Shown here piece by piece: positions 1 to 64,000 of a DNA stretch of 64,000 nt (within the stretch, counting starts at the first letter, position 1; each line of letters opens with the position of its first letter). The position numbers were made by a program, and so were the translations under genes. The stretch spans positions 5,952,001 to 6,016,000 of the forward strand of contig NZ_CP083590.1 of NCBI RefSeq assembly GCF_020099395.1, in the 5' to 3' direction. The DNA comes from Streptomyces mobaraensis (GTDB lineage: Bacteria; Actinomycetota; Actinomycetes; Streptomycetales; Streptomycetaceae). The notes under the pieces were generated by a model. It was not told the origin of the DNA and did no database searches. It saw only the letters and a program-made list of their open reading frames with translations.

Positions 1-887
1 ACACCGCCGTCGAAGCCGTTGCCCCAGCCACCCTGGACGTCCAGATAGCCGGCCGGGCCGCCGGTCCGCACGCCGACCCAGACGACGTACGCGAGCCAGC
101 CCAGCGGGGCGAGCGCCACCCCGAGCAGCATCCGCCGCGGCTCAGGACGGTCCGACGGCTCCGGACGCCCGTCCCGCCGGAGCAGGGCGACCGCCGCCGT
201 CACCCACACGGCCGCGACCACCGCCGCTCCCACCGGCCGGGTCAGCCCGGCCAGCGCCGCGCACACCCCGGCCGCCGGCCAGCGGCCGGTCAGCACCGCG
301 TACAGGCTCCAGGCGGCCAGCGCCGTGAAAAGGGACTCCGAGTAGGCCATCGACTGCACCACCCCCACCGGCAGCACCGCCCACAGCACCACCAGCGCGA
401 CGCCCGCCCGGCGGCCGTGCAGCCGCTCGCCGACCGCGAAGATCCCCGCGGCGGCGGCCAGTGAGGCGACCGCGCTCACCAGCAGCCCCGCGTCCGCCGC
501 CGACAGCGGCAGCACCGCCGACAGCGCCCGCTCCAGCCACGGCAGCAGCGGGAAGAACGCCAGGTCGGAGTGGACCTTCCCGCCGGTCAGGGTCAGCGTG
601 TACCCGTAGCCCTCCTCCGCTATCCGGGAGTACCAGACCGCGTCCCAGCGCCCCGAGAGCAGATGGTGCGCGTCCTTGCCCGTCACCGTCCCCCACAGCG
701 CGAGGACCGCCACCCCCAGCACCCGGACCGCCGCGTACGCCAGCAGCGCCGGCGCGGCACGCCGGAGCGCGCCGGGGACGGCCGGGCCGGGGACGGCCGC
801 CGGTTCGGGACGTACGCCGGAGGCGGTGCGTATGCCGCAGGGGGCGGAAGGGGGAGCGGGTTCGGTCACCGGCCAATTGTCCAGCAT
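1..887 (-). CDS. PIG-V-like integral membrane mannosyltransferase (3' end outside window)
   Basis: The reverse strand reads continuously from an ATG at 887 off the left edge, so only the N-terminal ~295 residues are present. After a Pro/Ala-rich N-terminus there are several hydrophobic membrane segments. A first extracytoplasmic loop carries GRWDAVWYSRIAEEGY, the Trp-Asp-Ala-x-Trp-Tyr signature of the PIG-V/GT-C mannosyltransferases, with the acidic catalytic residue expected in that loop. The last visible stretch, GYLDVQGGWGNGFDGG, is typical of the actinobacterial members. Such enzymes transfer mannose from polyprenyl-phosphate donors outside the membrane. An in-frame GTG at 869 is an alternative start. 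The exact acceptor cannot be told from the sequence. Confidence 0.8.
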   Translation of the reverse strand, partial: MLDNWPVTEPAPPSAPCGIRTASGVRPEPAAVPGPAVPGALRRAAPALLAYAAVRVLGVAVLALWGTVTGKDAHHLLSGRWDAVWYSRIAEEGYGYTLTLTGGKVHSDLAFFPLLPWLERALSAVLPLSAADAGLLVSAVASLAAAAGIFAVGERLHGRRAGVALVVLWAVLPVGVVQSMAYSESLFTALAAWSLYAVLTGRWPAAGVCAALAGLTRPVGAAVVAAVWVTAAVALLRRDGRPEPSDRPEPRRMLLGVALAPLGWLAYVVWVGVRTGGPAGYLDVQGGWGNGFDGG

Positions 888-1046
888 CCGGGACGGTGGC
901 CGTCCGCGCCGCGAGGCCGGTGCTGCCGCCGCTGACCTGCCGGGACTCGCGTACGCTGTCGTCTCACTCGTCCCCCGGCACCGCGGCCCACCGTCCCCCC
1001 TTCGGGCCCGCGCACGACCGCCGGGACCCGATACGGAGGTGGGTGA

Positions 1047-2636
1047 ATGTCCGGAACGGCGACGGCCCGCCCCCGGTGGACCGCCGGTGTTCCCCGGCAG
1101 CGGCAGCGCACCGGAGGGCCCGGCCCCGGGGCCGGTGCCAACCGCTGGGCCGTGCTCGTCGTCCTCTGCGCCAGCCTGCTCCTGGTCGCCGTGGACGCCA
1201 CCGTGCTGCACGTCGCCGTCCCGGCCGTCTCGGAGGACCTGCGCCCCGGCCCGATCCAGCTGCTCTGGATCGTCGACGTCTACCCGCTGGTCTGCGCCTC
1301 GCTGCTGATCCTCTTCGGCACGCTCGGCGACCGGGTCGGCCGGCGGCGGGTGCTGCTGCTCGGCTACGGGCTGTTCGGCTGCGCCTCGCTGCTCGCCGCC
1401 TGCGCGAGCCGGCCGGAGGTGCTGATCGCCGCCCGGGCGCTGCTCGGTGCCGGTGGCGCGATGATCATGCCGGCGACGCTGTCCATCCTGCGGCAGGTCT
1501 TCCCCGACCGGCGGGAGCGGGCGCTGGCCATCGGCGTCTGGACCGGGGTGGCCGCCGTCGGCGCGGCCACCGGCCCGCTGCTGGGCGGATTCCTGCTCGA
1601 ACACTTCTGGTGGGGCTCGGTCTTCCTCATCAACCTGCCGCTGATGGCCGTCAGCCTCCCGGTCGGCCGCCGGCTGCTGCCCGAGTCGACGGGCGACGGG
1701 AACGGGCCGTGGGACGTGCTCGGCGCGCTGATGGCCGCGTTCGGACTGTTCGGCGTGGTCCTCGGGATGAAGCGGATCGGCGGCGCCGAGCCGCTGTCCC
1801 TGCTCACCCTGGTGCCCGCCGCTCTCGGCGCGGCGCTGCTGGTCCTCTTCGTCCGCCGGCAGCGGCGGCGCGAACATCCCCTGGTGGACCTGGACCTGTT
1901 CGCCCGGCCCGCCTTCGGGACGTCCGTGGGCTGCATCGTGCTGGCCATGCTGGCGCTGGTCGGCCTGGAGCTGGTCGCCGCCCAGTACCTCCAGCTCGTC
2001 CTCGGCCTCACCCCGCTGGAGACCGGGCTGCGGCTGCTGCCGCTGACCCTCGCCGCGATGGCCGCCGGCCTGGCCGGCTCCCGCGTGCTGCACCGGTTCG
2101 GGCCGCGCACCATGGTCGCCGGCGGCTTCGTGCTCACGGCGGTCGCGGTCCTGGCCCTCACCGCGATGGGCCGCGAGGACCGGCCCGCCTTCCTCGTCTG
2201 CTGCTTCGTCGCCCTCGGCCTGGGCCTGGAGACCACGCTGTTCGGGGCGTACGAGTCGATGCTCGGCGAGGCCCCGGCCGGTGCGGCCGGCGGCGCCGCG
2301 GCGATCGGCGAGACCTCGTACCAGCTCGGCGCGGGCATGGGCATCGCCCTGCTCGGCAGCGTGATGAACGCGGTCTACGCGCCCGGAGTGACCGGCGTCC
2401 CCGGCGTCCCCAGCGCGGCGGGCGCCGCGGCGGGGCACTCGCTCGGCGAGGCGTACCACGTGGCCGACCGGCTCGGCGGCCCGCCGGGCGCCGCGCTGCG
2501 GACGGCGGCGCGGGACGCGTTCGTGCACGGGCTGCACATCACGCTGGCGGTCAGCGCGGTGATCCTGCTGGCGGGGGCGGTGGCGGCGCTGCGGCTGCCG
2601 CGGTCCGCGGAGGGGGAGCAGGGCGCGGAGCAGTAG
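1047..2636 (+). CDS. MFS drug-efflux transporter, DHA2 (EmrB/QacA) family
   Basis: This 529-residue protein has about 14 hydrophobic segments, the size and layout of the DHA2 proton-driven multidrug antiporters. Motif A follows TM2 (FGTLGDRVGRRRVLLLGYG) and motif C is seen as GVAAVGAATGPLLGG in TM5; TM1 carries the family Asp in VAVDATVLHVAVPA. The C-terminal half continues with charged loops and a final helix near residue 500. The ATG follows a GGAGG at about 1036. It would export small hydrophobic compounds across the plasma membrane. No adjacent regulator is visible, so the substrate is unknown. It appears monocistronic, with the upstream mannosyltransferase diverging from it. Confidence 0.9.
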   Translation: MSGTATARPRWTAGVPRQRQRTGGPGPGAGANRWAVLVVLCASLLLVAVDATVLHVAVPAVSEDLRPGPIQLLWIVDVYPLVCASLLILFGTLGDRVGRRRVLLLGYGLFGCASLLAACASRPEVLIAARALLGAGGAMIMPATLSILRQVFPDRRERALAIGVWTGVAAVGAATGPLLGGFLLEHFWWGSVFLINLPLMAVSLPVGRRLLPESTGDGNGPWDVLGALMAAFGLFGVVLGMKRIGGAEPLSLLTLVPAALGAALLVLFVRRQRRREHPLVDLDLFARPAFGTSVGCIVLAMLALVGLELVAAQYLQLVLGLTPLETGLRLLPLTLAAMAAGLAGSRVLHRFGPRTMVAGGFVLTAVAVLALTAMGREDRPAFLVCCFVALGLGLETTLFGAYESMLGEAPAGAAGGAAAIGETSYQLGAGMGIALLGSVMNAVYAPGVTGVPGVPSAAGAAAGHSLGEAYHVADRLGGPPGAALRTAARDAFVHGLHITLAVSAVILLAGAVAALRLPRSAEGEQGAEQ

Positions 2637-2638
2637 GG

Positions 2639-2678
2639 CGCGGAACCGGCGCGGAGTACGCGGAACCGGCGCGGAGTA
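2639..2678. repeat. Perfect 20-bp tandem duplication after the MFS gene
   Basis: The 20-mer CGCGGAACCGGCGCGGAGTA occurs twice in direct succession just after the MFS stop codon. The following ~90 bases are rich in GTTGCC/GTCGCC repeats without a convincing gene or terminator. Confidence 0.85.
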
Positions 2679-2903
2679 GGCGACGGCGGGTGGAGGGCGG
2701 CGGTCGTCGCCGTTTGTCGGTCGCCGGTTGCCAGTTGCCCGTTGCCGGTCGCGGTTTGCCGGAGGTCAAAGGTCGGCCCCGGACGCCGGGTGGCGCGCCC
2801 GGCCGGTCGTCCGCGGAGGTCACAGGGGTTCGCTCTGGACGGGGCGGTTACCGGCCCGTAGCGTCTGAGCGAGCCGCAGGACCGCACCCAGGTGGAGGGG
2901 GCC

Positions 2904-4181
2904 ATGCCCGCCATGCCCGACCAGCCCGTCGAGGCCGACCAGCCCGTGACGCCCGCCGGGCCCGACCGGCCCATCGCGCCCGACCGGCCCGTCAGGCCGG
3001 CGAAGCCCGCCGCGTTCGACCCGTACGACCCGCTCGGCCTCGACGACCTGCTGACCGACGAGGACCGCGCCGTCCGCGCCACCATGCGGCAGTGGGCGGC
3101 CGACCGCGTCCTGCCGCACATCGCCGAGTGGTACGAACGCGGCGAACTGCCCGGGATCCGCGAGCTCGCCCGTGAGCTGGGCTCCCTGGGGGCGCTCGGG
3201 ATGTCGCTCACCGGCTACGGCTGCGCCGGCGCGAGCGCCGTGCAGTACGGGCTGGCCTGCCTGGAACTGGAGGCGGCCGACTCCGGTGTGCGCTCCCTGG
3301 TCTCCGTGCAGGGCTCGCTGGCGATGTACGCCATCCACCGCTTCGGCTCCGAGGAGCAGAAACAGCGGTGGCTGCCGTCGATGGCCGCGGGCGAGACGAT
3401 CGGCTGCTTCGCGCTCACCGAGCCCGACCACGGCTCCGATCCCGCCGGTATGCGCACCTACGCCAAGCGCGAGGCCGGCGGCGACTGGGTGCTCACCGGC
3501 CGCAAGATGTGGATCACCAACGGCTCGGTGGCCGGCGTCGCCGTCGTCTGGGCGCGGACCGACGAGGGCGTCCGCGGCTTCGTCGTCCCCACCGACCGCC
3601 CCGGTTTCTCGGCCCCCGAGATCAAGCACAAGTGGTCGCTGCGCGCCTCGGTCACCAGCGAGCTCGTCCTGGACGGGGTGCGGCTGCCCGCCGACGCCGT
3701 CCTCCCGGAGGTCACCGGTCTGCGCGGGCCGCTGAGCTGTCTGAGCCACGCCCGGTACGGCATCGTCTGGGGCGCGATGGGCGCGGCCCGGGCGAGCTTC
3801 GAGGCGGCGCTGGACTACGCGCGGACCCGGGAGCAGTTCGGCCGGCCGATCGGCGGCTTCCAGCTCACCCAGGCCAAGCTGGCCGACATGGCGGTGGAGC
3901 TGCACAAGGGGATCCTGCTCGCCCACCACCTGGGGCTGCGGATGGACGCGGGACGGCTGCGGCCGGAGCAGGTGAGCTTCGGGAAGCTGAACAATGTGCG
4001 GGAGGCGATCGAGATCTGCCGTACCGCCCGGACGATCCTGGGGGCCAACGGGATCTCGTTGGAGTACCCGGTGATGCGGCACGCGACGAACCTGGAGTCG
4101 GTGCTCACCTACGAGGGGACGGTGGAGATGCACCAGCTGGTGCTGGGGAAGGCGTTGACGGGGATCGACGCGTTCCGGTGA
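2904..4181 (+). CDS. Acyl-CoA dehydrogenase, glutaryl-CoA dehydrogenase type
   Basis: The 425-residue protein is colinear with glutaryl-CoA dehydrogenases along its whole core: GYGCAGASAVQYGL, DSGVRSLVSVQGSLAMY, FALTEPDHGSDP (FAD-binding), RKMWITNGSVAGVAVVWAR, KWSLRASVTSELVLDGV, and TYEGTVEMHQLVLGKALTG near the C-terminus. The Glu of TYEGT is the catalytic base of the family, and the Arg of DSGVRS matches the substrate-carboxylate Arg of glutaryl-CoA dehydrogenase. The enzyme would oxidise and decarboxylate glutaryl-CoA to crotonyl-CoA in lysine/tryptophan catabolism, feeding electrons to ETF. A GGAGG at 2894-2898 favours ATG 2904 over the in-frame GTG 2892. Residues 5-35 form a Pro/Asp repeat (PDxPV/PDRPI) not seen in most homologues. 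No ETF or lysine-degradation gene is next to it. Confidence 0.88.
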   Translation: MPAMPDQPVEADQPVTPAGPDRPIAPDRPVRPAKPAAFDPYDPLGLDDLLTDEDRAVRATMRQWAADRVLPHIAEWYERGELPGIRELARELGSLGALGMSLTGYGCAGASAVQYGLACLELEAADSGVRSLVSVQGSLAMYAIHRFGSEEQKQRWLPSMAAGETIGCFALTEPDHGSDPAGMRTYAKREAGGDWVLTGRKMWITNGSVAGVAVVWARTDEGVRGFVVPTDRPGFSAPEIKHKWSLRASVTSELVLDGVRLPADAVLPEVTGLRGPLSCLSHARYGIVWGAMGAARASFEAALDYARTREQFGRPIGGFQLTQAKLADMAVELHKGILLAHHLGLRMDAGRLRPEQVSFGKLNNVREAIEICRTARTILGANGISLEYPVMRHATNLESVLTYEGTVEMHQLVLGKALTGIDAFR

Positions 4182-4214
4182 GGGCGCGGGGCCGGGTTCC
4201 GCCGGGGCCCCGGG

Positions 4215-4237
4215 CTCGTCCTCAGGCGCCGGAGGGG
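4215..4237. repeat. Copy of the common Streptomyces GTCCTCA-GCGCCGGA intergenic element
   Basis: CTCGTCCTCAGGCGCCGG lies between two convergent genes. It is a variant of the CGTCCTCAAACGCCGGACGG element found again at 58387-58411. From general knowledge this element is abundant between Streptomyces genes and is probably part of 3'-end structures. Confidence 0.5.
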
Positions 4238-4319
4238 TGCTCGCCCGACGCGTGAGGACACGCGGCCTGTGGTGCCGCGTCGGCCGGGCCTGTCGCTGTG
4301 CGCGGGCCGGCCGGAGGGG

Positions 4320-4757
4320 TCAGCTCTGGTTGAAGAAGCCCCCGTTCACCCGGCCCACCGGCTCCCCGTTGACCACCTTGTAGTCGGCGGGGGTGAGCAG
4401 GAAGACCCGGTTGGCGACCCGCTCGATGGAGCCGCGGAGGCCGAAGGTCAGACCGGCCGCGAAGTCCACGACCCGCTTGGCGTCGCTCGGTTCCATCGCG
4501 GTGAGGTTGACGATCACCGGGACGCCCTCGCGGAACAGCTCGCCGATGCCGCGGGCGTCGCGGAAGCCGTCGGGGGTCACCGTGGCGATCCGGGTGCCCT
4601 GTTCCTGGGCCGCCTCGTCGGCGACGCGGACTCTCGGGCTGGTCACCCAGGAGTCACCGGGCTCGGGCCCCTCGGCGTACTCGTCGTCGTAGTAGCGCTC
4701 GTCATCGCTGTCGTCGACGAGGCCAAGCCAGGCACTCGCCTTACGCACCGAACCCAT
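4320..4757 (-). CDS. sflA: SepF-like cell division protein (SflA type)
   Basis: This 145-residue protein has the SepF layout: a short N-terminal amphipathic segment ([16 protein letters not shown]) suited to membrane binding, an acidic Asp/Glu/Tyr-rich linker, then the compact SepF fold from about residue 55 ([52 protein letters not shown]). SepF tethers FtsZ rings to the membrane. The main Streptomyces SepF sits in the dcw cluster. A stand-alone short paralogue in this context fits SflA, which is reported to influence FtsZ and DivIVA placement in hyphae. A textbook AGGAGG precedes the ATG. The gene diverges from the DUF5685 gene. The symbol rests on remembered gene order and length, so it is less certain than the family. 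Confidence 0.82.
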
Positions 4758-4857
4758 GGACGCCTCCTCTCACACGCGGTGTGTTCCGCCCGCCCCTCTA
4801 TGGTCGTCCATGATGCGGATGGTGTGCCAAGTGGATAGGGGCCAAGCGAGGATTTCG

Positions 4858-4893
4858 TGACGCATCTGGTGCAAAGCAGGTGGCGATGCGTCA
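4858..4893. promoter_or_regulatory. Perfect 9-bp inverted repeat between sflA and the DUF5685 gene
   Basis: TGACGCATC (4858-4866) and GATGCGTCA (4885-4893) are exact inverted copies separated by 18 bases. The site lies about 100 bp from both divergent starts, so it could be an operator for either gene or a transcript stem. No matching regulator is obvious. Confidence 0.45.
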
Positions 4894-4999
4894 GAAACCC
4901 CGAAGCCCCCGAAGCGAGCCCCCCGCTCGGCCGTGACCGGCCTGCACCGAGCCTATGGCTAGGATGCGCCAGTTGCTCGGCACCAACACGGGGGCGTCA

Positions 5000-6247
5000 T
5001 TGTTCGGAATCATCAGGCCGTGTCGGCATCGGCTCTCGGAGGCCATGCGGACGGAGTGGATGGCTCATCTGTGCGGTCTCTGCCTGGCTTTGAGGGGAGA
5101 TCACGGGCAGTTCGCCCGAATAGCTACGAACTATGACGGATTGGTGATATCCGTCCTGGTCGAGGCGCAATCCCCGTGCCGGGCCGGGGAGACGGCGGGG
5201 TGGCGACGGAAGGCCGGGCCCTGCCCGTTGCGCGGGATGCGCGGTGCGTCGGTCGCCACCGGCGAGGGCGCGCGGCTGGCCGCCTCCGTCTCCCTCGTCC
5301 TCGCCTCCGCGAAGCTGCGCGACCACGCCGCCGACGGGGACGGGGCGATGGCCCGCCGCCCGGTGGCCGCGGCGGCCCGCCGGGTCGCCGCCTCCTGGGA
5401 CCGCGCGGGCGCCCGCACCGGCTCCGACCTGGGCTTCGACACCGCGCTGCTGGTCGACGCGGTCGAGCGGCAGACCGGCCTGGAGGCTCTGGCCGGGCCC
5501 GGCACCCCGCTGGTCTCGCTCACCGAACCGACCGAGACCGCCACCGCCGCCGCCTTCGGGCACACCGCCGTCCTGGCCGGACGGCCGGAGAACCGGGAGC
5601 CGCTGGAGGAGGCGGGCCGCCTCTTCGGACGGCTCGCGCACCTGCTGGACGCGGTCGAGGACCTGGAGGCCGACGCGGAGTCGGGCGCCTGGAACCCGAT
5701 CGCCGCGACCGGCACCGGCCTCGCCGACGTCCGGCGGCTGTGCGACGACGCGGTGCACGGCGTGCGGCTCGCGCTCGCCGACGTCACGTTCGCGAGCAAG
5801 GCCCAGGGGCGGCTCGCGCACCTGCTGCTCGTCCACGAACTCCCGCGCGCCGTCGACCGGGCGTTCGCCACGGAGGGGTGCGGGCATCACGGGCACGGGC
5901 AGGGACGGGTGGCGGATGGGAGCGGGGGTGACGAGGCAGGAGTGCGGGCCGCGTTCGGGCCGCCGCCCGTCATGCCGCCGCCGCCCGCGCCGCCGGAGCC
6001 CCCGCGCCGCGGCCGGCGGCGCGGACTGCTGGCCGGATGCGCGGTGTGGGCCGGGCTCTTCTGCACCTGCCAGGTGTGCTGCCGTGATCCGTACCACGAC
6101 CCGTGGAACGGGGAGCCGCGCGAGGGGTGGTGCCACAAGTGCGACTGCGATGACTGTAGCGATTGCGGTGATTGCTGCGACTGCTGCGGCAACTGTTGTT
6201 CTTGTGGGGACGGTTGTGGGTGTGACGGCTGCGGGTGCGACTGCTGA
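5000..6247 (+). CDS. DUF5685 family protein with extreme Cys-rich C-terminal tail
   Basis: About 415 residues. The N-terminus FGIIRPCRHRL followed by HLCGLCLALR is the hallmark of the DUF5685 family, and family members begin right at this point. The TTG at 5000 is therefore preferred; ATGs at 4955 and 4964 are in frame with no better ribosome site. Residues ~60-290 are mostly helical with a conserved HELPRAVDRAF segment. Then comes a Pro-rich linker, a hydrophobic stretch (LLAGCAVWAGLFCTC) that may insert in the membrane, and a tail with 17 cysteines in the last 39 residues, mostly CDCC/CGNCC patterns. The tail and the N-terminal CRH/CGLC cysteines suggest metal binding or redox sensing. This is inference; no function is established. 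Confidence 0.8.
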   Translation: MFGIIRPCRHRLSEAMRTEWMAHLCGLCLALRGDHGQFARIATNYDGLVISVLVEAQSPCRAGETAGWRRKAGPCPLRGMRGASVATGEGARLAASVSLVLASAKLRDHAADGDGAMARRPVAAAARRVAASWDRAGARTGSDLGFDTALLVDAVERQTGLEALAGPGTPLVSLTEPTETATAAAFGHTAVLAGRPENREPLEEAGRLFGRLAHLLDAVEDLEADAESGAWNPIAATGTGLADVRRLCDDAVHGVRLALADVTFASKAQGRLAHLLLVHELPRAVDRAFATEGCGHHGHGQGRVADGSGGDEAGVRAAFGPPPVMPPPPAPPEPPRRGRRRGLLAGCAVWAGLFCTCQVCCRDPYHDPWNGEPREGWCHKCDCDDCSDCGDCCDCCGNCCSCGDGCGCDGCGCDC

Positions 6248-6578
6248 GGGCTGACGGCCGGCGGCGGGTGTGACGGCGGTAGGTGTGACGGCCGCGGGTG
6301 TGACGGCGGCGCCTCTGTGGGGACTTGGGCTTCGCCCGGAGCGTGGTGCCTTCGGCCGTGCCGGGCGTTGCCTGTTGGGCGAGGGGTGTACGGGGTGAGG
6401 GGGACGGATGGGTGTCCATCCGGCGGGGAAGTGCCCGGAACGACCGGTTCGACCCTTGCGCCCGGGGCCGCCCGGCCGAATACTCCGTCCGAGCGTGCAG
6501 AGCTGAGCATGCGGTCACCGGCGTGTAGTCACCGGCGTGTAGTCACCGGTGTGCAGCCACCAGCGTGAGGACAGCAGC
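6248..6578. other. 331-bp gap with short tandem repeats, no gene seen
   Basis: The region after the Cys-rich gene starts with imperfect GTGTGACGGC repeats (6264-6310) that look like a continuation of the repetitive DNA coding the cysteine tail. It ends with the 14-bp tandem repeat next to the protease start. No open frame here has convincing coding character. Confidence 0.5.
6514..6555. repeat. Three tandem 14-bp repeats before the protease gene
   Basis: GTCACCGGCGTGTA is repeated at 6514 and 6528, with a third copy at 6542 changed at two positions. The array ends 11 bases before the GAGGA ribosome site of the protease, so it lies in the leader or promoter. Copy-number change would alter spacing, not frame. 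Confidence 0.75.
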
Positions 6579-7514
6579 GTGAGGAACAAGCGCACCGCCC
6601 GCACCACCGTCCCCGCCGCCCTCGTCACCCCGTCCGCCAGAAGAGCCGCCGCCCTCGTCGCCGCGCTGCTCGCCGTCTCCGCCTTCGCCGCCGCCCCCGC
6701 CGGGGCGGCCCCCGGCGCCCCCGAAGTGCCCTCCGCCGCCCGGCTCACCGCGGTGAGCACCGCGGTCGGGGAGGCCGACGTGCCGGGCACCGCCTGGGCG
6801 GTCGACGAGCGGACCCACGAGGTCGTCGTCACCGCCGACGCGACCGTCCCGGACGAGGGCGTCGACCGGATCAGACGGGCGGCCGGGCCCGACGCCGACG
6901 CGATACGCGTCGAACGCGCCCCCGGGGCCTTCCGGCCGCTGATCGCCGGCGGCGACGCGGTGCACGCCGGCGACTGGCGCTGCTCGGCCGGCTTCAACGT
7001 CCGCAAGGGCAGCACGTACTACTTCCTCACCGCCGGCCACTGCACCCAGGGCAAGCCCGCGTACTACGCCGACCCCGGGCACCGCATGTCCGTCGGTCCC
7101 ACCGCCGCCAGTACGTACCCCGGAGCCGACCACGGCCTTGTGCGCTACGCCAACGGCTCGCTGCCCCACCCCTCCGCCGTCGACCTCTACGACGGCCGCT
7201 CCCAGCGGATCACCTCCGCCGCCACGCCCCGCGTCGGACAGAGCGTCCGCCGCAGCGGCTCCACCACCGGGGTGCGCGGCGGGCGGGTCACCGGGCTGAA
7301 CGCCACGGTCAACTACGGCAACGGGCAGGTCGTCCGGGGCCTGATCAAGACGGACGTCTGCGCGGAGCCCGGCGACAGCGGGGGCGCCCTCTTCTCCGGC
7401 TCCACCGCGCTGGGCCTGGCCTCCGGCGGCAGCGGCGACTGCCACAAGGGCGGGACGACCTTCTACCAGCCCGTCGTCGCGGCGCTCGACGCCTACGGCG
7501 TCCGCCTCTTCTGA
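6579..7514 (+). CDS. Secreted streptogrisin-like serine protease (S1E)
   Basis: The 311-residue preproprotein has a signal peptide (basic MRNKRTAR start, hydrophobic core, AAAPAGAA cleavage region), a propeptide to about residue 120, then a mature chymotrypsin fold beginning near IAGGDAVHAGDWRCSAGFNV. The catalytic triad is visible: His in LTAGHC (~153), Asp in GADHGLVR (~184) and Ser in EPGDSGG (~266). Cys pairs flank the His loop and the active Ser, as in streptogrisins A-E. A GAGGA at 6566-6570 supports the GTG at 6579; an upstream in-frame GTG (6549) would disrupt the signal peptide. The enzyme is secreted and self-processed. A subtilisin-inhibitor gene lies 2 kb downstream. Confidence 0.92.
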   Translation: MRNKRTARTTVPAALVTPSARRAAALVAALLAVSAFAAAPAGAAPGAPEVPSAARLTAVSTAVGEADVPGTAWAVDERTHEVVVTADATVPDEGVDRIRRAAGPDADAIRVERAPGAFRPLIAGGDAVHAGDWRCSAGFNVRKGSTYYFLTAGHCTQGKPAYYADPGHRMSVGPTAASTYPGADHGLVRYANGSLPHPSAVDLYDGRSQRITSAATPRVGQSVRRSGSTTGVRGGRVTGLNATVNYGNGQVVRGLIKTDVCAEPGDSGGALFSGSTALGLASGGSGDCHKGGTTFYQPVVAALDAYGVRLF

Positions 7515-7629
7515 GCCCGGTTCCGGGCCCGGGCGCCCGCTCCCCACACGTGCCCTCCCAGGGCTCGACCCAGGGTCCGGCGGGGCCTACCGTGGACATA
7601 TCACCTGTCGTGGGACACAGGGGGCCGTG

Positions 7630-8778
7630 ATGGTCGAAGACCTCGTGGTGGCGGTCGTGGCCGCGGCGTCCGCCGGAGCGGTGTACCTGATGGCGGCGGC
7701 CCGAGTGGTCAAGCAGTACGAACGCGGTGTGGTGCTGCGCCTGGGCCGGCTGCGCAGCGAAGTCCGGCCACCGGGCTTCACCTTGATCATTCCGGGCGTG
7801 GACCGGCTCCGCAAGGTGAACATGCAGATCGTCACCATGCCCGTGCCCGCCCAGGAGGGCATCACCCGCGACAACGTCACCGTCCGGGTCGACGCGGTCG
7901 TCTACTTCAAGGTCGTCAACGCGGCCGAGGCCGTCATCCAGGTCGAGGACTACCGTTTCGCCGTCTCGCAGATGGCCCAGACCTCGCTGCGTTCGATCAT
8001 CGGCAAGAGCGACCTGGACGATCTGCTGTCCAACCGGGAGAAGCTCAACCAGGGCCTGGAGCTGATGCTCGACAGCCCGGCCATCGGGTGGGGCGTGCAG
8101 ATCGACCGGGTGGAGATCAAGGACGTCTCGCTGCCCGAGACGATGAAGCGCTCGATGTCGCGGCAGGCGGAGGCGGAACGGGAGCGCCGGGCGCGGGTGA
8201 TCAACGCCGACGCGGAGCTGCTGGCGTCGAAGAAGCTGGCGGAGGCCGCCGCGACGATGTCCGAACAGCCGTCGGCCCTCCAACTGCGCCTGCTCCAGAC
8301 GATCGTGGCGGTGGCGGCGGAGAAGAACTCGACGCTGGTGCTGCCGTTCCCCGTGGAGCTGCTGCGGTTCCTGGAACGGGCGGGGGCGGGGGCGCCGACG
8401 GGTGAACGGGGACCCGGGGCGCGGGGGTCGGGCGAGGCGCGGCGGGTGGACGGACCGGACGCCGACGCCGACGCAGGGGAGCGGGCGGTGGAGGAACGGG
8501 CCTCGGCGGAACGGGCGGTGGAGGGGCGGAGCGCTGTGGAGCAGGCTCTCGGAGGGCGGGCCGTCGAGGGACGGGCGTCGGAGAGGTGGACGGTCGAGGA
8601 CTGGGACCCGAAGGGGCGGCCGGCCGGGGAACGGGTCGCCCGGGAACGGCCCCCGGAGAACACCGGTGAATCAGCCATCGGTGAATCGGCCACCGGTGAA
8701 CCGGGCTCGGATGCAACGGAGTTGGGCGACGGCGGGCCCGCGACGAGGCGGGAGGCCGGCGGGCCCGGCGACGGCTGA
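7630..8778 (+). CDS. SPFH/stomatin-like (slipin) membrane protein with long charged tail
   Basis: A 382-residue protein: one N-terminal membrane helix (residues ~3-22), then an SPFH/band-7 domain with the slipin landmarks VVKQYERGVVLRLGRL, GFTLIIPGVDRLRKVNMQ, QEGITRDNVTVRVDAVVYFKV, LRSIIGKSDLDDLLSNREKLN and VEIKDVSLPETMKRSMSRQAEAER, followed by a coiled-coil stretch to residue ~245. Such proteins form oligomeric rings that organise membrane microdomains. The final ~120 residues are a low-complexity tail of repeated Glu-Arg-Ala/Gly units (ERAVEER, ERAVEGR) and GES/GEP repeats that is unusual for the family. GTG 7627 is directly before ATG 7630. No NfeD partner gene adjoins it. Confidence 0.88.
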   Translation: MVEDLVVAVVAAASAGAVYLMAAARVVKQYERGVVLRLGRLRSEVRPPGFTLIIPGVDRLRKVNMQIVTMPVPAQEGITRDNVTVRVDAVVYFKVVNAAEAVIQVEDYRFAVSQMAQTSLRSIIGKSDLDDLLSNREKLNQGLELMLDSPAIGWGVQIDRVEIKDVSLPETMKRSMSRQAEAERERRARVINADAELLASKKLAEAAATMSEQPSALQLRLLQTIVAVAAEKNSTLVLPFPVELLRFLERAGAGAPTGERGPGARGSGEARRVDGPDADADAGERAVEERASAERAVEGRSAVEQALGGRAVEGRASERWTVEDWDPKGRPAGERVARERPPENTGESAIGESATGEPGSDATELGDGGPATRREAGGPGDG

Positions 8779-9281
8779 GCCCCCAGGCCCTCCAGGTCCC
8801 CCAAGCCCTCCAAGTCCCCCAGGTCCCGCGTGCCGCCCAGGTTCCCAAGGCTTCCTCAGGGCTCCCGGGCTCCTCAGGGCTCACGGGTTCACTCGGAGTG
8901 CACAGGTTCCTCGGGCCCCGGGCCACCCCGTCCTCGGCCGCCGCTGCGGGCACGCGGCGCATGGGCATGCACGCGACCGGAAGTCGCCCTTGTGCTCCCC
9001 CACTCCGGGTGGGGACACTCGGACGCACGAACTTGGCATGGACGCGACCCCCGCCCCTCCGGGCGGGAGGACCTACTACCGGCCGCTGCCTCCGGACACC
9101 CCGGATGTCCCCGATGCCCCCGATGTCGCGGGCGCCGGGCGCCCGCGACGGCCGAACTCCCGGGACGGACGCGGGTGTCACCCGCTCCGGCCGGCCATGG
9201 GCGGCGGCCCCCGGACACACCTCCACGGTGTCCGGGGGCCGCCTCACGCGCGGGGCCTACGGGCTCACGGCCCGGCCGGCG
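8779..9281. other. 503-bp gap without a supported gene
   Basis: The first 120 bases are a C-rich series of CCTCCAGGTCCCC/CCCTCCAAGTCCCC repeats, probably decayed tandem DNA. The rest shows no consistent codon bias in any frame. It ends in the strong hairpin at 9203-9243 that terminates the inhibitor gene. Confidence 0.5.
9203..9243 (-). terminator. Strong hairpin terminator of the SSI gene (16-bp perfect stem)
   Basis: Arms 9203-9218 (GGCGGCCCCCGGACAC) and 9228-9243 are exact reverse complements with a 9-base loop, about 40 bp beyond the inhibitor stop codon. No T-run follows, as is usual for Streptomyces terminators. It could also stop rightward transcription. Confidence 0.85.
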
Positions 9282-9728
9282 TCAGAACTCGAAGACGGTG
9301 CCCTTGCCCGCCTTCATCTCGCACGGGTTGGCGAAGGTGTGCTCGTACTTGACGCGCTGGCCTTCCCAGACGCCCTCCGCCGTCACGACGAACGGGTTCC
9401 ACTCCTTGGTGCAGGCCGTGCCGGACTTGACCTTGGTGATCTCCTCGAAGTTGCCGTTCGCGGCGCGCAGTTGGTCGCAGGCCCCACGGGCGTCCGGGTG
9501 GGTACCGCTCGGCTTGGGCATGCAGGTGAGGGTCACCGCGCGCTGGATGCCGGCGGAGGCTGCCTTGTCGCCCTGGCCGACGGTGAGTACCAGTGCCGAG
9601 GGTGCGTACAGGCTCTGCTGGGCGGCGGGTGCGGGCGCGGGCGTCGCGCTAGCGGTGGCCCCGGCCCCCACCAGGCTGCCCAGGATCAACGCTGATCCCA
9701 GGGCGATCCCCCCAGTGATGTACCGCAT
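9282..9728 (-). CDS. Secreted subtilisin inhibitor-like protein (SSI, I16) with Lys at P1
   Basis: 148 residues: a Sec signal peptide ([20 protein letters not shown], cleavage near ATASA), then the SSI fold with [35 protein letters not shown] and [20 protein letters not shown]. The four cysteines form the two SSI disulfides. The reactive loop reads CTKEWNP where classical SSI has CPMVYDP, so the P1 residue is Lys, predicting trypsin/plasmin-type rather than subtilisin specificity. The ATG at 9728 with GGGAG upstream is preferred to a longer frame start. It is followed by a perfect terminator hairpin. It is likely an abundant secreted protein controlling endogenous trypsin-like proteases during differentiation. 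Confidence 0.93.
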
Positions 9729-10187
9729 TCCGAACACTCCCTTGTTCGTGGGTTCCGATAACGCTCGGAAGTTTGGCCCAAGCGCAGAGTGAACGCACAT
9801 GGATCGATCGCTTTCAGTCGCTGGTTGAAAGCGTTGTGTAGTGGCGCGTTTCCGCTGTTCGCCGAGGGGTGGGAGGGGCGTCGCATGCGATCGGGGTATC
9901 GCGGAGTGTCCGGTCTGCCGAGAATGGGGGGATTTAATGTTTCAGGAGTATTGACCTGCGGTAATCCCTTGCCATCGTTGATCGGACTTTAACTCCCCCT
10001 TGGAAACTAAGGATTGACAGGGCGTCGATTCGCTGATTCTGGAGTTCAGGGCGGAAGGTTCGGCTCCGGGGAGGGTCCGGCCGAAAAGAGGGCCGCCCGG
10101 GGCGGGGGAGGGATTCCGGACGCCTCGCGGATGGCTCGCTAATGACCGAAGAGGGGCCATCCCGACCGTCTGGTATGGCTGTTCAGG
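9729..10187. other. 459-bp lower-GC gap upstream of the SSI gene
   Basis: This holds the SSI promoter region and the 3' side of the DUF3533 gene. It includes a perfect 10-bp palindrome TCGCATGCGA (9881-9890) and an AT-richer stretch (9930-10060) with promoter-like TTGACA at 10013. No gene lies rightward of that motif on the same strand before 11.4 kb. No protein-coding frame is convincing; a small RNA is possible but unsupported. Confidence 0.4.
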
Positions 10188-11240
10188 TCACCTGGCGGTC
10201 GATTCCTGTTCGCCGAAGCCCCCGTTCTGTTCGGCGGTGGTCTTCTTCCGTTCACGGATGATCGCGCCCACCCAGGTGACCGAGGCACCGGCCACCGCCC
10301 AGGCGGAGAGCACCAGAAGGGGGCAGGTGAGGGCGTTGCCGTCGAAGTAGGCGAGGGAGCGGGCCGACCAGGTGCCGGCGCCGGGCGGCAGCGCCGGGCC
10401 GATCGCCCGCCAGAAGGGCGGCAGCAGGGGATAGGGGTAGGCGCCGCCCGCGCTCGGGTTGCCGAGGACGACGACGATCGCGATCGCCAGCCCGATGCCG
10501 ACGACGCCCGCCAGGCTCTGCAGGGCCAGGGTGAGGGCGCCCACGGCGAACACCACCAGCGTCCCCAGCCCCCACAGCGGGGCGACCCCGGCCGGCAGCG
10601 CGTCCAGGACCGGCCCGGTGACGACCGCGCCGAGCAGTCCGGAGACGGCCGCGTAGACCGCGAGCGCGGCCAGCCGGATGACGGCGCGGTGGCGGTTGGC
10701 GGGCCGGGCGCCCGCGCTGATCGCGAGGATCGCGGCGCACAGGTACCCGCCCACGCACCAGCCCACGACGAGGTAGAACGAGGTCAGCCCACGGGAGTCG
10801 CCGGCCGCGGCGGGGGCGGCGTCGACGGTCTTCACCGTCCGGTGCTCGGCCGCCTCGGCCCGGGTGACGACCGCCTCGGCGGCCTGCGCGAGCGAGGCGC
10901 CCGCACCGCTCGCCACGAGCAGGGTGTCCTTGGTGCCGCGCGGGTCGACCACCAGCGCCGCGTCCAGGTCGCGCTCCCGCAGCCCCCGTTCGGCCGCCGC
11001 CCGGCCGGCCTTGACCTCCGGGTCCAGCGGATCGCCCGGCAGCCGCCCCAGCCGGTCGGCCAGCGAACCGGCCACCTGCCGGGGCGCCACCACGCCCAGC
11101 CGGATGTCCCGCGGCTCCGGGTGGTGGAAGGCCCCCACGTAGGAGGCGATGAACGCGAGCTGGAGGACGAGGACGCCGGTCACCAGAAGGGCGGCCCGGC
11201 CGGTGACCGCGTCGCGCACCTCCCGGACGAAAGAGCTCAT
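10188..11240 (-). CDS. DUF3533/YhgE-Pip-like membrane protein
   Basis: The 350-residue protein has one N-terminal membrane helix (VTGVLVLQLAFIASYVGAF), a ~130-residue extracytoplasmic domain (residues 45-170), then a cluster of about five helices and a final helix near residue 325. This one-loop-five layout is that of DUF3533 (SNG1/YhgE-like) proteins, related to ABC-2 permeases. Members are often annotated as ABC transporter permeases without a known cargo. No ATP-binding protein gene adjoins it. The ATG at 11240 diverges from dnaE2, so both promoters share the 190-bp gap containing the LexA box. The role is unassigned. Confidence 0.72.
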   Translation of the reverse strand: MSSFVREVRDAVTGRAALLVTGVLVLQLAFIASYVGAFHHPEPRDIRLGVVAPRQVAGSLADRLGRLPGDPLDPEVKAGRAAAERGLRERDLDAALVVDPRGTKDTLLVASGAGASLAQAAEAVVTRAEAAEHRTVKTVDAAPAAAGDSRGLTSFYLVVGWCVGGYLCAAILAISAGARPANRHRAVIRLAALAVYAAVSGLLGAVVTGPVLDALPAGVAPLWGLGTLVVFAVGALTLALQSLAGVVGIGLAIAIVVVLGNPSAGGAYPYPLLPPFWRAIGPALPPGAGTWSARSLAYFDGNALTCPLLVLSAWAVAGASVTWVGAIIRERKKTTAEQNGGFGEQESTAR

Positions 11241-11337
11241 GTCCCGAGGGTGGGGGGCGGGGAAGGGCGGCGCAGGCGGGGGCGGGCCGATCGGGGGACT
11301 CGAGGGCGGGAGGCACGCGGGGTGTTCGCTCGCGTGT

Positions 11338-11353
11338 TCGTACGGATGTTCGA
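11338..11353 (+). promoter_or_regulatory. LexA (SOS) box upstream of dnaE2-imuB
   Basis: TCGTACGGATGTTCGA matches the actinobacterial LexA consensus TCGAAC-N4-GTTCGA at 11 of 12 specified bases. It is about 80 bp upstream of the dnaE2 start. A weaker half-degenerate copy, CGCTCGCGTGTTCG, overlaps at 11327-11340. This fits DNA-damage induction of the operon. Confidence 0.78.
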
Positions 11354-11431
11354 TGACGTGGTTTATGGTGGAAGAAGAGGGGCGGAAATCGGCCAGGGGG
11401 TCATGACGGGCTTTGAACGGCGGGAGGTGCG

Positions 11432-14400
11432 ATGGGTGCTCAATCGGCGTTCCCGTCGGAACCGACGCGTCCGGGGTCGTCGCAGGCGTTCCCGGTGTTC
11501 CCGGGGTCCTCCGCGGCTTCCGCTTCTTCCCCTTCTTCCCCGGCCTCTGCGGCTTCCGCTTCTTCCCCGGCTTCCCCGGTCTCCACGGCTCCCGCTTCCT
11601 CCCCGGCCCGCCGTCCGGCCGCCCGGGGCGGGGCTCCGCGTGCCCGGACGGCTCCCTCCTTCACCCACCTGCACACCGCCTCCGGCTTCTCGGCGCGGTA
11701 CGGCGCTTCGCACCCCGAGCGGCTGGCCGAGCGGGCCGCCGAGCGGGGCATGGACGCGCTCGCCCTCACCGACCGCGACACCCTCGCCGGTGCCGTCCGG
11801 TTCGCCCGGGCCACCGCCGCCGCCGGGGTGCGCCCGCTGTTCGGCGTGGACCTGGCCGTCCGCGGCCCGGAGCCCGCGCCCGGCGAGACCGTCCGGCGCC
11901 GTACCCCCGTACGCGGCGGGGCGTTCGTCGACGAGTCCGCGCCCCGCGCCGTCTTCCTGGCCCGCGACGGCGTGCTCGGCTGGGCCGCGCTGTGCGGCCT
12001 GGTCACCGCCGCCCATGCCGGGCACGCCGCTCACGGCGGGCACGCGGGGCACGCAGGGCACACTGAGCCCGCTGGGCCCGTCAGGCACCCCGGCCCCGCC
12101 GAGCGGCCCGAACTGCCCTGGGCGGAGGCCGCGGCCGCCGCGGCCGGGCCGCGCCCGCCGGTGTTCGTGCTGCTCGGCCCGGACTCCGAGGTCGGCCGCG
12201 CGCTCGCCGCCGGCCGCCCCGACCGGGCCGCCCGGCTGCTCGCGCCATGGCGTGAAACGTTCGGTCGCGCGCTCCGCCTGGAGGTCGTCTGGCACGGCCG
12301 CACCGGCACGGGACCCGGCTCGCTGCGGCTCGCCGCCCGTACCCTCGGCCTCGCCGCCGAGCAGGGCGTCCCGGCCGTCCTCACCAACGCCGCGCGCTAC
12401 GCCGACCCCGGCCAGGGGCCCGTCGCCGACGTCCTCGACGCGGCCCGCCGGCTGGTGCCCGTCGACTTCCGCCGGCCCGAGGCGCTGGACGGCGGCGAGC
12501 GCTGGCTCAAGGACCCCGGCGCCATGGCCGCCGCCGCCGAGCGGATCGCGGAGGCCGCCGGACTGCGGCGCGCCGCCGCCCACCGGCTGCTCGCCGCCAC
12601 CGCCGAGACCGCCGCCGCCTGCCGCGTCGACCCCGAGGACGACATCGGCCTGGGCTCCGTCCACTTCCCCGAGCCGCGCCTGGTCGGCGCGGACCGGCGC
12701 ACCGCCGACCGCGTGCTGCGCTCCCGCTGCACGGCCGGCCTGGTGCTGCGCGGTTACGACCGGGGCCCCCGCGGCCGCGTCTACCGGGACCGGATGGACG
12801 ACGAGCTGGACGTCATCGCGCGGCGCGGCTTCGCCTCGTACTTCCTCACCGTCGCCCGCGTCGTCGACGACGCCCGCGAGCTCGGCGTCCGCGTCGCCGC
12901 CCGCGGCTCCGGCGCCGGCTCGCTGGTCAACCACCTGCTGGGGATCGCCGGCGCCGACCCGGTCGAACACGGCCTGCTGATGGAGCGGTTCCTGTCCGTC
13001 CGCCGGGCCGCGCTGCCCGACATCGACATCGACGTCGAGTCCGCGCGCCGGCTGGACGTCTACCGCGCGATCTTCGACCGGTTCGGCCCGGAGCGGGTCG
13101 CGACCGTCGCCATGCCCGAGACCTACCGCGTCCGGCACGCCCTCCGCGACGTGGGCGCGGCCCTCGGCATGGACCCCGCCGAGGTGGACCGGCTCGCCAA
13201 GGCGTTCCCGCACATCCGGGCGCGCGACGCGCGGGCCGCCCTCGCCGAGCTGCCCGAGCTGCGCGGTATCCGGCCGGAGCGGTACGGGCGGCTGTGGGAG
13301 CTGACCGAGGCGCTGGACGCGCTGCCGCGCGGCGTCGCCATGCACCCGTGCGGCGTCCTGCTGTCCGACGCGACCCTGCGCGGCCGCACCCCCGTCGTGC
13401 CGACGAGCGGCGAGGGCTTCCCGATGTCCCAGTTCGACAAGGACGACGTGGAGGAGCTGGGCCTGCTCAAACTCGACGTGCTGGGCGTGCGGATGCAGTC
13501 CGCGATGGCGCACGCGGTGGACGAGGTCGAACGGGCCACCGGCCGCCGTGTCGACCTCGACGACCCGGCGCAGGTGCGGCCCGGGGACCCGCGCACGTAC
13601 GCGCTGATCCGCTCCGCCGAGACGCTCGGCTGCTTCCAGATCGAGTCGCCGGGGCAGCGTGATCTGATCGGGCGGCTCCAGCCGGAGACCTTCCACGACC
13701 TCGTCGTCGACATCTCGCTGTTCCGGCCCGGGCCGGTCGCCGCCGACATGGTGCGCCCCTTCATCGAGGCCCGGCACGGCCGCGCGCCCGCCCGCTACCC
13801 GCATCCGGACCTGGCGGAGGTGCTGCGCGAGACCCATGGCGTGGTCGTCTTCCATGAGCAGGTGATCGAGATCCTTCGGATCATGACCGGTTGCGACCGG
13901 GGGTACGCGGACGAGACCCGGCGCGCGCTCTCCAAGCCCGAGCTGCTCGGCCGGGTGCGCGCCTGGTTCGCGGACCGGGCGGCGGAGCGCGGCTACTCCG
14001 CCGACGTCGTCCGCCGCACCTGGGAGATCGTCGAGGCGTTCGGCTCGTACGGCTTCTGCAAGGCGCACGCGGTCGCCTTCGCCGTGCCCACCTACCAGTC
14101 GGCCTGGCTCAAGGCGCACCACCCGGCCGCCTTCTACGCCGGGCTGCTCACCCACGACCCGGGGATGTACCCGAAGCGGCTGCTGCTGGCGGACGCGCGG
14201 CGGCACGGGGTGCCGGTGCTGCCGCTGGACGTGAACCGTTCGGACTCCGCCTATCGGATCGAACTGGTGCCTGAAAGACGGTTCGGGATCCGGCTCGCCC
14301 TCTCCGAGGTGCACGGCATCAGCGAGGCCGAGACCGAACGGATCGTCGTCGGCCGCCCGTACACCTCCCTCCCCGACCTGTGGCAGCGGGCCCGGCCCGG

Positions 14401-15208
14401 CCTGCCCGTCGCCGAACGGCTGGCGCGCGTCGGCGCGTTGGACGCGTTCGGCACCAACCGCCGCGACCTCCTCCTGCACCTCGCGGAGCTCCACCGGCAC
14501 CAGCGGGGGGCCGGGGGGTCCCGGGGGTCCCGGCGGCGGGGGCCCGCCGCCACCCAGCCGACCCTGGTCGACGACGCGCGCACCGAGCCGATCGGCCTGC
14601 CCGACCTCGACGCGAAGGAGCGGCTGGGCGCCGAGCTGAACGTGCTCGGGATGGACACCTCGCGCCACCTGATGACCGATCACCGTGCATTTCTGCGGGA
14701 GTTGGGCGCGCTCCCGGCGAGCCGGCTGCGCGACGCGCGGCACGGCGAGACCGTCCTGGTCGCGGGCGCCAAGGCGGCCACCCAGACCCCGCCGATCCGG
14801 TCCGGCCGGCGGGTGGTCTTCGCGACCCTGGACGACGGCACCGGCCTGGTCGACTGCGCCTTCTTCGACGACTCCCACGCGGCCTGCGCCCACACGGTCT
14901 TCCACTCCTGGCTGCTGCTGGTCCGCGGCACGGTCCAGCGGCGCGGCCCGCGCAGCCTGAGCGTCGTCGGCGTCCGGGCCTGGAACCTGGCGGAACTGGC
15001 CGAGCTCCGGGCGGAGGGCGGCCTGGAGGCGGTGGCCGACGTGCTGGCCCGGCCGGCGGAGGAGCCCGCCGAGGCCACCCCCCGGCGGCGCGTCGAGATG
15101 CCCACCGGCTACGCGATGCACCCGTGGGCCGACCTCCGGCCGGCGGGCGAAGGGGCCGCCACCGGGCGGAAGTTGTGGCACGCGAGTCAGGGGAGTGCGG
15201 GGCGATGA
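11432..15208 (+). CDS. dnaE2: Error-prone DNA polymerase III alpha subunit (DnaE2/ImuC)
   Basis: 1258 residues. From residue ~76 it aligns with DnaE2: PHP domain (FTHLHTASGFSARYGASHPERL, ALTDRDTLAGAV), palm with catalytic PDIDIDVES (~529) and third Asp in KLDVLGVRMQSA (~682), fingers with GYADETRRALSKPE and GSYGFCKAHAVAFA, and an OB-fold (VLVAGAKAATQTPP, VVFATLDDGTGLVDC) near 1106. The lack of an exonuclease partner and the DnaE2 signatures mark it as the SOS mutasome polymerase. GGAGG lies 4 bases before the ATG. Residues 1-75 are a Ser/Ala/Pro low-complexity extension encoded by pyrimidine-rich repeats. The stop overlaps the next start (ATGA), so it is co-translated with the Y-family gene. 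Confidence 0.92.
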   Translation: MGAQSAFPSEPTRPGSSQAFPVFPGSSAASASSPSSPASAASASSPASPVSTAPASSPARRPAARGGAPRARTAPSFTHLHTASGFSARYGASHPERLAERAAERGMDALALTDRDTLAGAVRFARATAAAGVRPLFGVDLAVRGPEPAPGETVRRRTPVRGGAFVDESAPRAVFLARDGVLGWAALCGLVTAAHAGHAAHGGHAGHAGHTEPAGPVRHPGPAERPELPWAEAAAAAAGPRPPVFVLLGPDSEVGRALAAGRPDRAARLLAPWRETFGRALRLEVVWHGRTGTGPGSLRLAARTLGLAAEQGVPAVLTNAARYADPGQGPVADVLDAARRLVPVDFRRPEALDGGERWLKDPGAMAAAAERIAEAAGLRRAAAHRLLAATAETAAACRVDPEDDIGLGSVHFPEPRLVGADRRTADRVLRSRCTAGLVLRGYDRGPRGRVYRDRMDDELDVIARRGFASYFLTVARVVDDARELGVRVAARGSGAGSLVNHLLGIAGADPVEHGLLMERFLSVRRAALPDIDIDVESARRLDVYRAIFDRFGPERVATVAMPETYRVRHALRDVGAALGMDPAEVDRLAKAFPHIRARDARAALAELPELRGIRPERYGRLWELTEALDALPRGVAMHPCGVLLSDATLRGRTPVVPTSGEGFPMSQFDKDDVEELGLLKLDVLGVRMQSAMAHAVDEVERATGRRVDLDDPAQVRPGDPRTYALIRSAETLGCFQIESPGQRDLIGRLQPETFHDLVVDISLFRPGPVAADMVRPFIEARHGRAPARYPHPDLAEVLRETHGVVVFHEQVIEILRIMTGCDRGYADETRRALSKPELLGRVRAWFADRAAERGYSADVVRRTWEIVEAFGSYGFCKAHAVAFAVPTYQSAWLKAHHPAAFYAGLLTHDPGMYPKRLLLADARRHGVPVLPLDVNRSDSAYRIELVPERRFGIRLALSEVHGISEAETERIVVGRPYTSLPDLWQRARPGLPVAERLARVGALDAFGTNRRDLLLHLAELHRHQRGAGGSRGSRRRGPAATQPTLVDDARTEPIGLPDLDAKERLGAELNVLGMDTSRHLMTDHRAFLRELGALPASRLRDARHGETVLVAGAKAATQTPPIRSGRRVVFATLDDGTGLVDCAFFDDSHAACAHTVFHSWLLLVRGTVQRRGPRSLSVVGVRAWNLAELAELRAEGGLEAVADVLARPAEEPAEATPRRRVEMPTGYAMHPWADLRPAGEGAATGRKLWHASQGSAGR

Positions 15209-16647
15209 GCGAGATTCGGCCGAGGAGACTTACGCCCGTGCCGGGCGTGGGCCGAGAGGAGGCGGGGGCCGCCGGGGCGGACCGCCGCGCTCTTCGGACC
15301 ACCGGGGCGGGGCGTGGTTTTCCGGGGTCCGCCGGGCTGGGCCGTGGCTCCGTGGGGGCTGCCGGGTCGCGCCGTGGTTCTTCGGGCTCCGCCGGGTCGC
15401 GCCGTGGCTCCGCTGGGCCCGTCGGGCCGGGCGCGGCGGAGCGTCGCGTGCCGGAGTGGGCGGCGGAGCGCCGTTCCCCGGCCGCGCCGCCGGACCGCCG
15501 CGCGCCGGAGACGGCGGCCGGCCGCCGTGCCGTGGCGGCGGTGGGGGACCGCCGTGCCCGGGAGATCGCGCCGGGCCGCCGGCTCCGGGCGGCGCGTCGC
15601 GTGGCCCGGCCGGCGGGCGGGGCGGTCCGTCCGGCCACCCCCGTCACCCCCGTCACCCCCGTCCTTTACGTCCGCTTCCACCCGGCGGCCGCGGACACCC
15701 CCCTCGGCGAGGAGGACTACGACGGCCTCCTCGCCCTCCTCGCGGAGGTCACCCCCGTCGTGCAGGCGCTGCCGCCCGCCGCCGCGCTCGCCGACGTCCG
15801 GGGCGCGACCCGGTACTTCGGCCGCGACCCCGCCGGGCTCGCCGCCCTGCTGCGGGTCCGGAGCCTCGCCCGGTACGGCGTCGACTGCGCGGTCGGCGTC
15901 GCCGCCAACCCGATGCTGGCGCGGATGGCCGCCCAGGACGCGCCGCCCGGCGCGGTCCGCGTGCTGCCGGCGGACGACGCCAAGGTGGCCGCCTTCCTGG
16001 CCCGCAGGCCGGCCGCGGCGCTGCACGGCGTCGGCCCCGCCACCGCCCGTACCCTCTGCGCGTACGGGCTCGACAGCGTCGGCCGGATCGCCGCCGCGCC
16101 GCTGCCCGCGCTTCAGCGCATCCTGGGCGCCGCGGCCGGGCGGACGCTGTACGAGCGGGCGCGCGGCATCGACCCCACGCCGGTGACCCCGGAGGCGCGG
16201 GTCCGCTCGATGGGCGCGGAACACCGGTTCGGCGCCGACGAACTGGACCCGGAGCGCCGCCGCCGCGCCCTGCTCGCGCTCGCCGACGGGCTCGGGGCCC
16301 GGCTGCGCGGCGACGGCCAGGTCGCCCGCGGGCTCACCCTCACCGTCCGGTACGCCGACGGCTCCGCCACCACCCGTACCCGTACCTTCCCCGAACCGAC
16401 CGCCCACACCCCGGCGTTGACGGCCGTGGCGTACGAGCTGCACGGCGCGCTCGGCCTGCAGCGGGCCCGGGTCCGGGCGGTGGCGCTGCGCGCCGAGGGG
16501 CTCGCCGACGCCGAAGGGGCGCCGTCGCAGCTGACGTTCGACGCGGCCGACGACAAGGCGCGCCGGGTGGAGGCGGCCGTGGACCGGGCGCGGGCCCGCT
16601 TCGGCCCGACGGCGGTGGGCCCGGCGGCGGCGCTGCACGTCGCCTGA
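15205..16647 (+). CDS. ImuB-like Y-family polymerase homologue with degenerate active site
   Basis: 480 residues, start overlapping the dnaE2 stop by 4 bp. Residues 1-140 are a low-complexity Gly/Ser/Arg extension (repeats such as GSRRGSSGSAGSRRGS). From ~150 the Y-family fold follows: palm, GVAANPMLARMAAQDAPPG, helix-hairpin-helix ALHGVGPATARTLCAYGLDS, and little-finger domain (EHRFGADELDPERRRRALLALADGL). The palm motifs are altered: the first metal-binding Asp position reads VLYVRFHP (Arg instead of Asp), and the usual S-x-D-E motif reads ALADVRGATRYFG. The protein is therefore probably non-catalytic, like ImuB, acting as adaptor between DnaE2 and the sliding clamp; QLTFDAAD (~442) resembles a clamp-binding motif. 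It could also be annotated DNA polymerase IV-like. Confidence 0.85.
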   Translation: MSEIRPRRLTPVPGVGREEAGAAGADRRALRTTGAGRGFPGSAGLGRGSVGAAGSRRGSSGSAGSRRGSAGPVGPGAAERRVPEWAAERRSPAAPPDRRAPETAAGRRAVAAVGDRRAREIAPGRRLRAARRVARPAGGAVRPATPVTPVTPVLYVRFHPAAADTPLGEEDYDGLLALLAEVTPVVQALPPAAALADVRGATRYFGRDPAGLAALLRVRSLARYGVDCAVGVAANPMLARMAAQDAPPGAVRVLPADDAKVAAFLARRPAAALHGVGPATARTLCAYGLDSVGRIAAAPLPALQRILGAAAGRTLYERARGIDPTPVTPEARVRSMGAEHRFGADELDPERRRRALLALADGLGARLRGDGQVARGLTLTVRYADGSATTRTRTFPEPTAHTPALTAVAYELHGALGLQRARVRAVALRAEGLADAEGAPSQLTFDAADDKARRVEAAVDRARARFGPTAVGPAAALHVA

Positions 16648-16710
16648 GTGCCGCCGCGTACGGCGTACCGCCGATACCACCCCACTGTTACCGCCGTGTA
16701 ACTGGCCGAA

Positions 16711-16724
16711 TTCGTGCGAACGAA
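16711..16724. promoter_or_regulatory. Small palindrome in the lipase promoter region
   Basis: TTCGTGCGAACGAA has 5-bp inverted arms around a 4-base centre, 140 bp before the lipase start. A TTGACG follows at 16740. It is an operator candidate only. Confidence 0.3.
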
Positions 16725-16863
16725 GAGATGACGAACTTATTGACGAAGTCATGACCTTCCCGCAACCTACTCGCACGTAAGTTGATGCCCTTTCAGCGCG
16801 AGGTCCCCCCGTCGGCCGTCGTGTCGCCTCCGTGCGCCCTCTCCCACCTGCGAGGTTCCCCCC

Positions 16864-17769
16864 ATGACCGGAATCCGAAGACTTCCCCGTGGCCGCCGTC
16901 TCCGTCGTCTCCTTCAGGTCCTCGCCACCCTGCTGCCCGCCCTGGCCCTGGTCCTGGCCGCGGGCGCCGCGGCGCCGGCCGCCACCGCCGGCGGCGAGCG
17001 GGCGGTCAGCCGCGGCTGGAACGACTTCTCCTGCAAACCGTCGTCCGCCCACCCCCGGCCCGTCGTTCTGATCCACGGCACCCTCGGCAACTCGGTGGAC
17101 AACTGGCTCTTCCTCGCGCCCTACCTGGTGAACCGGGGCTACTGCGTCTTCTCGCTGGACTACGGCCAGCTCCCCGGCGTCCCGCTCTTCAACGGCCTCG
17201 GCCCGGTCGAGAAGTCGTCGGCCCAGCTCTCCGCCTACGTGGACAAGGTCCGCACGGCCACCGGCACCGCGAAGGTGGACCTCGTCGGCCACTCCCAGGG
17301 CGGCGGCGTGATGCCGCGCTACTACCTCAACTTCCTGGACGGCGGGGGCAAGGTGAACTCCCTGACCGCGCTCGCCCCGTCCAACCACGGCACAACCCTC
17401 TCGGGCCTCACCAAGCTCATGGACAAGATCCCGGGCGCCCGCCAGGCCATCCACGGCCTCACCCCCGGCCTCACCGACCAGGCCGTCGGCTCCGAATTCC
17501 TCAAGCGGCTCAACTCCCGCCCGGACACGGTCCCCGGCGTCCGCTACACGGTCGTCGCCACCAAGTACGACGAGGTCGTCACCCCGTACCAGACCTCGTA
17601 CCTCTCCGGCCTGAACGTCCGCAACATCCTCCTCCAGGAGCGGTGCTCCCTCGACCTCTCCGAACACGTCGCGACCGGCATGATCGACCGCGTCGCCTTC
17701 AAGGAGGTCGCCAACGCCCTCGATCCGGCGCACGCCACCCCGGCGACGTGCGCGGACATGGTGAGCTGA
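16864..17769 (+). CDS. Secreted triacylglycerol lipase/esterase
   Basis: 301 residues with a twin-Arg-like basic N-terminus and hydrophobic signal segment (LLPALALVLAAGAAAPAATA), then an alpha/beta-hydrolase domain. VLIHGTLGNSVDNW is the oxyanion segment, DLVGHSQGGGVMPRYY carries the nucleophile Ser, the Asp is probably in TKYDEVVTPY and the His in SEHVATGMIDR. Two cysteine pairs are plausible disulfides. The sequence matches the Streptomyces family typified by SCO1735, secreted lipases of mid-chain to long-chain specificity. GAGG lies upstream of the ATG. It is transcribed alone after the DNA repair operon; the 216-bp gap between them has its own promoter-like sequence. Confidence 0.9.
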   Translation: MTGIRRLPRGRRLRRLLQVLATLLPALALVLAAGAAAPAATAGGERAVSRGWNDFSCKPSSAHPRPVVLIHGTLGNSVDNWLFLAPYLVNRGYCVFSLDYGQLPGVPLFNGLGPVEKSSAQLSAYVDKVRTATGTAKVDLVGHSQGGGVMPRYYLNFLDGGGKVNSLTALAPSNHGTTLSGLTKLMDKIPGARQAIHGLTPGLTDQAVGSEFLKRLNSRPDTVPGVRYTVVATKYDEVVTPYQTSYLSGLNVRNILLQERCSLDLSEHVATGMIDRVAFKEVANALDPAHATPATCADMVS

Positions 17770-18141
17770 GGCGCTGCGCTCCGCTACTGGGGAAACGTTT
17801 GCCCAGCCTCCCGGGGCGTTCCCTACTGGCCGGTGGCCGGTACGGGACGCCCCTGTGGTATGCGGCTCAGGGATGCGACCGTCGTAGGTGTCGGCCCATG
17901 AGGACGGTCAGATCCGTGGCCCGGCTCAGGTCACGGACCCTCGTCGCCTCCGCGTACTCCTCCTTGATCCTTGAGCACTCGGCGCAGCGCCGGGGTGGTT
18001 CTGTCGCGGCGGGAAGGGGCTGTCGTTCCGTCATGACCGCATCGTGCGGCCCCCTCCGGGACGTATCGCCGCCATACGGCGGACAGCCGGGCGCTGGGCC
18101 GGTACGGTCCAGGAAAGGCCCAAACGTCCCCAGGAGACATC
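17770..18141. other. 372-bp gap with no supported gene
   Basis: No frame has convincing codon bias or a start with a ribosome site. The last 20 bases hold the AGGAGA ribosome site of the regulator that follows. Confidence 0.45.
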
Positions 18142-18891
18142 TTGAACTCCGCGCTACGTTCGGCTATGGCGGATGCGCGTCTTTCGCCAAGACAGCTGGC
18201 CGCCCGGGTAGGCGTGACGAGCAAGACCGTCGAGCGGTGGTTGGCGGATGTCGCACTGACACCCCATGCACGTAACCGAGAGGACGCCTGCCGGGCGTTG
18301 GGAGTGGACGAAGAGATGATCTGGCCACACCTCGTCAAGGACCGCATCAAGTCCGGCCACGACCGCGAGCTGGTGCGCAGCTATCCCTACCGCTCGGCCT
18401 GCCCGTCCACCCTGTGGGGCGAGTTGATCGCCGGTGCGCGGCAGGAGCTGTTCTTCGCCGGTTACACCGGCTATTTCCTGTGGACCCACGTGCCCGTTCT
18501 CTCCGACGTGCTGCGGCGCAAGGCCGCTGCCGGGTGCCGGGTGCGGTTCCTGGTCGGCGATCCCGAGGGGGAGGTGACGCGCAACCGCGAGGCCGTCGAA
18601 GACGCGGCGCTGACGGTCTCGGCGCGTGTCCGGACGACGTTGCGGCACCTGCGTGCACTGACGCCGGCCGTGGAGGCCCGGTTCAGCGCGCCCGCCGACG
18701 CGGTCAACCACGTGAGTCTGTCGGTCTTCCGGTTCGACGACAGCGCACTCGTGACTCCGCACCTGGCCAGCCTGGTCGGGCACGACTCGCCCCTGCTTCA
18801 CCTGCGGAGGCAGGGGGACGGCGGACTGTTCGACCGGTTCGCGGAGCACGCCGAGGAGTTGTGGGGGCGAGGGGTTCCCGTGCGGGAGTGA
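18142..18891 (+). CDS. XRE-type regulator with C-terminal DUF5919-like domain
   Basis: 249 residues. The N-terminal 60 residues are a helix-turn-helix of the XRE/MerR-like kind (LSPRQLAARVGVTSKTVERWLAD, then ALGVDEEMIWPHL). The remaining ~180 residues (YPYRSACPSTLWGELIAGARQELFFAGYTGYFLW to FRFDDSALVTPHLASLVGHDSPLLHLRR) match the C-terminal domain seen in DUF5919 helix-turn-helix proteins, which resembles a phospholipase-D-like fold without clear HKD motifs. The TTG at 18142 is chosen because AGGAGA precedes it by 5 bases and the fold begins there; ATG 18166 is an alternative. Ligand and targets are unknown. The following gene starts 47 bp on and may be co-transcribed. Confidence 0.78.
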   Translation: MNSALRSAMADARLSPRQLAARVGVTSKTVERWLADVALTPHARNREDACRALGVDEEMIWPHLVKDRIKSGHDRELVRSYPYRSACPSTLWGELIAGARQELFFAGYTGYFLWTHVPVLSDVLRRKAAAGCRVRFLVGDPEGEVTRNREAVEDAALTVSARVRTTLRHLRALTPAVEARFSAPADAVNHVSLSVFRFDDSALVTPHLASLVGHDSPLLHLRRQGDGGLFDRFAEHAEELWGRGVPVRE

Positions 18892-18938
18892 GGGTGACCG
18901 TCTTAACCTGCCGGTGTCACCGTTTCGGGGAGGGATCC

Positions 18939-19484
18939 GTGCGAGGAACGAGACGAAAAGGCGGCCGTGCGGCGGCCGTTGGGGTCGTCGTGCTGGGGGT
19001 GCTGGCCGGCTTCGGAGGTGTGGGGCAGGCCGATGCTGCCGGGCGGCGGGGGCCGGTGGTGACGCATCCGGGGTCGGTGCCGTTCGAGTACGCGGCCGGG
19101 GACGTCTGTTCTTTTCCCGCTCGCGCCGAGTTCCCGGTCAGTGATCTGACGGTGAAGACGTGGAGCGACGCCGAGGGCAATCCGCGTTACGCGGTCGAGT
19201 CGGGTGCCTTGGTGTTGCGGGCCACCAATCTGCGGACGGGCAAGTCCGTCGACCGGGACGTCTCCGGTACGGCGGTGATGCGCTACGCGCCCGGGCGCCC
19301 CGGGACGTTCGTCATGTCGGGGTACGGCTGGGCCACGGGCTTCCACGGAGGGGACCGCCCCGCGCACCGGTGGATCGTCGCGCGGGATCATATGAGCGTG
19401 CTTTTCGGTGAGAACGGGCGGAACACCAAGCGGCTGCTCGCGCTGAGCGGGCGGTACGAGGACCTCTGCCGCACCCTCGCCTGA
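18939..19484 (+). CDS. Secreted protein of unknown function
   Basis: 181 residues with a clear Sec signal (MRGTRRKGGRAAAVGVVVLG, hydrophobic to residue ~28, cleavage near GQADA). The mature part is a beta-rich domain with only two Cys (AGDVCSFPARAEFPV and YEDLCRTLA) that probably pair. Conserved-looking segments are DLTVKTWSDAEGNPRYAVES, KSVDRDVSGTAVMRY and GRPGTFVMSGYGWATGFHGG. A GGAGGG at 18929 sets the GTG start. I do not recognise a function. Streptomyces encode many such secreted single-domain proteins. Confidence 0.75.
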   Translation: MRGTRRKGGRAAAVGVVVLGVLAGFGGVGQADAAGRRGPVVTHPGSVPFEYAAGDVCSFPARAEFPVSDLTVKTWSDAEGNPRYAVESGALVLRATNLRTGKSVDRDVSGTAVMRYAPGRPGTFVMSGYGWATGFHGGDRPAHRWIVARDHMSVLFGENGRNTKRLLALSGRYEDLCRTLA

Positions 19485-19501
19485 GTGCGCTGCGGCGTGC
19501 G

Positions 19502-19990
19502 TCAGCCGTCGGTCGTCGTGCGGGTCATCGCGTGCTCCAGGCGGGGCTCGTCCGGGCGGACGGGCTGGGATTCTCCTGTGCGGGTGAAGCCTCTGCGCAG
19601 GTAGAAGCGTTCGGCGCGGGTGTTGCCTGCGGTGACCCAGAGGCGGAGTTCGGTGCGGGCGTGGGCGGCCGCGTGGGTGAGGGCCGTGTCGAGGAGCAGG
19701 TCGGCGGTGCCCGAGCCGCGGGCGGCGGGGGTGACCCAGAAGGAGACGAGTTCGGCCGTCGTGGGGTCGGTGAGGAGTACGGACGTCAGGCCGCGGGGGG
19801 CGCCGTCGCGTTCCGCGAGGAAGGTGTTGCGCCGGGCGAGGCGCTCCCGCCACTTCTCCTCCGGGAAGGCTTGTTCGGCGGCCCAGGTGGAGCCGAACGC
19901 CTCGGGCGCGTCGGCGAGTGCCGCCAGGCGGACGGAGCGGTAGAGGCGCCATTCGCTGGTGTGCAGGGGGCGGACGGTGGTCTGCGGCAT
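19502..19990 (-). CDS. GNAT family N-acetyltransferase
   Basis: 162 residues with a complete GNAT fold: VRPLHTSEWRLYRSVRLAAL (beta1/alpha1), VSFWVTPAARGSGTADLLLD (acetyl-CoA-binding R/Q-x-x-G-x-G/A variant, here RGSGTA), and LRLWVTAGNTRAERFYLRRGF near the C-terminus. The substrate cannot be predicted. The gene diverges from the iron-box promoter region, leaving about 100 bp between its start and the iron box. Confidence 0.85.
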   Translation of the reverse strand: MPQTTVRPLHTSEWRLYRSVRLAALADAPEAFGSTWAAEQAFPEEKWRERLARRNTFLAERDGAPRGLTSVLLTDPTTAELVSFWVTPAARGSGTADLLLDTALTHAAAHARTELRLWVTAGNTRAERFYLRRGFTRTGESQPVRPDEPRLEHAMTRTTTDG

Positions 19991-20084
19991 GGGGACGACC
20001 GTTCCAGGGTGGGGCGGTGGGGGCAAGCGGCTTTTCGCTCCGTCGGGATATATGCGGGTGTAAGTGGTATATCGCTTAACCTCG

Positions 20085-20115
20085 TTGACAGGGTTAGGGT
20101 TGCCTAACCTAAGGT
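20085..20115 (+). promoter_or_regulatory. Promoter of the IucA/IucC-like gene
   Basis: A perfect TTGACA (20085-20090) is followed 19 bases later by TAAGGT (20110-20115), giving a predicted transcript start near 20122. The iron box lies between the two hexamers and would block RNA polymerase when the repressor is iron-loaded. Confidence 0.6.
20094..20112 (+). promoter_or_regulatory. Iron box (DmdR/IdeR operator)
   Basis: TTAGGGTTGCCTAACCTAA matches the actinobacterial DmdR1/IdeR consensus TTAGGTTAGGCTAACCTAA at 16 of 19 positions. It overlaps the promoter of the IucA/IucC-like gene, predicting repression under iron sufficiency. Confidence 0.85.
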
Positions 20116-20122
20116 CGGTTCC

Positions 20123-20197
20123 GTGAGTGAGAACCGTTTCCGCGCGCGCCCCGCGCCGCCGCACGCGATCGCCGTCGGCGTCGCGATCCCCGTCTAG
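20123..20197 (+). CDS. Possible 24-residue leader peptide
   Basis: A GTG at 20123 coincides with the transcript start predicted from the promoter, so translation could be leaderless. The frame encodes 24 residues beginning MSENRFRARPAPPHA and ends with TAG at 20195. It may be chance; only conservation of its start and stop in relatives would support it. Confidence 0.3.
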   Translation: MSENRFRARPAPPHAIAVGVAIPV

Positions 20198-20381
20198 CGC
20201 ACCCGGCGCCTCCGCAGAGCTTCCCGACCGACCCCGGACCACCGAGGGTCCCCTCGGCGTACCCGCGGCACCCCCGCCGCGGCACCTCGCGCCTCGGCCC
20301 GAAAGGCGTTCCCGTGCGGCTGACCAATCGCTTCCCCTTCCGTGCACCCACCCCGCCGCACCGCGCGCGGGAGGGGGTCGC

Positions 20382-22055
20382 ATGAGCGGGCGGCCCCGGG
20401 GCGGTGACGTGGAGAGCCGGCTCGTCGTCCGCGTCCTCGACGCCCTGCTGCGCGAGGACGTCTGCCGGCTGCGCGGCACGGCCCGGGCCGTGAGCCGGCC
20501 GGACGGGGAGTGGCTGGCGCTCACCGTCGACGGGGAAACGATCCTGCTGCCGGTCGCCCCCGACGGTCCGGGAGGCGCGGCGCGGGTCCGCGCGCCGCTG
20601 CTGGAGACCGCGGGCGGGCCGGTCACCGGCCTGCACGCGATACTGGCGCGGCTGCGCCCCGCGACGGACCCCCGCGAGCGCGCCGGATTCGACGCCCTCA
20701 CCGCCGCGTGCGCCACCGAACTCGCCGCGCTGCGGCTCCGCGAGCGCACCGACGAGGACGTCACCGAGCGGCTGGCCGCCGTGTACGGGCGGAGCGCCGC
20801 CGCGTGGACCGGACCGCGCGGCGCCCTCGCGTACGACGCCCTCGCCGCCCGCCGGCCCGACCCCGACCCCCCGACGGTCCGGTCTAGAACCGGCGAACTC
20901 ACCGTCTATGAGCCGGAGTTCCACCCCTGCTTCGGGCTCCGCTGGGTCGCCCTGCCGCGTACGGCCGTCCACCGGGGTCCGGGGGAGCCGCCGCCGTGGT
21001 GGCCGGCCCCCGACGCCCTCGGACTCCCCGAACTCACCGCCACCCACACCATGCTGCCCGTCCACCCGCTGACCGCCGGCCCGCCGCTCGCCCGGGCGCT
21101 GCGCGCCACCGGCCTGGACGGCGCCGCCCGGTTCGCCGAGAAGCCCTGGGCGGATGTGGTGCCGGCCCGCTCGGCGGGCGTCCTCGCCCTCGTCGACGCA
21201 CCGGAGTACCGGCTCGAACTGCCGCTTCCCGCAAGCGCGTCGGCCGGCCCCGCGACGCTCGCCGACGGTGTGGTGACGCAACGGCTCGTGGAGGAGGTTC
21301 TGTTGTGCGAGCCGGGCTTCGTCGGCTCCGTCCTCCCGGCCGCCGCGGACACCTGCCTGTACGCCGGACACCCGCTGCTCACCGTCCGCGTGCGCCACGA
21401 CCCGTGCACACCGGCCGACGCCCATGTCGTACCCGTCGCCGCGCTGGCCGCCCGGACGCCCGACGGGGAACCGGTCGCCCGCGCGCTCGCCCGGCGCTAC
21501 TACGGGGGTTCGGCGCGGTCCTTCGCCGACGCCTACCTGACGCTGCTGCTGGACTGGTGCACCACCCTCTTCTCCTACGGCGTCGCGCTGGAGACCCACC
21601 CCCGGGACCTGGCGCTGGTCCTCGACGAACACCGCGGCCGCACCCGGCTGCGGCTGCTCTACCGGGACCACGCCCGCCCCCGCGTGAACGGCGTGCGGCT
21701 CGCCTCCCGCCTCGGCGGCGAGGCCGCGGACCTCCTCGGCTTCGCCGACCGGGGGATCCTCGCCGGGCACGACGGCCCCGTCGCCGACCTCCTCGCCGCC
21801 GGCGCCCTGCGGCGGTGCGCGGTGGAACCCCTTTCCGCGCTCACCGGAACGGACCGTGCCGACGGCCTCCGGCTGCTGCGCGACCGCCTCGACGACGCCC
21901 TGCACCGCCTCCCGCCCGGCGCCGCGGCCGTCCTCCGCACCCGCCTGCTGGACGCCGGCCGGCTGCCGGTCCGCGCCGTGCTCACCCCGCTGCTGCGGCC
22001 GGGCGCGTCGGAGTATGTGAACGTTCCCAACTATCTGTGGGGTCCGATGTGTTGA
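20382..22055 (+). CDS. Divergent IucA/IucC-family (siderophore synthetase-like) protein
   Basis: 557 residues, the normal length for NRPS-independent siderophore synthetases, and recognisably of that fold: YEPEFHPCFGLRWVALPRT, TMLPVHPLTAG, FAEKPWADVVPARSAGVLALVD, LLDWCTTLFSYGVALETHPRDLALVLDE and LRLLYRDHARPRVN. The ATP and substrate motifs are eroded: the HP-x-HP motif reads RRPDPDPPTVRSR, HPWQ reads HPLT, the K of the HLKLSL motif is Glu (RLELPL), and the EAHxQN motif reads ETHPRD. It is iron-regulated by position, so it probably belongs to siderophore metabolism. It may have lost or changed the classical ligase chemistry. No transporter or partner synthetase is adjacent. GGAGG-like GAGGGGG precedes the ATG. 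Confidence 0.75.
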   Translation: MSGRPRGGDVESRLVVRVLDALLREDVCRLRGTARAVSRPDGEWLALTVDGETILLPVAPDGPGGAARVRAPLLETAGGPVTGLHAILARLRPATDPRERAGFDALTAACATELAALRLRERTDEDVTERLAAVYGRSAAAWTGPRGALAYDALAARRPDPDPPTVRSRTGELTVYEPEFHPCFGLRWVALPRTAVHRGPGEPPPWWPAPDALGLPELTATHTMLPVHPLTAGPPLARALRATGLDGAARFAEKPWADVVPARSAGVLALVDAPEYRLELPLPASASAGPATLADGVVTQRLVEEVLLCEPGFVGSVLPAAADTCLYAGHPLLTVRVRHDPCTPADAHVVPVAALAARTPDGEPVARALARRYYGGSARSFADAYLTLLLDWCTTLFSYGVALETHPRDLALVLDEHRGRTRLRLLYRDHARPRVNGVRLASRLGGEAADLLGFADRGILAGHDGPVADLLAAGALRRCAVEPLSALTGTDRADGLRLLRDRLDDALHRLPPGAAAVLRTRLLDAGRLPVRAVLTPLLRPGASEYVNVPNYLWGPMC

Positions 22056-22303
22056 CGTCGGTCGTCGCGTGCCGCGGCGCCACCCCGGCCGGCTCCGGCG
22101 CGCGGCCGTCGGCGCGTTCCGGACCGGCCGGTGGTGCCGTCGGGTTCCGGCCACCGGGGTGTGCCGCCGCCGCACCCGTACGAGCCGGACCCCCGAGCCG
22201 CGCGCCGACGGCTCGTCCCCCGGTGCGGCCCGTCGCCGTACGCGCACAGGCACGCGCACGGCACCCACGCCCGAACCGCCTCCGCCGGCGCTCGACCCCG
22301 CGC

Positions 22304-23239
22304 TCAGAGCTCCCGCACGTACCGCCACTCCGCCGCCGACCACGCGTACCCGAGCCACTCGTTGACCGCCAGCATCGGCTCGTTCCCCGCGTCGTTGCCC
22401 GTGAACGCCTCCGTGCAGCCCGCCGCCTTCGCCCGCCGCAGCGCGTGGCTCTTGATGAGTTTGGCGAGGCCGCGGCCGCGGTGGGCGCGGAGCGTGCCCG
22501 TCATGGCGGACATCAGGCGGCCGTGGCCGTCGCTCTGGACGAGGGTGAACGCGGCGGGGACGCCGTCCGCGACGGCGACCGTCGAGAGGTCGAGGTCGAG
22601 GCCGGGCCGCTGCCAGTCGCGGGCGAGCCACTCCTCGTACGGCGGGACGACGACGGGGACGTCCGCCGGTTCGTCCGCCGCGCACGCGGTGTCCAGCGCG
22701 TGGATCGGGCGCGGGTCGTCGGCGAAGTCGGCCAGGGGGCGCAGCTCCACGCCCCGGGGCGGTTCCGGCGCGGGCGGCAGTGCGGTGGCCGCGAGGTCGA
22801 GGCGGAGGAAGCCGGCGCGGCGCAGCCGGCGGTAGCCGTGGGCCTCGGCCCGGGCGGGGGAGTGGCCGTCGTCGTTCGCCCAGATGTAGACGGAGCCGGC
22901 GCCGGCCGCCGCCAGGTACTCCTCGGCCGCCCCGAGCAGCGCCGACCCGGCGGCCTCGGCGGTCGGCCCGTCCAGCCGGGGGTCGGCGTACGGCGAGGCG
23001 AACGCCCGCCCGTCCGGCCGGGAATCGTCGTCCAGGTACAGCCCCATGCGGACGCTGCCGGCGATCCGGCCGTCCGCCGTCTCGGCGACGAGCAGCCGGT
23101 AGCGCTGCTCCGGTGGCGCGGTCCGCAGCTCCCAGAGCAGCGTTTCGGCGGTGACGACCATGAACGGGACGGCCGCGCGGCGGGCTTGGGCGACGCCTTC
23201 GGCGTCGGCGGGAGCGAACTCCCGGAGGGTGATGGGCAT
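22304..23239 (-). CDS. GNAT family N-acetyltransferase, tandem-domain type
   Basis: 311 residues comprising two GNAT-like halves. The N-terminal half (ITLREFAPADAEGVAQARRAAVPFM to VYIWANDDGHSPARAEAHGYRRLRRAGFLRLDL) is degenerate. The C-terminal half has a good acetyl-CoA site (RGRGLAKLIKSHALRRAKAAG) and the NEPMLAVNEWLGY end typical of GNAT. This double arrangement is common in Streptomyces and resembles the mycothiol synthase-like layout, but mshD is not implied. The ATG at 23239 is used because an upstream frame extension has no domain content. The gene diverges from the asparagine synthetase gene. Confidence 0.85.
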   Translation of the reverse strand: MPITLREFAPADAEGVAQARRAAVPFMVVTAETLLWELRTAPPEQRYRLLVAETADGRIAGSVRMGLYLDDDSRPDGRAFASPYADPRLDGPTAEAAGSALLGAAEEYLAAAGAGSVYIWANDDGHSPARAEAHGYRRLRRAGFLRLDLAATALPPAPEPPRGVELRPLADFADDPRPIHALDTACAADEPADVPVVVPPYEEWLARDWQRPGLDLDLSTVAVADGVPAAFTLVQSDGHGRLMSAMTGTLRAHRGRGLAKLIKSHALRRAKAAGCTEAFTGNDAGNEPMLAVNEWLGYAWSAAEWRYVREL

Positions 23240-23448
23240 GCGGCGAACCGTATGGCGAAGAACGATCGGTTTGCGAAAGGTTTTCCGTACGCATGGTTGG
23301 TACATGCATCTATAGGGCGTAGCGTCGCCCCCGCGAACCGCCGCGGACCCCGCGCGGAAGGCGGCGGTCCGCGTCGGACGGGGGTCGAGCCATGCCCCGG
23401 AGCGCTCCGCGGAGCCCCGGGCGACTGCCGAAAGGGGACACCGCGACC

Positions 23449-25317
23449 ATGTGCGGAATCACCGGATGGATCGCTTACGACCAGGACCTCACCACCGCCG
23501 GGGCGCGCGCCGCGCTGGAGGCGATGACGCGGACGATGGAGTGCCGGGGGCCGGACGCCTCGGGGATCTGGCAGGACACCCACGCCGCGTTCGGCCACCG
23601 CAGGCTGGCCGTCATCGACATCGAGGGCGGCCGGCAGCCGATGCTCGTCGAGCACGACGGCCGCACCCGGCTCGCCCTCACCTACAGCGGCGAGGTCTAC
23701 AACTACCGCGAGCTGCGCGCCGAACTCGCCGGCCGTGGGCACACGTTCCGCACCAGCAGCGACACCGAGGTCGTGCTCCACGCCTACCTCGAATGGGGCG
23801 AGGCGTTCACCGAGCGCCTCAACGGCATGTTCGCGTTCGCCCTCTGGGACCCGCGCACGGAGGAACTCCTCCTCGTCCGCGACCGGATGGGCATCAAGCC
23901 GCTCTACTACCACCCCACGCCCGGCGGCGTCCTCTTCGGCTCCGAGCAGAAGGCCGTCCTCGCCCACCCCGCCGTCCGCGCGACCGTCGGCGCGGAGGGG
24001 CTGGCGGAGGTGCTGGCCTTCGTCAAGACGCCGGGCCACGGCGTCTACGACGGGCTGCACGAGGTGCGGCCCGGCCACACCGTCCGGATCCGCCGGGACG
24101 GGACCACCGCGCGGACCACCGTCCGGCGCTACTGGGCGCTGGAGGCGCGCGAGCACCCCGACGACATCCCCACCACCGTCGCGCACGTCCGCGAGCTCCT
24201 CGACGACATCGTCGCCCGCCAGCTCATCGCCGACGTCCCGCTCTGCACCCTGCTCTCCGGCGGACTCGACTCCTCCGCCGTCACCGCCCTCGCCGCCAAG
24301 GGCCTCGCGGAGGCGGGCCGCGGACCGGTCCGCTCCTTCTCCGTCGACTTCGCCGGCCAGACCGACCACTTCGTCCCCGACAGCCTGCGCGGCACCCCCG
24401 ACGGCCCGTACGCCCACGCCCTCGCCGAGCACGTCCACTCCGACCACCGGGACATCGTCCTCGACACCGCCGCCCTGATGGACCGCGGCCACCGGCGGGC
24501 CGTGCTCACCGCCCGCGACCTGCCCACCGGCTTCGGCGACGGCGACACCTCGCTCTACCTGCTGTTCAAGGCGATACGCGAGCAGTCGACGGTCGCCCTC
24601 TCCGGGGAGTCCGCCGACGAGGTGTTCGGCGGCTACAAGTGGTTCCACGACCCGGCGGCCGTGCACGCCGGCACCTTCCCCTGGATCGCGGCCGGTGTCG
24701 CCCACACCTTCGCCGGCGGCGACAGCGCCCTCGGCTCGCTCCTCGCCAAGGACGTCCTCGACGCCGTCGACCTGCCCGGGTACACCGAGATCCGCTATCG
24801 CGAAGCCCTCGACGAGGTGCCCCGGCTGCCCGGCGAGACCGGCCTCGAACGGCGCATGCGCGAGGTCTGCTACCTCCACCTCACCCGGTTCGTCCAGATC
24901 CTCCTCGACCGCAAGGACCGGGCCAGCATGGCCACCGGACTGGAGGTGCGGGTGCCGTTCTGCGACCACCGGCTGGTCGAGTACGTGTTCAACACCCCCT
25001 GGTCGATGAAGACGTTCGACGGGCGCGAGAAGTCCCTGCTGCGCGCCGCCGTCCGCGACGTCCTGCCCGACGTCGTCGCCGACCGCGTCAAGAGCCCGTA
25101 CCCCGCCACCCAGGACCCGCGCTACGGCGCCGCCCTCCGCGCCGAACTCCGCGAACTCGCCGCCGACCGGGACGCCCCCGTCCGGCCGCTGCTCCGCGAG
25201 GACGCGCTCCGCGACGCCCTCTCGGAGGAGTCCGGCGACCAGTACCGGGGGGCCGTCGAACTCGTCCTCGGGCTGGACGGGTGGCTGCGGACGGGCGGGA
25301 TCGACCTGCGGGTGTGA
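23449..25317 (+). CDS. asnB: Asparagine synthase (glutamine-hydrolysing)
   Basis: 622 residues. The ATG at 23449 is fixed by MCGITGW, since Cys2 must become the N-terminal nucleophile of the class-II glutaminase. The glutaminase domain continues with RGPDASGIW, HRRLAVIDIEGGRQPM and TYSGEVYNYRELR. The synthetase domain starts near residue 230, with the PP-loop LLSGGLDSSAV (~270) that binds ATP, then GESADEVFGGYKWF and the C-terminal LEVRVPFCDHRLVEYVF. It makes Asn from Asp, Gln and ATP in the cytosol. A secondary-metabolite amidotransferase role is possible, but no cluster is present. It diverges from the GNAT gene and is followed 165 bp later by a GntR regulator. Confidence 0.93.
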   Translation: MCGITGWIAYDQDLTTAGARAALEAMTRTMECRGPDASGIWQDTHAAFGHRRLAVIDIEGGRQPMLVEHDGRTRLALTYSGEVYNYRELRAELAGRGHTFRTSSDTEVVLHAYLEWGEAFTERLNGMFAFALWDPRTEELLLVRDRMGIKPLYYHPTPGGVLFGSEQKAVLAHPAVRATVGAEGLAEVLAFVKTPGHGVYDGLHEVRPGHTVRIRRDGTTARTTVRRYWALEAREHPDDIPTTVAHVRELLDDIVARQLIADVPLCTLLSGGLDSSAVTALAAKGLAEAGRGPVRSFSVDFAGQTDHFVPDSLRGTPDGPYAHALAEHVHSDHRDIVLDTAALMDRGHRRAVLTARDLPTGFGDGDTSLYLLFKAIREQSTVALSGESADEVFGGYKWFHDPAAVHAGTFPWIAAGVAHTFAGGDSALGSLLAKDVLDAVDLPGYTEIRYREALDEVPRLPGETGLERRMREVCYLHLTRFVQILLDRKDRASMATGLEVRVPFCDHRLVEYVFNTPWSMKTFDGREKSLLRAAVRDVLPDVVADRVKSPYPATQDPRYGAALRAELRELAADRDAPVRPLLREDALRDALSEESGDQYRGAVELVLGLDGWLRTGGIDLRV

Positions 25318-25482
25318 GGCGGGTGTGAGACGGCGGGCGTGAGGTGGCGGGTGCGGGAGCGGCGGGTGTGAACGGGCGTGGGGGCGCCGGGGTGGCAGGG
25401 CGCGGGGCGCACGGCGCCGGACACCGGCGACGGACGGCGCACAATGGGTGACGCAACACCGCCCAGCCAGCCAGGAGACCAC

Positions 25483-25857
25483 GTGGCCTTGCACCTGACC
25501 GTCGACCCGGAAGCGCCCCAACCGCCCTACGAGCAGATCCGCGCCCACATCGCCGACCGGGCCCGCTCCGGCGCCCTGCCCGTCGGCCACCGGCTGCCGA
25601 CGGTCCGCGGCCTCGCCGAGGAACTGGGCGTCGCCGCCAACACCGTCGCCAAGGCCTACCGGGCCCTGGAGGCGGACGGCGTGATCGAGACCCACGGCCG
25701 CAACGGCACCTTCGTCGCCGCCCCCGGCGACACCGCCGACCGCGAGGCCGCGACCGCCGCCCGCGCCTACGCCGAACGGGCCCACCGGCTCGGCCTGGAC
25801 CGGGCGGCGGCGCTGGCGGCGGCGGAGGAGGCGCTGCGGGCGGTGTACGGGGACTGA
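25483..25857 (+). CDS. GntR-family regulator, YtrA subfamily
   Basis: 124 residues. A winged helix of the GntR type (PPYEQIRAHIADRARSGALP, LPTVRGLAEELGVAANTVAK, ALEADGVIETHGRNGTFV) is followed by a short ~45-residue C-terminal helical dimerisation segment, the small effector domain that defines the YtrA subfamily. The GTG at 25483 has a perfect AGGAGA 5 bases upstream (25473-25478) and is preferred to ATG 25444. YtrA regulators usually control neighbouring ABC transporters; none is here, so targets may lie elsewhere. Confidence 0.88.
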   Translation: MALHLTVDPEAPQPPYEQIRAHIADRARSGALPVGHRLPTVRGLAEELGVAANTVAKAYRALEADGVIETHGRNGTFVAAPGDTADREAATAARAYAERAHRLGLDRAAALAAAEEALRAVYGD

Positions 25858-25871
25858 CGGGCGGGGCCGGA

Positions 25872-26924
25872 TCAGGGAATGGACAGCGTCCATGGGCAGG
25901 GCCGGTGGAACGCGCCGGGGCCGTACTGGATCTCCAGGTGCGAGGGCTCCTTCTCCGCGGTGTACACGAACTCCAGGCGCTTCGACTCGCCTTCCGTCAC
26001 CTGCTCCGGCTGCCCCGAACCGAGCTCCGCGGGGAAGCCGGTGAGCCTCCTGACGCCGGGGTTCGCGTGCTCGAAGCTCCCGATGTCGTGACCGCGCAGT
26101 TCCACCGGAGCGCCGCTGCCGTTCGTCACGGTGACGGGCACGAGGTACGTGTGCGCGGCCGGCGCGTCGTCGCCCGTCCCGCCCGGGGGCGGGGTGAAGG
26201 GCCGGACGGGACCGATGGAGACGCGGACGCCGTCGTCGTAGGTGACGGTGCCCTCCCGGGCGGGGGTCCGGCCGTCGGCCGCGCCCGACGTCTTACGGGC
26301 GGTGACTCCCTGGTCGGTCCGGTAGCGGACGCAGCCGCCGTCGGCCGACAGCACGGGCTTGTTCGTGTACCAGTTGGTGCCCATGGAGAGGGTGATGCCG
26401 TGGTCGGCGACGGTGCGGATCTCCGGCCAGCGCGGCGTGGGGCGATCGGCGTCCCCGGGATCCGGCACCTCCTCGACCTTCCAGCCGTGCCGCCGCCATG
26501 ACGTGCGGAGCCTGTCGAGGCCGGCCAGGTAGTCCGCCTTGCGCGTGTAGTCCAGGCTCCATGCGTAGCGGGGCTGGTCCCTGGTGACCCCGTCGCCGTC
26601 GGCGCCCAGGTCGTCGACGCACGAGGTGCTGCTCTCCTTGCTCATCCGGCCGGGCGCGTCGGCGTCGCCGGGGCGGAGGCCGGCGACGGCCGCCTTCCCC
26701 GCCTCACGGGTCCTGATGTCCTGCGTACGGTAGTCCGCCGCGGTGCGTACGGGACCGCCGTTGAGGTTCTCGAAAAAGCCGGACACCGCGGTGCACGCCC
26801 AGAAGAGCAGCGCGGCCGCGGCCGCGAGGACGAGCCACCGCCGCACCACTGTCCTGCGGCTCACCTCCGCGGTCGGGGTGTCCACGGTGGCGACGGCCGG
26901 CTCCTGGGGCGGGTGTTTCTCCAT
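25872..26924 (-). CDS. Membrane-anchored protein of unknown function
   Basis: 350 residues: a ~28-residue cytoplasmic N-terminus, one membrane helix (WLVLAAAAALLFWACTAV), then a large extracytoplasmic part. It contains two regions, a central domain (YAWSLDYTRKADYLAGLDRLRTSW, ITLSMGTNWYTNKPVLSADGG) and a C-terminal beta-sandwich-like domain (YLVPVTVTNGSGAPVELRGHDIGSFEHANPG) resembling DUF4352-type modules. Cysteines are few. I do not recognise a specific family. Its neighbours are unrelated, and it converges with the GntR gene. Confidence 0.7.
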   Translation of the reverse strand: MEKHPPQEPAVATVDTPTAEVSRRTVVRRWLVLAAAAALLFWACTAVSGFFENLNGGPVRTAADYRTQDIRTREAGKAAVAGLRPGDADAPGRMSKESSTSCVDDLGADGDGVTRDQPRYAWSLDYTRKADYLAGLDRLRTSWRRHGWKVEEVPDPGDADRPTPRWPEIRTVADHGITLSMGTNWYTNKPVLSADGGCVRYRTDQGVTARKTSGAADGRTPAREGTVTYDDGVRVSIGPVRPFTPPPGGTGDDAPAAHTYLVPVTVTNGSGAPVELRGHDIGSFEHANPGVRRLTGFPAELGSGQPEQVTEGESKRLEFVYTAEKEPSHLEIQYGPGAFHRPCPWTLSIP

Positions 26925-27102
26925 GAGGCGATTTCACGCCACGGGCCCCGCCCGCCGGCAGGGACGGCTTACTCAACTTGCCGGACCGGAACTGAGTACG
27001 GATACCCAGGAGGCGGGAGCGTCCACCACCCAGGACCGCTCACCGTCGGCGATCGGCCGGAAGCCCCCGGACCGGCCCCTCCGGCCGATACCCTGGCCGG
27101 TG

Positions 27103-28477
27103 ATGGGACGTCATGCCGGGGGACCGGCTGCCGGGGGACCGGCGTTGCCGAAACGGGGGCGGTGGCGGCTGACCGCCCTGCTCGCGGTCGTGGCCTGCGC
27201 CCTGGCCCTGCTGCTCGCCGCGATCCTCGCCGACTGGCGCTCCCGGGACGGCACGCCGTACGACGAGCGGGCCGCGGTCGGGTGGGGCTTCACCCACACC
27301 CAGTACAGCGCCGACCGCGGCGAGGACACCGCCCGGCGCACCGCCGCCAAGCTGCTCGCCGCCGAGTCCCTGCCGCAGAACCAGCACATCATGGGCTGGG
27401 GAGCGGACAACCCCGAGCCCAGGCCCGGCCGTTACAACTTCACCGACCTCGACCGCCGCGTCGCCCTGATGCGCCGCTCCGGCGGGACGCCCGTGCTCAC
27501 CCTCTGCTGCGCACCCGACTGGATGAAGGGCGGCGGGTCACGGACCGACTGGTCCCAGAAGTCCCTGGAGAAGGCTCCCGACCGCGGCCACTACCGGGAC
27601 TTCGCCCGGCTGGCCGGAGTCGTCGCCAAGCGCTACCCGGACGTCCACCACTTCATCGTCTGGAACGAACTCAAGGGCTTCTACGACGAATCCCGTAAGC
27701 GCTGGGACTACGAGGGGTACACCGAGCTCTACAACCTCGTCTACGAGGAGATCAGAAAACAGCGGGACGACGTCCTCATCGGCGGCCCGTACGTCGTCAT
27801 GGACAGCAACCCGCCCGACACGGCCTCCAATATCTCCTCCCTGCAAGGGCCGTGGGGGATCGTCGACCAGCGCGCCGTCGACGCCCTCGAGTACTGGAAC
27901 CGCCACAAGGCGGGCGCCGACTTCGTCGTCGTCGACGGCTCCAGCTACACCCGGGACGGCAACCGGCTCCTCCCCGACGAGTTCCGCGCCACCCGCAAGT
28001 TCGCCGACGTCACCACCTGGCTGCGGAAGACCACCGGCCTGCCCGTCTGGTGGGCCGAGTGGTACGTCGAACCCCCCGACGCCCAGGACAACCGGGCCGG
28101 CTGGACCGAGGAGCACCGCGTCGCCGTCCAGGCGACGGCCATGATGAACATGGCCGGATCCGGCGTCTCCGCCGCCTTCTACTGGAACCCCGAGACCGAC
28201 ACCGGCAACTGCCCCGGCTGCCTCTGGAACCCCACCGCGCTCGGCGGAGGCGGGGGGCGGCTGCCCATGATGGACCTCCTCTCCCGCTTCGCCCGGGAGT
28301 TCCCCCCCGGGGAAGGAGGTCCGCCGGCCGGACGTCACGGGCGCCGGCACCGACGTCCAGGCGCTCGCGTCGCGGGACGCGACGGTGGTCGTCAACACGC
28401 GGGACGCGGACGTACAGGTGCGGGTGGACGGGCGGGCGGTGGAGTTGAAGGGGTACGAGGTGCGGTGGCTGGGGTGA
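27103..28477 (+). pseudogene. GH39-like membrane-anchored glycoside hydrolase, frameshifted near its 3' end
   Basis: An N-terminal helix (LTALLAVVACALALLLAAIL) anchors a clan-A TIM-barrel glycosidase: WGFTHTQYSADRGEDT, QHIMGWGADNPEPRPGRYNF, acid/base Glu in HHFIVWNELKGFYDES and probable nucleophile Glu in VWWAEWYVEPPD, then SAAFYWNPETDTGNCPG. After residue ~400 the frame breaks at a run of seven C (28302-28308). Removing one C restores PPGKEVRRPDVTGAGTDVQ and a plausible beta-domain ending YEVRWLG at 28475. Both catalytic residues precede the lesion. It resembles GH39 enzymes associated with exopolysaccharide loci (for example PslG). It converges with the large flippase fusion gene, with one small gene between. 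The frameshift may be a sequencing error. Confidence 0.75.
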
Positions 28478-28482
28478 GGGCG

Positions 28483-28513
28483 TGCCGCCCCGGCCCCACC
28501 CTTTCGCCGTTTC
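28483..28513. repeat. Copy of the dispersed gene-end module
   Basis: TGCCGCCCCGGCCCCACC followed by CTTTCGCCGTTTC directly after the glycosidase stop is a variant of the module seen at 46265, 57998 and (inverted) 58501. All copies sit at gene 3' ends. Confidence 0.55.
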
Positions 28514-28689
28514 CGCGGTGGCTCCGCCCCCGCACCCCCATGAGCTCTGAGGACTCCGCCGGTCAGTCGACAGACCCCGGCAGACGACCGATGCGTCGGA
28601 CCGCCCGCTTGCGCAGCATGAGATGCCGCTCCCAACGGGCGGAGCGGGCCCGGCGGTCGCCCGACGACCGTCGTGGGTACGCTTCCGGG

Positions 28690-29181
28690 ATGCCCTACGA
28701 CATCACCTTCGTCCGGCGGCTCCCGGGCCGTACGGTCGTCGAGTCGCTCGACCTCAGGAACGCCGCTTTCGATGCCGCGGCCGAGCCGGAGCCCATGAGT
28801 CTGACGCCGGGGCAGCGCGCCGCGTGGGAGGAGGTCGTGCGGCGGGTGGGCGTGGAGGTCGGGCCTGTGGTCACGGAGGAGTTTCTCTACGGTCTGACGC
28901 TGGAGCGCAACGGTGACGTGGGGCGCGTACAGCTCGACTACGACGGGGAGTCGGCCGAGATCGCGCTCGCGTACCGTCATGACGGCGAGGCGGCGCGGCG
29001 GATCGTCGCGGAGGCGTACCGGATGGCGCGCATCGTCGAGGAGGTCACCGGGCTGACGGGGTTCGACTGCCAGACCGGGCGTCCGACGGCCGAGGGGGAT
29101 GTCGACGCGGCCGTCGGCTGCCTCGCCGGCGTCTCCCGGTGGGCGCAGGGTGAGATCCCCCGCCTGCTGACGGAGGGCTGA
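28690..29181 (+). CDS. Conserved small soluble protein of unknown function
   Basis: 163 residues, no signal peptide or membrane helix. It starts MPYDITFVRRLPGRTVVESL, has a central LTPGQRAAWEEVVRRVGVEVGP helix, a beta segment VGRVQLDYDGESAEIALAYR and an EAYRMARIVEEVTGLTGFDCQTG motif, with the single Cys in the last. Codon bias is strong throughout, supporting a real gene. Family not recognised. It lies convergent to the polysaccharide genes. Confidence 0.75.
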   Translation: MPYDITFVRRLPGRTVVESLDLRNAAFDAAAEPEPMSLTPGQRAAWEEVVRRVGVEVGPVVTEEFLYGLTLERNGDVGRVQLDYDGESAEIALAYRHDGEAARRIVAEAYRMARIVEEVTGLTGFDCQTGRPTAEGDVDAAVGCLAGVSRWAQGEIPRLLTEG

Positions 29182-29208
29182 GGCCGGGGCCGGGCGGCCT
29201 CATGGCCC

Positions 29209-32200
29209 TTATGACATCGTCGCCAGGCGCTGGACCAGGGCCGCCACCAGGACCGCCAGCAGCGGCATCGCGAACCAGAACGAGCCCTGCATCCAGCGCA
29301 CCTGCCGCACCCCCGGCCGCATCCCCACCCGGGTCAGTTCCCGGGCCGTCAGCAGGAGCAGCAGGGCGAGGGCCATGACGCCGCCGGTGACGGAGACGGG
29401 GGTCCAGGTGATGTGGGGGCCGGTGGGGCCGGGGCGGGGTGGGTCCGCGGGGCCGGGGGGCTTGTCGCGGAGTTCGTAGAGGGCCGCGTCGGTGTTGGTC
29501 AGGACGCGGCGGAGTTCCGGGCGGCGGTCCAGGGATCGGCGCATGCGGTGGTCCCAGTCCGCGGGGTAGCCGGCGCTGAGTTCCAGATAGGTGGACTGGC
29601 CGTGGTTGAGGGCCAGGTACGCGTTCGGGCCCGCCGCCCGGAGGGCCGTGACCAGGTCCGGCGCGCCGCCGGACGGGTCGCGGGGCGCGAGCGTCGGCTC
29701 GTACAGGACGCGTTCCATGTCCCGCGTGCCCCAGGGCATGGCCGGAGTGACGTTGTTGAGCGTGTCGCTGCTCATCCAGAGCAGTTTTACGGTCGGCCTG
29801 TCGTGCGCGTAGACGTAGTCCATGGCCGCCACCTCGCCCGGGCGGACGCGTTCGAAGTCCTCGTTGCCCCAGCGGGCCACCAGGAAGCCGAACAGCAGGA
29901 CCAGGCCGGCCGTCAGCGCGCACAGGGGGGCGGCCAGGGGGCGGGGTTTCCGCCCGGCCGCCGGGAAGAGGGCCAGGGCGCCCAGGACACAGGCGCCCGG
30001 CACCGCGAACAGGAAGACGCGCAGGGCCACTTCGCCGCCGTACGACTGCATCCCGAACGCCAGGAAGGGCACGCACGTCAGGACGGCCAGGGCCGTGTCG
30101 CCCACGCCCGCCCGGCGGCGGCGCCACCAGCCGAGGGCGGCGAGCGCGAAGACCCCGCCCGCGAGCGCCACCCGGGTGTACAGCATCAGCTTGTGCACCG
30201 GGTTGCCGCCCTCGATGCGGCCCGAGACGGACGACGAGACGTTGCCGCCCAACGAGCCCAGCCCGCCGAACAGTTCGTCGAAATGCCCCGACCAGTACGG
30301 CTCCGCCAGGAACCCCACCCACACCGCCAGCAGCACACCGCAGAGGAGCGGCAGGCCGCGCAGCGTGCAGCGGCGCACCAGCACCAACGCCGTCAGCACC
30401 CCCAGCATGACGAACGGCGTGAGCTGGTGGCTGGCGACCGACGCCGCGAACAGGGCGATCAGCACGCCCAGCAGGAGGGTCCGCGTCCGGCGGTCCGTCT
30501 CCTCCACCCGGCGCTCGCCGGGCAGCCGCCTGCCCGGGAGCTCGCCCGGCCAGCGGAACCAGACCAGCAGCACGGCCACGAAGAGGAGGTAGAAGACGTA
30601 GTTGAGGGACTGCGGCGAGAAGTAGTCCTGGCCGACCCAGCCGCAGAGCGCGAACAGCCACAGCGCCGTCCACTTGGCCCGCCAGTGCGCCCGCACGGCC
30701 CGCAGGAGCAGTGCCAGCGGCGCGAGGGAGAGGAGCTGGACGGCGAGCGGCCACCAGCGCAGCACCTCGGTGAGGTCGTCCACGCCGCACGCCCGCGCGG
30801 CGAACGCGGCGAGCGCGAAGAAGCCCGGCCAGCTCCAGCGTGCGTCCAGGTCGGGCGCGGCGGTGCCCGTCCTGTCGATGTAGTCGAGGAAGCCGAGGTG
30901 CTGCCAGGCCGTCGCGAAGCGGGGGCGGTCCTCCAGGACCGCCGGTACGGCGTGCAGGGACACCACCGTCGCCAGCAGGACGGCGGCCAGCAGCCAGGTG
31001 CGCGGCCGGGCGGGCACCAGCGCGGCGGCGAAGCACACGACCAGCAGCGCCGCCCCGACGAGGGTCGCCACCGGCAGCACCGAGACCAGCCCGAGGCCGC
31101 CCATCCCTTCGAGGTTGACCTCGCCGAGGGCGCGCAGGGGGAGCCAGTAGAGGGTGAGCGCGGCGGCGAGCAGGAGCCACGCGACCGCTTCCGGCCGCCA
31201 CCGCAGGCCGGCCCAACGGGTGGGAGAAGTCCGCTTCTTGACCGTGCCGGGCGGCTGGGAGGCTTCCGTTCGCGCGCGACGCCACGGCGTGCCGGAGAGC
31301 GTCACGGTCCCGTCCGTGTCCACGTCCGCGTCCTCCCGTGCGGACACGCCGGGAGGCGCGGCCTCGGCGGGGCGGCGGCCCGGGGCGGACGGCTCCCGGG
31401 CCGGGCCCACCGTGTCTCCCGCCGTCGCCGGACCCGTCGGGTCCGCCGCCGGGCGCACCCGGCCGTCCGGGGCCGCGCCCAATCCCGCCCCTGCGCCTGC
31501 GGCTTGACCCGCGCCCGCTTCCAGACCCGAGCTCGCGCTCAAACCCGCTCCCGCGCCCGGACTCGCGCTCCTGCCCGGACCTCCGTCCGTCCGTACCCGC
31601 AGGTGCGTCCGCGGAGCCGGGTCCCCGCCCCCCGCCGCACCCGTTCGCTCCTTGCGGAGGCGTACGCCTCCGCGCGCGGGGGCGGTGTCCGGGCGGTGGC
31701 CGTCGGTGTTCTCCGGTGTTTCCATGCTTCCTCGGCCCCCGTGCCCCCGTGCCGTCGTCCGGTCGTCGTCCGTGTCCGCCGGGCGGTCCCCGGCGGGCTG
31801 AGGCGTGGTCGCCGGGTGGTCCCCGGCGTTCTGAGGCGCGGCCCCCGTGTCGTCGCCGCCGGGCCTCGGCGTGCCGCCCGGTGCCGTGCGTGCGGTGCCG
31901 TCCCCCCGGAACGGCGGCGCGCCCCGGCCCGTGCCCTCCGCGCGGAGGGCGAGCGGCTCGGGGCAGAGGCGGACGTCCGGGCGGCGTTCGAGGTGGTCGA
32001 AGTCCAGCCGGACGCCGAGGGGGAGGGTGTCCGCGTCCAGGGCGGCGCGCAGGGCCCAGCGGGTGCCGTAGCCGGTCTCCGCGGCCCGGGCGCGGCGGCG
32101 GGACGCGAGGTCGGCCAGGTCGCCGTCGGGTGCGGCCTCGGCGGCGCGCTCCGGCGCGACCGCCCGGGGCCGGGAGGGGGCCCGGAGCACGCCCCACAGC

Positions 32201-33588
32201 TTCACCGCCGCCACCGAGGCGATCACCGTCAGGCTGGAGATCTCCGCGACCCCCGCCCCCGTCAGCCCCATGCGGGGGAGGAGCAGGAGCGTCAGGCCCA
32301 GGACCAGGACGCACAATAGCCCCTGGAGCCACGCCAGTCCCGCCGTCCGGCTCTGGGCCCGCAGCACGGCGAAGTACGTCTCCATGACCACCCGCAGCAC
32401 CGCGCCCACCGCGAACCAGCGCAGCAGCGGCGTCGCCTCCGTGTAGGCGGGGCCGAAGACCCCCAGGATCCAGGGCGCCAGGACGAACAGCAGCCCGCAC
32501 ACCGGCAGCATGAGCTTGGCCATCCGGCGCAGGGCGGCCCGGCAGTTCTCCGCCAGCCGCTCCGGGTCGTGCGAGCCCTCGACGGTCAGCGAGGCGCCCA
32601 TGTTGATGGCGAGCAGGTTGACCGTCCCGCCTATGGTGGACGCGATGTAGAAGTACGCGTTCTCGGCCGAGCTGATCTGCGAGGCGACGAGCACCGGCAC
32701 CAGGTAGACGACGGCCAGCGAGAACAGCGACCCGGTGTAGTCCCCGGCCAGGAACCGGCCGATCTCGCGGGCGGAGGCCGGACGCGCGGACGCCTCCGTC
32801 GTCCGGACGTGCTCGGGGACCAGCCGGCGGAACACCAGCCAGCCCAGCGGCAGTACGGAGACGGAGATCGACACCACCCAGGAGGCGAACACCCCGGTCC
32901 CCGGCAGCGCCGCCGCCAGGGCGATCAGCAGGGCGAGCTTGGCCGCGGAGAACGCGGTGTTCCCCACCGGCACCCACACCGCCTGGCGCAGCCCGGTCAG
33001 CACGCCGTCCTGGAGGGTCAGCAGCGACCAGGCGACGACGGCGGCGACGAACACCAGGCCGTGCGACGGCCCGCGCAGCGCCTCGTAGGACGGGCCCCAG
33101 AGGTCGAGGGTGCACAGGAAGACGCCCGCGGCGACGGCGACGACGAGCGAACTCGCCGCGTACGTACGGACCACCAGCCGTCCCGTCGTCCGGCCCGCGA
33201 CCGGTATGAAGCGGGCCAGCGCGCCGGTCAGGGTGACCGCGGTGAGGCCGGCGAGCAGCTTCATGGCGGCGATGGCCGCCGAGCCGCGGCCGACCGCGTC
33301 CTCGCTGTAGTAGCGGGCGGCGACCAGCCAGAAGCCGACCCCGAGCACGGCGCTGATGCCGGTGTTGAGCATCAGGGCGAACGCGTTGCGGAACAGCGGG
33401 TTCCCGCCGCGGCCCCCCTGCCCGCCACCGCTGCGGCCCCCGCCGTCGTGCCCGCCGGGCCCGCTCCGTCCGCCGCCCCCGCCCCGTCCCGGCAGCCGGA
33501 ATCCGCGGCCCGCCGGTGCCACCGCCCGCTCCTCGGTCCGTGCGGACACGTCCCGTGCGGACGGGTCCTGGGTGGACGTGTCAGCCAC
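29209..33588 (-). CDS. Wzx-like flippase fused to a GT-C/polymerase-like membrane domain
   Basis: 1459 residues in one frame. After a Gly-rich start, residues ~63-470 form a MATE/Wzx-type lipid-linked oligosaccharide flippase of ~12 helices (FALMLNTGISAVLGVGFWLV, LVASQISSAENAYFYIAST). Residues ~470-800 are a hydrophilic low-complexity linker. Residues ~800-1459 carry about a dozen further helices with long loops (WQHLGFLDYIDRTG, CGWVGQDYFSPQSLNYVFYL, VASHQLTPFVMLGV), resembling GT-C glycosyltransferases or O-antigen polymerases. The GTG is preceded by GAGGGG and overlaps the deacetylase end by 8 bp. An internal ATG at 31725 (residue 622) could start a separate second protein, but no stop intervenes. 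A single polypeptide for export and polymerisation would be unusual. Function is inferred from topology and neighbours. Confidence 0.8.
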   Translation of the reverse strand: MADTSTQDPSARDVSARTEERAVAPAGRGFRLPGRGGGGGRSGPGGHDGGGRSGGGQGGRGGNPLFRNAFALMLNTGISAVLGVGFWLVAARYYSEDAVGRGSAAIAAMKLLAGLTAVTLTGALARFIPVAGRTTGRLVVRTYAASSLVVAVAAGVFLCTLDLWGPSYEALRGPSHGLVFVAAVVAWSLLTLQDGVLTGLRQAVWVPVGNTAFSAAKLALLIALAAALPGTGVFASWVVSISVSVLPLGWLVFRRLVPEHVRTTEASARPASAREIGRFLAGDYTGSLFSLAVVYLVPVLVASQISSAENAYFYIASTIGGTVNLLAINMGASLTVEGSHDPERLAENCRAALRRMAKLMLPVCGLLFVLAPWILGVFGPAYTEATPLLRWFAVGAVLRVVMETYFAVLRAQSRTAGLAWLQGLLCVLVLGLTLLLLPRMGLTGAGVAEISSLTVIASVAAVKLWGVLRAPSRPRAVAPERAAEAAPDGDLADLASRRRARAAETGYGTRWALRAALDADTLPLGVRLDFDHLERRPDVRLCPEPLALRAEGTGRGAPPFRGDGTARTAPGGTPRPGGDDTGAAPQNAGDHPATTPQPAGDRPADTDDDRTTARGHGGRGSMETPENTDGHRPDTAPARGGVRLRKERTGAAGGGDPAPRTHLRVRTDGGPGRSASPGAGAGLSASSGLEAGAGQAAGAGAGLGAAPDGRVRPAADPTGPATAGDTVGPAREPSAPGRRPAEAAPPGVSAREDADVDTDGTVTLSGTPWRRARTEASQPPGTVKKRTSPTRWAGLRWRPEAVAWLLLAAALTLYWLPLRALGEVNLEGMGGLGLVSVLPVATLVGAALLVVCFAAALVPARPRTWLLAAVLLATVVSLHAVPAVLEDRPRFATAWQHLGFLDYIDRTGTAAPDLDARWSWPGFFALAAFAARACGVDDLTEVLRWWPLAVQLLSLAPLALLLRAVRAHWRAKWTALWLFALCGWVGQDYFSPQSLNYVFYLLFVAVLLVWFRWPGELPGRRLPGERRVEETDRRTRTLLLGVLIALFAASVASHQLTPFVMLGVLTALVLVRRCTLRGLPLLCGVLLAVWVGFLAEPYWSGHFDELFGGLGSLGGNVSSSVSGRIEGGNPVHKLMLYTRVALAGGVFALAALGWWRRRRAGVGDTALAVLTCVPFLAFGMQSYGGEVALRVFLFAVPGACVLGALALFPAAGRKPRPLAAPLCALTAGLVLLFGFLVARWGNEDFERVRPGEVAAMDYVYAHDRPTVKLLWMSSDTLNNVTPAMPWGTRDMERVLYEPTLAPRDPSGGAPDLVTALRAAGPNAYLALNHGQSTYLELSAGYPADWDHRMRRSLDRRPELRRVLTNTDAALYELRDKPPGPADPPRPGPTGPHITWTPVSVTGGVMALALLLLLTARELTRVGMRPGVRQVRWMQGSFWFAMPLLAVLVAALVQRLATMS

Positions 33589-35641
33589 GCGCCCCTCTTG
33601 CCTTTCTCATCGCCTGCCGGCCCCTGCGGACGACGGCGTACCCCTTGGTCAGGGCCCGGTCGGCGGCGAACAGCCGGCCGAGCGCCCGGCCGTGCACCAT
33701 GCGTTCGAAGTCGGGGATCCCCGTCGTCCGGCGCACGGTAACCCGGCGCACCGCGTACGGCCCCTGCCGGCGGGCGGCCAGGCCGTTGCCCACCGCCAGG
33801 GAGATCCCGAAGCCGGCCGAGCGCACCGCCTGCCGCACCCGGCGGCTGGAGTACCCGTAGGGGTAGGCGAACGAAACCGGCGGCCGGCCCAGTTCGCCGG
33901 TGAGGATCTCCCGGCACCGGTCGAGTTCGAACACCAGGCCCGCGTCGGGCAGTTGATCGAGCTGCGGGTGGGTGTGGCTGTGCCCGCCGATCTCGGCGCC
34001 GGCCTCGGCCAGCTCGCGCACCTGGTCCCAGGTGAGCATGAGGTCGAGCGCGCCCCCGGTGTCGTACGGCCCGCGCAGCCAGCCCGTGGAGACGAACACT
34101 GTGGAGCGGAAACCGAGTTCGGCGAGGACGGGGAGGGCGTGCCGGTGCACGCCCTCGTAGCCGTCGTCGAAGGTGATCAGCACCGGTTTCGGCGGCAGCG
34201 GACGGCCGTCCCGCCAGGCTCCGGCCAGTTCCCCGGCCGTCAGCGGGACGAAGCCGGCCGCGTCCAGCAGCCGCATTTGCTCGGCGAACGCCTCCGGCGC
34301 GACGGACAGCGCGTGCGCCGCCCGGGAGGGGGAGTGCGCCACGGAGTGGTACATGAGGATCGGCACTTCGGTGGGTGTCGTCATGCGGCGCCCCCTTCCC
34401 CGCCGCCGGGCGGCCGGGCCGCCGTGACCTCTGACGCCGTGACTTCCGGCGCCGTGACCTCCGGCGCCGTGACCTCCGGCGCCGTGACCTCCGGCGCCGT
34501 GACGCCCGACGCCGTGGCTTCCGGCGCCGCGACTCCCGACGTCGTGACGCCCGGCGCCGTGACTTCCGGCGCCGTGACGCCCACCGCCGTGACCTCCGGC
34601 GCCATGACTCCCGCCACCGTGGCCCCCCGCCACCGCGAACCGCCCGCCGCCCCGGCGCGCCCGGACGCTGCCGACCGCGTAGCCGGCCGTGGCGGCGGCC
34701 ACCCCGGTGAGGATCGCCGCGGCCCGCCCGGCGCCGCCGGGCCGGCCGAGCAGGGCGTCGCGCAGCCCGCGCGCCACGCCCGCCGGGAGCACCCGGGTCG
34801 TGTAGCGGCGCTCGGTCGCGAGCCCGTCGCGCGCGCCGACGCTGTGCGCCACCAGCGCCTTGGACAGGCCCTCGGCGTACGCCCGGGTGCGCAGATAGCC
34901 GAACCGTTCCCGCTCGGCCGGGACCCGGTGGTGGATCACCGCCCGGTCGTCGATCAGCAGCACCGCCCCGGGCACCGCCCGGGCCAGCCGGATGCACAGC
35001 TCCGTCTCCTCGCAGCCCAGCGGCAGCCGGTGGCCGTCCCGGCCGATGCCGGAGGCGAACCCGCCGACGGCCGTCAGCGCCGATCTGCGGAACGAGGCGT
35101 TGCCGCCGAGGACGTTGCGCACCCGCACCCGGCCGGGCGGCAGGCCGCGGTACGTGCAGCCCACCGCCCAGTCCATCTCCTCGGGGAACCACGCGGGCCG
35201 GGCCCGCGAGGCCCACACCGGCTGGGTGCGCCCGCCGACCGCCATCACGCGCGGATCGGCATACGCCCGGGCGAAGTGCAGCAGCCAGTCGCGCTCGGCC
35301 ACCGCGTCGTCGTCCAGGAAGGCGACCACCTCCCCGGACGAGGCCGCGACGCCGGTGTTGCGGCCGGCGGACAGGCCGCGCGGGCCGGCGTTGGCCAGCA
35401 CCCGGACGCGGCCCGCGGTGCCGTCCGGCGCGCCGAGCCCGTCGTCGCCGTACACCTTGGCCAGCCGGCGCAGCAGCGCCGGGTTGTGGTCCACGACGAG
35501 CAGGGTCTCGCGCGCCGGGTAGGACTGCGCGGCCACCGAGGCCACCGCGGCGAGGATGTCGCCCCAGCGGTCCTCGGTGTAGACGCAGACGACCACCGAG
35601 ACGTCCGGCGCCGTGGTCCGCTCCGCCGGCGCTGTGCTCAA
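33581..35641 (-). CDS. Glycosyltransferase family 2 - polysaccharide deacetylase fusion
   Basis: 686 residues in one uninterrupted frame. Residues ~15-300 are a GT2 fold (VSVVVCVYTEDRWGDILAAV, AGRNTGVAASSGEVVAFLDDD for the DxD region, GCEETELCIRL), then one membrane helix. Residues ~334-407 are a Gly-His-Gly-Ala-type pentapeptide repeat encoded by a 15-bp minisatellite. Residues ~420-686 are a NodB-type deacetylase (VPILMYHSV, LITFDDGYEG, HSHTHPQL, SFAYPYGYSS) with the metal-binding Asp and His pair intact. The TTG start overlaps the previous stop (TTGA) and has GGAGG 4 bases upstream. An internal ATG at 34384 could begin a separate deacetylase, and relatives may have two genes. The pair would add a sugar and de-N-acetylate the glycan. 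Confidence 0.82.
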   Translation of the reverse strand: MSTAPAERTTAPDVSVVVCVYTEDRWGDILAAVASVAAQSYPARETLLVVDHNPALLRRLAKVYGDDGLGAPDGTAGRVRVLANAGPRGLSAGRNTGVAASSGEVVAFLDDDAVAERDWLLHFARAYADPRVMAVGGRTQPVWASRARPAWFPEEMDWAVGCTYRGLPPGRVRVRNVLGGNASFRRSALTAVGGFASGIGRDGHRLPLGCEETELCIRLARAVPGAVLLIDDRAVIHHRVPAERERFGYLRTRAYAEGLSKALVAHSVGARDGLATERRYTTRVLPAGVARGLRDALLGRPGGAGRAAAILTGVAAATAGYAVGSVRARRGGGRFAVAGGHGGGSHGAGGHGGGRHGAGSHGAGRHDVGSRGAGSHGVGRHGAGGHGAGGHGAGGHGAGSHGVRGHGGPAARRRGRGRRMTTPTEVPILMYHSVAHSPSRAAHALSVAPEAFAEQMRLLDAAGFVPLTAGELAGAWRDGRPLPPKPVLITFDDGYEGVHRHALPVLAELGFRSTVFVSTGWLRGPYDTGGALDLMLTWDQVRELAEAGAEIGGHSHTHPQLDQLPDAGLVFELDRCREILTGELGRPPVSFAYPYGYSSRRVRQAVRSAGFGISLAVGNGLAARRQGPYAVRRVTVRRTTGIPDFERMVHGRALGRLFAADRALTKGYAVVRRGRQAMRKARGARG
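34421..34630. repeat. 15-bp minisatellite, 14 tandem units
   Basis: The unit GCCGTGACCTCCGGC is repeated 14 times without interruption; three adjacent copies (34451-34495) are identical and the others differ by 1-4 bases. Because 15 is a multiple of three, all frames through it stay open and copy-number changes keep the fusion protein in frame. Confidence 0.95.
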
Positions 35642-36507
35642 GACACCTCCCCGCGGCTCGCGGCCGGCGCGATGGCCAGCGGCCGGCGGGCCGGGTGCTT
35701 GCGCCGCCGGGAGCCGCGCTCGTGCAGGATGACCTTGAGGACCCGCAGCCCGTCGCGCACCGCCCGCAGGTTGCTGGCGCCGTGGATGCGGACGAACTCG
35801 TGGCTGGGGATCTCCTGGACCCGCAGGCCGGCCTTGACGACTCTGATGTTCATCAGCGTCTCCACCTCGAAGCCGGCGCAGTCCAGGGCGATGTCGTCCA
35901 GGACGCGCTTCCAGAAGGCGTTGTACCCGTAGCACAGGTCCGTGTAGCGGGCGCCGAACTTGTGGTTGACGATCGAGCACAGGACGCGGTTGCCCAGCTT
36001 GCGGATGGGCGTCATGTCGTCCGTGCCGCCCCCGTTGGCGAACCGGGACCCCTTGGCGAAGTCCGCGCCGCCCACCAGGGCCGAGACGTAGCTGACGATC
36101 TCGTTGCCGTCGGCCGAGCCGTCGGCGTCCACCATCACGATGATCTCACCCGAGCAGGCGGCGAACCCGGTGATCAGGGCGTCGCCCTTGCCCTTGCCCT
36201 GCTGTTCGACGACCTTGACGCCGGGCCAGAGCTCCCGGGCCACCTTGACGGTGTCGTCGGTGGAGTTGCCGTCGACGAGGACCACCTCGTGGATCCAGGA
36301 CGGCAGGGTCTTGAAGACGTACGGCAGGTTCTCCGCCTCGTTCATCGCGGGGATCACCACGCTGACCGGCGGTGCTATCGCGAACTGCGGCGACACCGGG
36401 CGGTACTGGGCGGGTGGTTCGAGGGGCCGGGCGGTCTCGCCGCCGGCGTCGGTCCCGGGGGCCCGGTCGTGGTCCTGACCGGCCGCCGGGCGCAGGAACG
36501 AACTCAT
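35638..36507 (-). CDS. DPM1-like family 2 glycosyltransferase
   Basis: 289 residues. A ~40-residue disordered N-terminus precedes a complete GT2 domain: PVSVVIPAMNEAENLPYVF, EVVLVDGNSTDDTVKVARE, GKGDALITGFAACSGEIIVM with the DADGS metal-binding motif, KGSRFANGGGTDDMTPIRKLGNR and DLCYGYNAFWKRVLD. These features match dolichol/polyprenyl-phosphate sugar transferases that make the lipid-linked sugar donor used by GT-C enzymes outside the membrane. That fits the GT-C-like domain encoded downstream. No membrane helices are present at the C-terminus, so it is peripheral. The stop overlaps the next start (TTGA), indicating translational coupling. Confidence 0.88.
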   Translation of the reverse strand: MSSFLRPAAGQDHDRAPGTDAGGETARPLEPPAQYRPVSPQFAIAPPVSVVIPAMNEAENLPYVFKTLPSWIHEVVLVDGNSTDDTVKVARELWPGVKVVEQQGKGKGDALITGFAACSGEIIVMVDADGSADGNEIVSYVSALVGGADFAKGSRFANGGGTDDMTPIRKLGNRVLCSIVNHKFGARYTDLCYGYNAFWKRVLDDIALDCAGFEVETLMNIRVVKAGLRVQEIPSHEFVRIHGASNLRAVRDGLRVLKVILHERGSRRRKHPARRPLAIAPAASRGEVS

Positions 36508-36923
36508 GAGTCTCTGTTTCCCTCTCGTCCGGAGGACCGCCCGCCCCCGAGCGGTCCCATGGTGTGTCCGGTTCGAAAAGGGGGTCTCGCCCTGTCCGGT
36601 GCGGCGGGCAACCACCGCGCGCACAGGGTGAGTTGGCGAATAGCACAGGCCGCGCGGCACGCGACTCGGCACGGATCTCCCCGGCCGAGCGCGGCACCCC
36701 CTGCCGCGCCCCGCCCCGGATCCATCGCGGCGACTGGAGCCCCTCCCCGGAGCCGCGAGAACTGATGGACCGATGCGGGTAGATGTACGACGGTATTGAA
36801 GCTTGAGACTGTATGGCAAGAGGTGAGTCGGAGCCTCCTCCTTTGGTGTCCTTTGTTCCTGACGCACCGTCCGGTGTGCGAACGCACACCCGGAGCGCAC
36901 CGGCGCATGGTGTCCGCCGCGGC
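36508..36923. other. 416-bp gap, probable internal promoter region
   Basis: This AT-richer spacer separates the acetyltransferase gene from the glycosyltransferase genes on the same strand, suggesting two transcripts. GGTGTGCG and CGCACACC (36873-36880 and 36883-36890) form an 8-bp hairpin just past the acetyltransferase stop, a possible terminator. No gene is supported. Confidence 0.45.
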
Positions 36924-38018
36924 TCAGACGCTCCGCCGCAACCGTCCCACCTGCTTGAGCAGCCGGTCGGCGGGTTCGAAGAGTTGGGGGCGTGCGACGA
37001 CGGTGTTGCGCAGCGCACGCACCGGCGCACGCCGGGCCTTGTGCCCCAGCGCGACCGGATGACGCCGCATCACCCACCCTTCGGACACGGCGAGTTCGCG
37101 CGTCTTCAGGGAGTCCTTGTACGCCTTGCCGCCCCGCCCGAGGTCCAGATGGGTCAGCCCCGCGGCGGCGGCCCCCTCCGCCATCCGCACATGCAGCACC
37201 AGGCCGGGCGAGTACTTCGCGAACCCCGGGTCGTACGCCGGGAACCAGCACGCCAGCACCGTCCGCGACCGCAGCCCGAAGTGCGCCGCGACCGGCCGGC
37301 CACCCGCGTAGAGCACGGACAGCAGGCCGCCGAACGCCTCCGAGCGGGTGTGGAAGAGCTGCTCGACCAGCCGGGAGATCCAGGGGCGCGCGAAGCGGTC
37401 GCTGCGCCCCGTTCTTCGGTACTGCGCGGACTTCCAGCCGATCAGCGTGCGCAGTACGGCCGGGTCCCGCTCGTCGTGCACGTACCGCACCCCGCCCGCG
37501 TCCCGGCCGAGCCGGCGCTCCTTCGCCAGCGTGGTGCGGGTGAACTTGGGCGACTGCTTGCGCAGCGCCGCCAGATAGGAGTCGAAGCCCTGCTCGACGT
37601 CGATCACGGGCGAGGGGAAGGCGGCGACCGCCCCCTCCTCGAAGGGCTTCTGCCCCTCCACCAGGTGGTCGAACTCCCACAGCGACAGCCCGCAGGCCGT
37701 CAGCAACTCCTTGGCGTCCCACTGGAATCCGGGCCGGTGCACCAGCCCCTGGGCGTCCGAGACACCGAGCCCGATCGCCCGCCCGATCCCGAACGCCGAA
37801 CGCTGAAAAGGGAAGAAGGCGGCCGGAGCACCCTCCTCGCGGACGACGGCGATCCGGACGCCGCGCCGGCAGCGGCCCACCGCCAGCGCGAACTCCGGTG
37901 CCAGAAAAGGGTTTCCGAGCTGCGGCGCACCGTCCTCCACCGCCCGCGCCTGCATGGCCGACCACGCCGCCCGGTCGGCCGCGGTGAGTTCACCCGGGCG
38001 GTGGACACTGACCTCCAC
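36924..38018 (-). CDS. CelD/BioF2-type acetyltransferase (GNAT fold)
   Basis: 364 residues. The central part (FDSYLAALRKQSPKFTRTTL, ILxW-like RTLIGWKSAQYRRTGRSDRF, LSVLYAGGRPVAAHFGLRS, LACWFPAYDPGFAKYSPGLVLH, HLDLGRGGKAYKDSLKT) matches the BioF2-like/Acetyltransf_6 domain of proteins annotated as involved in cellulose or exopolysaccharide acylation. It is related to FemAB transferases. It probably acylates a sugar or lipid-linked intermediate on the cytoplasmic side. The GTG start lies 2 bp past the stop of the preceding membrane-protein gene, so the two are co-transcribed and probably coupled. Confidence 0.83.
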   Translation of the reverse strand: MEVSVHRPGELTAADRAAWSAMQARAVEDGAPQLGNPFLAPEFALAVGRCRRGVRIAVVREEGAPAAFFPFQRSAFGIGRAIGLGVSDAQGLVHRPGFQWDAKELLTACGLSLWEFDHLVEGQKPFEEGAVAAFPSPVIDVEQGFDSYLAALRKQSPKFTRTTLAKERRLGRDAGGVRYVHDERDPAVLRTLIGWKSAQYRRTGRSDRFARPWISRLVEQLFHTRSEAFGGLLSVLYAGGRPVAAHFGLRSRTVLACWFPAYDPGFAKYSPGLVLHVRMAEGAAAAGLTHLDLGRGGKAYKDSLKTRELAVSEGWVMRRHPVALGHKARRAPVRALRNTVVARPQLFEPADRLLKQVGRLRRSV

Positions 38019-38019
38019 C

Positions 38020-38580
38020 TCAGGTCGTCCGGTCGCTCGTGCCGCGCCCCCGGTGGCGCCAGGCGTGCGCCAGCAGGAAGAGGAGCAGGCTGACCGCCGC
38101 GACCGCGGCCACCCCGCCGCGCACCGTCCAGCTGTGCAGCGCGAGCATGGTCTGGGCGGTCAGCAGGTCGACCGCGACGGCCCCGCCGGCGGCCACCACG
38201 GCGCGGCTGAGCGGGTCGAGCCCGCGCAGCGCGGCGGCCACGCCGCAGGCGGGCGCCACGATCAGGAAGAAGAGGGTGAAGGGCGCCCGGAGCGGCGAGC
38301 CGATGTCCAGCAGCGCCAGCGCCGCGCCCGCCCCGGCCATCGCGGCGGCGGCCCCGGCGACGACGGGCAGGGAGTCCGCGGCCGGACGGGAGAGGGGACC
38401 GCCGCCTCTCCCCGGGTGCCCGGGCGGCCCGCCGGGCGGGCCGGAACCGGACGGGCCGTCGGGCGGTTTCGCGCCGTACGGTCCTCCCGGTGGTCCGCCG
38501 GACGGCCCGCCGGGCGGTTCCTGGCCCGCGGTACGGAGATCGCTGTCATCGAGACCGATGGGATCGCTGAAGCTCTGCAT
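38020..38580 (-). CDS. Small Pro/Gly-rich integral membrane protein
   Basis: 186 residues. The first ~85 residues are hydrophilic and dominated by Pro-Gly repeats (GGPSGGPPGGPYG type), followed by about four membrane helices (AGAAAAMAGAGAALALLDIG, FTLFFLIVAPACGVAAALRG, VVAAGGAVAVDLLTAQTML, GGVAAVAAVSLLLFLLAHAW). The ATG at 38580 begins MQSFSDPIGLDDSD. A longer frame start exists but lacks coding character. It heads the leftward polysaccharide gene run. The role is unknown; it could be an assembly or scaffold protein. Confidence 0.68.
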   Translation of the reverse strand: MQSFSDPIGLDDSDLRTAGQEPPGGPSGGPPGGPYGAKPPDGPSGSGPPGGPPGHPGRGGGPLSRPAADSLPVVAGAAAAMAGAGAALALLDIGSPLRAPFTLFFLIVAPACGVAAALRGLDPLSRAVVAAGGAVAVDLLTAQTMLALHSWTVRGGVAAVAAVSLLLFLLAHAWRHRGRGTSDRTT

Positions 38581-38964
38581 TGGCGACTTAGCCCCCCGAA
38601 GCGCCGGATGCCGGGCTTCAATGTCGCGCAACGGGCGAAGGCCGTCAAGACGTGAAGGAAGGGCGAACAGGCTTCTGGGCGCGGGTCCCGGCCACAAACG
38701 GAGCCTTGCCTCCCGGTGAACGTCCGGCGCGCCCCCTTCATCGTCAACTCACGTCTGAGTGACCGCTGTTCGAGTGATCATCCGGTTCCTTCGTTGACGC
38801 CCGGCGGGGGGTGACGCGCGGTCCGGGGCGGCCACCACGTCCTTCATCCTTCACGGAATGGCCACCGGGGTGGGGATGTGCCGCAAGATTTGTCATGGAC
38901 ACTTCCGGCAGCTCCGTGTCGCTGCTACCACAGGGGTGGCAGAGACCCCTGCTAGGGAGGATCC
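38581..38964. other. 384-bp divergent promoter region
   Basis: The gap separates the leftward polysaccharide run from the rightward lipase. CAGGGGT (38931-38937) and ACCCCTG (38945-38951) form a 7-bp hairpin immediately before the lipase ribosome site, possibly stabilising or modulating that leader. No gene is supported. Confidence 0.45.
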
Positions 38965-39774
38965 ATGAAATCGCACCGCATCACGGGTGCCGCATCGGCC
39001 GTGGCCCTCGCCCTGACCCTCGCCCTCGGTGGCACCGGCGCCGCCCGGGCCGCCACCGAGGGCGCCGGCGCGACCCCCTCTTATGTCGCCCTCGGCGACT
39101 CCTACTCCTCCGGCGTCGGCGCCGGCTCCTACCAGTCGTCCAGCGGTGACTGCAAACGCAGCGACAAGGCGTACCCGGCGCTGTGGTCGGCGGCGCACAG
39201 ACCCGCGTCGTTCGCCTTCACCGCCTGTTCGGGCGCCCGCACCGGGGACGTCCTCGCCAAGCAGCTGGCCCCCCTCACCCCCACGACGGGCCTCGTCAGC
39301 ATCAGCATCGGCGGCAACGACGCCGGCTTCGGGGACGCCATGAGCACCTGCGTCCTCAACGGCGACAGCGTCTGCCTCGACCGCATCGCCACCGCGAGCA
39401 CCTTCATCCGCGACGAACTCCCCGCCAAGCTCGACGCCGTCTACTCCGCGATCAGCGCCCGCTCGCCCAAGGCCCGCGTCGTGGTCCTCGGTTACCCCCG
39501 CTTCTACAAGCTCGACGCGGTCTGCGTCGGCCTGAGCGAAGCCAAACGGAAGGCCATCAACAACGCCGCCGACCTGCTCGACTCCGTCATCGCCAAACGG
39601 GCCGCCGACCACGGCTTCGGCTTCGGCGACGTCAACACCACCTTCGCCGGCCACGAGCTGTGCTCGGGCAGCCCGTGGCTGCGCAGTGTGACGCTGCCGG
39701 TCGACGAGTCCTACCACCCGACCGCCGCCGGACAGTCCGGCGGATACCTGCCGGTGTTCTCGTCGGCGGCCTGA
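38965..39774 (+). CDS. Secreted GDSL/SGNH lipase
   Basis: 269 residues with a Sec signal (MKSHRITGAASAVALALTLA, cleavage near ARAA). The SGNH blocks are all present: block I YVALGDSYSSGVGAG with nucleophile Ser, block II Gly in FTACSGARTGDV, block III SIGGNDAGFGDA with Asn, and block V VDESYHPTAAGQ with Asp and His. Six cysteines fit the three disulfides of Streptomyces rimosus lipase and SCO1725-type enzymes. An AGGGAGGA sits 5 bases upstream of the ATG. It hydrolyses lipids and esters outside the cell. A perfect terminator hairpin follows. Confidence 0.94.
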   Translation: MKSHRITGAASAVALALTLALGGTGAARAATEGAGATPSYVALGDSYSSGVGAGSYQSSSGDCKRSDKAYPALWSAAHRPASFAFTACSGARTGDVLAKQLAPLTPTTGLVSISIGGNDAGFGDAMSTCVLNGDSVCLDRIATASTFIRDELPAKLDAVYSAISARSPKARVVVLGYPRFYKLDAVCVGLSEAKRKAINNAADLLDSVIAKRAADHGFGFGDVNTTFAGHELCSGSPWLRSVTLPVDESYHPTAAGQSGGYLPVFSSAA

Positions 39775-39806
39775 GCCCCTTCCGGGCCGCCCCGGACCAT
39801 CTCTGA

Positions 39807-39848
39807 CCGTCCCGGCCCCCGCGACCGCCGTCGCGGGGGCCGGGACGG
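39807..39848 (+). terminator. Terminator of the GDSL lipase gene (19-bp perfect stem)
   Basis: CCGTCCCGGCCCCCGCGAC (39807-39825) pairs exactly with 39830-39848 around a 4-base loop, 33 bp after the lipase stop. It is one of the strongest hairpins in the window and lacks a T-tail. Confidence 0.92.
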
Positions 39849-40073
39849 CCGGCCTCCTCCGGCCCGTGTGAACGCGCGGCGACGGAGGGTGACTTCCGCC
39901 CGCCGTGCCCCCCTGCCGACGCCCCGTCAGGCCACCACCGTCCGACAGGTTCAGGCCAGTGTCGTCAACCCCCTTGACGGGGTGGTGAATCCGTTCGCGG
40001 ATGCGCGGGTGACGCGATGGGGCGATAGGGTTACCCTGCCTTGGCCGGGTGCCTCGTACGGGTGGGGAGTCTC

Positions 40074-40340
40074 ATGGACCAGATAACAATGCGCAGCAGG
40101 CCGCGTGTGCCTGCCATCGAGTGCGGGAGCGGTGCCACCGGCGCCCGCCTCGAACGCCATCTCGCGGTGCTCGCCGGCCCCGCCGTGCCGCAGCGCGACA
40201 CCGAGGGCGCGACTCTGCTGATGCGCGAGCTGACCTCGCGCGACCACGCGCGGGCGGACGCTTCCGGCCGCACGGCGCGGGTCTCCCTCTTCGCGCCCCT
40301 GCGCCGGCTCCGCCGGTCGCTGTTCGGCAGCCGCCCCTGA
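40074..40340 (+). CDS. Small basic protein of unknown function
   Basis: 88 residues starting MDQITMRSRPRVPAIECGSG, with GGGGAG 4 bases upstream of the ATG. The middle has a helical segment (RLERHLAVLAGPAVPQRDTEGATLLMREL) and the end is strongly basic (LRRLRRSLFGSRP). No signal or membrane segment. Codon bias supports it as real. I believe such short proteins recur at this position in Streptomyces. An AGGGTTACCCT palindrome lies ~45 bp upstream (40027-40037) and could be regulatory. Confidence 0.65.
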   Translation: MDQITMRSRPRVPAIECGSGATGARLERHLAVLAGPAVPQRDTEGATLLMRELTSRDHARADASGRTARVSLFAPLRRLRRSLFGSRP

Positions 40341-40440
40341 CCGTCCCACCCGGCGCTCGGCGGTCCCAGAGGTCCAGGCGTTCCGTTACGCTCCCCGGCG
40401 TTCCCCGTGCCCACGCACCCCGTGCCCGCACGCCCACGTG

Positions 40441-40495
40441 CCTGCCGTGCCCGTGCGAGGGCTCAGGCCCCTGCCGTGCCCGTGCGGGGGCTCAG
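40441..40495. repeat. 26-bp direct repeat covering the 3' end of the GntR gene
   Basis: CCTGCCGTGCCCGTGCG followed by (A/G)GGGCTCAG occurs at 40441-40466 and 40470-40495. The second copy contains the GntR stop codon, suggesting a local duplication. Confidence 0.6.
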
Positions 40496-41241
40496 TGCGC
40501 CTCGACCGTCACCGTGAACGAGAAGCGGTCGCCGCGGTAGTGGATCCGGGCCACGTCCACCACCCGGCCGCTCCCGTCGTAGGTGATCCCCGTGTAGTGC
40601 AGGATCGGGCTGAGCAGCGGCACGTCGAGCAGGCGCGCGGTCTCCGGGTCGGCCAGCCGCGCCTCCACGGTGTCCGTGATCCGGCTGATGCGCACCCCCA
40701 GGGCGTCGCGCAGCACCTTCGTCATGGGCCAGCGGGCCAGGTCCGCCAGGTCGATCCGGCCGGCCAGGTCGGGGTGCACCCAGTTCTCCGCCCAGTTGAC
40801 GGGCTCGCCCGTCTCGCCGTCCCGGCGCAGCCGCCGGAACGCCACCGCCTCGGTCAGCCCCGGGAAGTGCTCGGCCAGCTCGCCGGGGAGCGGCGCCGGG
40901 CCGTGGCCGAGCACGGTGGTCCGCTCGCCCGACTGCTGGGCCACGATGGTGTCCACCGAGCCGAGCAGCCGCACCGGGGAGCCCCGCCGGGCGCTCGGCT
41001 CGATGAAGGTGCCGCGCCGCCGGTGCCGGCTGATCAGCCCCTCCTCCTCCAGCTCCTTGAGCGCCTGCCGCATGGTCAGCACGCTCACGCCGTAGTGCGC
41101 GGCGAGCGCGTCCTCGGTGGGCAGGCGCAGCGGATCGTCCGGGCGGCGCCCGAGTATGGACGCGCGCAACGACTGCGACACCTGGTACCAGAGCGGCAGT
41201 TTGCGGTTGAGGGCCAGGGAGTCGGGGGCGAAGGTGGTCAC
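40492..41241 (-). CDS. GntR-family regulator, HutC/UTRA type
   Basis: 249 residues. N-terminal winged helix (LPLWYQVSQSLRASILGRRP, LRLPTEDALAAHYGVSVLTMRQALKELEEEG, ISRHRRRGTFIE) followed by a UTRA effector domain (VAFRRLRRDGETGEPVNWAENWV, LLDVPLLSPILHYTGITYDGSGRVVDVARIHYRGDRF). HutC-type regulators sense small metabolites. It is on the same strand directly after homogentisate dioxygenase, so it probably controls tyrosine/homogentisate catabolism. The GTG at 41241, with GGAG upstream, begins MTTFAPDSLALNRK; an ATG at 41289 is in frame. Confidence 0.88.
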   Translation of the reverse strand: MTTFAPDSLALNRKLPLWYQVSQSLRASILGRRPDDPLRLPTEDALAAHYGVSVLTMRQALKELEEEGLISRHRRRGTFIEPSARRGSPVRLLGSVDTIVAQQSGERTTVLGHGPAPLPGELAEHFPGLTEAVAFRRLRRDGETGEPVNWAENWVHPDLAGRIDLADLARWPMTKVLRDALGVRISRITDTVEARLADPETARLLDVPLLSPILHYTGITYDGSGRVVDVARIHYRGDRFSFTVTVEAH

Positions 41242-41306
41242 GGGGGCTCCGGCTCTGCGGTGGTTCAGGGTGGCCCATGGGCGGTTCATAGGCGGCCCAG
41301 GGGGTC

Positions 41307-42632
41307 TCAGGGGCGGTAGTGCCGCTCCAGACCCTGCCACACGTCGTCGTACCCCGACTGGAGGTGTCCGGCGTCCGCCGCCTGGGCGGTGAGCGTGACC
41401 GGCCACCGGGTCTCGAACATGAAGGCCAGCCCGTCGTCCACCTTGTGCGGCTTGAGCTCGGCGGCGCTGGCCTTGTCGAAGGTCTCCCGGTCCGGCCCGT
41501 GCGCCGACATCATGTTGTGCAGCGAGCCGCCGCCCGGCACGAAGCCCTCCGCTTTCGCGTCGTAGGCGCCCTCGATCAGCCCCATGTACTCGCTCATCAC
41601 ATTGCGGTGGAAGTACGGCGGCCGGAAGGTGTCCTCGCCCACCAGCCAGCGCGGCGCGAACACCACGAAGTCCACACCCGCCAGGCCCGGGGTGTCCGAC
41701 GGCGAGGTGAGCACGGTGAAGATCGACGGGTCGGGGTGGTCGTAGCTGACCGTCCCGATGACGTTGAACCGGCGGAGGTCGTAGACGTACGGGACGAGGT
41801 TGCCGTGCCAGGCGACGACGTCGAGCGGCGAGTGGTCGTACACCGCCTCCCAGAGGTTGCCGCAGTACTTGTTCACCACCCGCACCGGCCCCTCGGTGTC
41901 CTCGTACGCGGCCACCGGGGCGAGGAAGTCCCGTGCGTTCGCAAGGCCGTTGGCGCCGATCGGGCCCAGGTCGGGCAGGGTGAACGGCTGGCCGTAGTTC
42001 TCGCAGACGTAGCCGCGCGCGGTCGCGTCGAGCAGCTCCACCCGGAAGCGCACCCCGCGCGGGATCAGCGCCACATGGCCCGGCTCGGCGCGCAGCAGGC
42101 CGAACTCGGTGCGCAGCAGCAGCCCGCCGCGCTCGGGGACGATCAGCAGCTCGCCGTCGGCGTCACTGAAGACGCGGTCCGTCATCGAGGCGTTGGCCGA
42201 GTAGAGGTGGATGGCCATGCCGGCGCGCTGGGTGGCGTCGCCGTTGCCGCCCAGCGTCCACAGCCCGGCGAGGAAGTCGGTGCCCTCGGCGGGCTCCGGC
42301 AGCGGGTTCCAGCGCAGCCGGTTGGGGTCGGGGACGGTCTCGGTGAAGGGGGCGCCGCGCAGGCCGCCGTTGTCGGTCCGGGTGAACGGGGGGTGGGCGG
42401 CCGACGGGCGGATCCGGTAGAGCCAGGACCGGCGGTTGTGCCGCCGCGGCTCGGTGAAGGCGCTGCCGCTCAACTGCTCCGCGTAGAGCCCGAGGGGCGC
42501 CCGCTGGGGCGAGTTGCGCCCGTGCGGCAGCGCGCCGGGAACGGCCTCACTGCTGTGCTCGTTGCCGAACCCCGAGGCGTAGACCAGCCCTTCGGCCGTC
42601 TTGCGCGCCCGCTCTCTGTCCGTGCCGGTCAT
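41307..42632 (-). CDS. hmgA: Homogentisate 1,2-dioxygenase
   Basis: 441 residues, the usual length. It carries the family landmarks [23 protein letters not shown]-like [54 protein letters not shown], and the Fe(II) site: His and Glu in [11 protein letters not shown] and a further His in [12 protein letters not shown]. It opens the ring of homogentisate to maleylacetoacetate in tyrosine and phenylalanine degradation. GGGAG precedes the ATG by 6 bases. The GntR regulator follows. It diverges from an aldehyde dehydrogenase gene. Fumarylacetoacetase and isomerase genes are not in the window. Confidence 0.95.
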
Positions 42633-42852
42633 CGTGTGCTCCCACTGCCGGAGGAATCCTCTGCATGACCGTAGGATTGCGGGGCCCGGTGCGTCAATGG
42701 ACCTTGAGCGCCGTGTTCCGGGGCAGGGGCGGCCGGGCGGGGACCGCCTCTTGGTGCGGAACGGGGGGCCGGTTAGGTTGGCAGTCCCTGCCGTGGGCCC
42801 GGCAGTCCCCGCCCATGGGCCCACGCCCACCGCGAACGCGAGGAGACGCCCT

Positions 42853-44272
42853 GTGACCGCGTATGACGGGATGTTCGTCGACGGAGCCTGGCGGCCCGCC
42901 CGGGGGACCGGCCGGATCGAGGTGGAGAACCCCGCGACCGAAGAGGTCGTCGCGAGCGTTCCGGCCGGCACGGCCGAGGACGTCGACGACGCCGTCCGGG
43001 CCGCCCGCGCCGCCCTGCCCGGCTGGGCCGCCACCGCGCCCGCCCGGCGCGGCGCGTACCTCACCGCCCTGGCCGACGCGCTCGCCGCCCGCCAGGAGGA
43101 GATCGCCGCCACCGTCACCACCGAGCTCGGCTCGCCCATCGGCTTCGCCCGGCGCGTCCACGCCGGACTCCCGGTCGCCGTCGCCCGCTCCTACGCCGAG
43201 CTCGCCGCGGCCTTCGCCTTCGAGGAGCGGATCGGCACCTCGACCGTCCTCCACGAGCCGGCCGGCGTCGTCGGCGCGATCACCCCCTGGAACTACCCGC
43301 TCCACCAGATCGTCGCCAAAGTCGCGCCCGCCCTCGCCGCCGGCTGCACGGTCGTCCTCAAGCCCGCCGAGTACACCCCGCTCACCGCCCGCCTCTTCGC
43401 CGAGTGCGTCGCGGCCGCGGGGCTGCCCGCCGGGGTGTTCAACCTGGTCACCGGGTACGGCTCGGAGGCCGGGCAGCCGCTGGCCGAGCACCCGGACGTC
43501 GACCTCGTCTCCTTCACCGGCTCCACCGCCGTCGGCCGCCGCATCGGCGCCCTCGCCGGCGGCGCCGTCAAGCGCGTCGCCCTCGAACTCGGCGGCAAAT
43601 CGGCCAACGTCATCCTCCCCGGCGCCGACCTCGCCACAGCCGTCCGCGCCAACGTCGCCGACGTCGTGCGCAACGCCGGCCAGTCCTGCAACGCCCTCAC
43701 CCGCACCCTGGTGCACACCGACCACTACGACGAGGCCGTGGCCCTCGCCGTCGAGGCCGTCGCCGCGTACGAACCCGGCGACCCCACCGACCCCGACGTC
43801 CGCCTGGGCCCGGTCGTCAGCGCCCGGCAGCGGGACCGGGTACGGGAACTGCTCCGCAAGGGCACCGAGGAGGGCGCCCGCGTCGCCGTCGGCGGCGCCG
43901 AACCGCCCGAGGGCCTGGACAAGGGCTACTACGTGCGCCCCACCGTCCTCGCCGACGTCACCCCCCGACATGACCGTCGCCCGCGAGGAGATCTTCGGCC
44001 CGGTCCTGTCCTTCCTCCGCTACAGCGACACCGAGGAGGCGCTGCGCCTCGCCAACGACAGCGAGTACGGCCTCTCCGGCGCCGTCTGGGCGGCCGACCG
44101 CGACGAGGCCGTGGCCTTCGCCCGCCGGATGGAGTGCGGCCGCGTCGACGTCAACGGCGGCGACTTCAACATCCTGGCGCCCTTCGGCGGCTGGAAGCAG
44201 TCCGGCGTGGGCCGCGAGCTGGGCGTCCACGGGCTCGTGGAGTACCTGAAGACGAAGTCGCTCCAGCTCTGA
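42853..44272 (+). pseudogene. Aldehyde dehydrogenase with a one-base frameshift
   Basis: A normal NAD(P)-dependent aldehyde dehydrogenase of ~472 residues once one base is removed. GTG 42853 follows AGGAGA. Domains: [46 protein letters not shown], catalytic Glu in [12 protein letters not shown] and catalytic Cys in [11 protein letters not shown] (~278). After DVTP the frame breaks at a run of six C (43961-43966); five C would read [20 protein letters not shown], and that frame continues normally to [10 protein letters not shown] and the stop. The C-terminal part holds the oligomerisation and active-site-lining segment, so the gene would be inactive if the lesion is real. The same kind of extra C occurs in the GH39-like gene, so assembly error is likely. 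Confidence 0.85.
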
Positions 44273-44315
44273 GCCGTTCTGTCTCTTAGACGCTCCGTTT
44301 CGGAGCCGCTCCGTT

Positions 44316-44336
44316 TCAGAGCCGCTCCGGCTCTGA
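44316..44336 (+). terminator. Possible terminator hairpin after the aldehyde dehydrogenase
   Basis: TCAGAGCC and GGCTCTGA pair around a 5-base loop, within a set of CTCCGTTTC-GGAGCCG repeats (44290-44336) directly after the stop codon. Confidence 0.55.
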
Positions 44337-44565
44337 GCGCCCGGGCCGGGGAGTGTGCGCGCGTGCGCGCGGCTCCATCGGCCCCGGCGGTCATCGGCGC
44401 CGGCGGTCACCGGCCCCGCACGGCCACGCCCACGGCCGGCGCAATGGGCGTCCGCGGGCGCGGCCGTGCCCTATCACGGTGACGGGCACCACCGACGTGG
44501 GCGGCCCGCCGGGTGGTGGGGGCAAGCGGGCCCTTCCGCCTTCGGAGACAGGCGGAAGGACGCGC

Positions 44566-46263
44566 ATGGCGAGTACGACGACGCGGCACGAGGCACCCGC
44601 CGAGCGCGACCCCGCGCGGGGCGTGGGCGCGGCGGCGATCGACTGGCTCGGCACGACGGACCACAAGAAGATCGGCACCCTCTACCTGGCCACGTCGTTC
44701 GTCTTCTTCGGCATCGGCGGCATCCTCGCCCTGGTGATGCGCGCCGAACTGGCCCGCCCCGGGCTGCAGATCGTCTCCAACGAGCAGTTCAACCAGGCGT
44801 TCACCATGCACGGCGCCATCATGCTGCTGATGTTCGCCACCCCGCTGTTCGCCGGGTTCGCCAACTGGATCATGCCGCTCCAGATCGGCGCGCCCGACGT
44901 GGCGTTCCCCCGCCTGAACATGTTCGCCTACTGGCTGTACCTGCTCGGTTCGCTGATCGCCGTCGCCTCGTTCCTCACCCCGAACGGCGCTCCCGACTTC
45001 GGGTGGTTCGCCTACACGCCGCTGTCGGACGGGGCGCACTCGCCGAACGTCGGCGCCGACCTGTGGATCATGGGCCTGGTCTTCTCCGGCTTCGGCACGA
45101 TCCTCGGCTCGGTCAACTTCATCACCACCATCATCTGCATGCGCGCACCCGGCATGACCATGTTCCGCCTGCCGATCTTCACCTGGAACGTGCTGCTCAC
45201 CGGCGTCCTGGTGCTCCTCGCCTTCCCGGTCCTGGCCGCGGCCCTGCTGGCCCTGGAGGCCGACCGCAAATTCGGCGCGCAGATCTACAATCCGGCCAAC
45301 GGCGGGGCGCTGCTCTGGCAGCACCTGTTCTGGTTCTTCGGACATCCCGAGGTCTACATCATCGCCCTGCCCTTCTTCGGCATCGTCACCGAGATCATCC
45401 CGGTCTTCGCCCGCAAACCGATCTTCGGATACGCCGGGCTGATCGGCGCGACGATCTCCATCACCGGGCTGTCCGTGACGGTGTGGGCCCACCACATGTT
45501 CCCCACGGGCGCGGTGCTGCTCCCCTTCTTCTCCTTCATGTCGTTCCTGATCGCCATTCCCACCGGGGTGAAGTTCTTCAACTGGATCGGCACCATGTGG
45601 AAGGGCTCGCTGTCCTTCGAGACACCGATGCTCTGGGTGACCGGCTTCCTGGTGACCTTCCTCTTCGGCGGGCTGACCGGCGTCATCCTGGCCTCGCCGC
45701 CGATGGACTTCCACGTCACGGACTCGTACTTCGTGGTGGCGCACTTCCATTACGTGGTGTTCGGGACGGTGGTGTTCGCGATGTTCGCCGGATTCCACTT
45801 CTGGTGGCCGAAGTTCACCGGCAAGATGCTGGACGAGCGGCTGGGGAAGGTGCATTTCTGGACGTTGTTCACCGGGTTCCACATGACGTTCCTGGTGCAG
45901 CACTGGCTGGGGGCCTCGGGGATGCCGCGGCGGTACGCGGACTATCTCGACGCGGACGGGTTCACGGCGTTGAACACGGTGTCGTCGATCGGTTCGTTCC
46001 TGTTGGGGCTGTCGACACTGCCGTTCCTGTACAACGTCTGGAAGACCGCGCGGTACGGGAAGCGGGTCGTCGTGGACGATCCTTGGGGGTATGGGCGGTC
46101 GTTGGAGTGGGCGACTGCCTGTCCGCCGCCGCGGCACAATTTCTGTACGTTGCCGCGGGTGCGGTCGGAGTCGCCCGCTTTTGACCTGCACCACCCGGAT
46201 ATCGCTCAGCGGGATCAAGTGGAGAACGTGGGGGAGCGGGATGTGGTGGAGCCGGGGGGCTGA
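44566..46263 (+). CDS. ctaD: Cytochrome c oxidase subunit I (orphan copy)
   Basis: 565 residues with 12 membrane helices. Landmarks of heme-copper oxidase subunit I are intact: low-spin heme His in [16 protein letters not shown]-channel Asp in [11 protein letters not shown], CuB His and cross-linked Tyr in [11 protein letters not shown], CuB His pair in [10 protein letters not shown], and heme ligands in [10 protein letters not shown]. It reduces O2 to water and pumps protons at the plasma membrane. The copy is alone: no ctaC, ctaE, ctaF or bc1 genes flank it, unlike the main aa3 cluster of actinobacteria. The C-terminal ~35 residues are irregular but still in frame. The 293-bp upstream region contains repeats and the previous gene's hairpin. 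Confidence 0.93.
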
Positions 46264-46264
46264 G

Positions 46265-46363
46265 TGCCCCGGTCCCTCCCTTTCACCGTTTCTTCCAGGG
46301 CTGCGCCCCGGGCCCCGGCGTCGCGGCTTCGCCGCAAGGTCCTCAACCGCGCGGAGCGCGGTT
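46265..46363. repeat. Dispersed gene-end hairpin module
   Basis: Directly after ctaD: TGCCCCGGTCCCTCCC and TTTCACCGTTTC (46265-46292), then a GGGCTGCGCCCC hairpin, GCGGCTTCGCCGC (46323-46335) and AACCGCGCGGAGCGCGGTT (46345-46363), each self-complementary. The same parts recur at 57998-58069 and, inverted, at 58457-58528. Probably a Streptomyces terminator or REP-like element. Confidence 0.7.
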
Positions 46364-46409
46364 TCGGCGGTGCGGGGGCGCAGCCCCGGGAAGGGGCCCC
46401 CGGGGCCGG

Positions 46410-47033
46410 TCACCGGACGAACACCTGGCCCTGCGGCAGTTCCACCAGCGTGGTGACGCGGACGAGCGCGGGCCGGCGGGGGACGGAGACGGGCCCGAAG
46501 CGCACGGGCGGCACCACCCGTGCGAGGGGTCCCAGCCCGGTGCCGTCCCATGTGGCCTCCCCGTCCGTGATGGGGTGGAGATCGCGGGCACCGTAGAACG
46601 ACCGGCGGCCGGACGGGGACCGGCCGACCGTGCGCAGGCCCAGCAGCCGGGCGGGCAGGCCGGCCGAGCGGATCCACAGCGGGCGGGTGGCGGCGGCGGT
46701 GGGCACGGCGTGCAGGAGCCGGCCCGTGGCGCTCCGCGGGCCGACGGTGAAGCGCCAGCTCAACGGGCCGGCGGTCACCGTCCAGGAGGCGGCGGTCCGG
46801 ACGACCGCCACCGGCCGGACGTCCACGCGGTCGAAGGCGTAAGTGGCGGCCACGAAGCCCGCCACCCGCTCGGTGGGGGCCAGCAACCGGCGCGTCCCGT
46901 CCGCGTGTTCGACCATGACGTCGCTGAAGGGGCCGAACGGCGACCAGGGCCAGTGCCCCAGCACGAGACGGGTCCCGGAGGCCGTCCCGGTCCCCGCGAT
47001 CCAGCCGTCGAACCGCGCCCGCGCCCTCGTCAC
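46410..47033 (-). CDS. Conserved protein of unknown function
   Basis: 207 residues, no membrane segment or signal. It is a beta-rich protein with landmarks FDGWIAGTGTASGTRLVLGHW, SPFGPFSDVMVEHADGTRRLL, RPVAVVRTAASWTVTAGPLSW and FYGARDLHPITDGEATWDG. The pattern is lipocalin-like in feel, but I cannot assign a family. The GTG start has only a weak ribosome site. It converges with ctaD across the dispersed hairpin module. Confidence 0.7.
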   Translation of the reverse strand: MTRARARFDGWIAGTGTASGTRLVLGHWPWSPFGPFSDVMVEHADGTRRLLAPTERVAGFVAATYAFDRVDVRPVAVVRTAASWTVTAGPLSWRFTVGPRSATGRLLHAVPTAAATRPLWIRSAGLPARLLGLRTVGRSPSGRRSFYGARDLHPITDGEATWDGTGLGPLARVVPPVRFGPVSVPRRPALVRVTTLVELPQGQVFVR

Positions 47034-47329
47034 GGCCGGGCTTCGCGGGCGACGGCGGCGCGCGGGTCCGGGTGCGGCCGCCCGGCGGCTCCGGTGGACA
47101 GGCGCTCACGCGCCACACGTGTCCTCATGCCCCCACGAGTACCCGGTCGGCCGCCGGGCATCCCCCGTGACGGCGGAGGGCGAGGGGCCTAGGCTGAGCC
47201 ACGGTTCCAGGGGGTGTCCCGGGGCCGGTGCGTACGGTCCGGGGCACGCTCCGTCCGCGTACGTCCCGCCGGCCCGTCCCCGGTGCGCCCGTCGCGCCGG
47301 ACGGGCCCCCGACCGAGAGGTGACCGCCC

Positions 47330-48409
47330 GTGACCCGCGCCGCCGTCCTGACCGCCGTAGGTGCCCCGCTCCGCGTGACCGAGATCGAGCTGCCGGACCC
47401 GGGACCGGGGCAGGTGAGGGTGCGGATCGCCGCGGCGGGGGTGTGCCACTCGGACCTGTCGCTGGCCAACGGGACGCTGCGGCAGCCCGTTCCGGCCGTG
47501 CTCGGGCACGAGGGGTCGGGAACGGTCACCGCCGTCGGGGAGGGCGTGACGCATGTGGCGCCGGGGGACGAGGTGGTGCTCAACTGGGCGCCCGCCTGCC
47601 GGGCTTGCCACTTCTGCGGGATCGACGAGCCGTGGCTGTGCGCCGAGTCCCTCGCCCCCGCCGCGCCCTACGCCACGCTCGGCGGCGACGGCACGCCGCT
47701 CCACCCGGCCCTGGGGACCGCCGTGTTCGCCGAGGAGACCGTCGTCCGGGCGGCGGCCGTGCTGCCGCTGCCCGCGGGCGTACCGCTGGCCGACGCGGCG
47801 CTGCTGGGCTGCGCCGTGCTCACCGGCTACGGCGCGGTGCACCATAGCGCCCGGGTGCGGGCGGGGGAGTCGGTGGTGGTCGTGGGCGTCGGCGGGGTCG
47901 GGCTCGCGACCGTGCGCTCCGCGCGCCTCGCGGGGGCGGAGCGGGTGATCGCCGTGGACGTCTCCCCGGAGAAGGAGGAACTGGCCCGCGCCTGCGGCGC
48001 CACCGACTTCGTACCCGCCGGCGACGACGCGGTCCGGCGCGTCCGCGAGCTCACCGGCGGGCACGGCGCCGACGTGGCGATCGAGTGCGTGGGCCGGCCG
48101 GAGACCATCCGGGCGGCCTGGACGGTCACCCGGCGCGGCGGCCGCACCACCGTCGTCGGCGTCGGCGGCCGGGACCAGCACGTCGCCTTCTCCGCCCTGG
48201 AGCTCTTCCACTCCGGCCGCACCCTGTCCGGCTGCGTCTACGGCAACACCGACCCGGCCCGCGACCTGCCCCTCCTCGCCGAGCACGTCCGCGAGGGACG
48301 GTTCGACCTGTCGGCGCTGATCACGCGGCGGATCGGGCTGGAGGACATCCCCGACGCGTTCGCGTCGATGCTCGCCGGGCGTGGCGGACGGTCCTTGGTG
48401 GTCTTCTGA
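47330..48409 (+). CDS. Zinc-dependent alcohol dehydrogenase (MDR family)
   Basis: 359 residues. Catalytic zinc ligands are seen in GVCHSDLSLANG (Cys) and VLGHEGSG (His, Glu); structural zinc cysteines in CRACHFCGIDEPWLC; and the cofactor Rossmann motif in VVVVGVGGVGLATVRSARLAG, with Asp after beta2 (VIAVDVSPEK) favouring NAD. The spacing matches class-III-like and mycothiol/NDMA-dependent alcohol dehydrogenases. The catalytic Cys loop and C-terminus (GLEDIPDAFASMLAGRGGRSLVVF) are complete. GTG 47330 follows a GAGAGGTGA. Substrate unknown; no neighbouring aldehyde dehydrogenase on the same transcript. Confidence 0.9.
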   Translation: MTRAAVLTAVGAPLRVTEIELPDPGPGQVRVRIAAAGVCHSDLSLANGTLRQPVPAVLGHEGSGTVTAVGEGVTHVAPGDEVVLNWAPACRACHFCGIDEPWLCAESLAPAAPYATLGGDGTPLHPALGTAVFAEETVVRAAAVLPLPAGVPLADAALLGCAVLTGYGAVHHSARVRAGESVVVVGVGGVGLATVRSARLAGAERVIAVDVSPEKEELARACGATDFVPAGDDAVRRVRELTGGHGADVAIECVGRPETIRAAWTVTRRGGRTTVVGVGGRDQHVAFSALELFHSGRTLSGCVYGNTDPARDLPLLAEHVREGRFDLSALITRRIGLEDIPDAFASMLAGRGGRSLVVF

Positions 48410-48712
48410 GCGGTGGCCCGGCGGGGCGGCCGGGTGGTGAGTGCGCCGGGGCCGGCGGGGGAGTCGGGGCCGTCGGGGGCACCCGAGCCGGCGAAGAGGG
48501 CCGGCGTCGGAGCCCAGGCCCGGAGCCGGACCCAGGCGGACGCGGGAGCCTGTGCGGGCGCAGCAGTGCGTGCGGACACGGGAACCCGGGCCGGCGCGGG
48601 AGCCCCGCGCCGCGCGTCGGCCCGCGCGTCGGCCCGCGCGTCGGCCCGCGCGTCGGCCCGCGCGTCGGCCCGCGCGCCGGGCCTCGCTTCAGCCCCCGCG
48701 TCGGCCCCCGCC
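48410..48712. other. 303-bp gap between convergent genes, mostly repeats
   Basis: Between the dehydrogenase and DUF2165 gene ends is GC-rich DNA with a 12-bp tandem array and a TCAGCCCCCGCGTCGGCCC-like continuation. Reading frames through it encode only Ala-Arg-Ala-Ser repeats and are not supported as genes. Confidence 0.55.
48612..48683. repeat. 12-bp tandem repeat, 5 perfect copies plus one degenerate
   Basis: GCGCGTCGGCCC is repeated five times exactly from 48612 to 48671, followed by a variant to 48683. It lies 30 bp beyond the 3' end of the DUF2165 gene. Confidence 0.9.
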
Positions 48713-49279
48713 TCAGCCCACCACCCCGTCGTCCCGCAGCCCCGGCAGATGGACCACCAGCAGCACCAGCCCGCCCAGCACCACATGGCGCTCCGCCGCG
48801 GGCACCCCGTTCCACCGCGATGACTGCCACATCGCGAACCACTCGCCGCCGACCGCCAGGAACCCCACCCCGAACAGCAGCAGGTACAGCACCAGCCCCA
48901 GCGTCGTCGCGCGCCGGGCCGGGCCGGAGCGGCCGAGCGTGCCGTGCCGTGTGCCGCGCAGCCACCGGGCCGTCGCCACCGTCAGGACCGCCGCCGTCAG
49001 CGCCTCCCAGGCGATGATCAGCAGGTAGGCGGCGTCCTGGAGGGGGCGCCAGGTGACGGCCCGCCAGGTCAGGTGGTCGTCGCCGGACGTCGTGTCCATC
49101 GCCAGGACGTGGCGGACGAACTGCCGGTTGGTGTCGAAGTCCGTGACGTTGCCGAAGACCACGAGCAGCATGAGGAGCGCCACCGTGCCGGTCAGCACGG
49201 CCGCCGCCAGGGGCAGCCCGTCCCGCCGTACCCCGGCCGCCCGGCCCCGTACCGCCGCTCCGAACCGTCCTCCCGCCAT
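48713..49279 (-). CDS. DUF2165 family small membrane protein
   Basis: 188 residues with four membrane helices. The family pattern is clear: LMLLVVFGNVTDFDTNRQFVRHVLAMDTT, LTWRAVTWRPLQDAAYLLIIAWEALTA, LVLYLLLFGVGFLAVGGEWFAMWQSSRWNG. The N-terminal ~25 residues are basic. GAGGGGGA lies upstream of ATG 49279. DUF2165 proteins are predicted integral membrane proteins of unknown role. The gene diverges from a TetR regulator 195 bp away, which might control it. Confidence 0.88.
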   Translation of the reverse strand: MAGGRFGAAVRGRAAGVRRDGLPLAAAVLTGTVALLMLLVVFGNVTDFDTNRQFVRHVLAMDTTSGDDHLTWRAVTWRPLQDAAYLLIIAWEALTAAVLTVATARWLRGTRHGTLGRSGPARRATTLGLVLYLLLFGVGFLAVGGEWFAMWQSSRWNGVPAAERHVVLGGLVLLVVHLPGLRDDGVVG

Positions 49280-49474
49280 GCCGATCCCCCTCGTCCAGGC
49301 CCGGTACCGGGCTCGAACCGTCCGCCGCCTGAGGGCAGCATGCCCGGGTCCGTGGGCGCGTACGCGGGCCGAGCGGCTGCTCAGGGGCGGGATAAGGTGT
49401 CGTTCTTTCCGGAGGCCCTGCGGAGGCCCTCCGGAGGGGGAGGGGCCGGGGAGAGCCGAGCAGAAGGGGGCCGT

Positions 49475-50113
49475 ATGGACGCCGGGGGCGGACGGGCCGA
49501 GGAGTGGGCCGATGTCACACCCGACGCCGCACGGCGGCTGCTGACCGCGGCCGTCCAGGCGTTCGCCGAGCGCGGCTACCACGCCACCACCACCCGGGAC
49601 ATCGCCGGCCGGGCCGGCATGAGCCCCGCCGCGCTCTACATCCACTTCCGCACCAAGGAGGACCTCCTCCACCGCATCAGCGGAGTGGGCCACCGGCTCG
49701 CGCTCTCCCTCCTCACCCGCGCCCGCGACGGGTCCGGCGGGGCGGCGGAGCGACTGGCCGACGCGGTACGGACGTTCGTGCGCTGGCACGCCGAGCACCA
49801 CACCACCGCCCGGGTGGTGCAGTACGAACTGGGGGCGCTCGCCGGGGACCACCGGGCCGAGATCACCGCGCTGCGCCGGGAGACCGACGCCGTACTCCGC
49901 TCCATCGTCGAGGACGGCGTGCGTGCGGGGGAGTTCGACGTTCCCGATGTGCGCGGGACCAGCCTGGCGCTGCTCTCCCTCTGCGTCGACGTCGCCCGCT
50001 GGTTCCGCGACGACGGCGAGCGCACGCCGGAGGAGGTCGGCGCGCTCTACGCGGGGCTGGCCCTGCGCATGGTCGGCCACCGGCCCGCGCCGGACGCCGG
50101 CCGGCCCCTCTGA
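49475..50113 (+). CDS. TetR/AcrR family regulator
   Basis: 212 residues. The helix-turn-helix ([48 protein letters not shown]) is complete, and the C-terminal ligand domain has the size and pattern of KstR-like TetR_C domains ([26 protein letters not shown]). GGGGG upstream of the ATG is a modest ribosome site. By remembered gene order it may correspond to the pleiotropic regulator SCO1712. It diverges from the DUF2165 gene and is followed 16 bp later by soxR, so the two are likely co-transcribed. Confidence 0.88.
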
Positions 50114-50129
50114 CATAAGGTCGGGGACC

Positions 50130-50579
50130 GTGCCACAGATACCCACCACCCTGCACGAACTGACCGTCGGGCAATTGGCGGCCCGCAGCGGCGCCGCCGT
50201 CTCGGCCCTGCACTTCTACGAGTCGAAGGGGCTGATCAGCAGCCGCCGCACGGCCGGCAACCAGCGCCGGTTCGACCGCGACACGCTGCGCCGGGTGGCC
50301 TTCATCCGGGCCGCGCAGCGGGTGGGCATCCCCCTGGCGACGATCCGTGAGGCGCTGGCCCGGCTGCCGGAGGAGCGCACGCCCACGGCCGAGGACTGGG
50401 CGGAGCTGTCCGAGGCGTGGCGCGGCGAGCTCGACGAGCGGATCAAGCGGCTGGAGCGGCTGCGGGACCGGCTCGACGGGTGCATCGGCTGCGGGTGCCT
50501 CTCGCTGGACACGTGCGCGCTGTCCAATCCGGACGACCGGTTCGGCGGGAGCGGCCGCTGCGGTTCCCTGCTGAGCTGA
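50130..50579 (+). CDS. soxR: Redox-sensitive MerR regulator SoxR
   Basis: 149 residues. A MerR helix-turn-helix ([48 protein letters not shown]) and dimerisation coiled coil are followed by the [2Fe-2S] ligand set [12 protein letters not shown], diagnostic of SoxR. It senses redox-active compounds by cluster oxidation and activates efflux or detoxification genes; in Streptomyces it responds to endogenous quinone and phenazine-like antibiotics. The start is GTG 50130. No SoxR box was seen near its own start; targets in this window are not evident. Confidence 0.93.
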
Positions 50580-50718
50580 CCCGGTTCCCTAAACCGAGCC
50601 GACGCGGTTCCCTGCCGAGCCGACCCGGTCCGAGCGGCGGCCCGGTCCGAGCGGCGGTCCGGTGCCGCGGGCGTCGCCACCGGGGACGCCCGCGCACCCG
50701 CCGTCGCCTCCTCACGTC

Positions 50719-51336
50719 CTACGCCACCGCGTCCGCGTACCGGGGGACGAACGCGTACCGCCGGGCCGCGGCCAGTGCCGGCGGGGTGAGGACGGCGACC
50801 GGCACCACGATTCCGCAGTCCGTGCACACCGGCCCCTCCCATGGGTGCCGTTCCAGCCCCGTCCGCCACTCGATGCGCTCCTGTGCGCAGACCGGGCAGC
50901 AGTCCCCGGGGGCCGATTCCATGGCGTCGATCACCCGCCGCAGCACGTCCGCCAGCCGGGCACGCGGCTGGAGGTCGGGGGAGGCGCAGGGGACGATGTC
51001 ACACCCGCCCCACGTGTTGCGGTGCCAGTCGTCGAGGGCGGAGGGCTGGCGGATGCCGTCGTGCTTCTCGCGCCGGCGGCGGCCGGCGAACTCCACCTCG
51101 TAGGCCAGCCACACCTCCCGCGCCTCCTCCAGTTCCTCCAGGGCCCGGATCAGCCGCACGGGGTCGGGCGCGCGGTCGTCGGGGGCCAGGCCGGCCCGGG
51201 CGCACAGGTGGTGCCAGGTGGCCCGGTGTCCGTACGGGGCGAAGCGTTCGAGGCACTTGCGGAGCGACGTCCGTCGCAGAGCGATGGTGTTCCCCGGGTT
51301 GCGCACCTCTCGTGCGAGAGCTCTGAAACCTGCCAC
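50719..51336 (-). CDS. Zinc-ribbon-containing protein of unknown function
   Basis: 205 residues. The N-terminal half is helical (NTIALRRTSLRKCLERFAPYG, LIRALEELEEAREVWLAYEVEF). The C-terminal part has two Cys pairs, CCPVCAQER and CTDCGIVVPV, spaced as a zinc ribbon. GGAGG lies 9 bases before the GTG at 51336. No family recognised. The gene converges with soxR and follows the alpha/beta hydrolase gene on the same strand after ~130 bp. Confidence 0.72.
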   Translation of the reverse strand: MAGFRALAREVRNPGNTIALRRTSLRKCLERFAPYGHRATWHHLCARAGLAPDDRAPDPVRLIRALEELEEAREVWLAYEVEFAGRRRREKHDGIRQPSALDDWHRNTWGGCDIVPCASPDLQPRARLADVLRRVIDAMESAPGDCCPVCAQERIEWRTGLERHPWEGPVCTDCGIVVPVAVLTPPALAAARRYAFVPRYADAVA

Positions 51337-51467
51337 TGCTTCCCACCTCCGGCGAGCGGACTCGGACGTCCTCTGATGGCGCCGCCGGCCGTTGAGGGCC
51401 GACACGGTAGGGACGTATCGCGGCGCGATTCGGATCCCTCCGGCGCGGCGCGGGTCGGTCCCGTCCG

Positions 51468-52790
51468 CTAGCGCATGCCCAGTCCGGCGCGAAGGACGAC
51501 ACGTGCGAGCTCTTCGTGGCAGATGTCGCTGTGGGCGCCGGCGGGCGGACCGCCGGTCCGGACGACCGCCGAGGCGTCGACGTTCACACAGCCGTCCGCC
51601 GGCATCCCGTCCCCCAGCGCCTCGGCCAGGGTGGTCGCCGGGCAGCCCGGCATGTCCCGGAGGCCGTCGTAGCCGAGGGCGCCCCAGCGGGTCAGGTCGA
51701 TGCCCAGCAGCGAGTCGGCGTCGCCGGCCAGCCGGGACGCGAGGGGGTAGAGGGTCCCCAGGGCGCTGTCGTGCGAGGAGTGGCAGCAGACGAGCGGGCC
51801 GTCGACCCGGTCGGCCATCCCCTCCAGGACGCCGCCCCGGCGGGGCGCGAACGGCAGCCGGGGCGAGAAGGCGTAATGCGAGAACGCGCCCTGGAGCAGG
51901 GTCAGCGACCGGACGCGGACGCCGTCGGGCAGACCGCCGAGCGCGAACGCGACCAGCCGGGCGCCGAAGCTGTGCCCGACCAGGTGCACGCGCGGCCCGC
52001 GCCCGGCCAGCTCGCCCGCCACCGGGCCGAGCCCCTGCCGTCCGACGAGACCGGCCCGCCGCTTCATCTCCCAGTAGGTGCCCTGCCGCAGCAGTTCGAG
52101 CGCGCCGCGCCAGACCCGGCCGAGGGCGCCGCCGAAGAGGCCGGGGGCCGGGGCGGCGCCGGTGGTCTCCAGCGCGTCCGCGAACCGGCCGCAGACCTCC
52201 ACCGCGCTCTCGGTGAACATGGCCGGGACCGTCGGTTCGGACGCGGTGTCCCGCGCCCACGCGTCGTCGGCGCTCCCGGCGCGCCCGCCCTCCCGGGGCC
52301 GGGGGCTGACCAGGGTGCGGACGAGACCGGTGAACTCCTCCAGCCGGGCCCGGTCCTCGGGCTGCCGCTCGGCCAGCTCCGCCAGCCTGCCGATCACCGC
52401 CTCCCGGCCGGGGAAGGCCAGGGCCAGCGCCTCCCGGGTGCCGGGCGGCAGGCCGGGCCCGTCGCCGGCCACGGTGAACAGGCCGGCCAGGAAGGGCGGC
52501 GCCTCATCGGTGAAGCGGAGGGAGGGCCAGATGACGCCGAGGTAGCCGACGCGCGGCGGGCCCGCGAGGGTGGTGGCAGCGGCGAGGAGGCTGGGGAAGG
52601 GGGTGAAGAAGCGGGTGTAGAGGGCGGTGGCCGTGGCGCGGGTGTTGTTCCAGCCGTGCGCGAAGATGACCAAGTCGGTGAGGTTTTGATCGGTGACGCC
52701 CTGGAGGAGGGCGTCCCGCTCGCCGGTGTCGACGCTTCCGTCCTTGCCGAAGGTCAGTTCCCAGTACGGCTGCACACTCATGTCCGCCAT
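51468..52790 (-). CDS. Alpha/beta-hydrolase-fold protein
   Basis: 440 residues with the hydrolase nucleophile elbow RVHLVGHSFGARLVAFAL, and an N-terminal LVIFAHGWNNTRA segment like the HG oxyanion motif of DUF900/esterase-like enzymes. A possible acid and His occur in CCHSSHDSALGTLYPLA. An insert of ~100 residues separates the first strand from the elbow. No signal peptide, so cytosolic. AGGGGG precedes the ATG (MADMSVQPYWELTFGKDGSV). Substrate unknown. It diverges from a TetR regulator that may control it. Confidence 0.8.
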   Translation of the reverse strand: MADMSVQPYWELTFGKDGSVDTGERDALLQGVTDQNLTDLVIFAHGWNNTRATATALYTRFFTPFPSLLAAATTLAGPPRVGYLGVIWPSLRFTDEAPPFLAGLFTVAGDGPGLPPGTREALALAFPGREAVIGRLAELAERQPEDRARLEEFTGLVRTLVSPRPREGGRAGSADDAWARDTASEPTVPAMFTESAVEVCGRFADALETTGAAPAPGLFGGALGRVWRGALELLRQGTYWEMKRRAGLVGRQGLGPVAGELAGRGPRVHLVGHSFGARLVAFALGGLPDGVRVRSLTLLQGAFSHYAFSPRLPFAPRRGGVLEGMADRVDGPLVCCHSSHDSALGTLYPLASRLAGDADSLLGIDLTRWGALGYDGLRDMPGCPATTLAEALGDGMPADGCVNVDASAVVRTGGPPAGAHSDICHEELARVVLRAGLGMR

Positions 52791-53022
52791 GGAGCCCCCT
52801 GTGCCGGTCCGGTGTGCGCGCATGGTCCTGCTGTCAAGGGGGGCTGTCCAGCCTTCTTGCGCCCGCTCCTGCGTTCGTCCGACGCTTTGTCGCCGTCAAC
52901 TCCCGGACCGGGCGGGGGTCCTGCCCGGAACGCTCGAACGCGTGAGTGGCAAGATCCCCCCGGGGGAGCCACGCCGCCCGGCGCGGCACATCAGCGACAC
53001 CAGGCACAAAGGGGTGGGAACG

Positions 53023-53658
53023 ATGAAGAGGCCGGAGAGAGCGGAGCGAAACGGGAGAACGGGACCGTACGGAACGTCGGTGTGCGCCGGGAGGCCGGTG
53101 CCGCAGCGGCTGCTGGCCGCCGCCACCCGGCTGTTCGCGGACCAGGGCTACGACCGGACCTCCGTCCAGGAGATCGTCGAGGCGGCCGGGGTCACCAAAG
53201 GCGCTCTGTACCACTACTTCGGGTCCAAGGACGACCTGCTGCATGAGATCTACGCCCGTGTCCTGCGCCAGCAGCAGGAACGGCTGGACGCCGTGGCGGA
53301 CCGGGACGCGCCGGTCGAGCAGCGGCTGCGCGACGCGGCGGCGGACGTGGCGGTGACCACCATCGAGAACCTGGACGACACGAAGATCTTCTTCCGGTCC
53401 ATGCACCAGCTCGGCCCCGAGCAGTACCGGCGGGTCAGGGCCGAACGCCGGCGCTACCACGAGCGGTTCCGGGCGCTCATCGAGGAGGGGCAGCGGACGG
53501 GGGTCTTCAACCGGGCGACCCCCGCCGACCTGGTGGTGGACTACCACTTCGGCTCGCTGCACCACCTCGGCAGCTGGTACCGCCCGGACGGGCCGCTGAC
53601 GCCGCGGGAGGTCGGCGACCACCTGGCCGACCTCCTGCTGCGGGCGCTCCGGCCGTAG
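53023..53658 (+). CDS. TetR/AcrR family regulator
   Basis: 211 residues. After a ~25-residue basic N-terminus, a canonical TetR helix-turn-helix follows (RLLAAATRLFADQGYDRTSVQEIVEAAGVTKGALYHYFGSKDDLL), then a helical ligand domain with LRQQQERLDAVADRD and HRxxGPEQYRRVRAERRRY, resembling the KstR2/TetR_C_33 group. The weak GGGG ribosome site fits ATG 53023. It is divergent from the hydrolase gene and convergent with the MBL-fold gene, whose end lies 30 bp away. Confidence 0.88.
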   Translation: MKRPERAERNGRTGPYGTSVCAGRPVPQRLLAAATRLFADQGYDRTSVQEIVEAAGVTKGALYHYFGSKDDLLHEIYARVLRQQQERLDAVADRDAPVEQRLRDAAADVAVTTIENLDDTKIFFRSMHQLGPEQYRRVRAERRRYHERFRALIEEGQRTGVFNRATPADLVVDYHFGSLHHLGSWYRPDGPLTPREVGDHLADLLLRALRP

Positions 53659-53688
53659 GACCGTACGAGGGGGGACGCGGCCGGGGTG

Positions 53689-54684
53689 TCACGCGTGGCA
53701 GGCCAGCGGCCGGCCGCCGTTCATCTCGGCCATGTCCCCCAGCACCTTCGGCAGATCGAGCGGCACGCCCAGCGGCAGCCCGTCGAGCTCCGCGTAGGCC
53801 CGGTGCAGGTTGCCGACCAGCCGCTCGCTCTCCTGGAGCGCCGCGAACTCGCCGAGGTCGGCCTCGCGCGCCACCTCCAGCGGGGTGCGCCCCGCCGCGT
53901 GCCCGGCGCGCGCCAGCTCCCCGACGTACCGGAAGTAGCGCTCCACCGTGTCGTACACGCCGGGGTCGGTCACCGGCCCGTGGCCGGGGACGACGGTCTC
54001 GGCGTCCAGGCCGCGCAGCACGTCCAGCGCGGCGAGCGAACCGCTGAGCGAGCCGAACGGGATGAACGGCGTCCCGCCGTTGAAGACCAGGTCGCCGGTG
54101 AACACGATCCGCCGCTCCGGCAGCCAGACGATGGTGTCGCCGACCGTGTGTGCCGGGCCGGGGTGGATCAGCCGCACCTCGGTGTCGCCGATGTGCATGG
54201 TGAGTTCGTCGGTGTACGTGAGGGTGGCCGGAGTGATCCGCACGTCGCCGTACTCGACCCAGGGCCAGATGGCGTGCAGCTGCGGCCCGACGGCCAGGGT
54301 CTGCTCGCGGCAGCCGGCGTGCCCGACGATCGTCGCCTCGGGGGCGAAGACGCAGTTGCCGTAGGTGTGGTCGCCGTGGTGGTGGGTGTTGACGACGAGG
54401 GAGGGCGCGGGGGCGCCGCTCGCGGCGACGGCGTCACGCAGCAGCTCCGCGCGGCGGACGGTCGGGGCGGTGTCGATCAGCAGGGTGCGGCCGCCGTCGG
54501 TGACGAAGCCCGCGTTGTTCAGGCACCAGCCGCCGTCGGGCTGGACGTAGGCGCTCACGCCGGGCGCCAGCGGCACGGTGTAGGGGGCGGGGACGGCGTC
54601 CGGGCCGGTGGGGGCGGCGTCCGCCGGTCCGGCGGACGGCTCGGCCCCCTGGGAGCCGGACAGGGGGGTGCTGGTGCTCGACAT
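53689..54684 (-). CDS. MBL-fold metallo-hydrolase
   Basis: 331 residues. After a disordered ~35-residue start, the metallo-beta-lactamase fold has NTHHHGDHTYGN (H-x-H-x-D-H), a third metal His in HPGPAHTVGDTIVWLP, the bridging Asp in VFTGDLVFNGG and a last His in VVPGHGPVTDPG. The C-terminal ~70 residues are a helical extension. The overall pattern matches the cyclase/quinoprotein-relay-like MBL hydrolases of Streptomyces. GAGAGG precedes the ATG. Substrate unknown. Confidence 0.9.
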   Translation of the reverse strand: MSSTSTPLSGSQGAEPSAGPADAAPTGPDAVPAPYTVPLAPGVSAYVQPDGGWCLNNAGFVTDGGRTLLIDTAPTVRRAELLRDAVAASGAPAPSLVVNTHHHGDHTYGNCVFAPEATIVGHAGCREQTLAVGPQLHAIWPWVEYGDVRITPATLTYTDELTMHIGDTEVRLIHPGPAHTVGDTIVWLPERRIVFTGDLVFNGGTPFIPFGSLSGSLAALDVLRGLDAETVVPGHGPVTDPGVYDTVERYFRYVGELARAGHAAGRTPLEVAREADLGEFAALQESERLVGNLHRAYAELDGLPLGVPLDLPKVLGDMAEMNGGRPLACHA

Positions 54685-54883
54685 CGTGCGCGCCTCTCCT
54701 CGGGGTGCGCCCGGCCCGCGCCGGGTGCGCGGAACCGGACCGGCCGTCAGAATACGGACGGCGGCGGCGATATGGGAGGGCGGGCTCCGCTCAGGGTGGG
54801 CGCCTGCTCGGGGCGGGCGTCCGCTCCCCCGGGTACCCGCTCAGCCCCGGCGCCCGTTCAGGCCCGGCGCTCCGGGGAGGGGC

Positions 54884-55321
54884 TCAGCCCCGGCGCCCCA
54901 GGCCGGTGCGCAGCCGCTCCAGCAGTCCGTGCAGGACGGCCCGCTCCTCGTCGTCGAAGGAGTCGAGGGCGTCGCCGGTGGCCCGCATCATCTCCTCCCG
55001 GACCCGGCGGATGGTCTCCTGGCCCTCCTCCGTGGCCACCACGTTCTTCACCCGGCGGTCGGAGGGGTCGGGCTCGCGGCGGACCAGGCCGCGTGCCTCC
55101 AGCCGGTCGACGATGCCGGTGACGTTCGACGCGTCGCAGACCAGCAGCGCGGCCAGGCCGCGCATCGGCACCGGGCCCTTGAGCTGGGCGAGCAGCTTGG
55201 CCTGGACGCCGGTGAGGCCCTGCCGGGCGGCGGAGGCCGTGAAGTCCTGCCACTGGGCGGTGCCGAGGGCCGCCACGAGTTCCAGGAGCTCGGACTTGCT
55301 GGGGGAGGTCGGGGCGGTCAT
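54884..55321 (-). CDS. MarR-family regulator
   Basis: 145 residues with the MarR winged helix: GLTGVQAKLLAQLKGPVPMRGLAALLVCDASNVTGIVDRLEARGLV followed by the wing REPDPSDRRVKNVVATEEG. Flanking helices form the dimer. It diverges from the MFS transporter gene. The short gap holds two identical 19-bp repeats with inverted symmetry that are good operator candidates. It would repress the transporter and the following oxidoreductase, and be relieved by an aromatic ligand. The single Cys in LLVCDASN is at the recognition helix and might give redox sensing. Confidence 0.92.
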   Translation of the reverse strand: MTAPTSPSKSELLELVAALGTAQWQDFTASAARQGLTGVQAKLLAQLKGPVPMRGLAALLVCDASNVTGIVDRLEARGLVRREPDPSDRRVKNVVATEEGQETIRRVREEMMRATGDALDSFDDEERAVLHGLLERLRTGLGRRG

Positions 55322-55363
55322 GGCGGCCAGTCTACTGAAGAGCTTGATGGCCTAAACCATTAA

Positions 55364-55422
55364 CTTGACGACCTCAAGCATCGGGCCTACCGTTACCCAG
55401 TTGCTTGACGACCTCAAGCATC
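55364..55422. promoter_or_regulatory. Duplicated MarR operator-like repeats
   Basis: CTTGACGACCTCAAGCATC occurs exactly at 55364-55382 and 55404-55422, 40 bp apart. Each contains the inverted repeat CTTGA-N5-TCAAG. A related half-site GCTTGATGGCC lies at 55341-55351. The sites sit between the divergent marR and MFS starts, on one DNA face given four helical turns between them. Confidence 0.85.
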
Positions 55423-55488
55423 AATGTCATGAAGCATGAACGTCGTGAAGCATCGAAGTCCCGCAGCAGACGGAGGAACGAACCGGCC

Positions 55489-57000
55489 ATGACCACACCA
55501 GTGCCCGCCACCCCGGCCCGGCAGCGGAGCGAGACCGTCGTCGTCTTCGCCCTGAGCCTGGCCGCCATGGTGGTCTCGATGATGCAGACCCTGGTGGTGC
55601 CGATCCTCGGCCTGATCCAGAGCGATCTGGAGACGACCCCGGCCAACGTCAGCTGGGTCACCACCGCGACCCTGCTCTCCGCCGCGGTCTTCACCCCGCT
55701 GCTCGGCCGCTTCGGCGACCAGCACGGCAAGAAGCAGACGCTCGTCGGCGTCCTCGTCGTCATGGTGGCCGGTTCCGTGCTGGCCGCCACCACCCACTCG
55801 CTGCTCTGGCTGATCGTCGGCCGGGTGCTCCAGGGCGCCGCCACCGCGATCTTCCCGCTGGCCCTGTCCGTCCTCCGCGAGGAGATCCGCCCGGCCCGGC
55901 TGCCCGGTGCGATGGCCCTGGTCAGCGGCACCCTGGCGTTCGGCAGCGGCCTCGCCCTGGTCGCCGTCGGCCTGCTCACCTCCGGTGACCACCCCGACTA
56001 CCGCAGCGCCTTCTGGCTGGCCACCGGCCTCGCCGCGCTGGCCCTGATCGCCGTCGCCGCCCTCGTCCCCGCCACCCGTGAGACCACCGGCGGCCGGACG
56101 GACGTCCTCGGCGCCCTCACCCTGGCCGCCACCCTCGTCCTGCTCCTGCTGCCCGTCTCGCAGGGCCACGAGTGGGGCTGGTCCTCGGCCCGCACCCTCG
56201 GCTGCTTCGCCGGCGCGGTGATCATGGCCGCGGTGTGGACGCTCGTCGAGCGGAAGGTCAAGGAGCCGCTGGTCGACATGCGGATGTTCGCCCACCGGCC
56301 GGTGCTCTTCGCCAACCTCGCCGGGCTGCTCGTCGGCTTTGGCTCGTTCGCCCTGTTCATCGGCGTCTCGTACCTCGTCCAGATGCCGTCCGGGCTCACC
56401 GGCTACGGCTTCGACGCCAGCATCCTGCGGGCCTCCGTCGAGTTCCTGCTCCCCGGCACCCTCGTCTCGCTGCTCGCCGCGCCCGTCGGCGGCAAGCTGG
56501 TCCGGCAGCACGGCCCCCGGCCGGTGCTCTACCTGGCCTCGCTCGCCGGCGCCCTGGGCTTCGCCTGGCTCGCCGTCGACCACGACCACGCGTTCTCCGT
56601 GATCGCCGGCGGGATGCTGGTCGGCGCCGGCATCAGCTTCGGCTACGCGGCCATGCCCGCCGTGATCGTCGGCAGCGTGCCGCCCCACCAGACCGGCATC
56701 GCCAACGGCATCAACTCCATCTCCCGCTCCACCGGCAGCGCCATCGGCAGCGCCATGGTCACCACCGTGCTCGCCTCCAAGAGCGTCGAGCACCTGCCGC
56801 CCGGCCTGCCCAAGCTGCCGGCCGAGAGCCAGTTCACCCTGACCTTCGTGCTCGCCGCCGCCGCGTTCGTGCTGGTCTCCCTGGTCGCCGCGCTCGGACT
56901 GCGGACGATTCACACCCTGCGGTCCACTGCGGTGGCGGGCTCCGCCCCGGCGGCGGACGCTGAAACGGCAGGCGCTGGAACGGCAGACGCCACGCGCTGA
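55489..57000 (+). CDS. MFS drug-efflux transporter, DHA2 family
   Basis: 503 residues with ~14 membrane helices. Motif A is LLGRFGDQHGKKQTLVGVLV and motif C-like residues occur in VSGTLAFGSGLALVAVGLL; SRSTGSAIGSAMVTTVL ends the domain. ATG 55489 follows GGAGGA (11 bases), with upstream in-frame ATGs excluded because they overlap the operators. It would export a compound sensed by the MarR protein. The oxidoreductase gene 57 bp downstream is probably co-transcribed, a pairing seen in quinone or phenolic resistance modules. The leader between them has GAGGACCC repeats. Confidence 0.92.
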   Translation: MTTPVPATPARQRSETVVVFALSLAAMVVSMMQTLVVPILGLIQSDLETTPANVSWVTTATLLSAAVFTPLLGRFGDQHGKKQTLVGVLVVMVAGSVLAATTHSLLWLIVGRVLQGAATAIFPLALSVLREEIRPARLPGAMALVSGTLAFGSGLALVAVGLLTSGDHPDYRSAFWLATGLAALALIAVAALVPATRETTGGRTDVLGALTLAATLVLLLLPVSQGHEWGWSSARTLGCFAGAVIMAAVWTLVERKVKEPLVDMRMFAHRPVLFANLAGLLVGFGSFALFIGVSYLVQMPSGLTGYGFDASILRASVEFLLPGTLVSLLAAPVGGKLVRQHGPRPVLYLASLAGALGFAWLAVDHDHAFSVIAGGMLVGAGISFGYAAMPAVIVGSVPPHQTGIANGINSISRSTGSAIGSAMVTTVLASKSVEHLPPGLPKLPAESQFTLTFVLAAAAFVLVSLVAALGLRTIHTLRSTAVAGSAPAADAETAGAGTADATR

Positions 57001-57056
57001 GACCCGCCCGCCGACCTGAGGACCCTGAGGACCCAGAGGACCCGAGGAGCATCACC

Positions 57057-57977
57057 ATGAAGGCTGTCAGCTACCGCGCCTACGGCGGACCCGAGGTCCT
57101 GGAGTACGGCGAGGTCCCCGAACCCAAGGTCGGCCCGGACTCCGTGCTCATCGGGGTCAGGGCGGCGGCCGTCAACCCGGTCGACTGGAAGGCCCAGGCC
57201 GGCTACCTCGACGGGCAGCTCGACGCGGTCTTCCCGGTCGTCCCCGGCTGGGACGTGTCCGGGATCGTCGTCCGGCTCGGCGCGGACACCCCCGAGTTCC
57301 AGGTCGGCGACGAGGTCATGGGCTACGTCCGGGAGGACTTCCTCTCCCGCGGCACCTACGCCGAGTTCGTCGCCGCGCCGGTGCGCACCCTGGCCCGCAA
57401 ACCGGCCGGCATCTCGTTCGAGCAGGCGGCGGGGCTGCCGCTGGCCGGCCTCACCGCCTACCAGGCGCTGCGGGCCGCCCGCGTCGGCCCCGACGACACC
57501 GTCCTCATCCACGCGGCGGCGGGCGGCGTCGGCTCCCTCGCCGTCCAGCTCGCCCGGAACACCGGCGCCCGCGTGATCGGCACGGCGAGCGAGCGCAACC
57601 ACGCCTACCTGAGCTCGCTCGGCGCCGAGCCCGTCACCTACGGCGACGGCCTCGTCGACCGCTTCCGCGCACTCGCCCCGGAGGGCGCCTCCGTCGTCCT
57701 CGACTTCGTCGGGGGCGGCGTCATCAAGACGTCCTCCCGCATCACCGTCCCCGGCGCCCGCCTCGTCTCGATCGCCGACCCCGCCGTGACGGAGATGGGC
57801 GGCCGGCTCCTCTGGGTCCGCCCCGACGCGGCCGACCTGGCGGCGCTGGGGCATCTGGCGGAGCGGGGGCGGCTGTGCGTGGAGGTGGCCGAGGTGTTCC
57901 CGCTGGAGCGGGCCGCCGAGGCGCAGCGGAGGAGTGCGGAGGGGCATACGCGGGGGAAGCTGGTGATCGTGCCGTAG
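57057..57977 (+). CDS. NADPH quinone oxidoreductase (zeta-crystallin-like MDR)
   Basis: 306 residues without zinc ligands, typical of quinone oxidoreductases: AVSYRAYGGPEVLEYGEVP, AAAVNPVDWKAQAGYLDG, PGWDVSGIVVRLG, DEVMGYVR, and the NADPH-binding AAAGGVGSLAVQLARNTGARVIGTAS. It reduces quinones or enones in the cytosol. It follows the MFS transporter in an apparent MarR-controlled operon, suggesting detoxification plus efflux of a quinone-like compound. GAGGAG lies upstream of the ATG. The dispersed hairpin module starts 21 bp after the stop. Confidence 0.93.
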   Translation: MKAVSYRAYGGPEVLEYGEVPEPKVGPDSVLIGVRAAAVNPVDWKAQAGYLDGQLDAVFPVVPGWDVSGIVVRLGADTPEFQVGDEVMGYVREDFLSRGTYAEFVAAPVRTLARKPAGISFEQAAGLPLAGLTAYQALRAARVGPDDTVLIHAAAGGVGSLAVQLARNTGARVIGTASERNHAYLSSLGAEPVTYGDGLVDRFRALAPEGASVVLDFVGGGVIKTSSRITVPGARLVSIADPAVTEMGGRLLWVRPDAADLAALGHLAERGRLCVEVAEVFPLERAAEAQRRSAEGHTRGKLVIVP

Positions 57978-58475
57978 GGGCGCCTGCGGCGGGCCGGTGC
58001 CCCGGTCCCGCCCCCTTCGCCGCTTCCTGGGGCTGCCGCCCCAGCCCCCGCTTGTCGCGGCTTCGCCGCTGATGGGGATCAGCGAATTTCCCCGGGGCTA
58101 CTCGGGTTCCCCACTTGCTTCAGCGGTCAACTGGCTACCGGGGCCGCCCGGTCGATGAGTGTGCGGGCCGTGCCGACCGGTCAAGGGCGCCTACGGCGTC
58201 GCTACGCGATGAGCTGCGCTCACCCTGGACAGTTCGGCTCGGCCCTGGTGCTGGCTGGCTATCGGGCGGCCCCTCCACTGTGGCGTCCGGCTGCAGGTCG
58301 GCCGACGCGGGTGGGGAACCACAGCGAGCAGGTCTGTCCCATACCCCGAGCAGGGGGTGGGGAAATTCAAAAGCCCTATCACCGCTCGTCCTCAAACGCC
58401 GGACGGGCTGAATGGTGCGCCCGGATGCACTAACCAGCTCGTCCGGCCTTGAGGACAACCGCGCGGAGCGCGGTT
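57978..58475. other. 498-bp gap between convergent genes with inverted hairpin modules
   Basis: The gap is framed by two inverted copies of the gene-end module (57998-58069 rightward, 58457-58528 leftward) and contains the CGTCCTCAAACGCCGGACGG element at 58387-58411. Between them is no supported gene. This is probably a bidirectional terminator region. Confidence 0.6.
57998..58069 (+). repeat. Dispersed gene-end hairpin module, rightward copy
   Basis: TGCCCCGGTCCCGCCC plus CCTTCGCCGCTTC (57998-58026), a GGGGCTGCCGCCCC hairpin and GTCGCGGCTTCGCCGC (58054-58069). It resembles the module after ctaD. Confidence 0.6.
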
Positions 58476-58528
58476 TCAGGGGGTCCGGTGCCCTCCCCGG
58501 GAAACGGTGAAAGGGCGGGACCGGGGCA
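58457..58528 (-). repeat. Dispersed gene-end hairpin module, leftward copy
   Basis: AACCGCGCGGAGCGCGGTT (58457-58475) and the reverse complement of TGCCCCGGTCCC-GCCC-TTTCACCGTTTC (58501-58528, 27 of 28 identical to the copy at 46265). It overlaps the 3' end of the XRE regulator gene. Confidence 0.65.
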
Positions 58529-59363
58529 CACCCCCTACCACCCCGAGCAGCTCCAACTTCCCCGCACTGTCCGTCCCCACCGCCGGCGTGAACCACAGCA
58601 ACCGCTGCCGCCCGTCCTCACTGCACAGGTTGAGACAGTTGACCTCCACCACCCCGAGCGCGGGGTGATGAATACGCTTCCGGTCCGCCCGGCGGACCCC
58701 GACCTCATGCCGGGCCCACAGCGCGGCGAACTCAGGTGATCTGGTGTTCAGTTCGGCGATCAGGGTGCGAGCCTCGGGATCCTTCGCGTCACGGCGGGCC
58801 GCCGCGGCCCGCAGGTCGGCGACGAACGACCGTGACTGCGCATCATGATCAGCCTCGGGATAGAGCCGCCGCGCCCCGGGGTCCGTGAACCACCGGTACA
58901 CGAAACTCGCCTCCCTGCCCCGGAACCCGGACTGATCGCCGAGCAGGGCGACGGCAAGCGGATTCTGTACGAGCGTGACGTGCAGATCGGTGATGACCTG
59001 CGCCGGAGTCGACGTCAGCCGGGTGAGCAGATCCGTCATCCCGGGGTGCACATGCGACCGGGGTCCGCCCGGCGCGGGCAGCGGACGGCCGGCGAGGCGG
59101 TACAGGTAGTCGCGCTCGTCCGACGTCAGCCGCAGCGCCCGGGCCAGAGCGGCGAGCATCTGTTCCGAGGGCTGCGAACCCGCGCCCCGTTCGATCTCGT
59201 TGTAGTAGTCGACCGAGGCGCCCGCGAGCTGCGCGACCTCGTCGCGGCGCAGCCCCGACACGCGACGCCGCGGGCCCGCGACGAGGCCGACGTCCTCCGG
59301 GCGGATGCGCTCGCGCCGCGAGCGGAGGAAAGCGCCGAGTTCGGTGTACTTCGGGGAAACCAC
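58476..59363 (-). CDS. XRE-family regulator with MmyB-like ligand domain
   Basis: 295 residues. The N-terminal helix-turn-helix (ELGAFLRSRRERIRPEDVGL, GLRRDEVAQLAGASVDYYNEIERG) is followed by the MmyB-like domain (YLYRLAGRP, PAQVITDLHVTLVQNPLAVALLGD, NxxRxxF-like ASFVYRWFTDPGARRLYPEADH, HHPALGVVEVNCLNL). Such regulators commonly sit divergent to an SDR gene they control, as here. The GTG at 59363 is chosen from the family start. The last ~17 residues (VPRSRPFTVSRGGHRTP) are encoded by the dispersed repeat, implying that the original stop was replaced by repeat DNA. Confidence 0.9.
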   Translation of the reverse strand: MVSPKYTELGAFLRSRRERIRPEDVGLVAGPRRRVSGLRRDEVAQLAGASVDYYNEIERGAGSQPSEQMLAALARALRLTSDERDYLYRLAGRPLPAPGGPRSHVHPGMTDLLTRLTSTPAQVITDLHVTLVQNPLAVALLGDQSGFRGREASFVYRWFTDPGARRLYPEADHDAQSRSFVADLRAAAARRDAKDPEARTLIAELNTRSPEFAALWARHEVGVRRADRKRIHHPALGVVEVNCLNLCSEDGRQRLLWFTPAVGTDSAGKLELLGVVGGVPRSRPFTVSRGGHRTP

Positions 59364-59460
59364 CCGTCCAGTCTGCGCGATGACGACCGGCCGGCGGGCC
59401 GCCGAGACAGGGGATGACATCCCCTGGCACGGCCACCGCGCACATCGCACCGTAGAAGAC

Positions 59461-60219
59461 ATGAACCCCACCGACACTGCCACCGACACACCCCGCCGGG
59501 TCGCCGTCGTCACCGGCGGCTCGCGCGGCATCGGACGCGCCGTCGCCGAGCGCCTGGCCCGCGAGGGCCTGACCGTGGCCGTCAACTACGCGAGCGACTC
59601 CGCCTCCGCACGGGAAACGGTGCGGGCGATCACCGAGGCCGGCGGCCGGGCGATCGCGCTCCGGGCCGACGTCGCCGACGAACACGCCGTCACCACCGTC
59701 TTCGACCGGGTGCGGGACGAGTTCGGCGGCGTGGACGTCGTCGTGCACTGCGCCGCGCGGCTGGCCCTGTCGCCGATCGCCGACCTCGACCTGAGCGCGC
59801 TCGACGCCATGCACCGCACCAACATCCGCGGCACGTTCGTCGTCGCCCAGCAGGCCGCCCGCCGACTGCGCGCGGGCGGTTCCTTCGTCGCCTTCTCGAC
59901 CTCCGTCGTCGCCACCCAGTCCCCCTCCTACGGCGCCTACGCCGCGAGCAAGGGCGCCGTCGAGGCGATGACCCTGATCCTCGCGCGCGAGCTGCGCGGC
60001 CGGGACGTCACCGTCAACACCGTCGCTCCCGGTGCCACGGCGACCGACATGTTCCTGGACGGCAAGACGGACGAGCAGATCGAGACGCTGGCGAAGGCCC
60101 CCGCGCTGGAACGCCTGGGAACGCCGGCCGACATCGCCCACGTGGTCGCCTTCCTCACCAGCCCCGAGGGCCACTGGGTCAACGGCCAGATCCTGCGGGC
60201 CAACGGCGGCCTGGCCTGA
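59461..60219 (+). CDS. Short-chain dehydrogenase/reductase
   Basis: 252 residues, classical SDR: cofactor motif VVTGGSRGIGRAVAERLA, NxAG-like VHCAARLAL, catalytic Ser in FVAFSTSVVATQ and YxxxK in YGAYAASKGAVE, and C-terminal GHWVNGQILRANGG. The Arg after the Gly motif and Asn-Tyr at the end of beta2 suggest NADP. Divergent from the MmyB-type regulator with ~100 bp between starts, so it is a probable target. The tautomerase-like gene 38 bp downstream is co-transcribed. Confidence 0.93.
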   Translation: MNPTDTATDTPRRVAVVTGGSRGIGRAVAERLAREGLTVAVNYASDSASARETVRAITEAGGRAIALRADVADEHAVTTVFDRVRDEFGGVDVVVHCAARLALSPIADLDLSALDAMHRTNIRGTFVVAQQAARRLRAGGSFVAFSTSVVATQSPSYGAYAASKGAVEAMTLILARELRGRDVTVNTVAPGATATDMFLDGKTDEQIETLAKAPALERLGTPADIAHVVAFLTSPEGHWVNGQILRANGGLA

Positions 60220-60257
60220 CGACGGCGACCACCCCCACCTGAAAGGAACACCCCGAC

Positions 60258-60464
60258 ATGCCCTTCGCCAACCTCAAGATTCCCGCCGGCACACTCACGG
60301 ACGAGTCCAAGAAGAAACTGCGGGACGTCGTCACCGACGCGTTCACCGACGCGTACGGCGAACGCGCCCGCGCCACCACGCTCGTGATCCTCGAAGAGAT
60401 CGCCGACGGCGGCTGGAGCCTGGGCGGCACCGTCCTCAACGCCGAAGTCCTCGGCCGGGTGTGA
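60258..60464 (+). CDS. Tautomerase (4-oxalocrotonate tautomerase-like) family protein
   Basis: 68 residues. After Met removal, Pro1 (MPFANLKIPAGTLTDES) would be the catalytic base. The helix KKKLRDVVTDAFTDAYGERA and strand TTLVILEEIADGGWSLGG match 4-OT-type subunits, which assemble as hexamers. AAAGGAA precedes the ATG. It is in an operon with the SDR, which suggests processing of a keto/enol metabolite. Confidence 0.88.
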   Translation: MPFANLKIPAGTLTDESKKKLRDVVTDAFTDAYGERARATTLVILEEIADGGWSLGGTVLNAEVLGRV

Positions 60465-61124
60465 ACGGGACGCGGACGGACCGGCGCGGCGGCAGGATTT
60501 CAACCGCGAGGCCGGGCCGGTCTGCGGAGCCATATAAAGGAGACTGTTCATCTGCGATTGAGCACCAGCACCCCCTGCGGCCTGTGGTCCAAGCCGGGCG
60601 CTACCGCGAAGGCCATGGGCTATTCCGTCGAGTAGGTCAGGAATCTTGGGTCGGCATGGGGGCAGCTCCTCAACTGCATCGGTGAAGAACAGTCTTGTGG
60701 CCTCTTGATTCAGGGCGAGCAGAAGCAAGTGATCATAGAGGTCGTCGAGAGCCGCGACGGCTGAGCGACCGGTGACAAACGCGCCACCCGTAGTGCCCCG
60801 CGGGTGCTATGCGCCTCGGCGGCCGTTCGGCTCTGGCCGCATGGTCACGGAGCCCTGTAGGTCGATGTTCGGCTCGTGGAATCGATCGGCGCATGGCCTG
60901 CTCATCGCCGATCACGCGAGACCTGCGGTTCGAGCCTCGTCGCGCCGGCGTGTGCCAATCAGCAGTGCGGCACGACGCGCCGACCCGGCACCCGGCGGAC
61001 GGAGCATGCTGCCGACGAATGCTGTCGAGGGATCGTGACCAGGACGGGCGCCACTCCGTGCCGCACTAGAGTACGACTGACCGTTCGTCACCGGGCACCG
61101 TTCGTCACCAAGGGGTACATCACA
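60465..61124. other. 660-bp lower-GC gap with decayed coding remnants
   Basis: The base composition falls sharply. Short open stretches appear on both strands (for example a leftward frame through LFFTDAVEELPP near 60690 and a rightward one ending EVVESRDG at 60764), but none has start, ribosome site and bias together. It probably marks the junction of acquired DNA. The final 45 bp hold a direct repeat upstream of the RHS gene. Confidence 0.5.
61080..61109. promoter_or_regulatory. 13-bp direct repeat upstream of the RHS gene
   Basis: ACCGTTCGTCACC occurs exactly at 61080-61092 and 61097-61109, 17 bp apart, and ends 15 bases before the ATG at 61125, adjoining its AAGGGG ribosome site. It may be an operator. 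Confidence 0.55.
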
Positions 61125-64000
61125 ATGGGAGTCGTCCTTCCGGGCAAACTTGCCAAGGTCTTGGACCTGATCGGCGTGAGTTGGCCGAACGTGGACGAGG
61201 ACGACTACCGCGAGATGGCGAAGTCATTGCGTTCCTTCGCCGAGGAGGTGGACAGCGGCCGCGGCGATTCGAACGTCGCCCTCAATCGCCTCCTCTCCAC
61301 CAACCGCGGCCAGATGACGGACGCCGTCGAGGCGCATGTCAACAAGCTCAACGGCAAGCACCTGCACAATCTCGCCGAGGCAGGCAGGCTGCTGGCCGGT
61401 GGCCTGGATGGCGCGGCCGTGGTCGTGGCGGGCGCCAAGAGCGCGGCCATCGTGCAACTGGGCATCCTGGCGTCCGAGGTGGCGGCAGCTCAGGCGGCTG
61501 CCCCTATCACCTTGGGGTTCTCGGAACTGGGTGCCTTGAGCGGCGTCGCCGTTACGCGCACCGTCGTCAAGCGACTGTTCAAGGAGGCCGCCCGAGCGGC
61601 GGCTCAGGAAGTCCTTTCCATAGCCACCGGCCCGGTCTTCAATTCTCTCGATGCCATGGCTACGGATTTGGTCGTCCAGGTCGTCTCCGACGGCCTGGGG
61701 GCCCAGGACGGCGTCGATCTCAAGCAGACCGTCCAGGCGGGCAAACAGGGCCTGACCCTCGCGAGTGCCGGTGGCGGAGGCCTGGTCCTCGACAGCACCG
61801 GAGGAGGATCCGGGGACCTCGTCTTTGACGAGCACGAGCACGCGACCTTCACGGGGGCCGTGCACGACCATTCCCGCCACCTGAACGAAAAGGGCGGTAG
61901 CCACCTCCGCGCGGGCCGCCACCACTTCAACAAGACAAGAGGGCGAGGCTCCCTTGCCAGAGCCATCGAGCAGGTCGTCGACAAGGCGGTGAAGTCACTC
62001 GGTGATGCTCACGGCAAGCTGCACAAGCATTTGGACGACGTCGGCAAGAGCCTCACCCAGGCCGGACGCGCCCACCAGCGGCAGGACCATCACGAGCGCG
62101 ACAAGTTCCGGCAGGTCAAGAACAAGGGTGTCACCGGGAACTCCGGCGCGGACAAACCGGGCGGTTCCTCGCCGCACGTCAAGCCGGCCTCGCTGCGGAA
62201 TGCTAAGGAGGACCCGCGACGCAACGGAATCCCGCTCGAGAAGACGGTGTGCAAAAACGATCCTGTCGACGTCGCCACGGGCGAGATGCTGCTCCCCGAA
62301 ACGGACCTGTCCCTCCCCGGTGTACTCCCGCTCGTCCTGCGACGTACGCACCTGTCGGAATACCGCTACGGCCAGTGGTTCGGCCGGAGCTGGGCCTCCA
62401 CCCTGGACGAGCGCATCGAGCCCGACCCGGTCGGCGGTGGCGCCGTCTGGGCCCGTGACGACGGATCGCTGCTGGTCTACCCCCGGCTGCCGCGCCCCGA
62501 TGACGAGCCCGTGCTCCCGCTTGAAGGTCCTCGCCTCCCGCTGGCTCACGGCGGAGAACACAACGGGTGGACCACCTATCTGATCACGGACCCGTCCACC
62601 GGTATCACCCGCACCTTCACGGGCAGCCCCTACCACGCGTCTACTTCCCTCTGGCTGGACGAGATCGGTGACCGCAACGGCAACACTGTCACTTTCGCCC
62701 GGTGCCCTGACGGCACTCCCACCTCCGTCTCACACACCGGCGGCTATTCCGTACGGCTCACTGCCGAGAACTCACGCGTCACCACCCTTTCCCTGCCCAC
62801 TGCTCAAGGACATGCCGCGCTCCTTACCTACGCTTATGACGAGCGAGGCGATCTGAGCGCCGTCACCAACTCGTCCGGTTCGTCGATGCGGTTCACTTAC
62901 GACGCCGAGGGCCGAATCACGTCCTGGACCGACCGCAACAACCACACCTTCCGCTACGTTTACGACGCGCTGGGTCGGATCGTGCGCACGGTCGGGCCCG
63001 ACGGGTTCCTCTCCTCCACCTTCGAGTACGCCATGGACGAGGAGACCGGGCATCGAATAACCCGCTACACCGACTCCACCGGAGCTGTCACCACCCTCAG
63101 GCTGAACAACCGGCTCCAGGTCGTCGCCGAAACGGATCCGCTGGGACACACGACGCTCCAGACGTGGGACCGCTACGACCGTCTGCTGACCCACACCGAT
63201 CCCCTGGGTCACTCCACTGAGCTCACCTGGGACGAGGCGGGCAACCTCACCGCCGTCCGTTTGCCCGACGGAACCGGGGCGACCGCCCGGTACAACGAGC
63301 TCAACCTGCCCGTGGAGATCACGGACGCAAGTGGCTCCACGTGGCGGCAGACCTATGACGAACTGGGCAACTGCACCGGTGTCGAGTCTCCCGACGGGGC
63401 CGTCACACGCTTTACCCACGACCGTACCGGGGCGGTGTCCACCCTCACGGATGCCCTTGGCGCCGTCACGCGGATCCGCTCCGATGGCGTGGGACTACCC
63501 ATCGAAATCACCGATGCCCGCTCCGCGGTCACCCGTGTGGAGCGCGATCACCAAGGGCGCCCCGTCCGTATCCAGGATGCCGCCGGCAACATCGAGCGCT
63601 TCGAGTGGGGGGTCGGGGACCAGCTCCTGGTCCGCGTTGCACCGGATGGCAGCAGGGAAACCTGGGACTGGGACGGGGAAGGCAACTGCCGCGCTCAGAC
63701 GCACCCCCACGGCGGCACTACGAGCACCGAGTACGGCCCCTTCGACAAGCCGACCGCGCGCGTCACGCCGGACGGTGCCCGGTACGAGCTCAAGTACGAT
63801 ACGGAGCTCCGACTGGTTCAGGTGATCAACCCTTGTGGGCAGAGCTGGGACTACACCTATGACCGAGCGGGTCGCCTGACAGCCGAGACCGACTTCGACA
63901 ACCGCCGGACCCATTACACCTACGACCCCGCGGGCCGCCTCGCCTCCCGCACCAACCCGCTGGGGCAGACGACCACCTACACCTGGGACGCCATGGGCCG
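61125..64000 (+). CDS. RHS-repeat polymorphic toxin, WXG100-like N-terminus (3' end outside window)
   Basis: The frame from ATG 61125 stays open to the right edge (958 residues visible). Residues 1-~200 are helical, opening GVSWPNVDEDDYREMAKSLR, a pattern of the WXG100-like trafficking domains of actinobacterial type VII-exported toxins; there is no Sec signal. A hydrophilic His/Lys-rich spacer (~210-360) leads to a DUF6531 segment (CKNDPVDVATGEMLLPETDL, LPLVLRRTHLSEYRYGQWFG), then tandem YD/RHS repeats (TYAYDERGDLSAVTN, FTYDAEGRITSWTD, YVYDALGRIVRTVG and onward). RHS shells enclose a C-terminal toxin, which, with its immunity gene, must lie beyond the window. GC is lower than in the neighbours, suggesting transfer. 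Confidence 0.9.
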   Translation, partial: MGVVLPGKLAKVLDLIGVSWPNVDEDDYREMAKSLRSFAEEVDSGRGDSNVALNRLLSTNRGQMTDAVEAHVNKLNGKHLHNLAEAGRLLAGGLDGAAVVVAGAKSAAIVQLGILASEVAAAQAAAPITLGFSELGALSGVAVTRTVVKRLFKEAARAAAQEVLSIATGPVFNSLDAMATDLVVQVVSDGLGAQDGVDLKQTVQAGKQGLTLASAGGGGLVLDSTGGGSGDLVFDEHEHATFTGAVHDHSRHLNEKGGSHLRAGRHHFNKTRGRGSLARAIEQVVDKAVKSLGDAHGKLHKHLDDVGKSLTQAGRAHQRQDHHERDKFRQVKNKGVTGNSGADKPGGSSPHVKPASLRNAKEDPRRNGIPLEKTVCKNDPVDVATGEMLLPETDLSLPGVLPLVLRRTHLSEYRYGQWFGRSWASTLDERIEPDPVGGGAVWARDDGSLLVYPRLPRPDDEPVLPLEGPRLPLAHGGEHNGWTTYLITDPSTGITRTFTGSPYHASTSLWLDEIGDRNGNTVTFARCPDGTPTSVSHTGGYSVRLTAENSRVTTLSLPTAQGHAALLTYAYDERGDLSAVTNSSGSSMRFTYDAEGRITSWTDRNNHTFRYVYDALGRIVRTVGPDGFLSSTFEYAMDEETGHRITRYTDSTGAVTTLRLNNRLQVVAETDPLGHTTLQTWDRYDRLLTHTDPLGHSTELTWDEAGNLTAVRLPDGTGATARYNELNLPVEITDASGSTWRQTYDELGNCTGVESPDGAVTRFTHDRTGAVSTLTDALGAVTRIRSDGVGLPIEITDARSAVTRVERDHQGRPVRIQDAAGNIERFEWGVGDQLLVRVAPDGSRETWDWDGEGNCRAQTHPHGGTTSTEYGPFDKPTARVTPDGARYELKYDTELRLVQVINPCGQSWDYTYDRAGRLTAETDFDNRRTHYTYDPAGRLASRTNPLGQTTTYTWDAMG

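Follow-up and report, generated by a model that had tools for sequence, protein, structure and literature searches.

The window analysed is a stretch of 64,000 nt from Streptomyces mobaraensis NZ_CP083590.1 (5,952,001 to 6,016,000), and all coordinates below are positions within it. The following features were found at the locus:

27103..28474, plus strand: GH39/PslG-like glycosidase, anchored in the membrane at its N-terminus; reading frame interrupted near 28300 here
29209..33588, minus strand: flippase-like domain (PST/PelG-like, weak), variable linker and GT-C glycosyltransferase
33581..34384, minus strand: CE4 (NodB-type) polysaccharide deacetylase domain; PF01522, 95.6 bits (cut-off 23.1)
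34385..35641, minus strand: AglG-like GT2; TTG start overlapping the DPM stop (TTGA); tail in frame with the deacetylase here
34420..34608, minus strand: 15-bp tandem repeat (12.6 copies) within the tail of GT2, with the frame staying open across it
35638..36507, minus strand: DPM/AglJ-like GT2, predicted polyprenyl-phosphate glycosyltransferase; PF00535, 83 bits
36520..36581, minus strand: leader RNA before DPM, 62 nt; P1 pairs the SD GAGAGGG, P2 is CCGG/CCGG, P3 is a covarying hairpin
36924..38018, minus strand: CelD/BioF2-like GNAT acyltransferase (Acetyltransf_6); PF13480, 145.7 bits; without membrane segment
38020..38580, minus strand: MEM, small membrane protein with three hydrophobic segments
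38581..38648, minus strand: conserved promoter-like element with leader, adjoining MEM on its upstream side (TTGAC ... GACATTGAAGCCCGGCATCC ... ATG)

All components named in the preliminary description were recovered, namely the leftward MEM, CelD, DPM-like GT2, GT2 and CE4 domains and flippase-like/GT-C protein, and the rightward GH39-like gene. The overlap between the DPM stop and the GT2 start and the 8-bp overlap between deacetylase and flippase were both present. Gene order and strand were constant in all 68 fetched loci with both flanking markers, and homologues were not scattered but kept their neighbours. The constant set in these loci consisted of MEM (68/68), the DPM-like GT2, the AglG-like GT2, the CE4 deacetylase, the flippase-GT-C protein and the convergent GH39-like gene, while CelD was optional (present in 51, absent from 17). 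This constancy of order and strand exceeds chance, and the locus is a real, conserved unit in its gene content, order and co-inheritance. Among 150 sampled genomes of the genus, the GT-C gene was found in 54 and the GH39 gene in 54, with 53 having both; about two thirds lacked the locus. Across the loci read, it occupied a single chromosomal site.

Several neighbours were rejected as members: the Asn synthase-like gene ASN (in 17/68 flanked loci), GntR (GNTR) and the GDSL lipase, which are near neighbours in locus-free genomes as well, a mycothiol-synthase-like GNAT, and HYP25872, for which 1 of 80 loci had a relative. The proposal of a single leftward run was correct for the gene strands, but probably does not extend to transcription. 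Because a 416-bp gap separates CelD from DPM and a conserved leader precedes DPM itself, the genes are probably organized as two transcription units.

MEM had no Pfam match at E 0.01, the best being DUF6541 at E 0.03 (2 of 17 sequences). The element upstream of MEM was aligned in 67 loci and the window, always close to MEM. It was rejected as a structured RNA (RNAalifold −7.1 kcal/mol, with compensatory change at a single pair), as coding sequence (single-base indels between species shift the frame) and as the mark of a regulon (one genome copy at up to three mismatches). A scan for consensus promoters and terminators around MEM and CelD found nothing.

Two gene fusions had been put forward as the defining trait of the locus, and only one of them is conserved, in Streptomyces and near relatives only. 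In the window, the GT2 and CE4 domains do lie in a single open frame ending at 33581, which continues through the 15-bp tandem repeat. As a hallmark, however, this fusion fails: the two domains were in separate frames in 73 of 74 loci and in a single frame in one, and a stop/start overlap was observed in all seven junctions read. In contrast, the flippase-GT-C fusion was real, occurring in 75/78 loci. Nine more distant loci, where fused and separate forms were distinguished by direct stop-codon comparison, carried flippase and GT-C as separate neighbouring genes. Open-frame length was rejected as a sign of fusion, as the long frames in G482 and in genus g3 are open by chance. Fused and unfused forms link the flippase-like domain with the GT-C domain and offer a testable pair.

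Metal-binding and catalytic motifs of CE4 enzymes are TFDDG and HxxxH. Across 93 sequences of the deacetylase, TFDDG was conserved in at least 97% and HSHxHP in at least 90%, which places the protein in the CE4 family. It has no membrane segment. Since neither the deacetylase nor the acyltransferase has one, modification by CE4 and CelD is probably cytoplasmic and precedes flipping.

For the DPM-like GT2, the best NCBIfam match among the models listed was AglJ (TIGR04182, 142.4 bits, below the cut-off of 325), and the closest solved chain was dolichol monophosphate mannose synthase. The AglG-like GT2 was best matched, among the models listed, by NF041394 (201.6 bits, below the cut-off of 440); its NodC match was weak (31.5 bits against 550), and it matched no solved chain. 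As the AglJ and AglG scores are far below the equivalog cut-offs, the sugars cannot be named from them.

GT2 and CE4 domains are also combined in MatAB, as far as the available part of the source describes it, and the locus could on this basis follow a matAB/PNAG-type pathway or another one known from Streptomyces, for a glucan or for teichulosonic acid. This is very improbable, judged by comparison with matAB/PNAG. The GT2 reached 20.9 bits against a PgaC/IcaA cut-off of 422.3, the best PgaC/IcaA score genome-wide (71.3) was located elsewhere than the locus, and the CE4 protein lacks a membrane segment, whereas the CE4 domain of MatB is described, in the available text, as extracellular and behind a membrane helix (PMC5972031). 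The earlier distinction from matAB is thus upheld, within what that text covers.

The GH39-like gene was convergent and anchored as first described, but its frame is not intact: beyond about 28300, the C-terminal part matching relatives lies in a different frame, ending at 28474. PF01229 (GH39) scored 23.3 bits, below the gathering score of 26. Among solved structures, a profile of 25 sequences matched PslG as well as GH39 xylosidases. Enzymes of clan GH-A have two catalytic Glu residues (NE and WxE) on a TIM barrel; E189 and E319 were invariant in all 25 sequences, and the protein belongs to GH39/clan GH-A. The predicted model adopts a PslG-like fold, with PslG as the best Foldseek match (TM-score 0.58–0.64), together with a Croceicoccus glucosidase and GH39 xylosidases.

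The flippase domain remained below both Pfam cut-offs (PF01943, 19.0 bits against 28.2; PF16933, 24.4 against 29) and matched no solved chain; nine hydrophobic segments were counted. These weak matches and the segments suggest a flippase role. The last domain of the fusion was modelled at pLDDT 86.9 and, in this model, has a GT-C fold with a multi-TM core. Its top fold matches were transferases, including AftD, ArnT, AftA and OST, although Foldseek matches at E 0.001 or lower reached TM-scores of just 0.24–0.50 with rmsd 9–16. No Pfam match exceeded its cut-off (scattered weak ones, the best DUF4131 at E 0.0013 in 2/29), and a profile search of solved structures gave no match.

Two further readings of the locus depend on this domain. 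If it were an oligosaccharyltransferase or Pmt-like enzyme, the glycan would be placed onto secreted proteins, as a bacterial counterpart of archaeal Agl. The eleven highest VIA rows were STT3 and AglB chains, and the GT2s are closest to AglJ and AglG. However, sequence identity to those chains was about 8–13%, and the fold alone reveals no acceptor. The oligosaccharyltransferases STT3, AglB and PglB share the motif WWDxG; the WWD signature was present in none of 29 aligned GT-C proteins, which sets them apart from this family. Protein glycosylation is considered quite unlikely. The GT-C domain may also polymerise instead of transferring, as in a Wzx/Wzy-like exopolysaccharide system, where a housekeeping phosphoglycosyltransferase would start the unit on polyprenyl diphosphate, the unit would be flipped and polymerised by GT-C, and the PslG-like enzyme would edit the free polymer. 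PslG, the best GH39 fold match, comes from such a system, the flippase weakly matches PelG, and two PF00953 genes are present in the genome, distant from the locus. On the other hand, no Wzz, Wzy or initiating transferase was detected among the Pfam and NCBIfam matches of the locus proteins (partners encoded at a distance may exist), only two GT2s are present, the first being DPM/AglJ-like, and the top GT-C fold matches are transferases. This reading is judged unlikely, less so than protein glycosylation.

The leader RNA was found in 73 of the 74 loci having DPM. In the predicted pairing, stem P1 covers exactly the SD of DPM. One P3 pair was A-U in 34, G-U in 13 and G-C in 5 of 52 sequences, and this covariation of one helix demonstrates a leader structure. 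Rfam gave no credible match (best at the leader 15 bits, gathering score 43). Weak leader matches L118 (E 0.0085) and L114 (E 0.82) and second matches L002 (E 0.0017), L038 (0.01) and L063 (0.14) were taken as chance; since the latter three fall inside A8, the helix-1 double changes in A8 were disregarded. P1 and P2 are near-invariant and hence give no covariation of their own, and no conserved ligand-like loop was seen, as would suit a palindromic DNA operator, or a hairpin that simply stabilises, rather than an RNA switch. Against these explanations stand the alternation at the P3 pair, where G-U would be a mismatch in DNA, and the exact pairing of the SD; they are regarded as rather doubtful. 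A gating leader RNA is probable: its closed form would hide the ribosome-binding site and so control synthesis of the DPM-like first enzyme, in a sense that we infer.

Taken together, the locus reasonably likely makes and exports a short lipid-linked amino-sugar glycan that undergoes N-deacetylation and usually acylation, and is then flipped and, on the outer side, transferred. We infer the reactions, sugars, lipid carrier and acceptor. A sugar would be loaded onto polyprenyl monophosphate by the DPM/AglJ-like enzyme and a further one added by the AglG-like GT2, after which the CE4 enzyme would strip off an N-acetyl group, still in the cytoplasm. In loci that have it, the CelD-like enzyme would acylate the product, perhaps at the amine exposed by deacetylation. 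The flippase domain would then turn the lipid-linked glycan outward, the fused GT-C domain would pass it on to an acceptor outside, either a wall polymer or a protein, and the membrane-anchored PslG-like GH39 enzyme would trim or release it outside. The functional outline first proposed (lipid-linked glycan, de-N-acetylation, acylation, flipping, trimming) fits the domain families and is partly supported. The lipid could instead be a diphosphate started elsewhere. A more specific version is an Agl-like bacterial monophosphate route in which the sugar is N-deacetylated and acylated before export and the first enzyme is controlled by an SD-hiding leader RNA of a new class that senses a ligand or a state; this appears speculative and unlikely to hold in full. 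If true, the leader would inform a surface-sugar pathway about the condition of the envelope or of precursors; it is also a direct experimental handle on the locus.

Literature searches returned no description of the locus or its gene combination, even though roughly one in three genomes sampled from the genus carries the locus (54/150), and 'undescribed' refers to these searches only; the parts are of known kinds. Few surface glycans are known in Streptomyces, and the locus would contribute another; the hyphal surface of this genus plays a part in pelleting, attachment and production.

When compared with known systems, rhizobial NodC, NodB and NodA follow the same logic, with a GT2, a CE4 deacetylase and an acyltransferase that all work on the cytoplasmic side; here, however, the NodC match is weak, CelD is PF13480, and the product is predicted to be lipid-linked and flipped. 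The Psl exopolysaccharide system shares PslG, which ranked first among fold matches to the GH39-like protein, with both catalytic Glu residues conserved, but the locus proteins include no Wzy, Wzz or initiating transferase family, and a GT-C transferase system adjoins the GH39-like gene. Streptomyces MatAB (PNAG) similarly has GT2 and CE4 activities within one locus; as far as the available source describes MatAB, the locus differs in its usually separate CE4 gene without membrane segment, its GT2 that is not PgaC-like, and its flippase and GT-C. In the Haloferax volcanii Agl system, AglS is presumably a GT-C enzyme. N-glycosylation there (AglJ, AglG, AglR, AglS/AglB) builds sugars on lipid phosphate, according to the available part of the report (PMC3871713). 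Within that description, the likeness lies in two consecutive GT2s most like AglJ/AglG and in a flippase-like and GT-C step of its own, whereas the locus adds a CE4 deacetylase, a CelD acyltransferase and GH39, has flippase and GT-C fused, scores below the Agl cut-offs and has no OST motif. In Actinoplanes missouriensis, the wps-3 cluster likewise contains flippase, CE4 and BioF2-like acyltransferase genes, but the available text describes it as Wzx/Wzy/Wzz with GT4 and the gsf cluster as GtrA type, and the described part of neither includes a flippase-GT-C fusion (PMC13390465).

The surface-glycan locus is real and conserved. The window lies at 5.95-6.02 Mb on the first contig of the 7.67-Mb genome, and its G+C content was 67-78% in 2-kb steps. 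Relatives of the flippase-GT-C protein were collected from the named collection, and the best 80 of 319 were kept as loci; the window's closest relatives belong to Streptomyces, 79 of these best 80 being so titled and the exception being L022 (Streptosporangium nondiastaticum). The GT-C protein of L022 was 76% identical, with a gene order syntenic with Streptomyces, and the record is perhaps misnamed.

By tblastn, GT-C was found in 80/80 loci, GH39, flippase and CE4 in 78 each, GT2 and DPM in 74 each, MEM in 73, and CelD in 55. In the six loci lacking DPM and GT2, a contig end truncates the locus close to the match. The six core genes and MEM were present in all 68 loci with both flanking markers, in a single order and with a single strand set. 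CelD occurred in 51 of these 68 loci and ASN in 17; CelD is therefore an optional member of the locus, and ASN probably lies outside it.

The gene positions of the preliminary description were confirmed, as were both gene overlaps that it had noted (TTGA and 8 bp). Domain searches returned no match for MEM and the following for the remaining genes.

Domain matches of the locus genes in the window
CelD, acyltransferase: PF13480
DPM, glycosyltransferase: PF00535
GT2, glycosyltransferase: PF00535
CE4, deacetylase: PF01522
Flippase: weak PelG and Polysacc_synt matches, below cut-off
GH39-like gene: PF01229, 23.3 bits, below the cut-off of 26

The two proposed fusions fared differently. Flippase and GT-C formed one frame in 75/78 loci (exceptions L018, L050 and L069), as had been claimed. 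The GT2-deacetylase fusion did not hold as a locus feature: apart from the window, only L050 among 74 loci had both domains in a common frame. The apparent fusion in the window passes through a 15-bp tandem repeat array (34420-34608) forming the GT2 tail, and in the seven relatives whose junction was inspected, the GT2 stop overlaps the deacetylase start. The GH39-like frame in the window (28290-28474, plus strand) is broken near 28300, in a G/C-rich run, with the C-terminal part continuing in another frame to 28474; the gene is unbroken and in a single frame in the aligned relatives, and the break may be a real change or an assembly error. A small ORF (28690-29181, plus strand) lies between the GH39-like gene and the end of the flippase-GT-C gene. 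It was without a match in L001-L080 and had one match, in L082 (57%, 44 bits).

In 150 genus genomes, orthologs were defined by E ≤1e-120 for GT-C and E ≤1e-40 for the GH39-like gene. Each was found in 54 genomes, 53 of them common to both (Fisher value 2e-38, relatedness being ignored). G090 had GT-C only, in pieces, and G120 had GH39 only, at 46%; G065, whose GT-C match was weaker and fragmented, was left out of the count. GT-C proteins of about 31-38% identity, often encoded by neighbouring gene pairs, were seen in many genus genomes without the locus and in a few with it; these are a different set.

Twelve genomes were included in a survey of the site: eleven without a GT-C match (including G120, with its GH39 match) and G090. 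The GDSL surroundings were inspected in eleven, G090 among them, and only the GH39 contig in G120. The GDSL-GntR spacing, measured between match starts, was 1.9 to 4.8 kb in the ten genomes other than G090 and G120. Broken or partial copies were present in L127 (G090), which retains pieces of most core genes, and L124 (G065), while MEM was kept in L126 and a GH39 fragment in L132. These remnants suggest an old locus that would be decaying at a fixed site rather than a recent arrival. The S. coelicolor site is presumably empty, judging from gene numbers.

The flanking GntR gene of the window (25378-25857, plus strand) resembles SCO1728 by its neighbour: it adjoins a mycothiol-synthase-like gene, as does SCO1728 in S. 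coelicolor according to PMC9739823. PMC6585502 lists SCO1728 among the targets in S. coelicolor at which insertion strongly raised actinorhodin.

Beyond the genus, orthologs of 62-68% identity were found in four genera of the same family (g7, g8, g13, g16), those of genus g3 were at 46-48%, and family f17, at class level, gave matches of 41-47%. By direct stop-codon comparison, flippase and GT-C formed one frame in L119-L122 (g7, g16, g8 and g13, respectively) and L106 (f17), and were separate in L105 and L107-L109 (f17), L115-L118 (g3) and L123 (g15). The order DPM, GT2, CE4, flippase, GT-C held in all nine separate cases, with CelD inserted between DPM and GT2 in L105. L106 is a case against a strict unit, since neither a good GT2 match nor any CE4 match was found next to its fusion. 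Additional genes in the related cluster of L107, from another family, encode a DegT aminotransferase, an APH-type kinase, another CelD and a DUF418/HGSNAT-like protein (2280-8562, 15138-16379).

A structured leader RNA before DPM is well supported. In loci whose DPM match scored at least 250 bits, a GAGAGG-type motif was present by pattern in 71 and absent in 13; six of the latter had the same element with small changes, and L069 matched the leader model. For an alignment of 52 sequences including the window, RNAalifold gave three helices (-35.8 kcal/mol), identical to those first drawn by eye: P1, CCCUUUCG paired with CGAGAGGG (the ribosome-binding site, SD); P2, CCGG with CCGG; and P3, GGRCCGCCC with GGGCGGUCC. 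Of 1089 cells, 99.2% were paired, compared to 38-62% in slid versions. Changes on both sides were seen at 5 pairs (shuffles, 1.5) and in 11 cells (shuffles, 2.4); every double change falls in P3, P1 and P2 being nearly invariant. The window leader folded at -43.9 kcal/mol (z -2.8).

The A7-derived model, which A7 members match by construction, gave 73 strong matches (E <1e-20) in the 80 loci, every one at the DPM start; all 74 DPM-bearing loci except L073 were matched. It also matched L119-L122, from four other genera of the same family, with no credible match in g3, g15 or f17. A CCCCCCCUUU stretch upstream of DPM in the distant relative L105 could pair with the SD in a single fold, without other similarity to the leader. 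Rfam returned nothing credible for the leader. A 2024 survey of 50 genomes described Streptomyces leaders; in the available text of PMC11109978 a glycan gene is not named, and 'glycosyl' does not occur in the main text.

A second conserved element precedes MEM.

38581-38648, minus strand: MEM element, nearly invariant, directly upstream of MEM

Copies of it from 67 loci were aligned with that of the window, in whose genome it occurs once. A TTGAC box is followed by a spacer that varies, then by a stretch of about 45-50 nearly invariant bases reaching the start codon. We read it as a probable promoter whose initially transcribed region is conserved; a consensus scan does not report it as a promoter, and it had no structural support as an RNA. 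Together, this element and the 416 bp that separate CelD from DPM suggest two transcription units.

No description of the locus was found in the literature searched, preprints and most subscription-journal papers lying outside its coverage, nor in the available text of PMC13390465, PMC3871713, PMC9943897, PMC5972031, PMC6585502, PMC9739823 and PMC11109978. The locus is thus apparently undescribed. Its kinds of enzyme are known, their combination is apparently new, and its glycan product is a predicted one.
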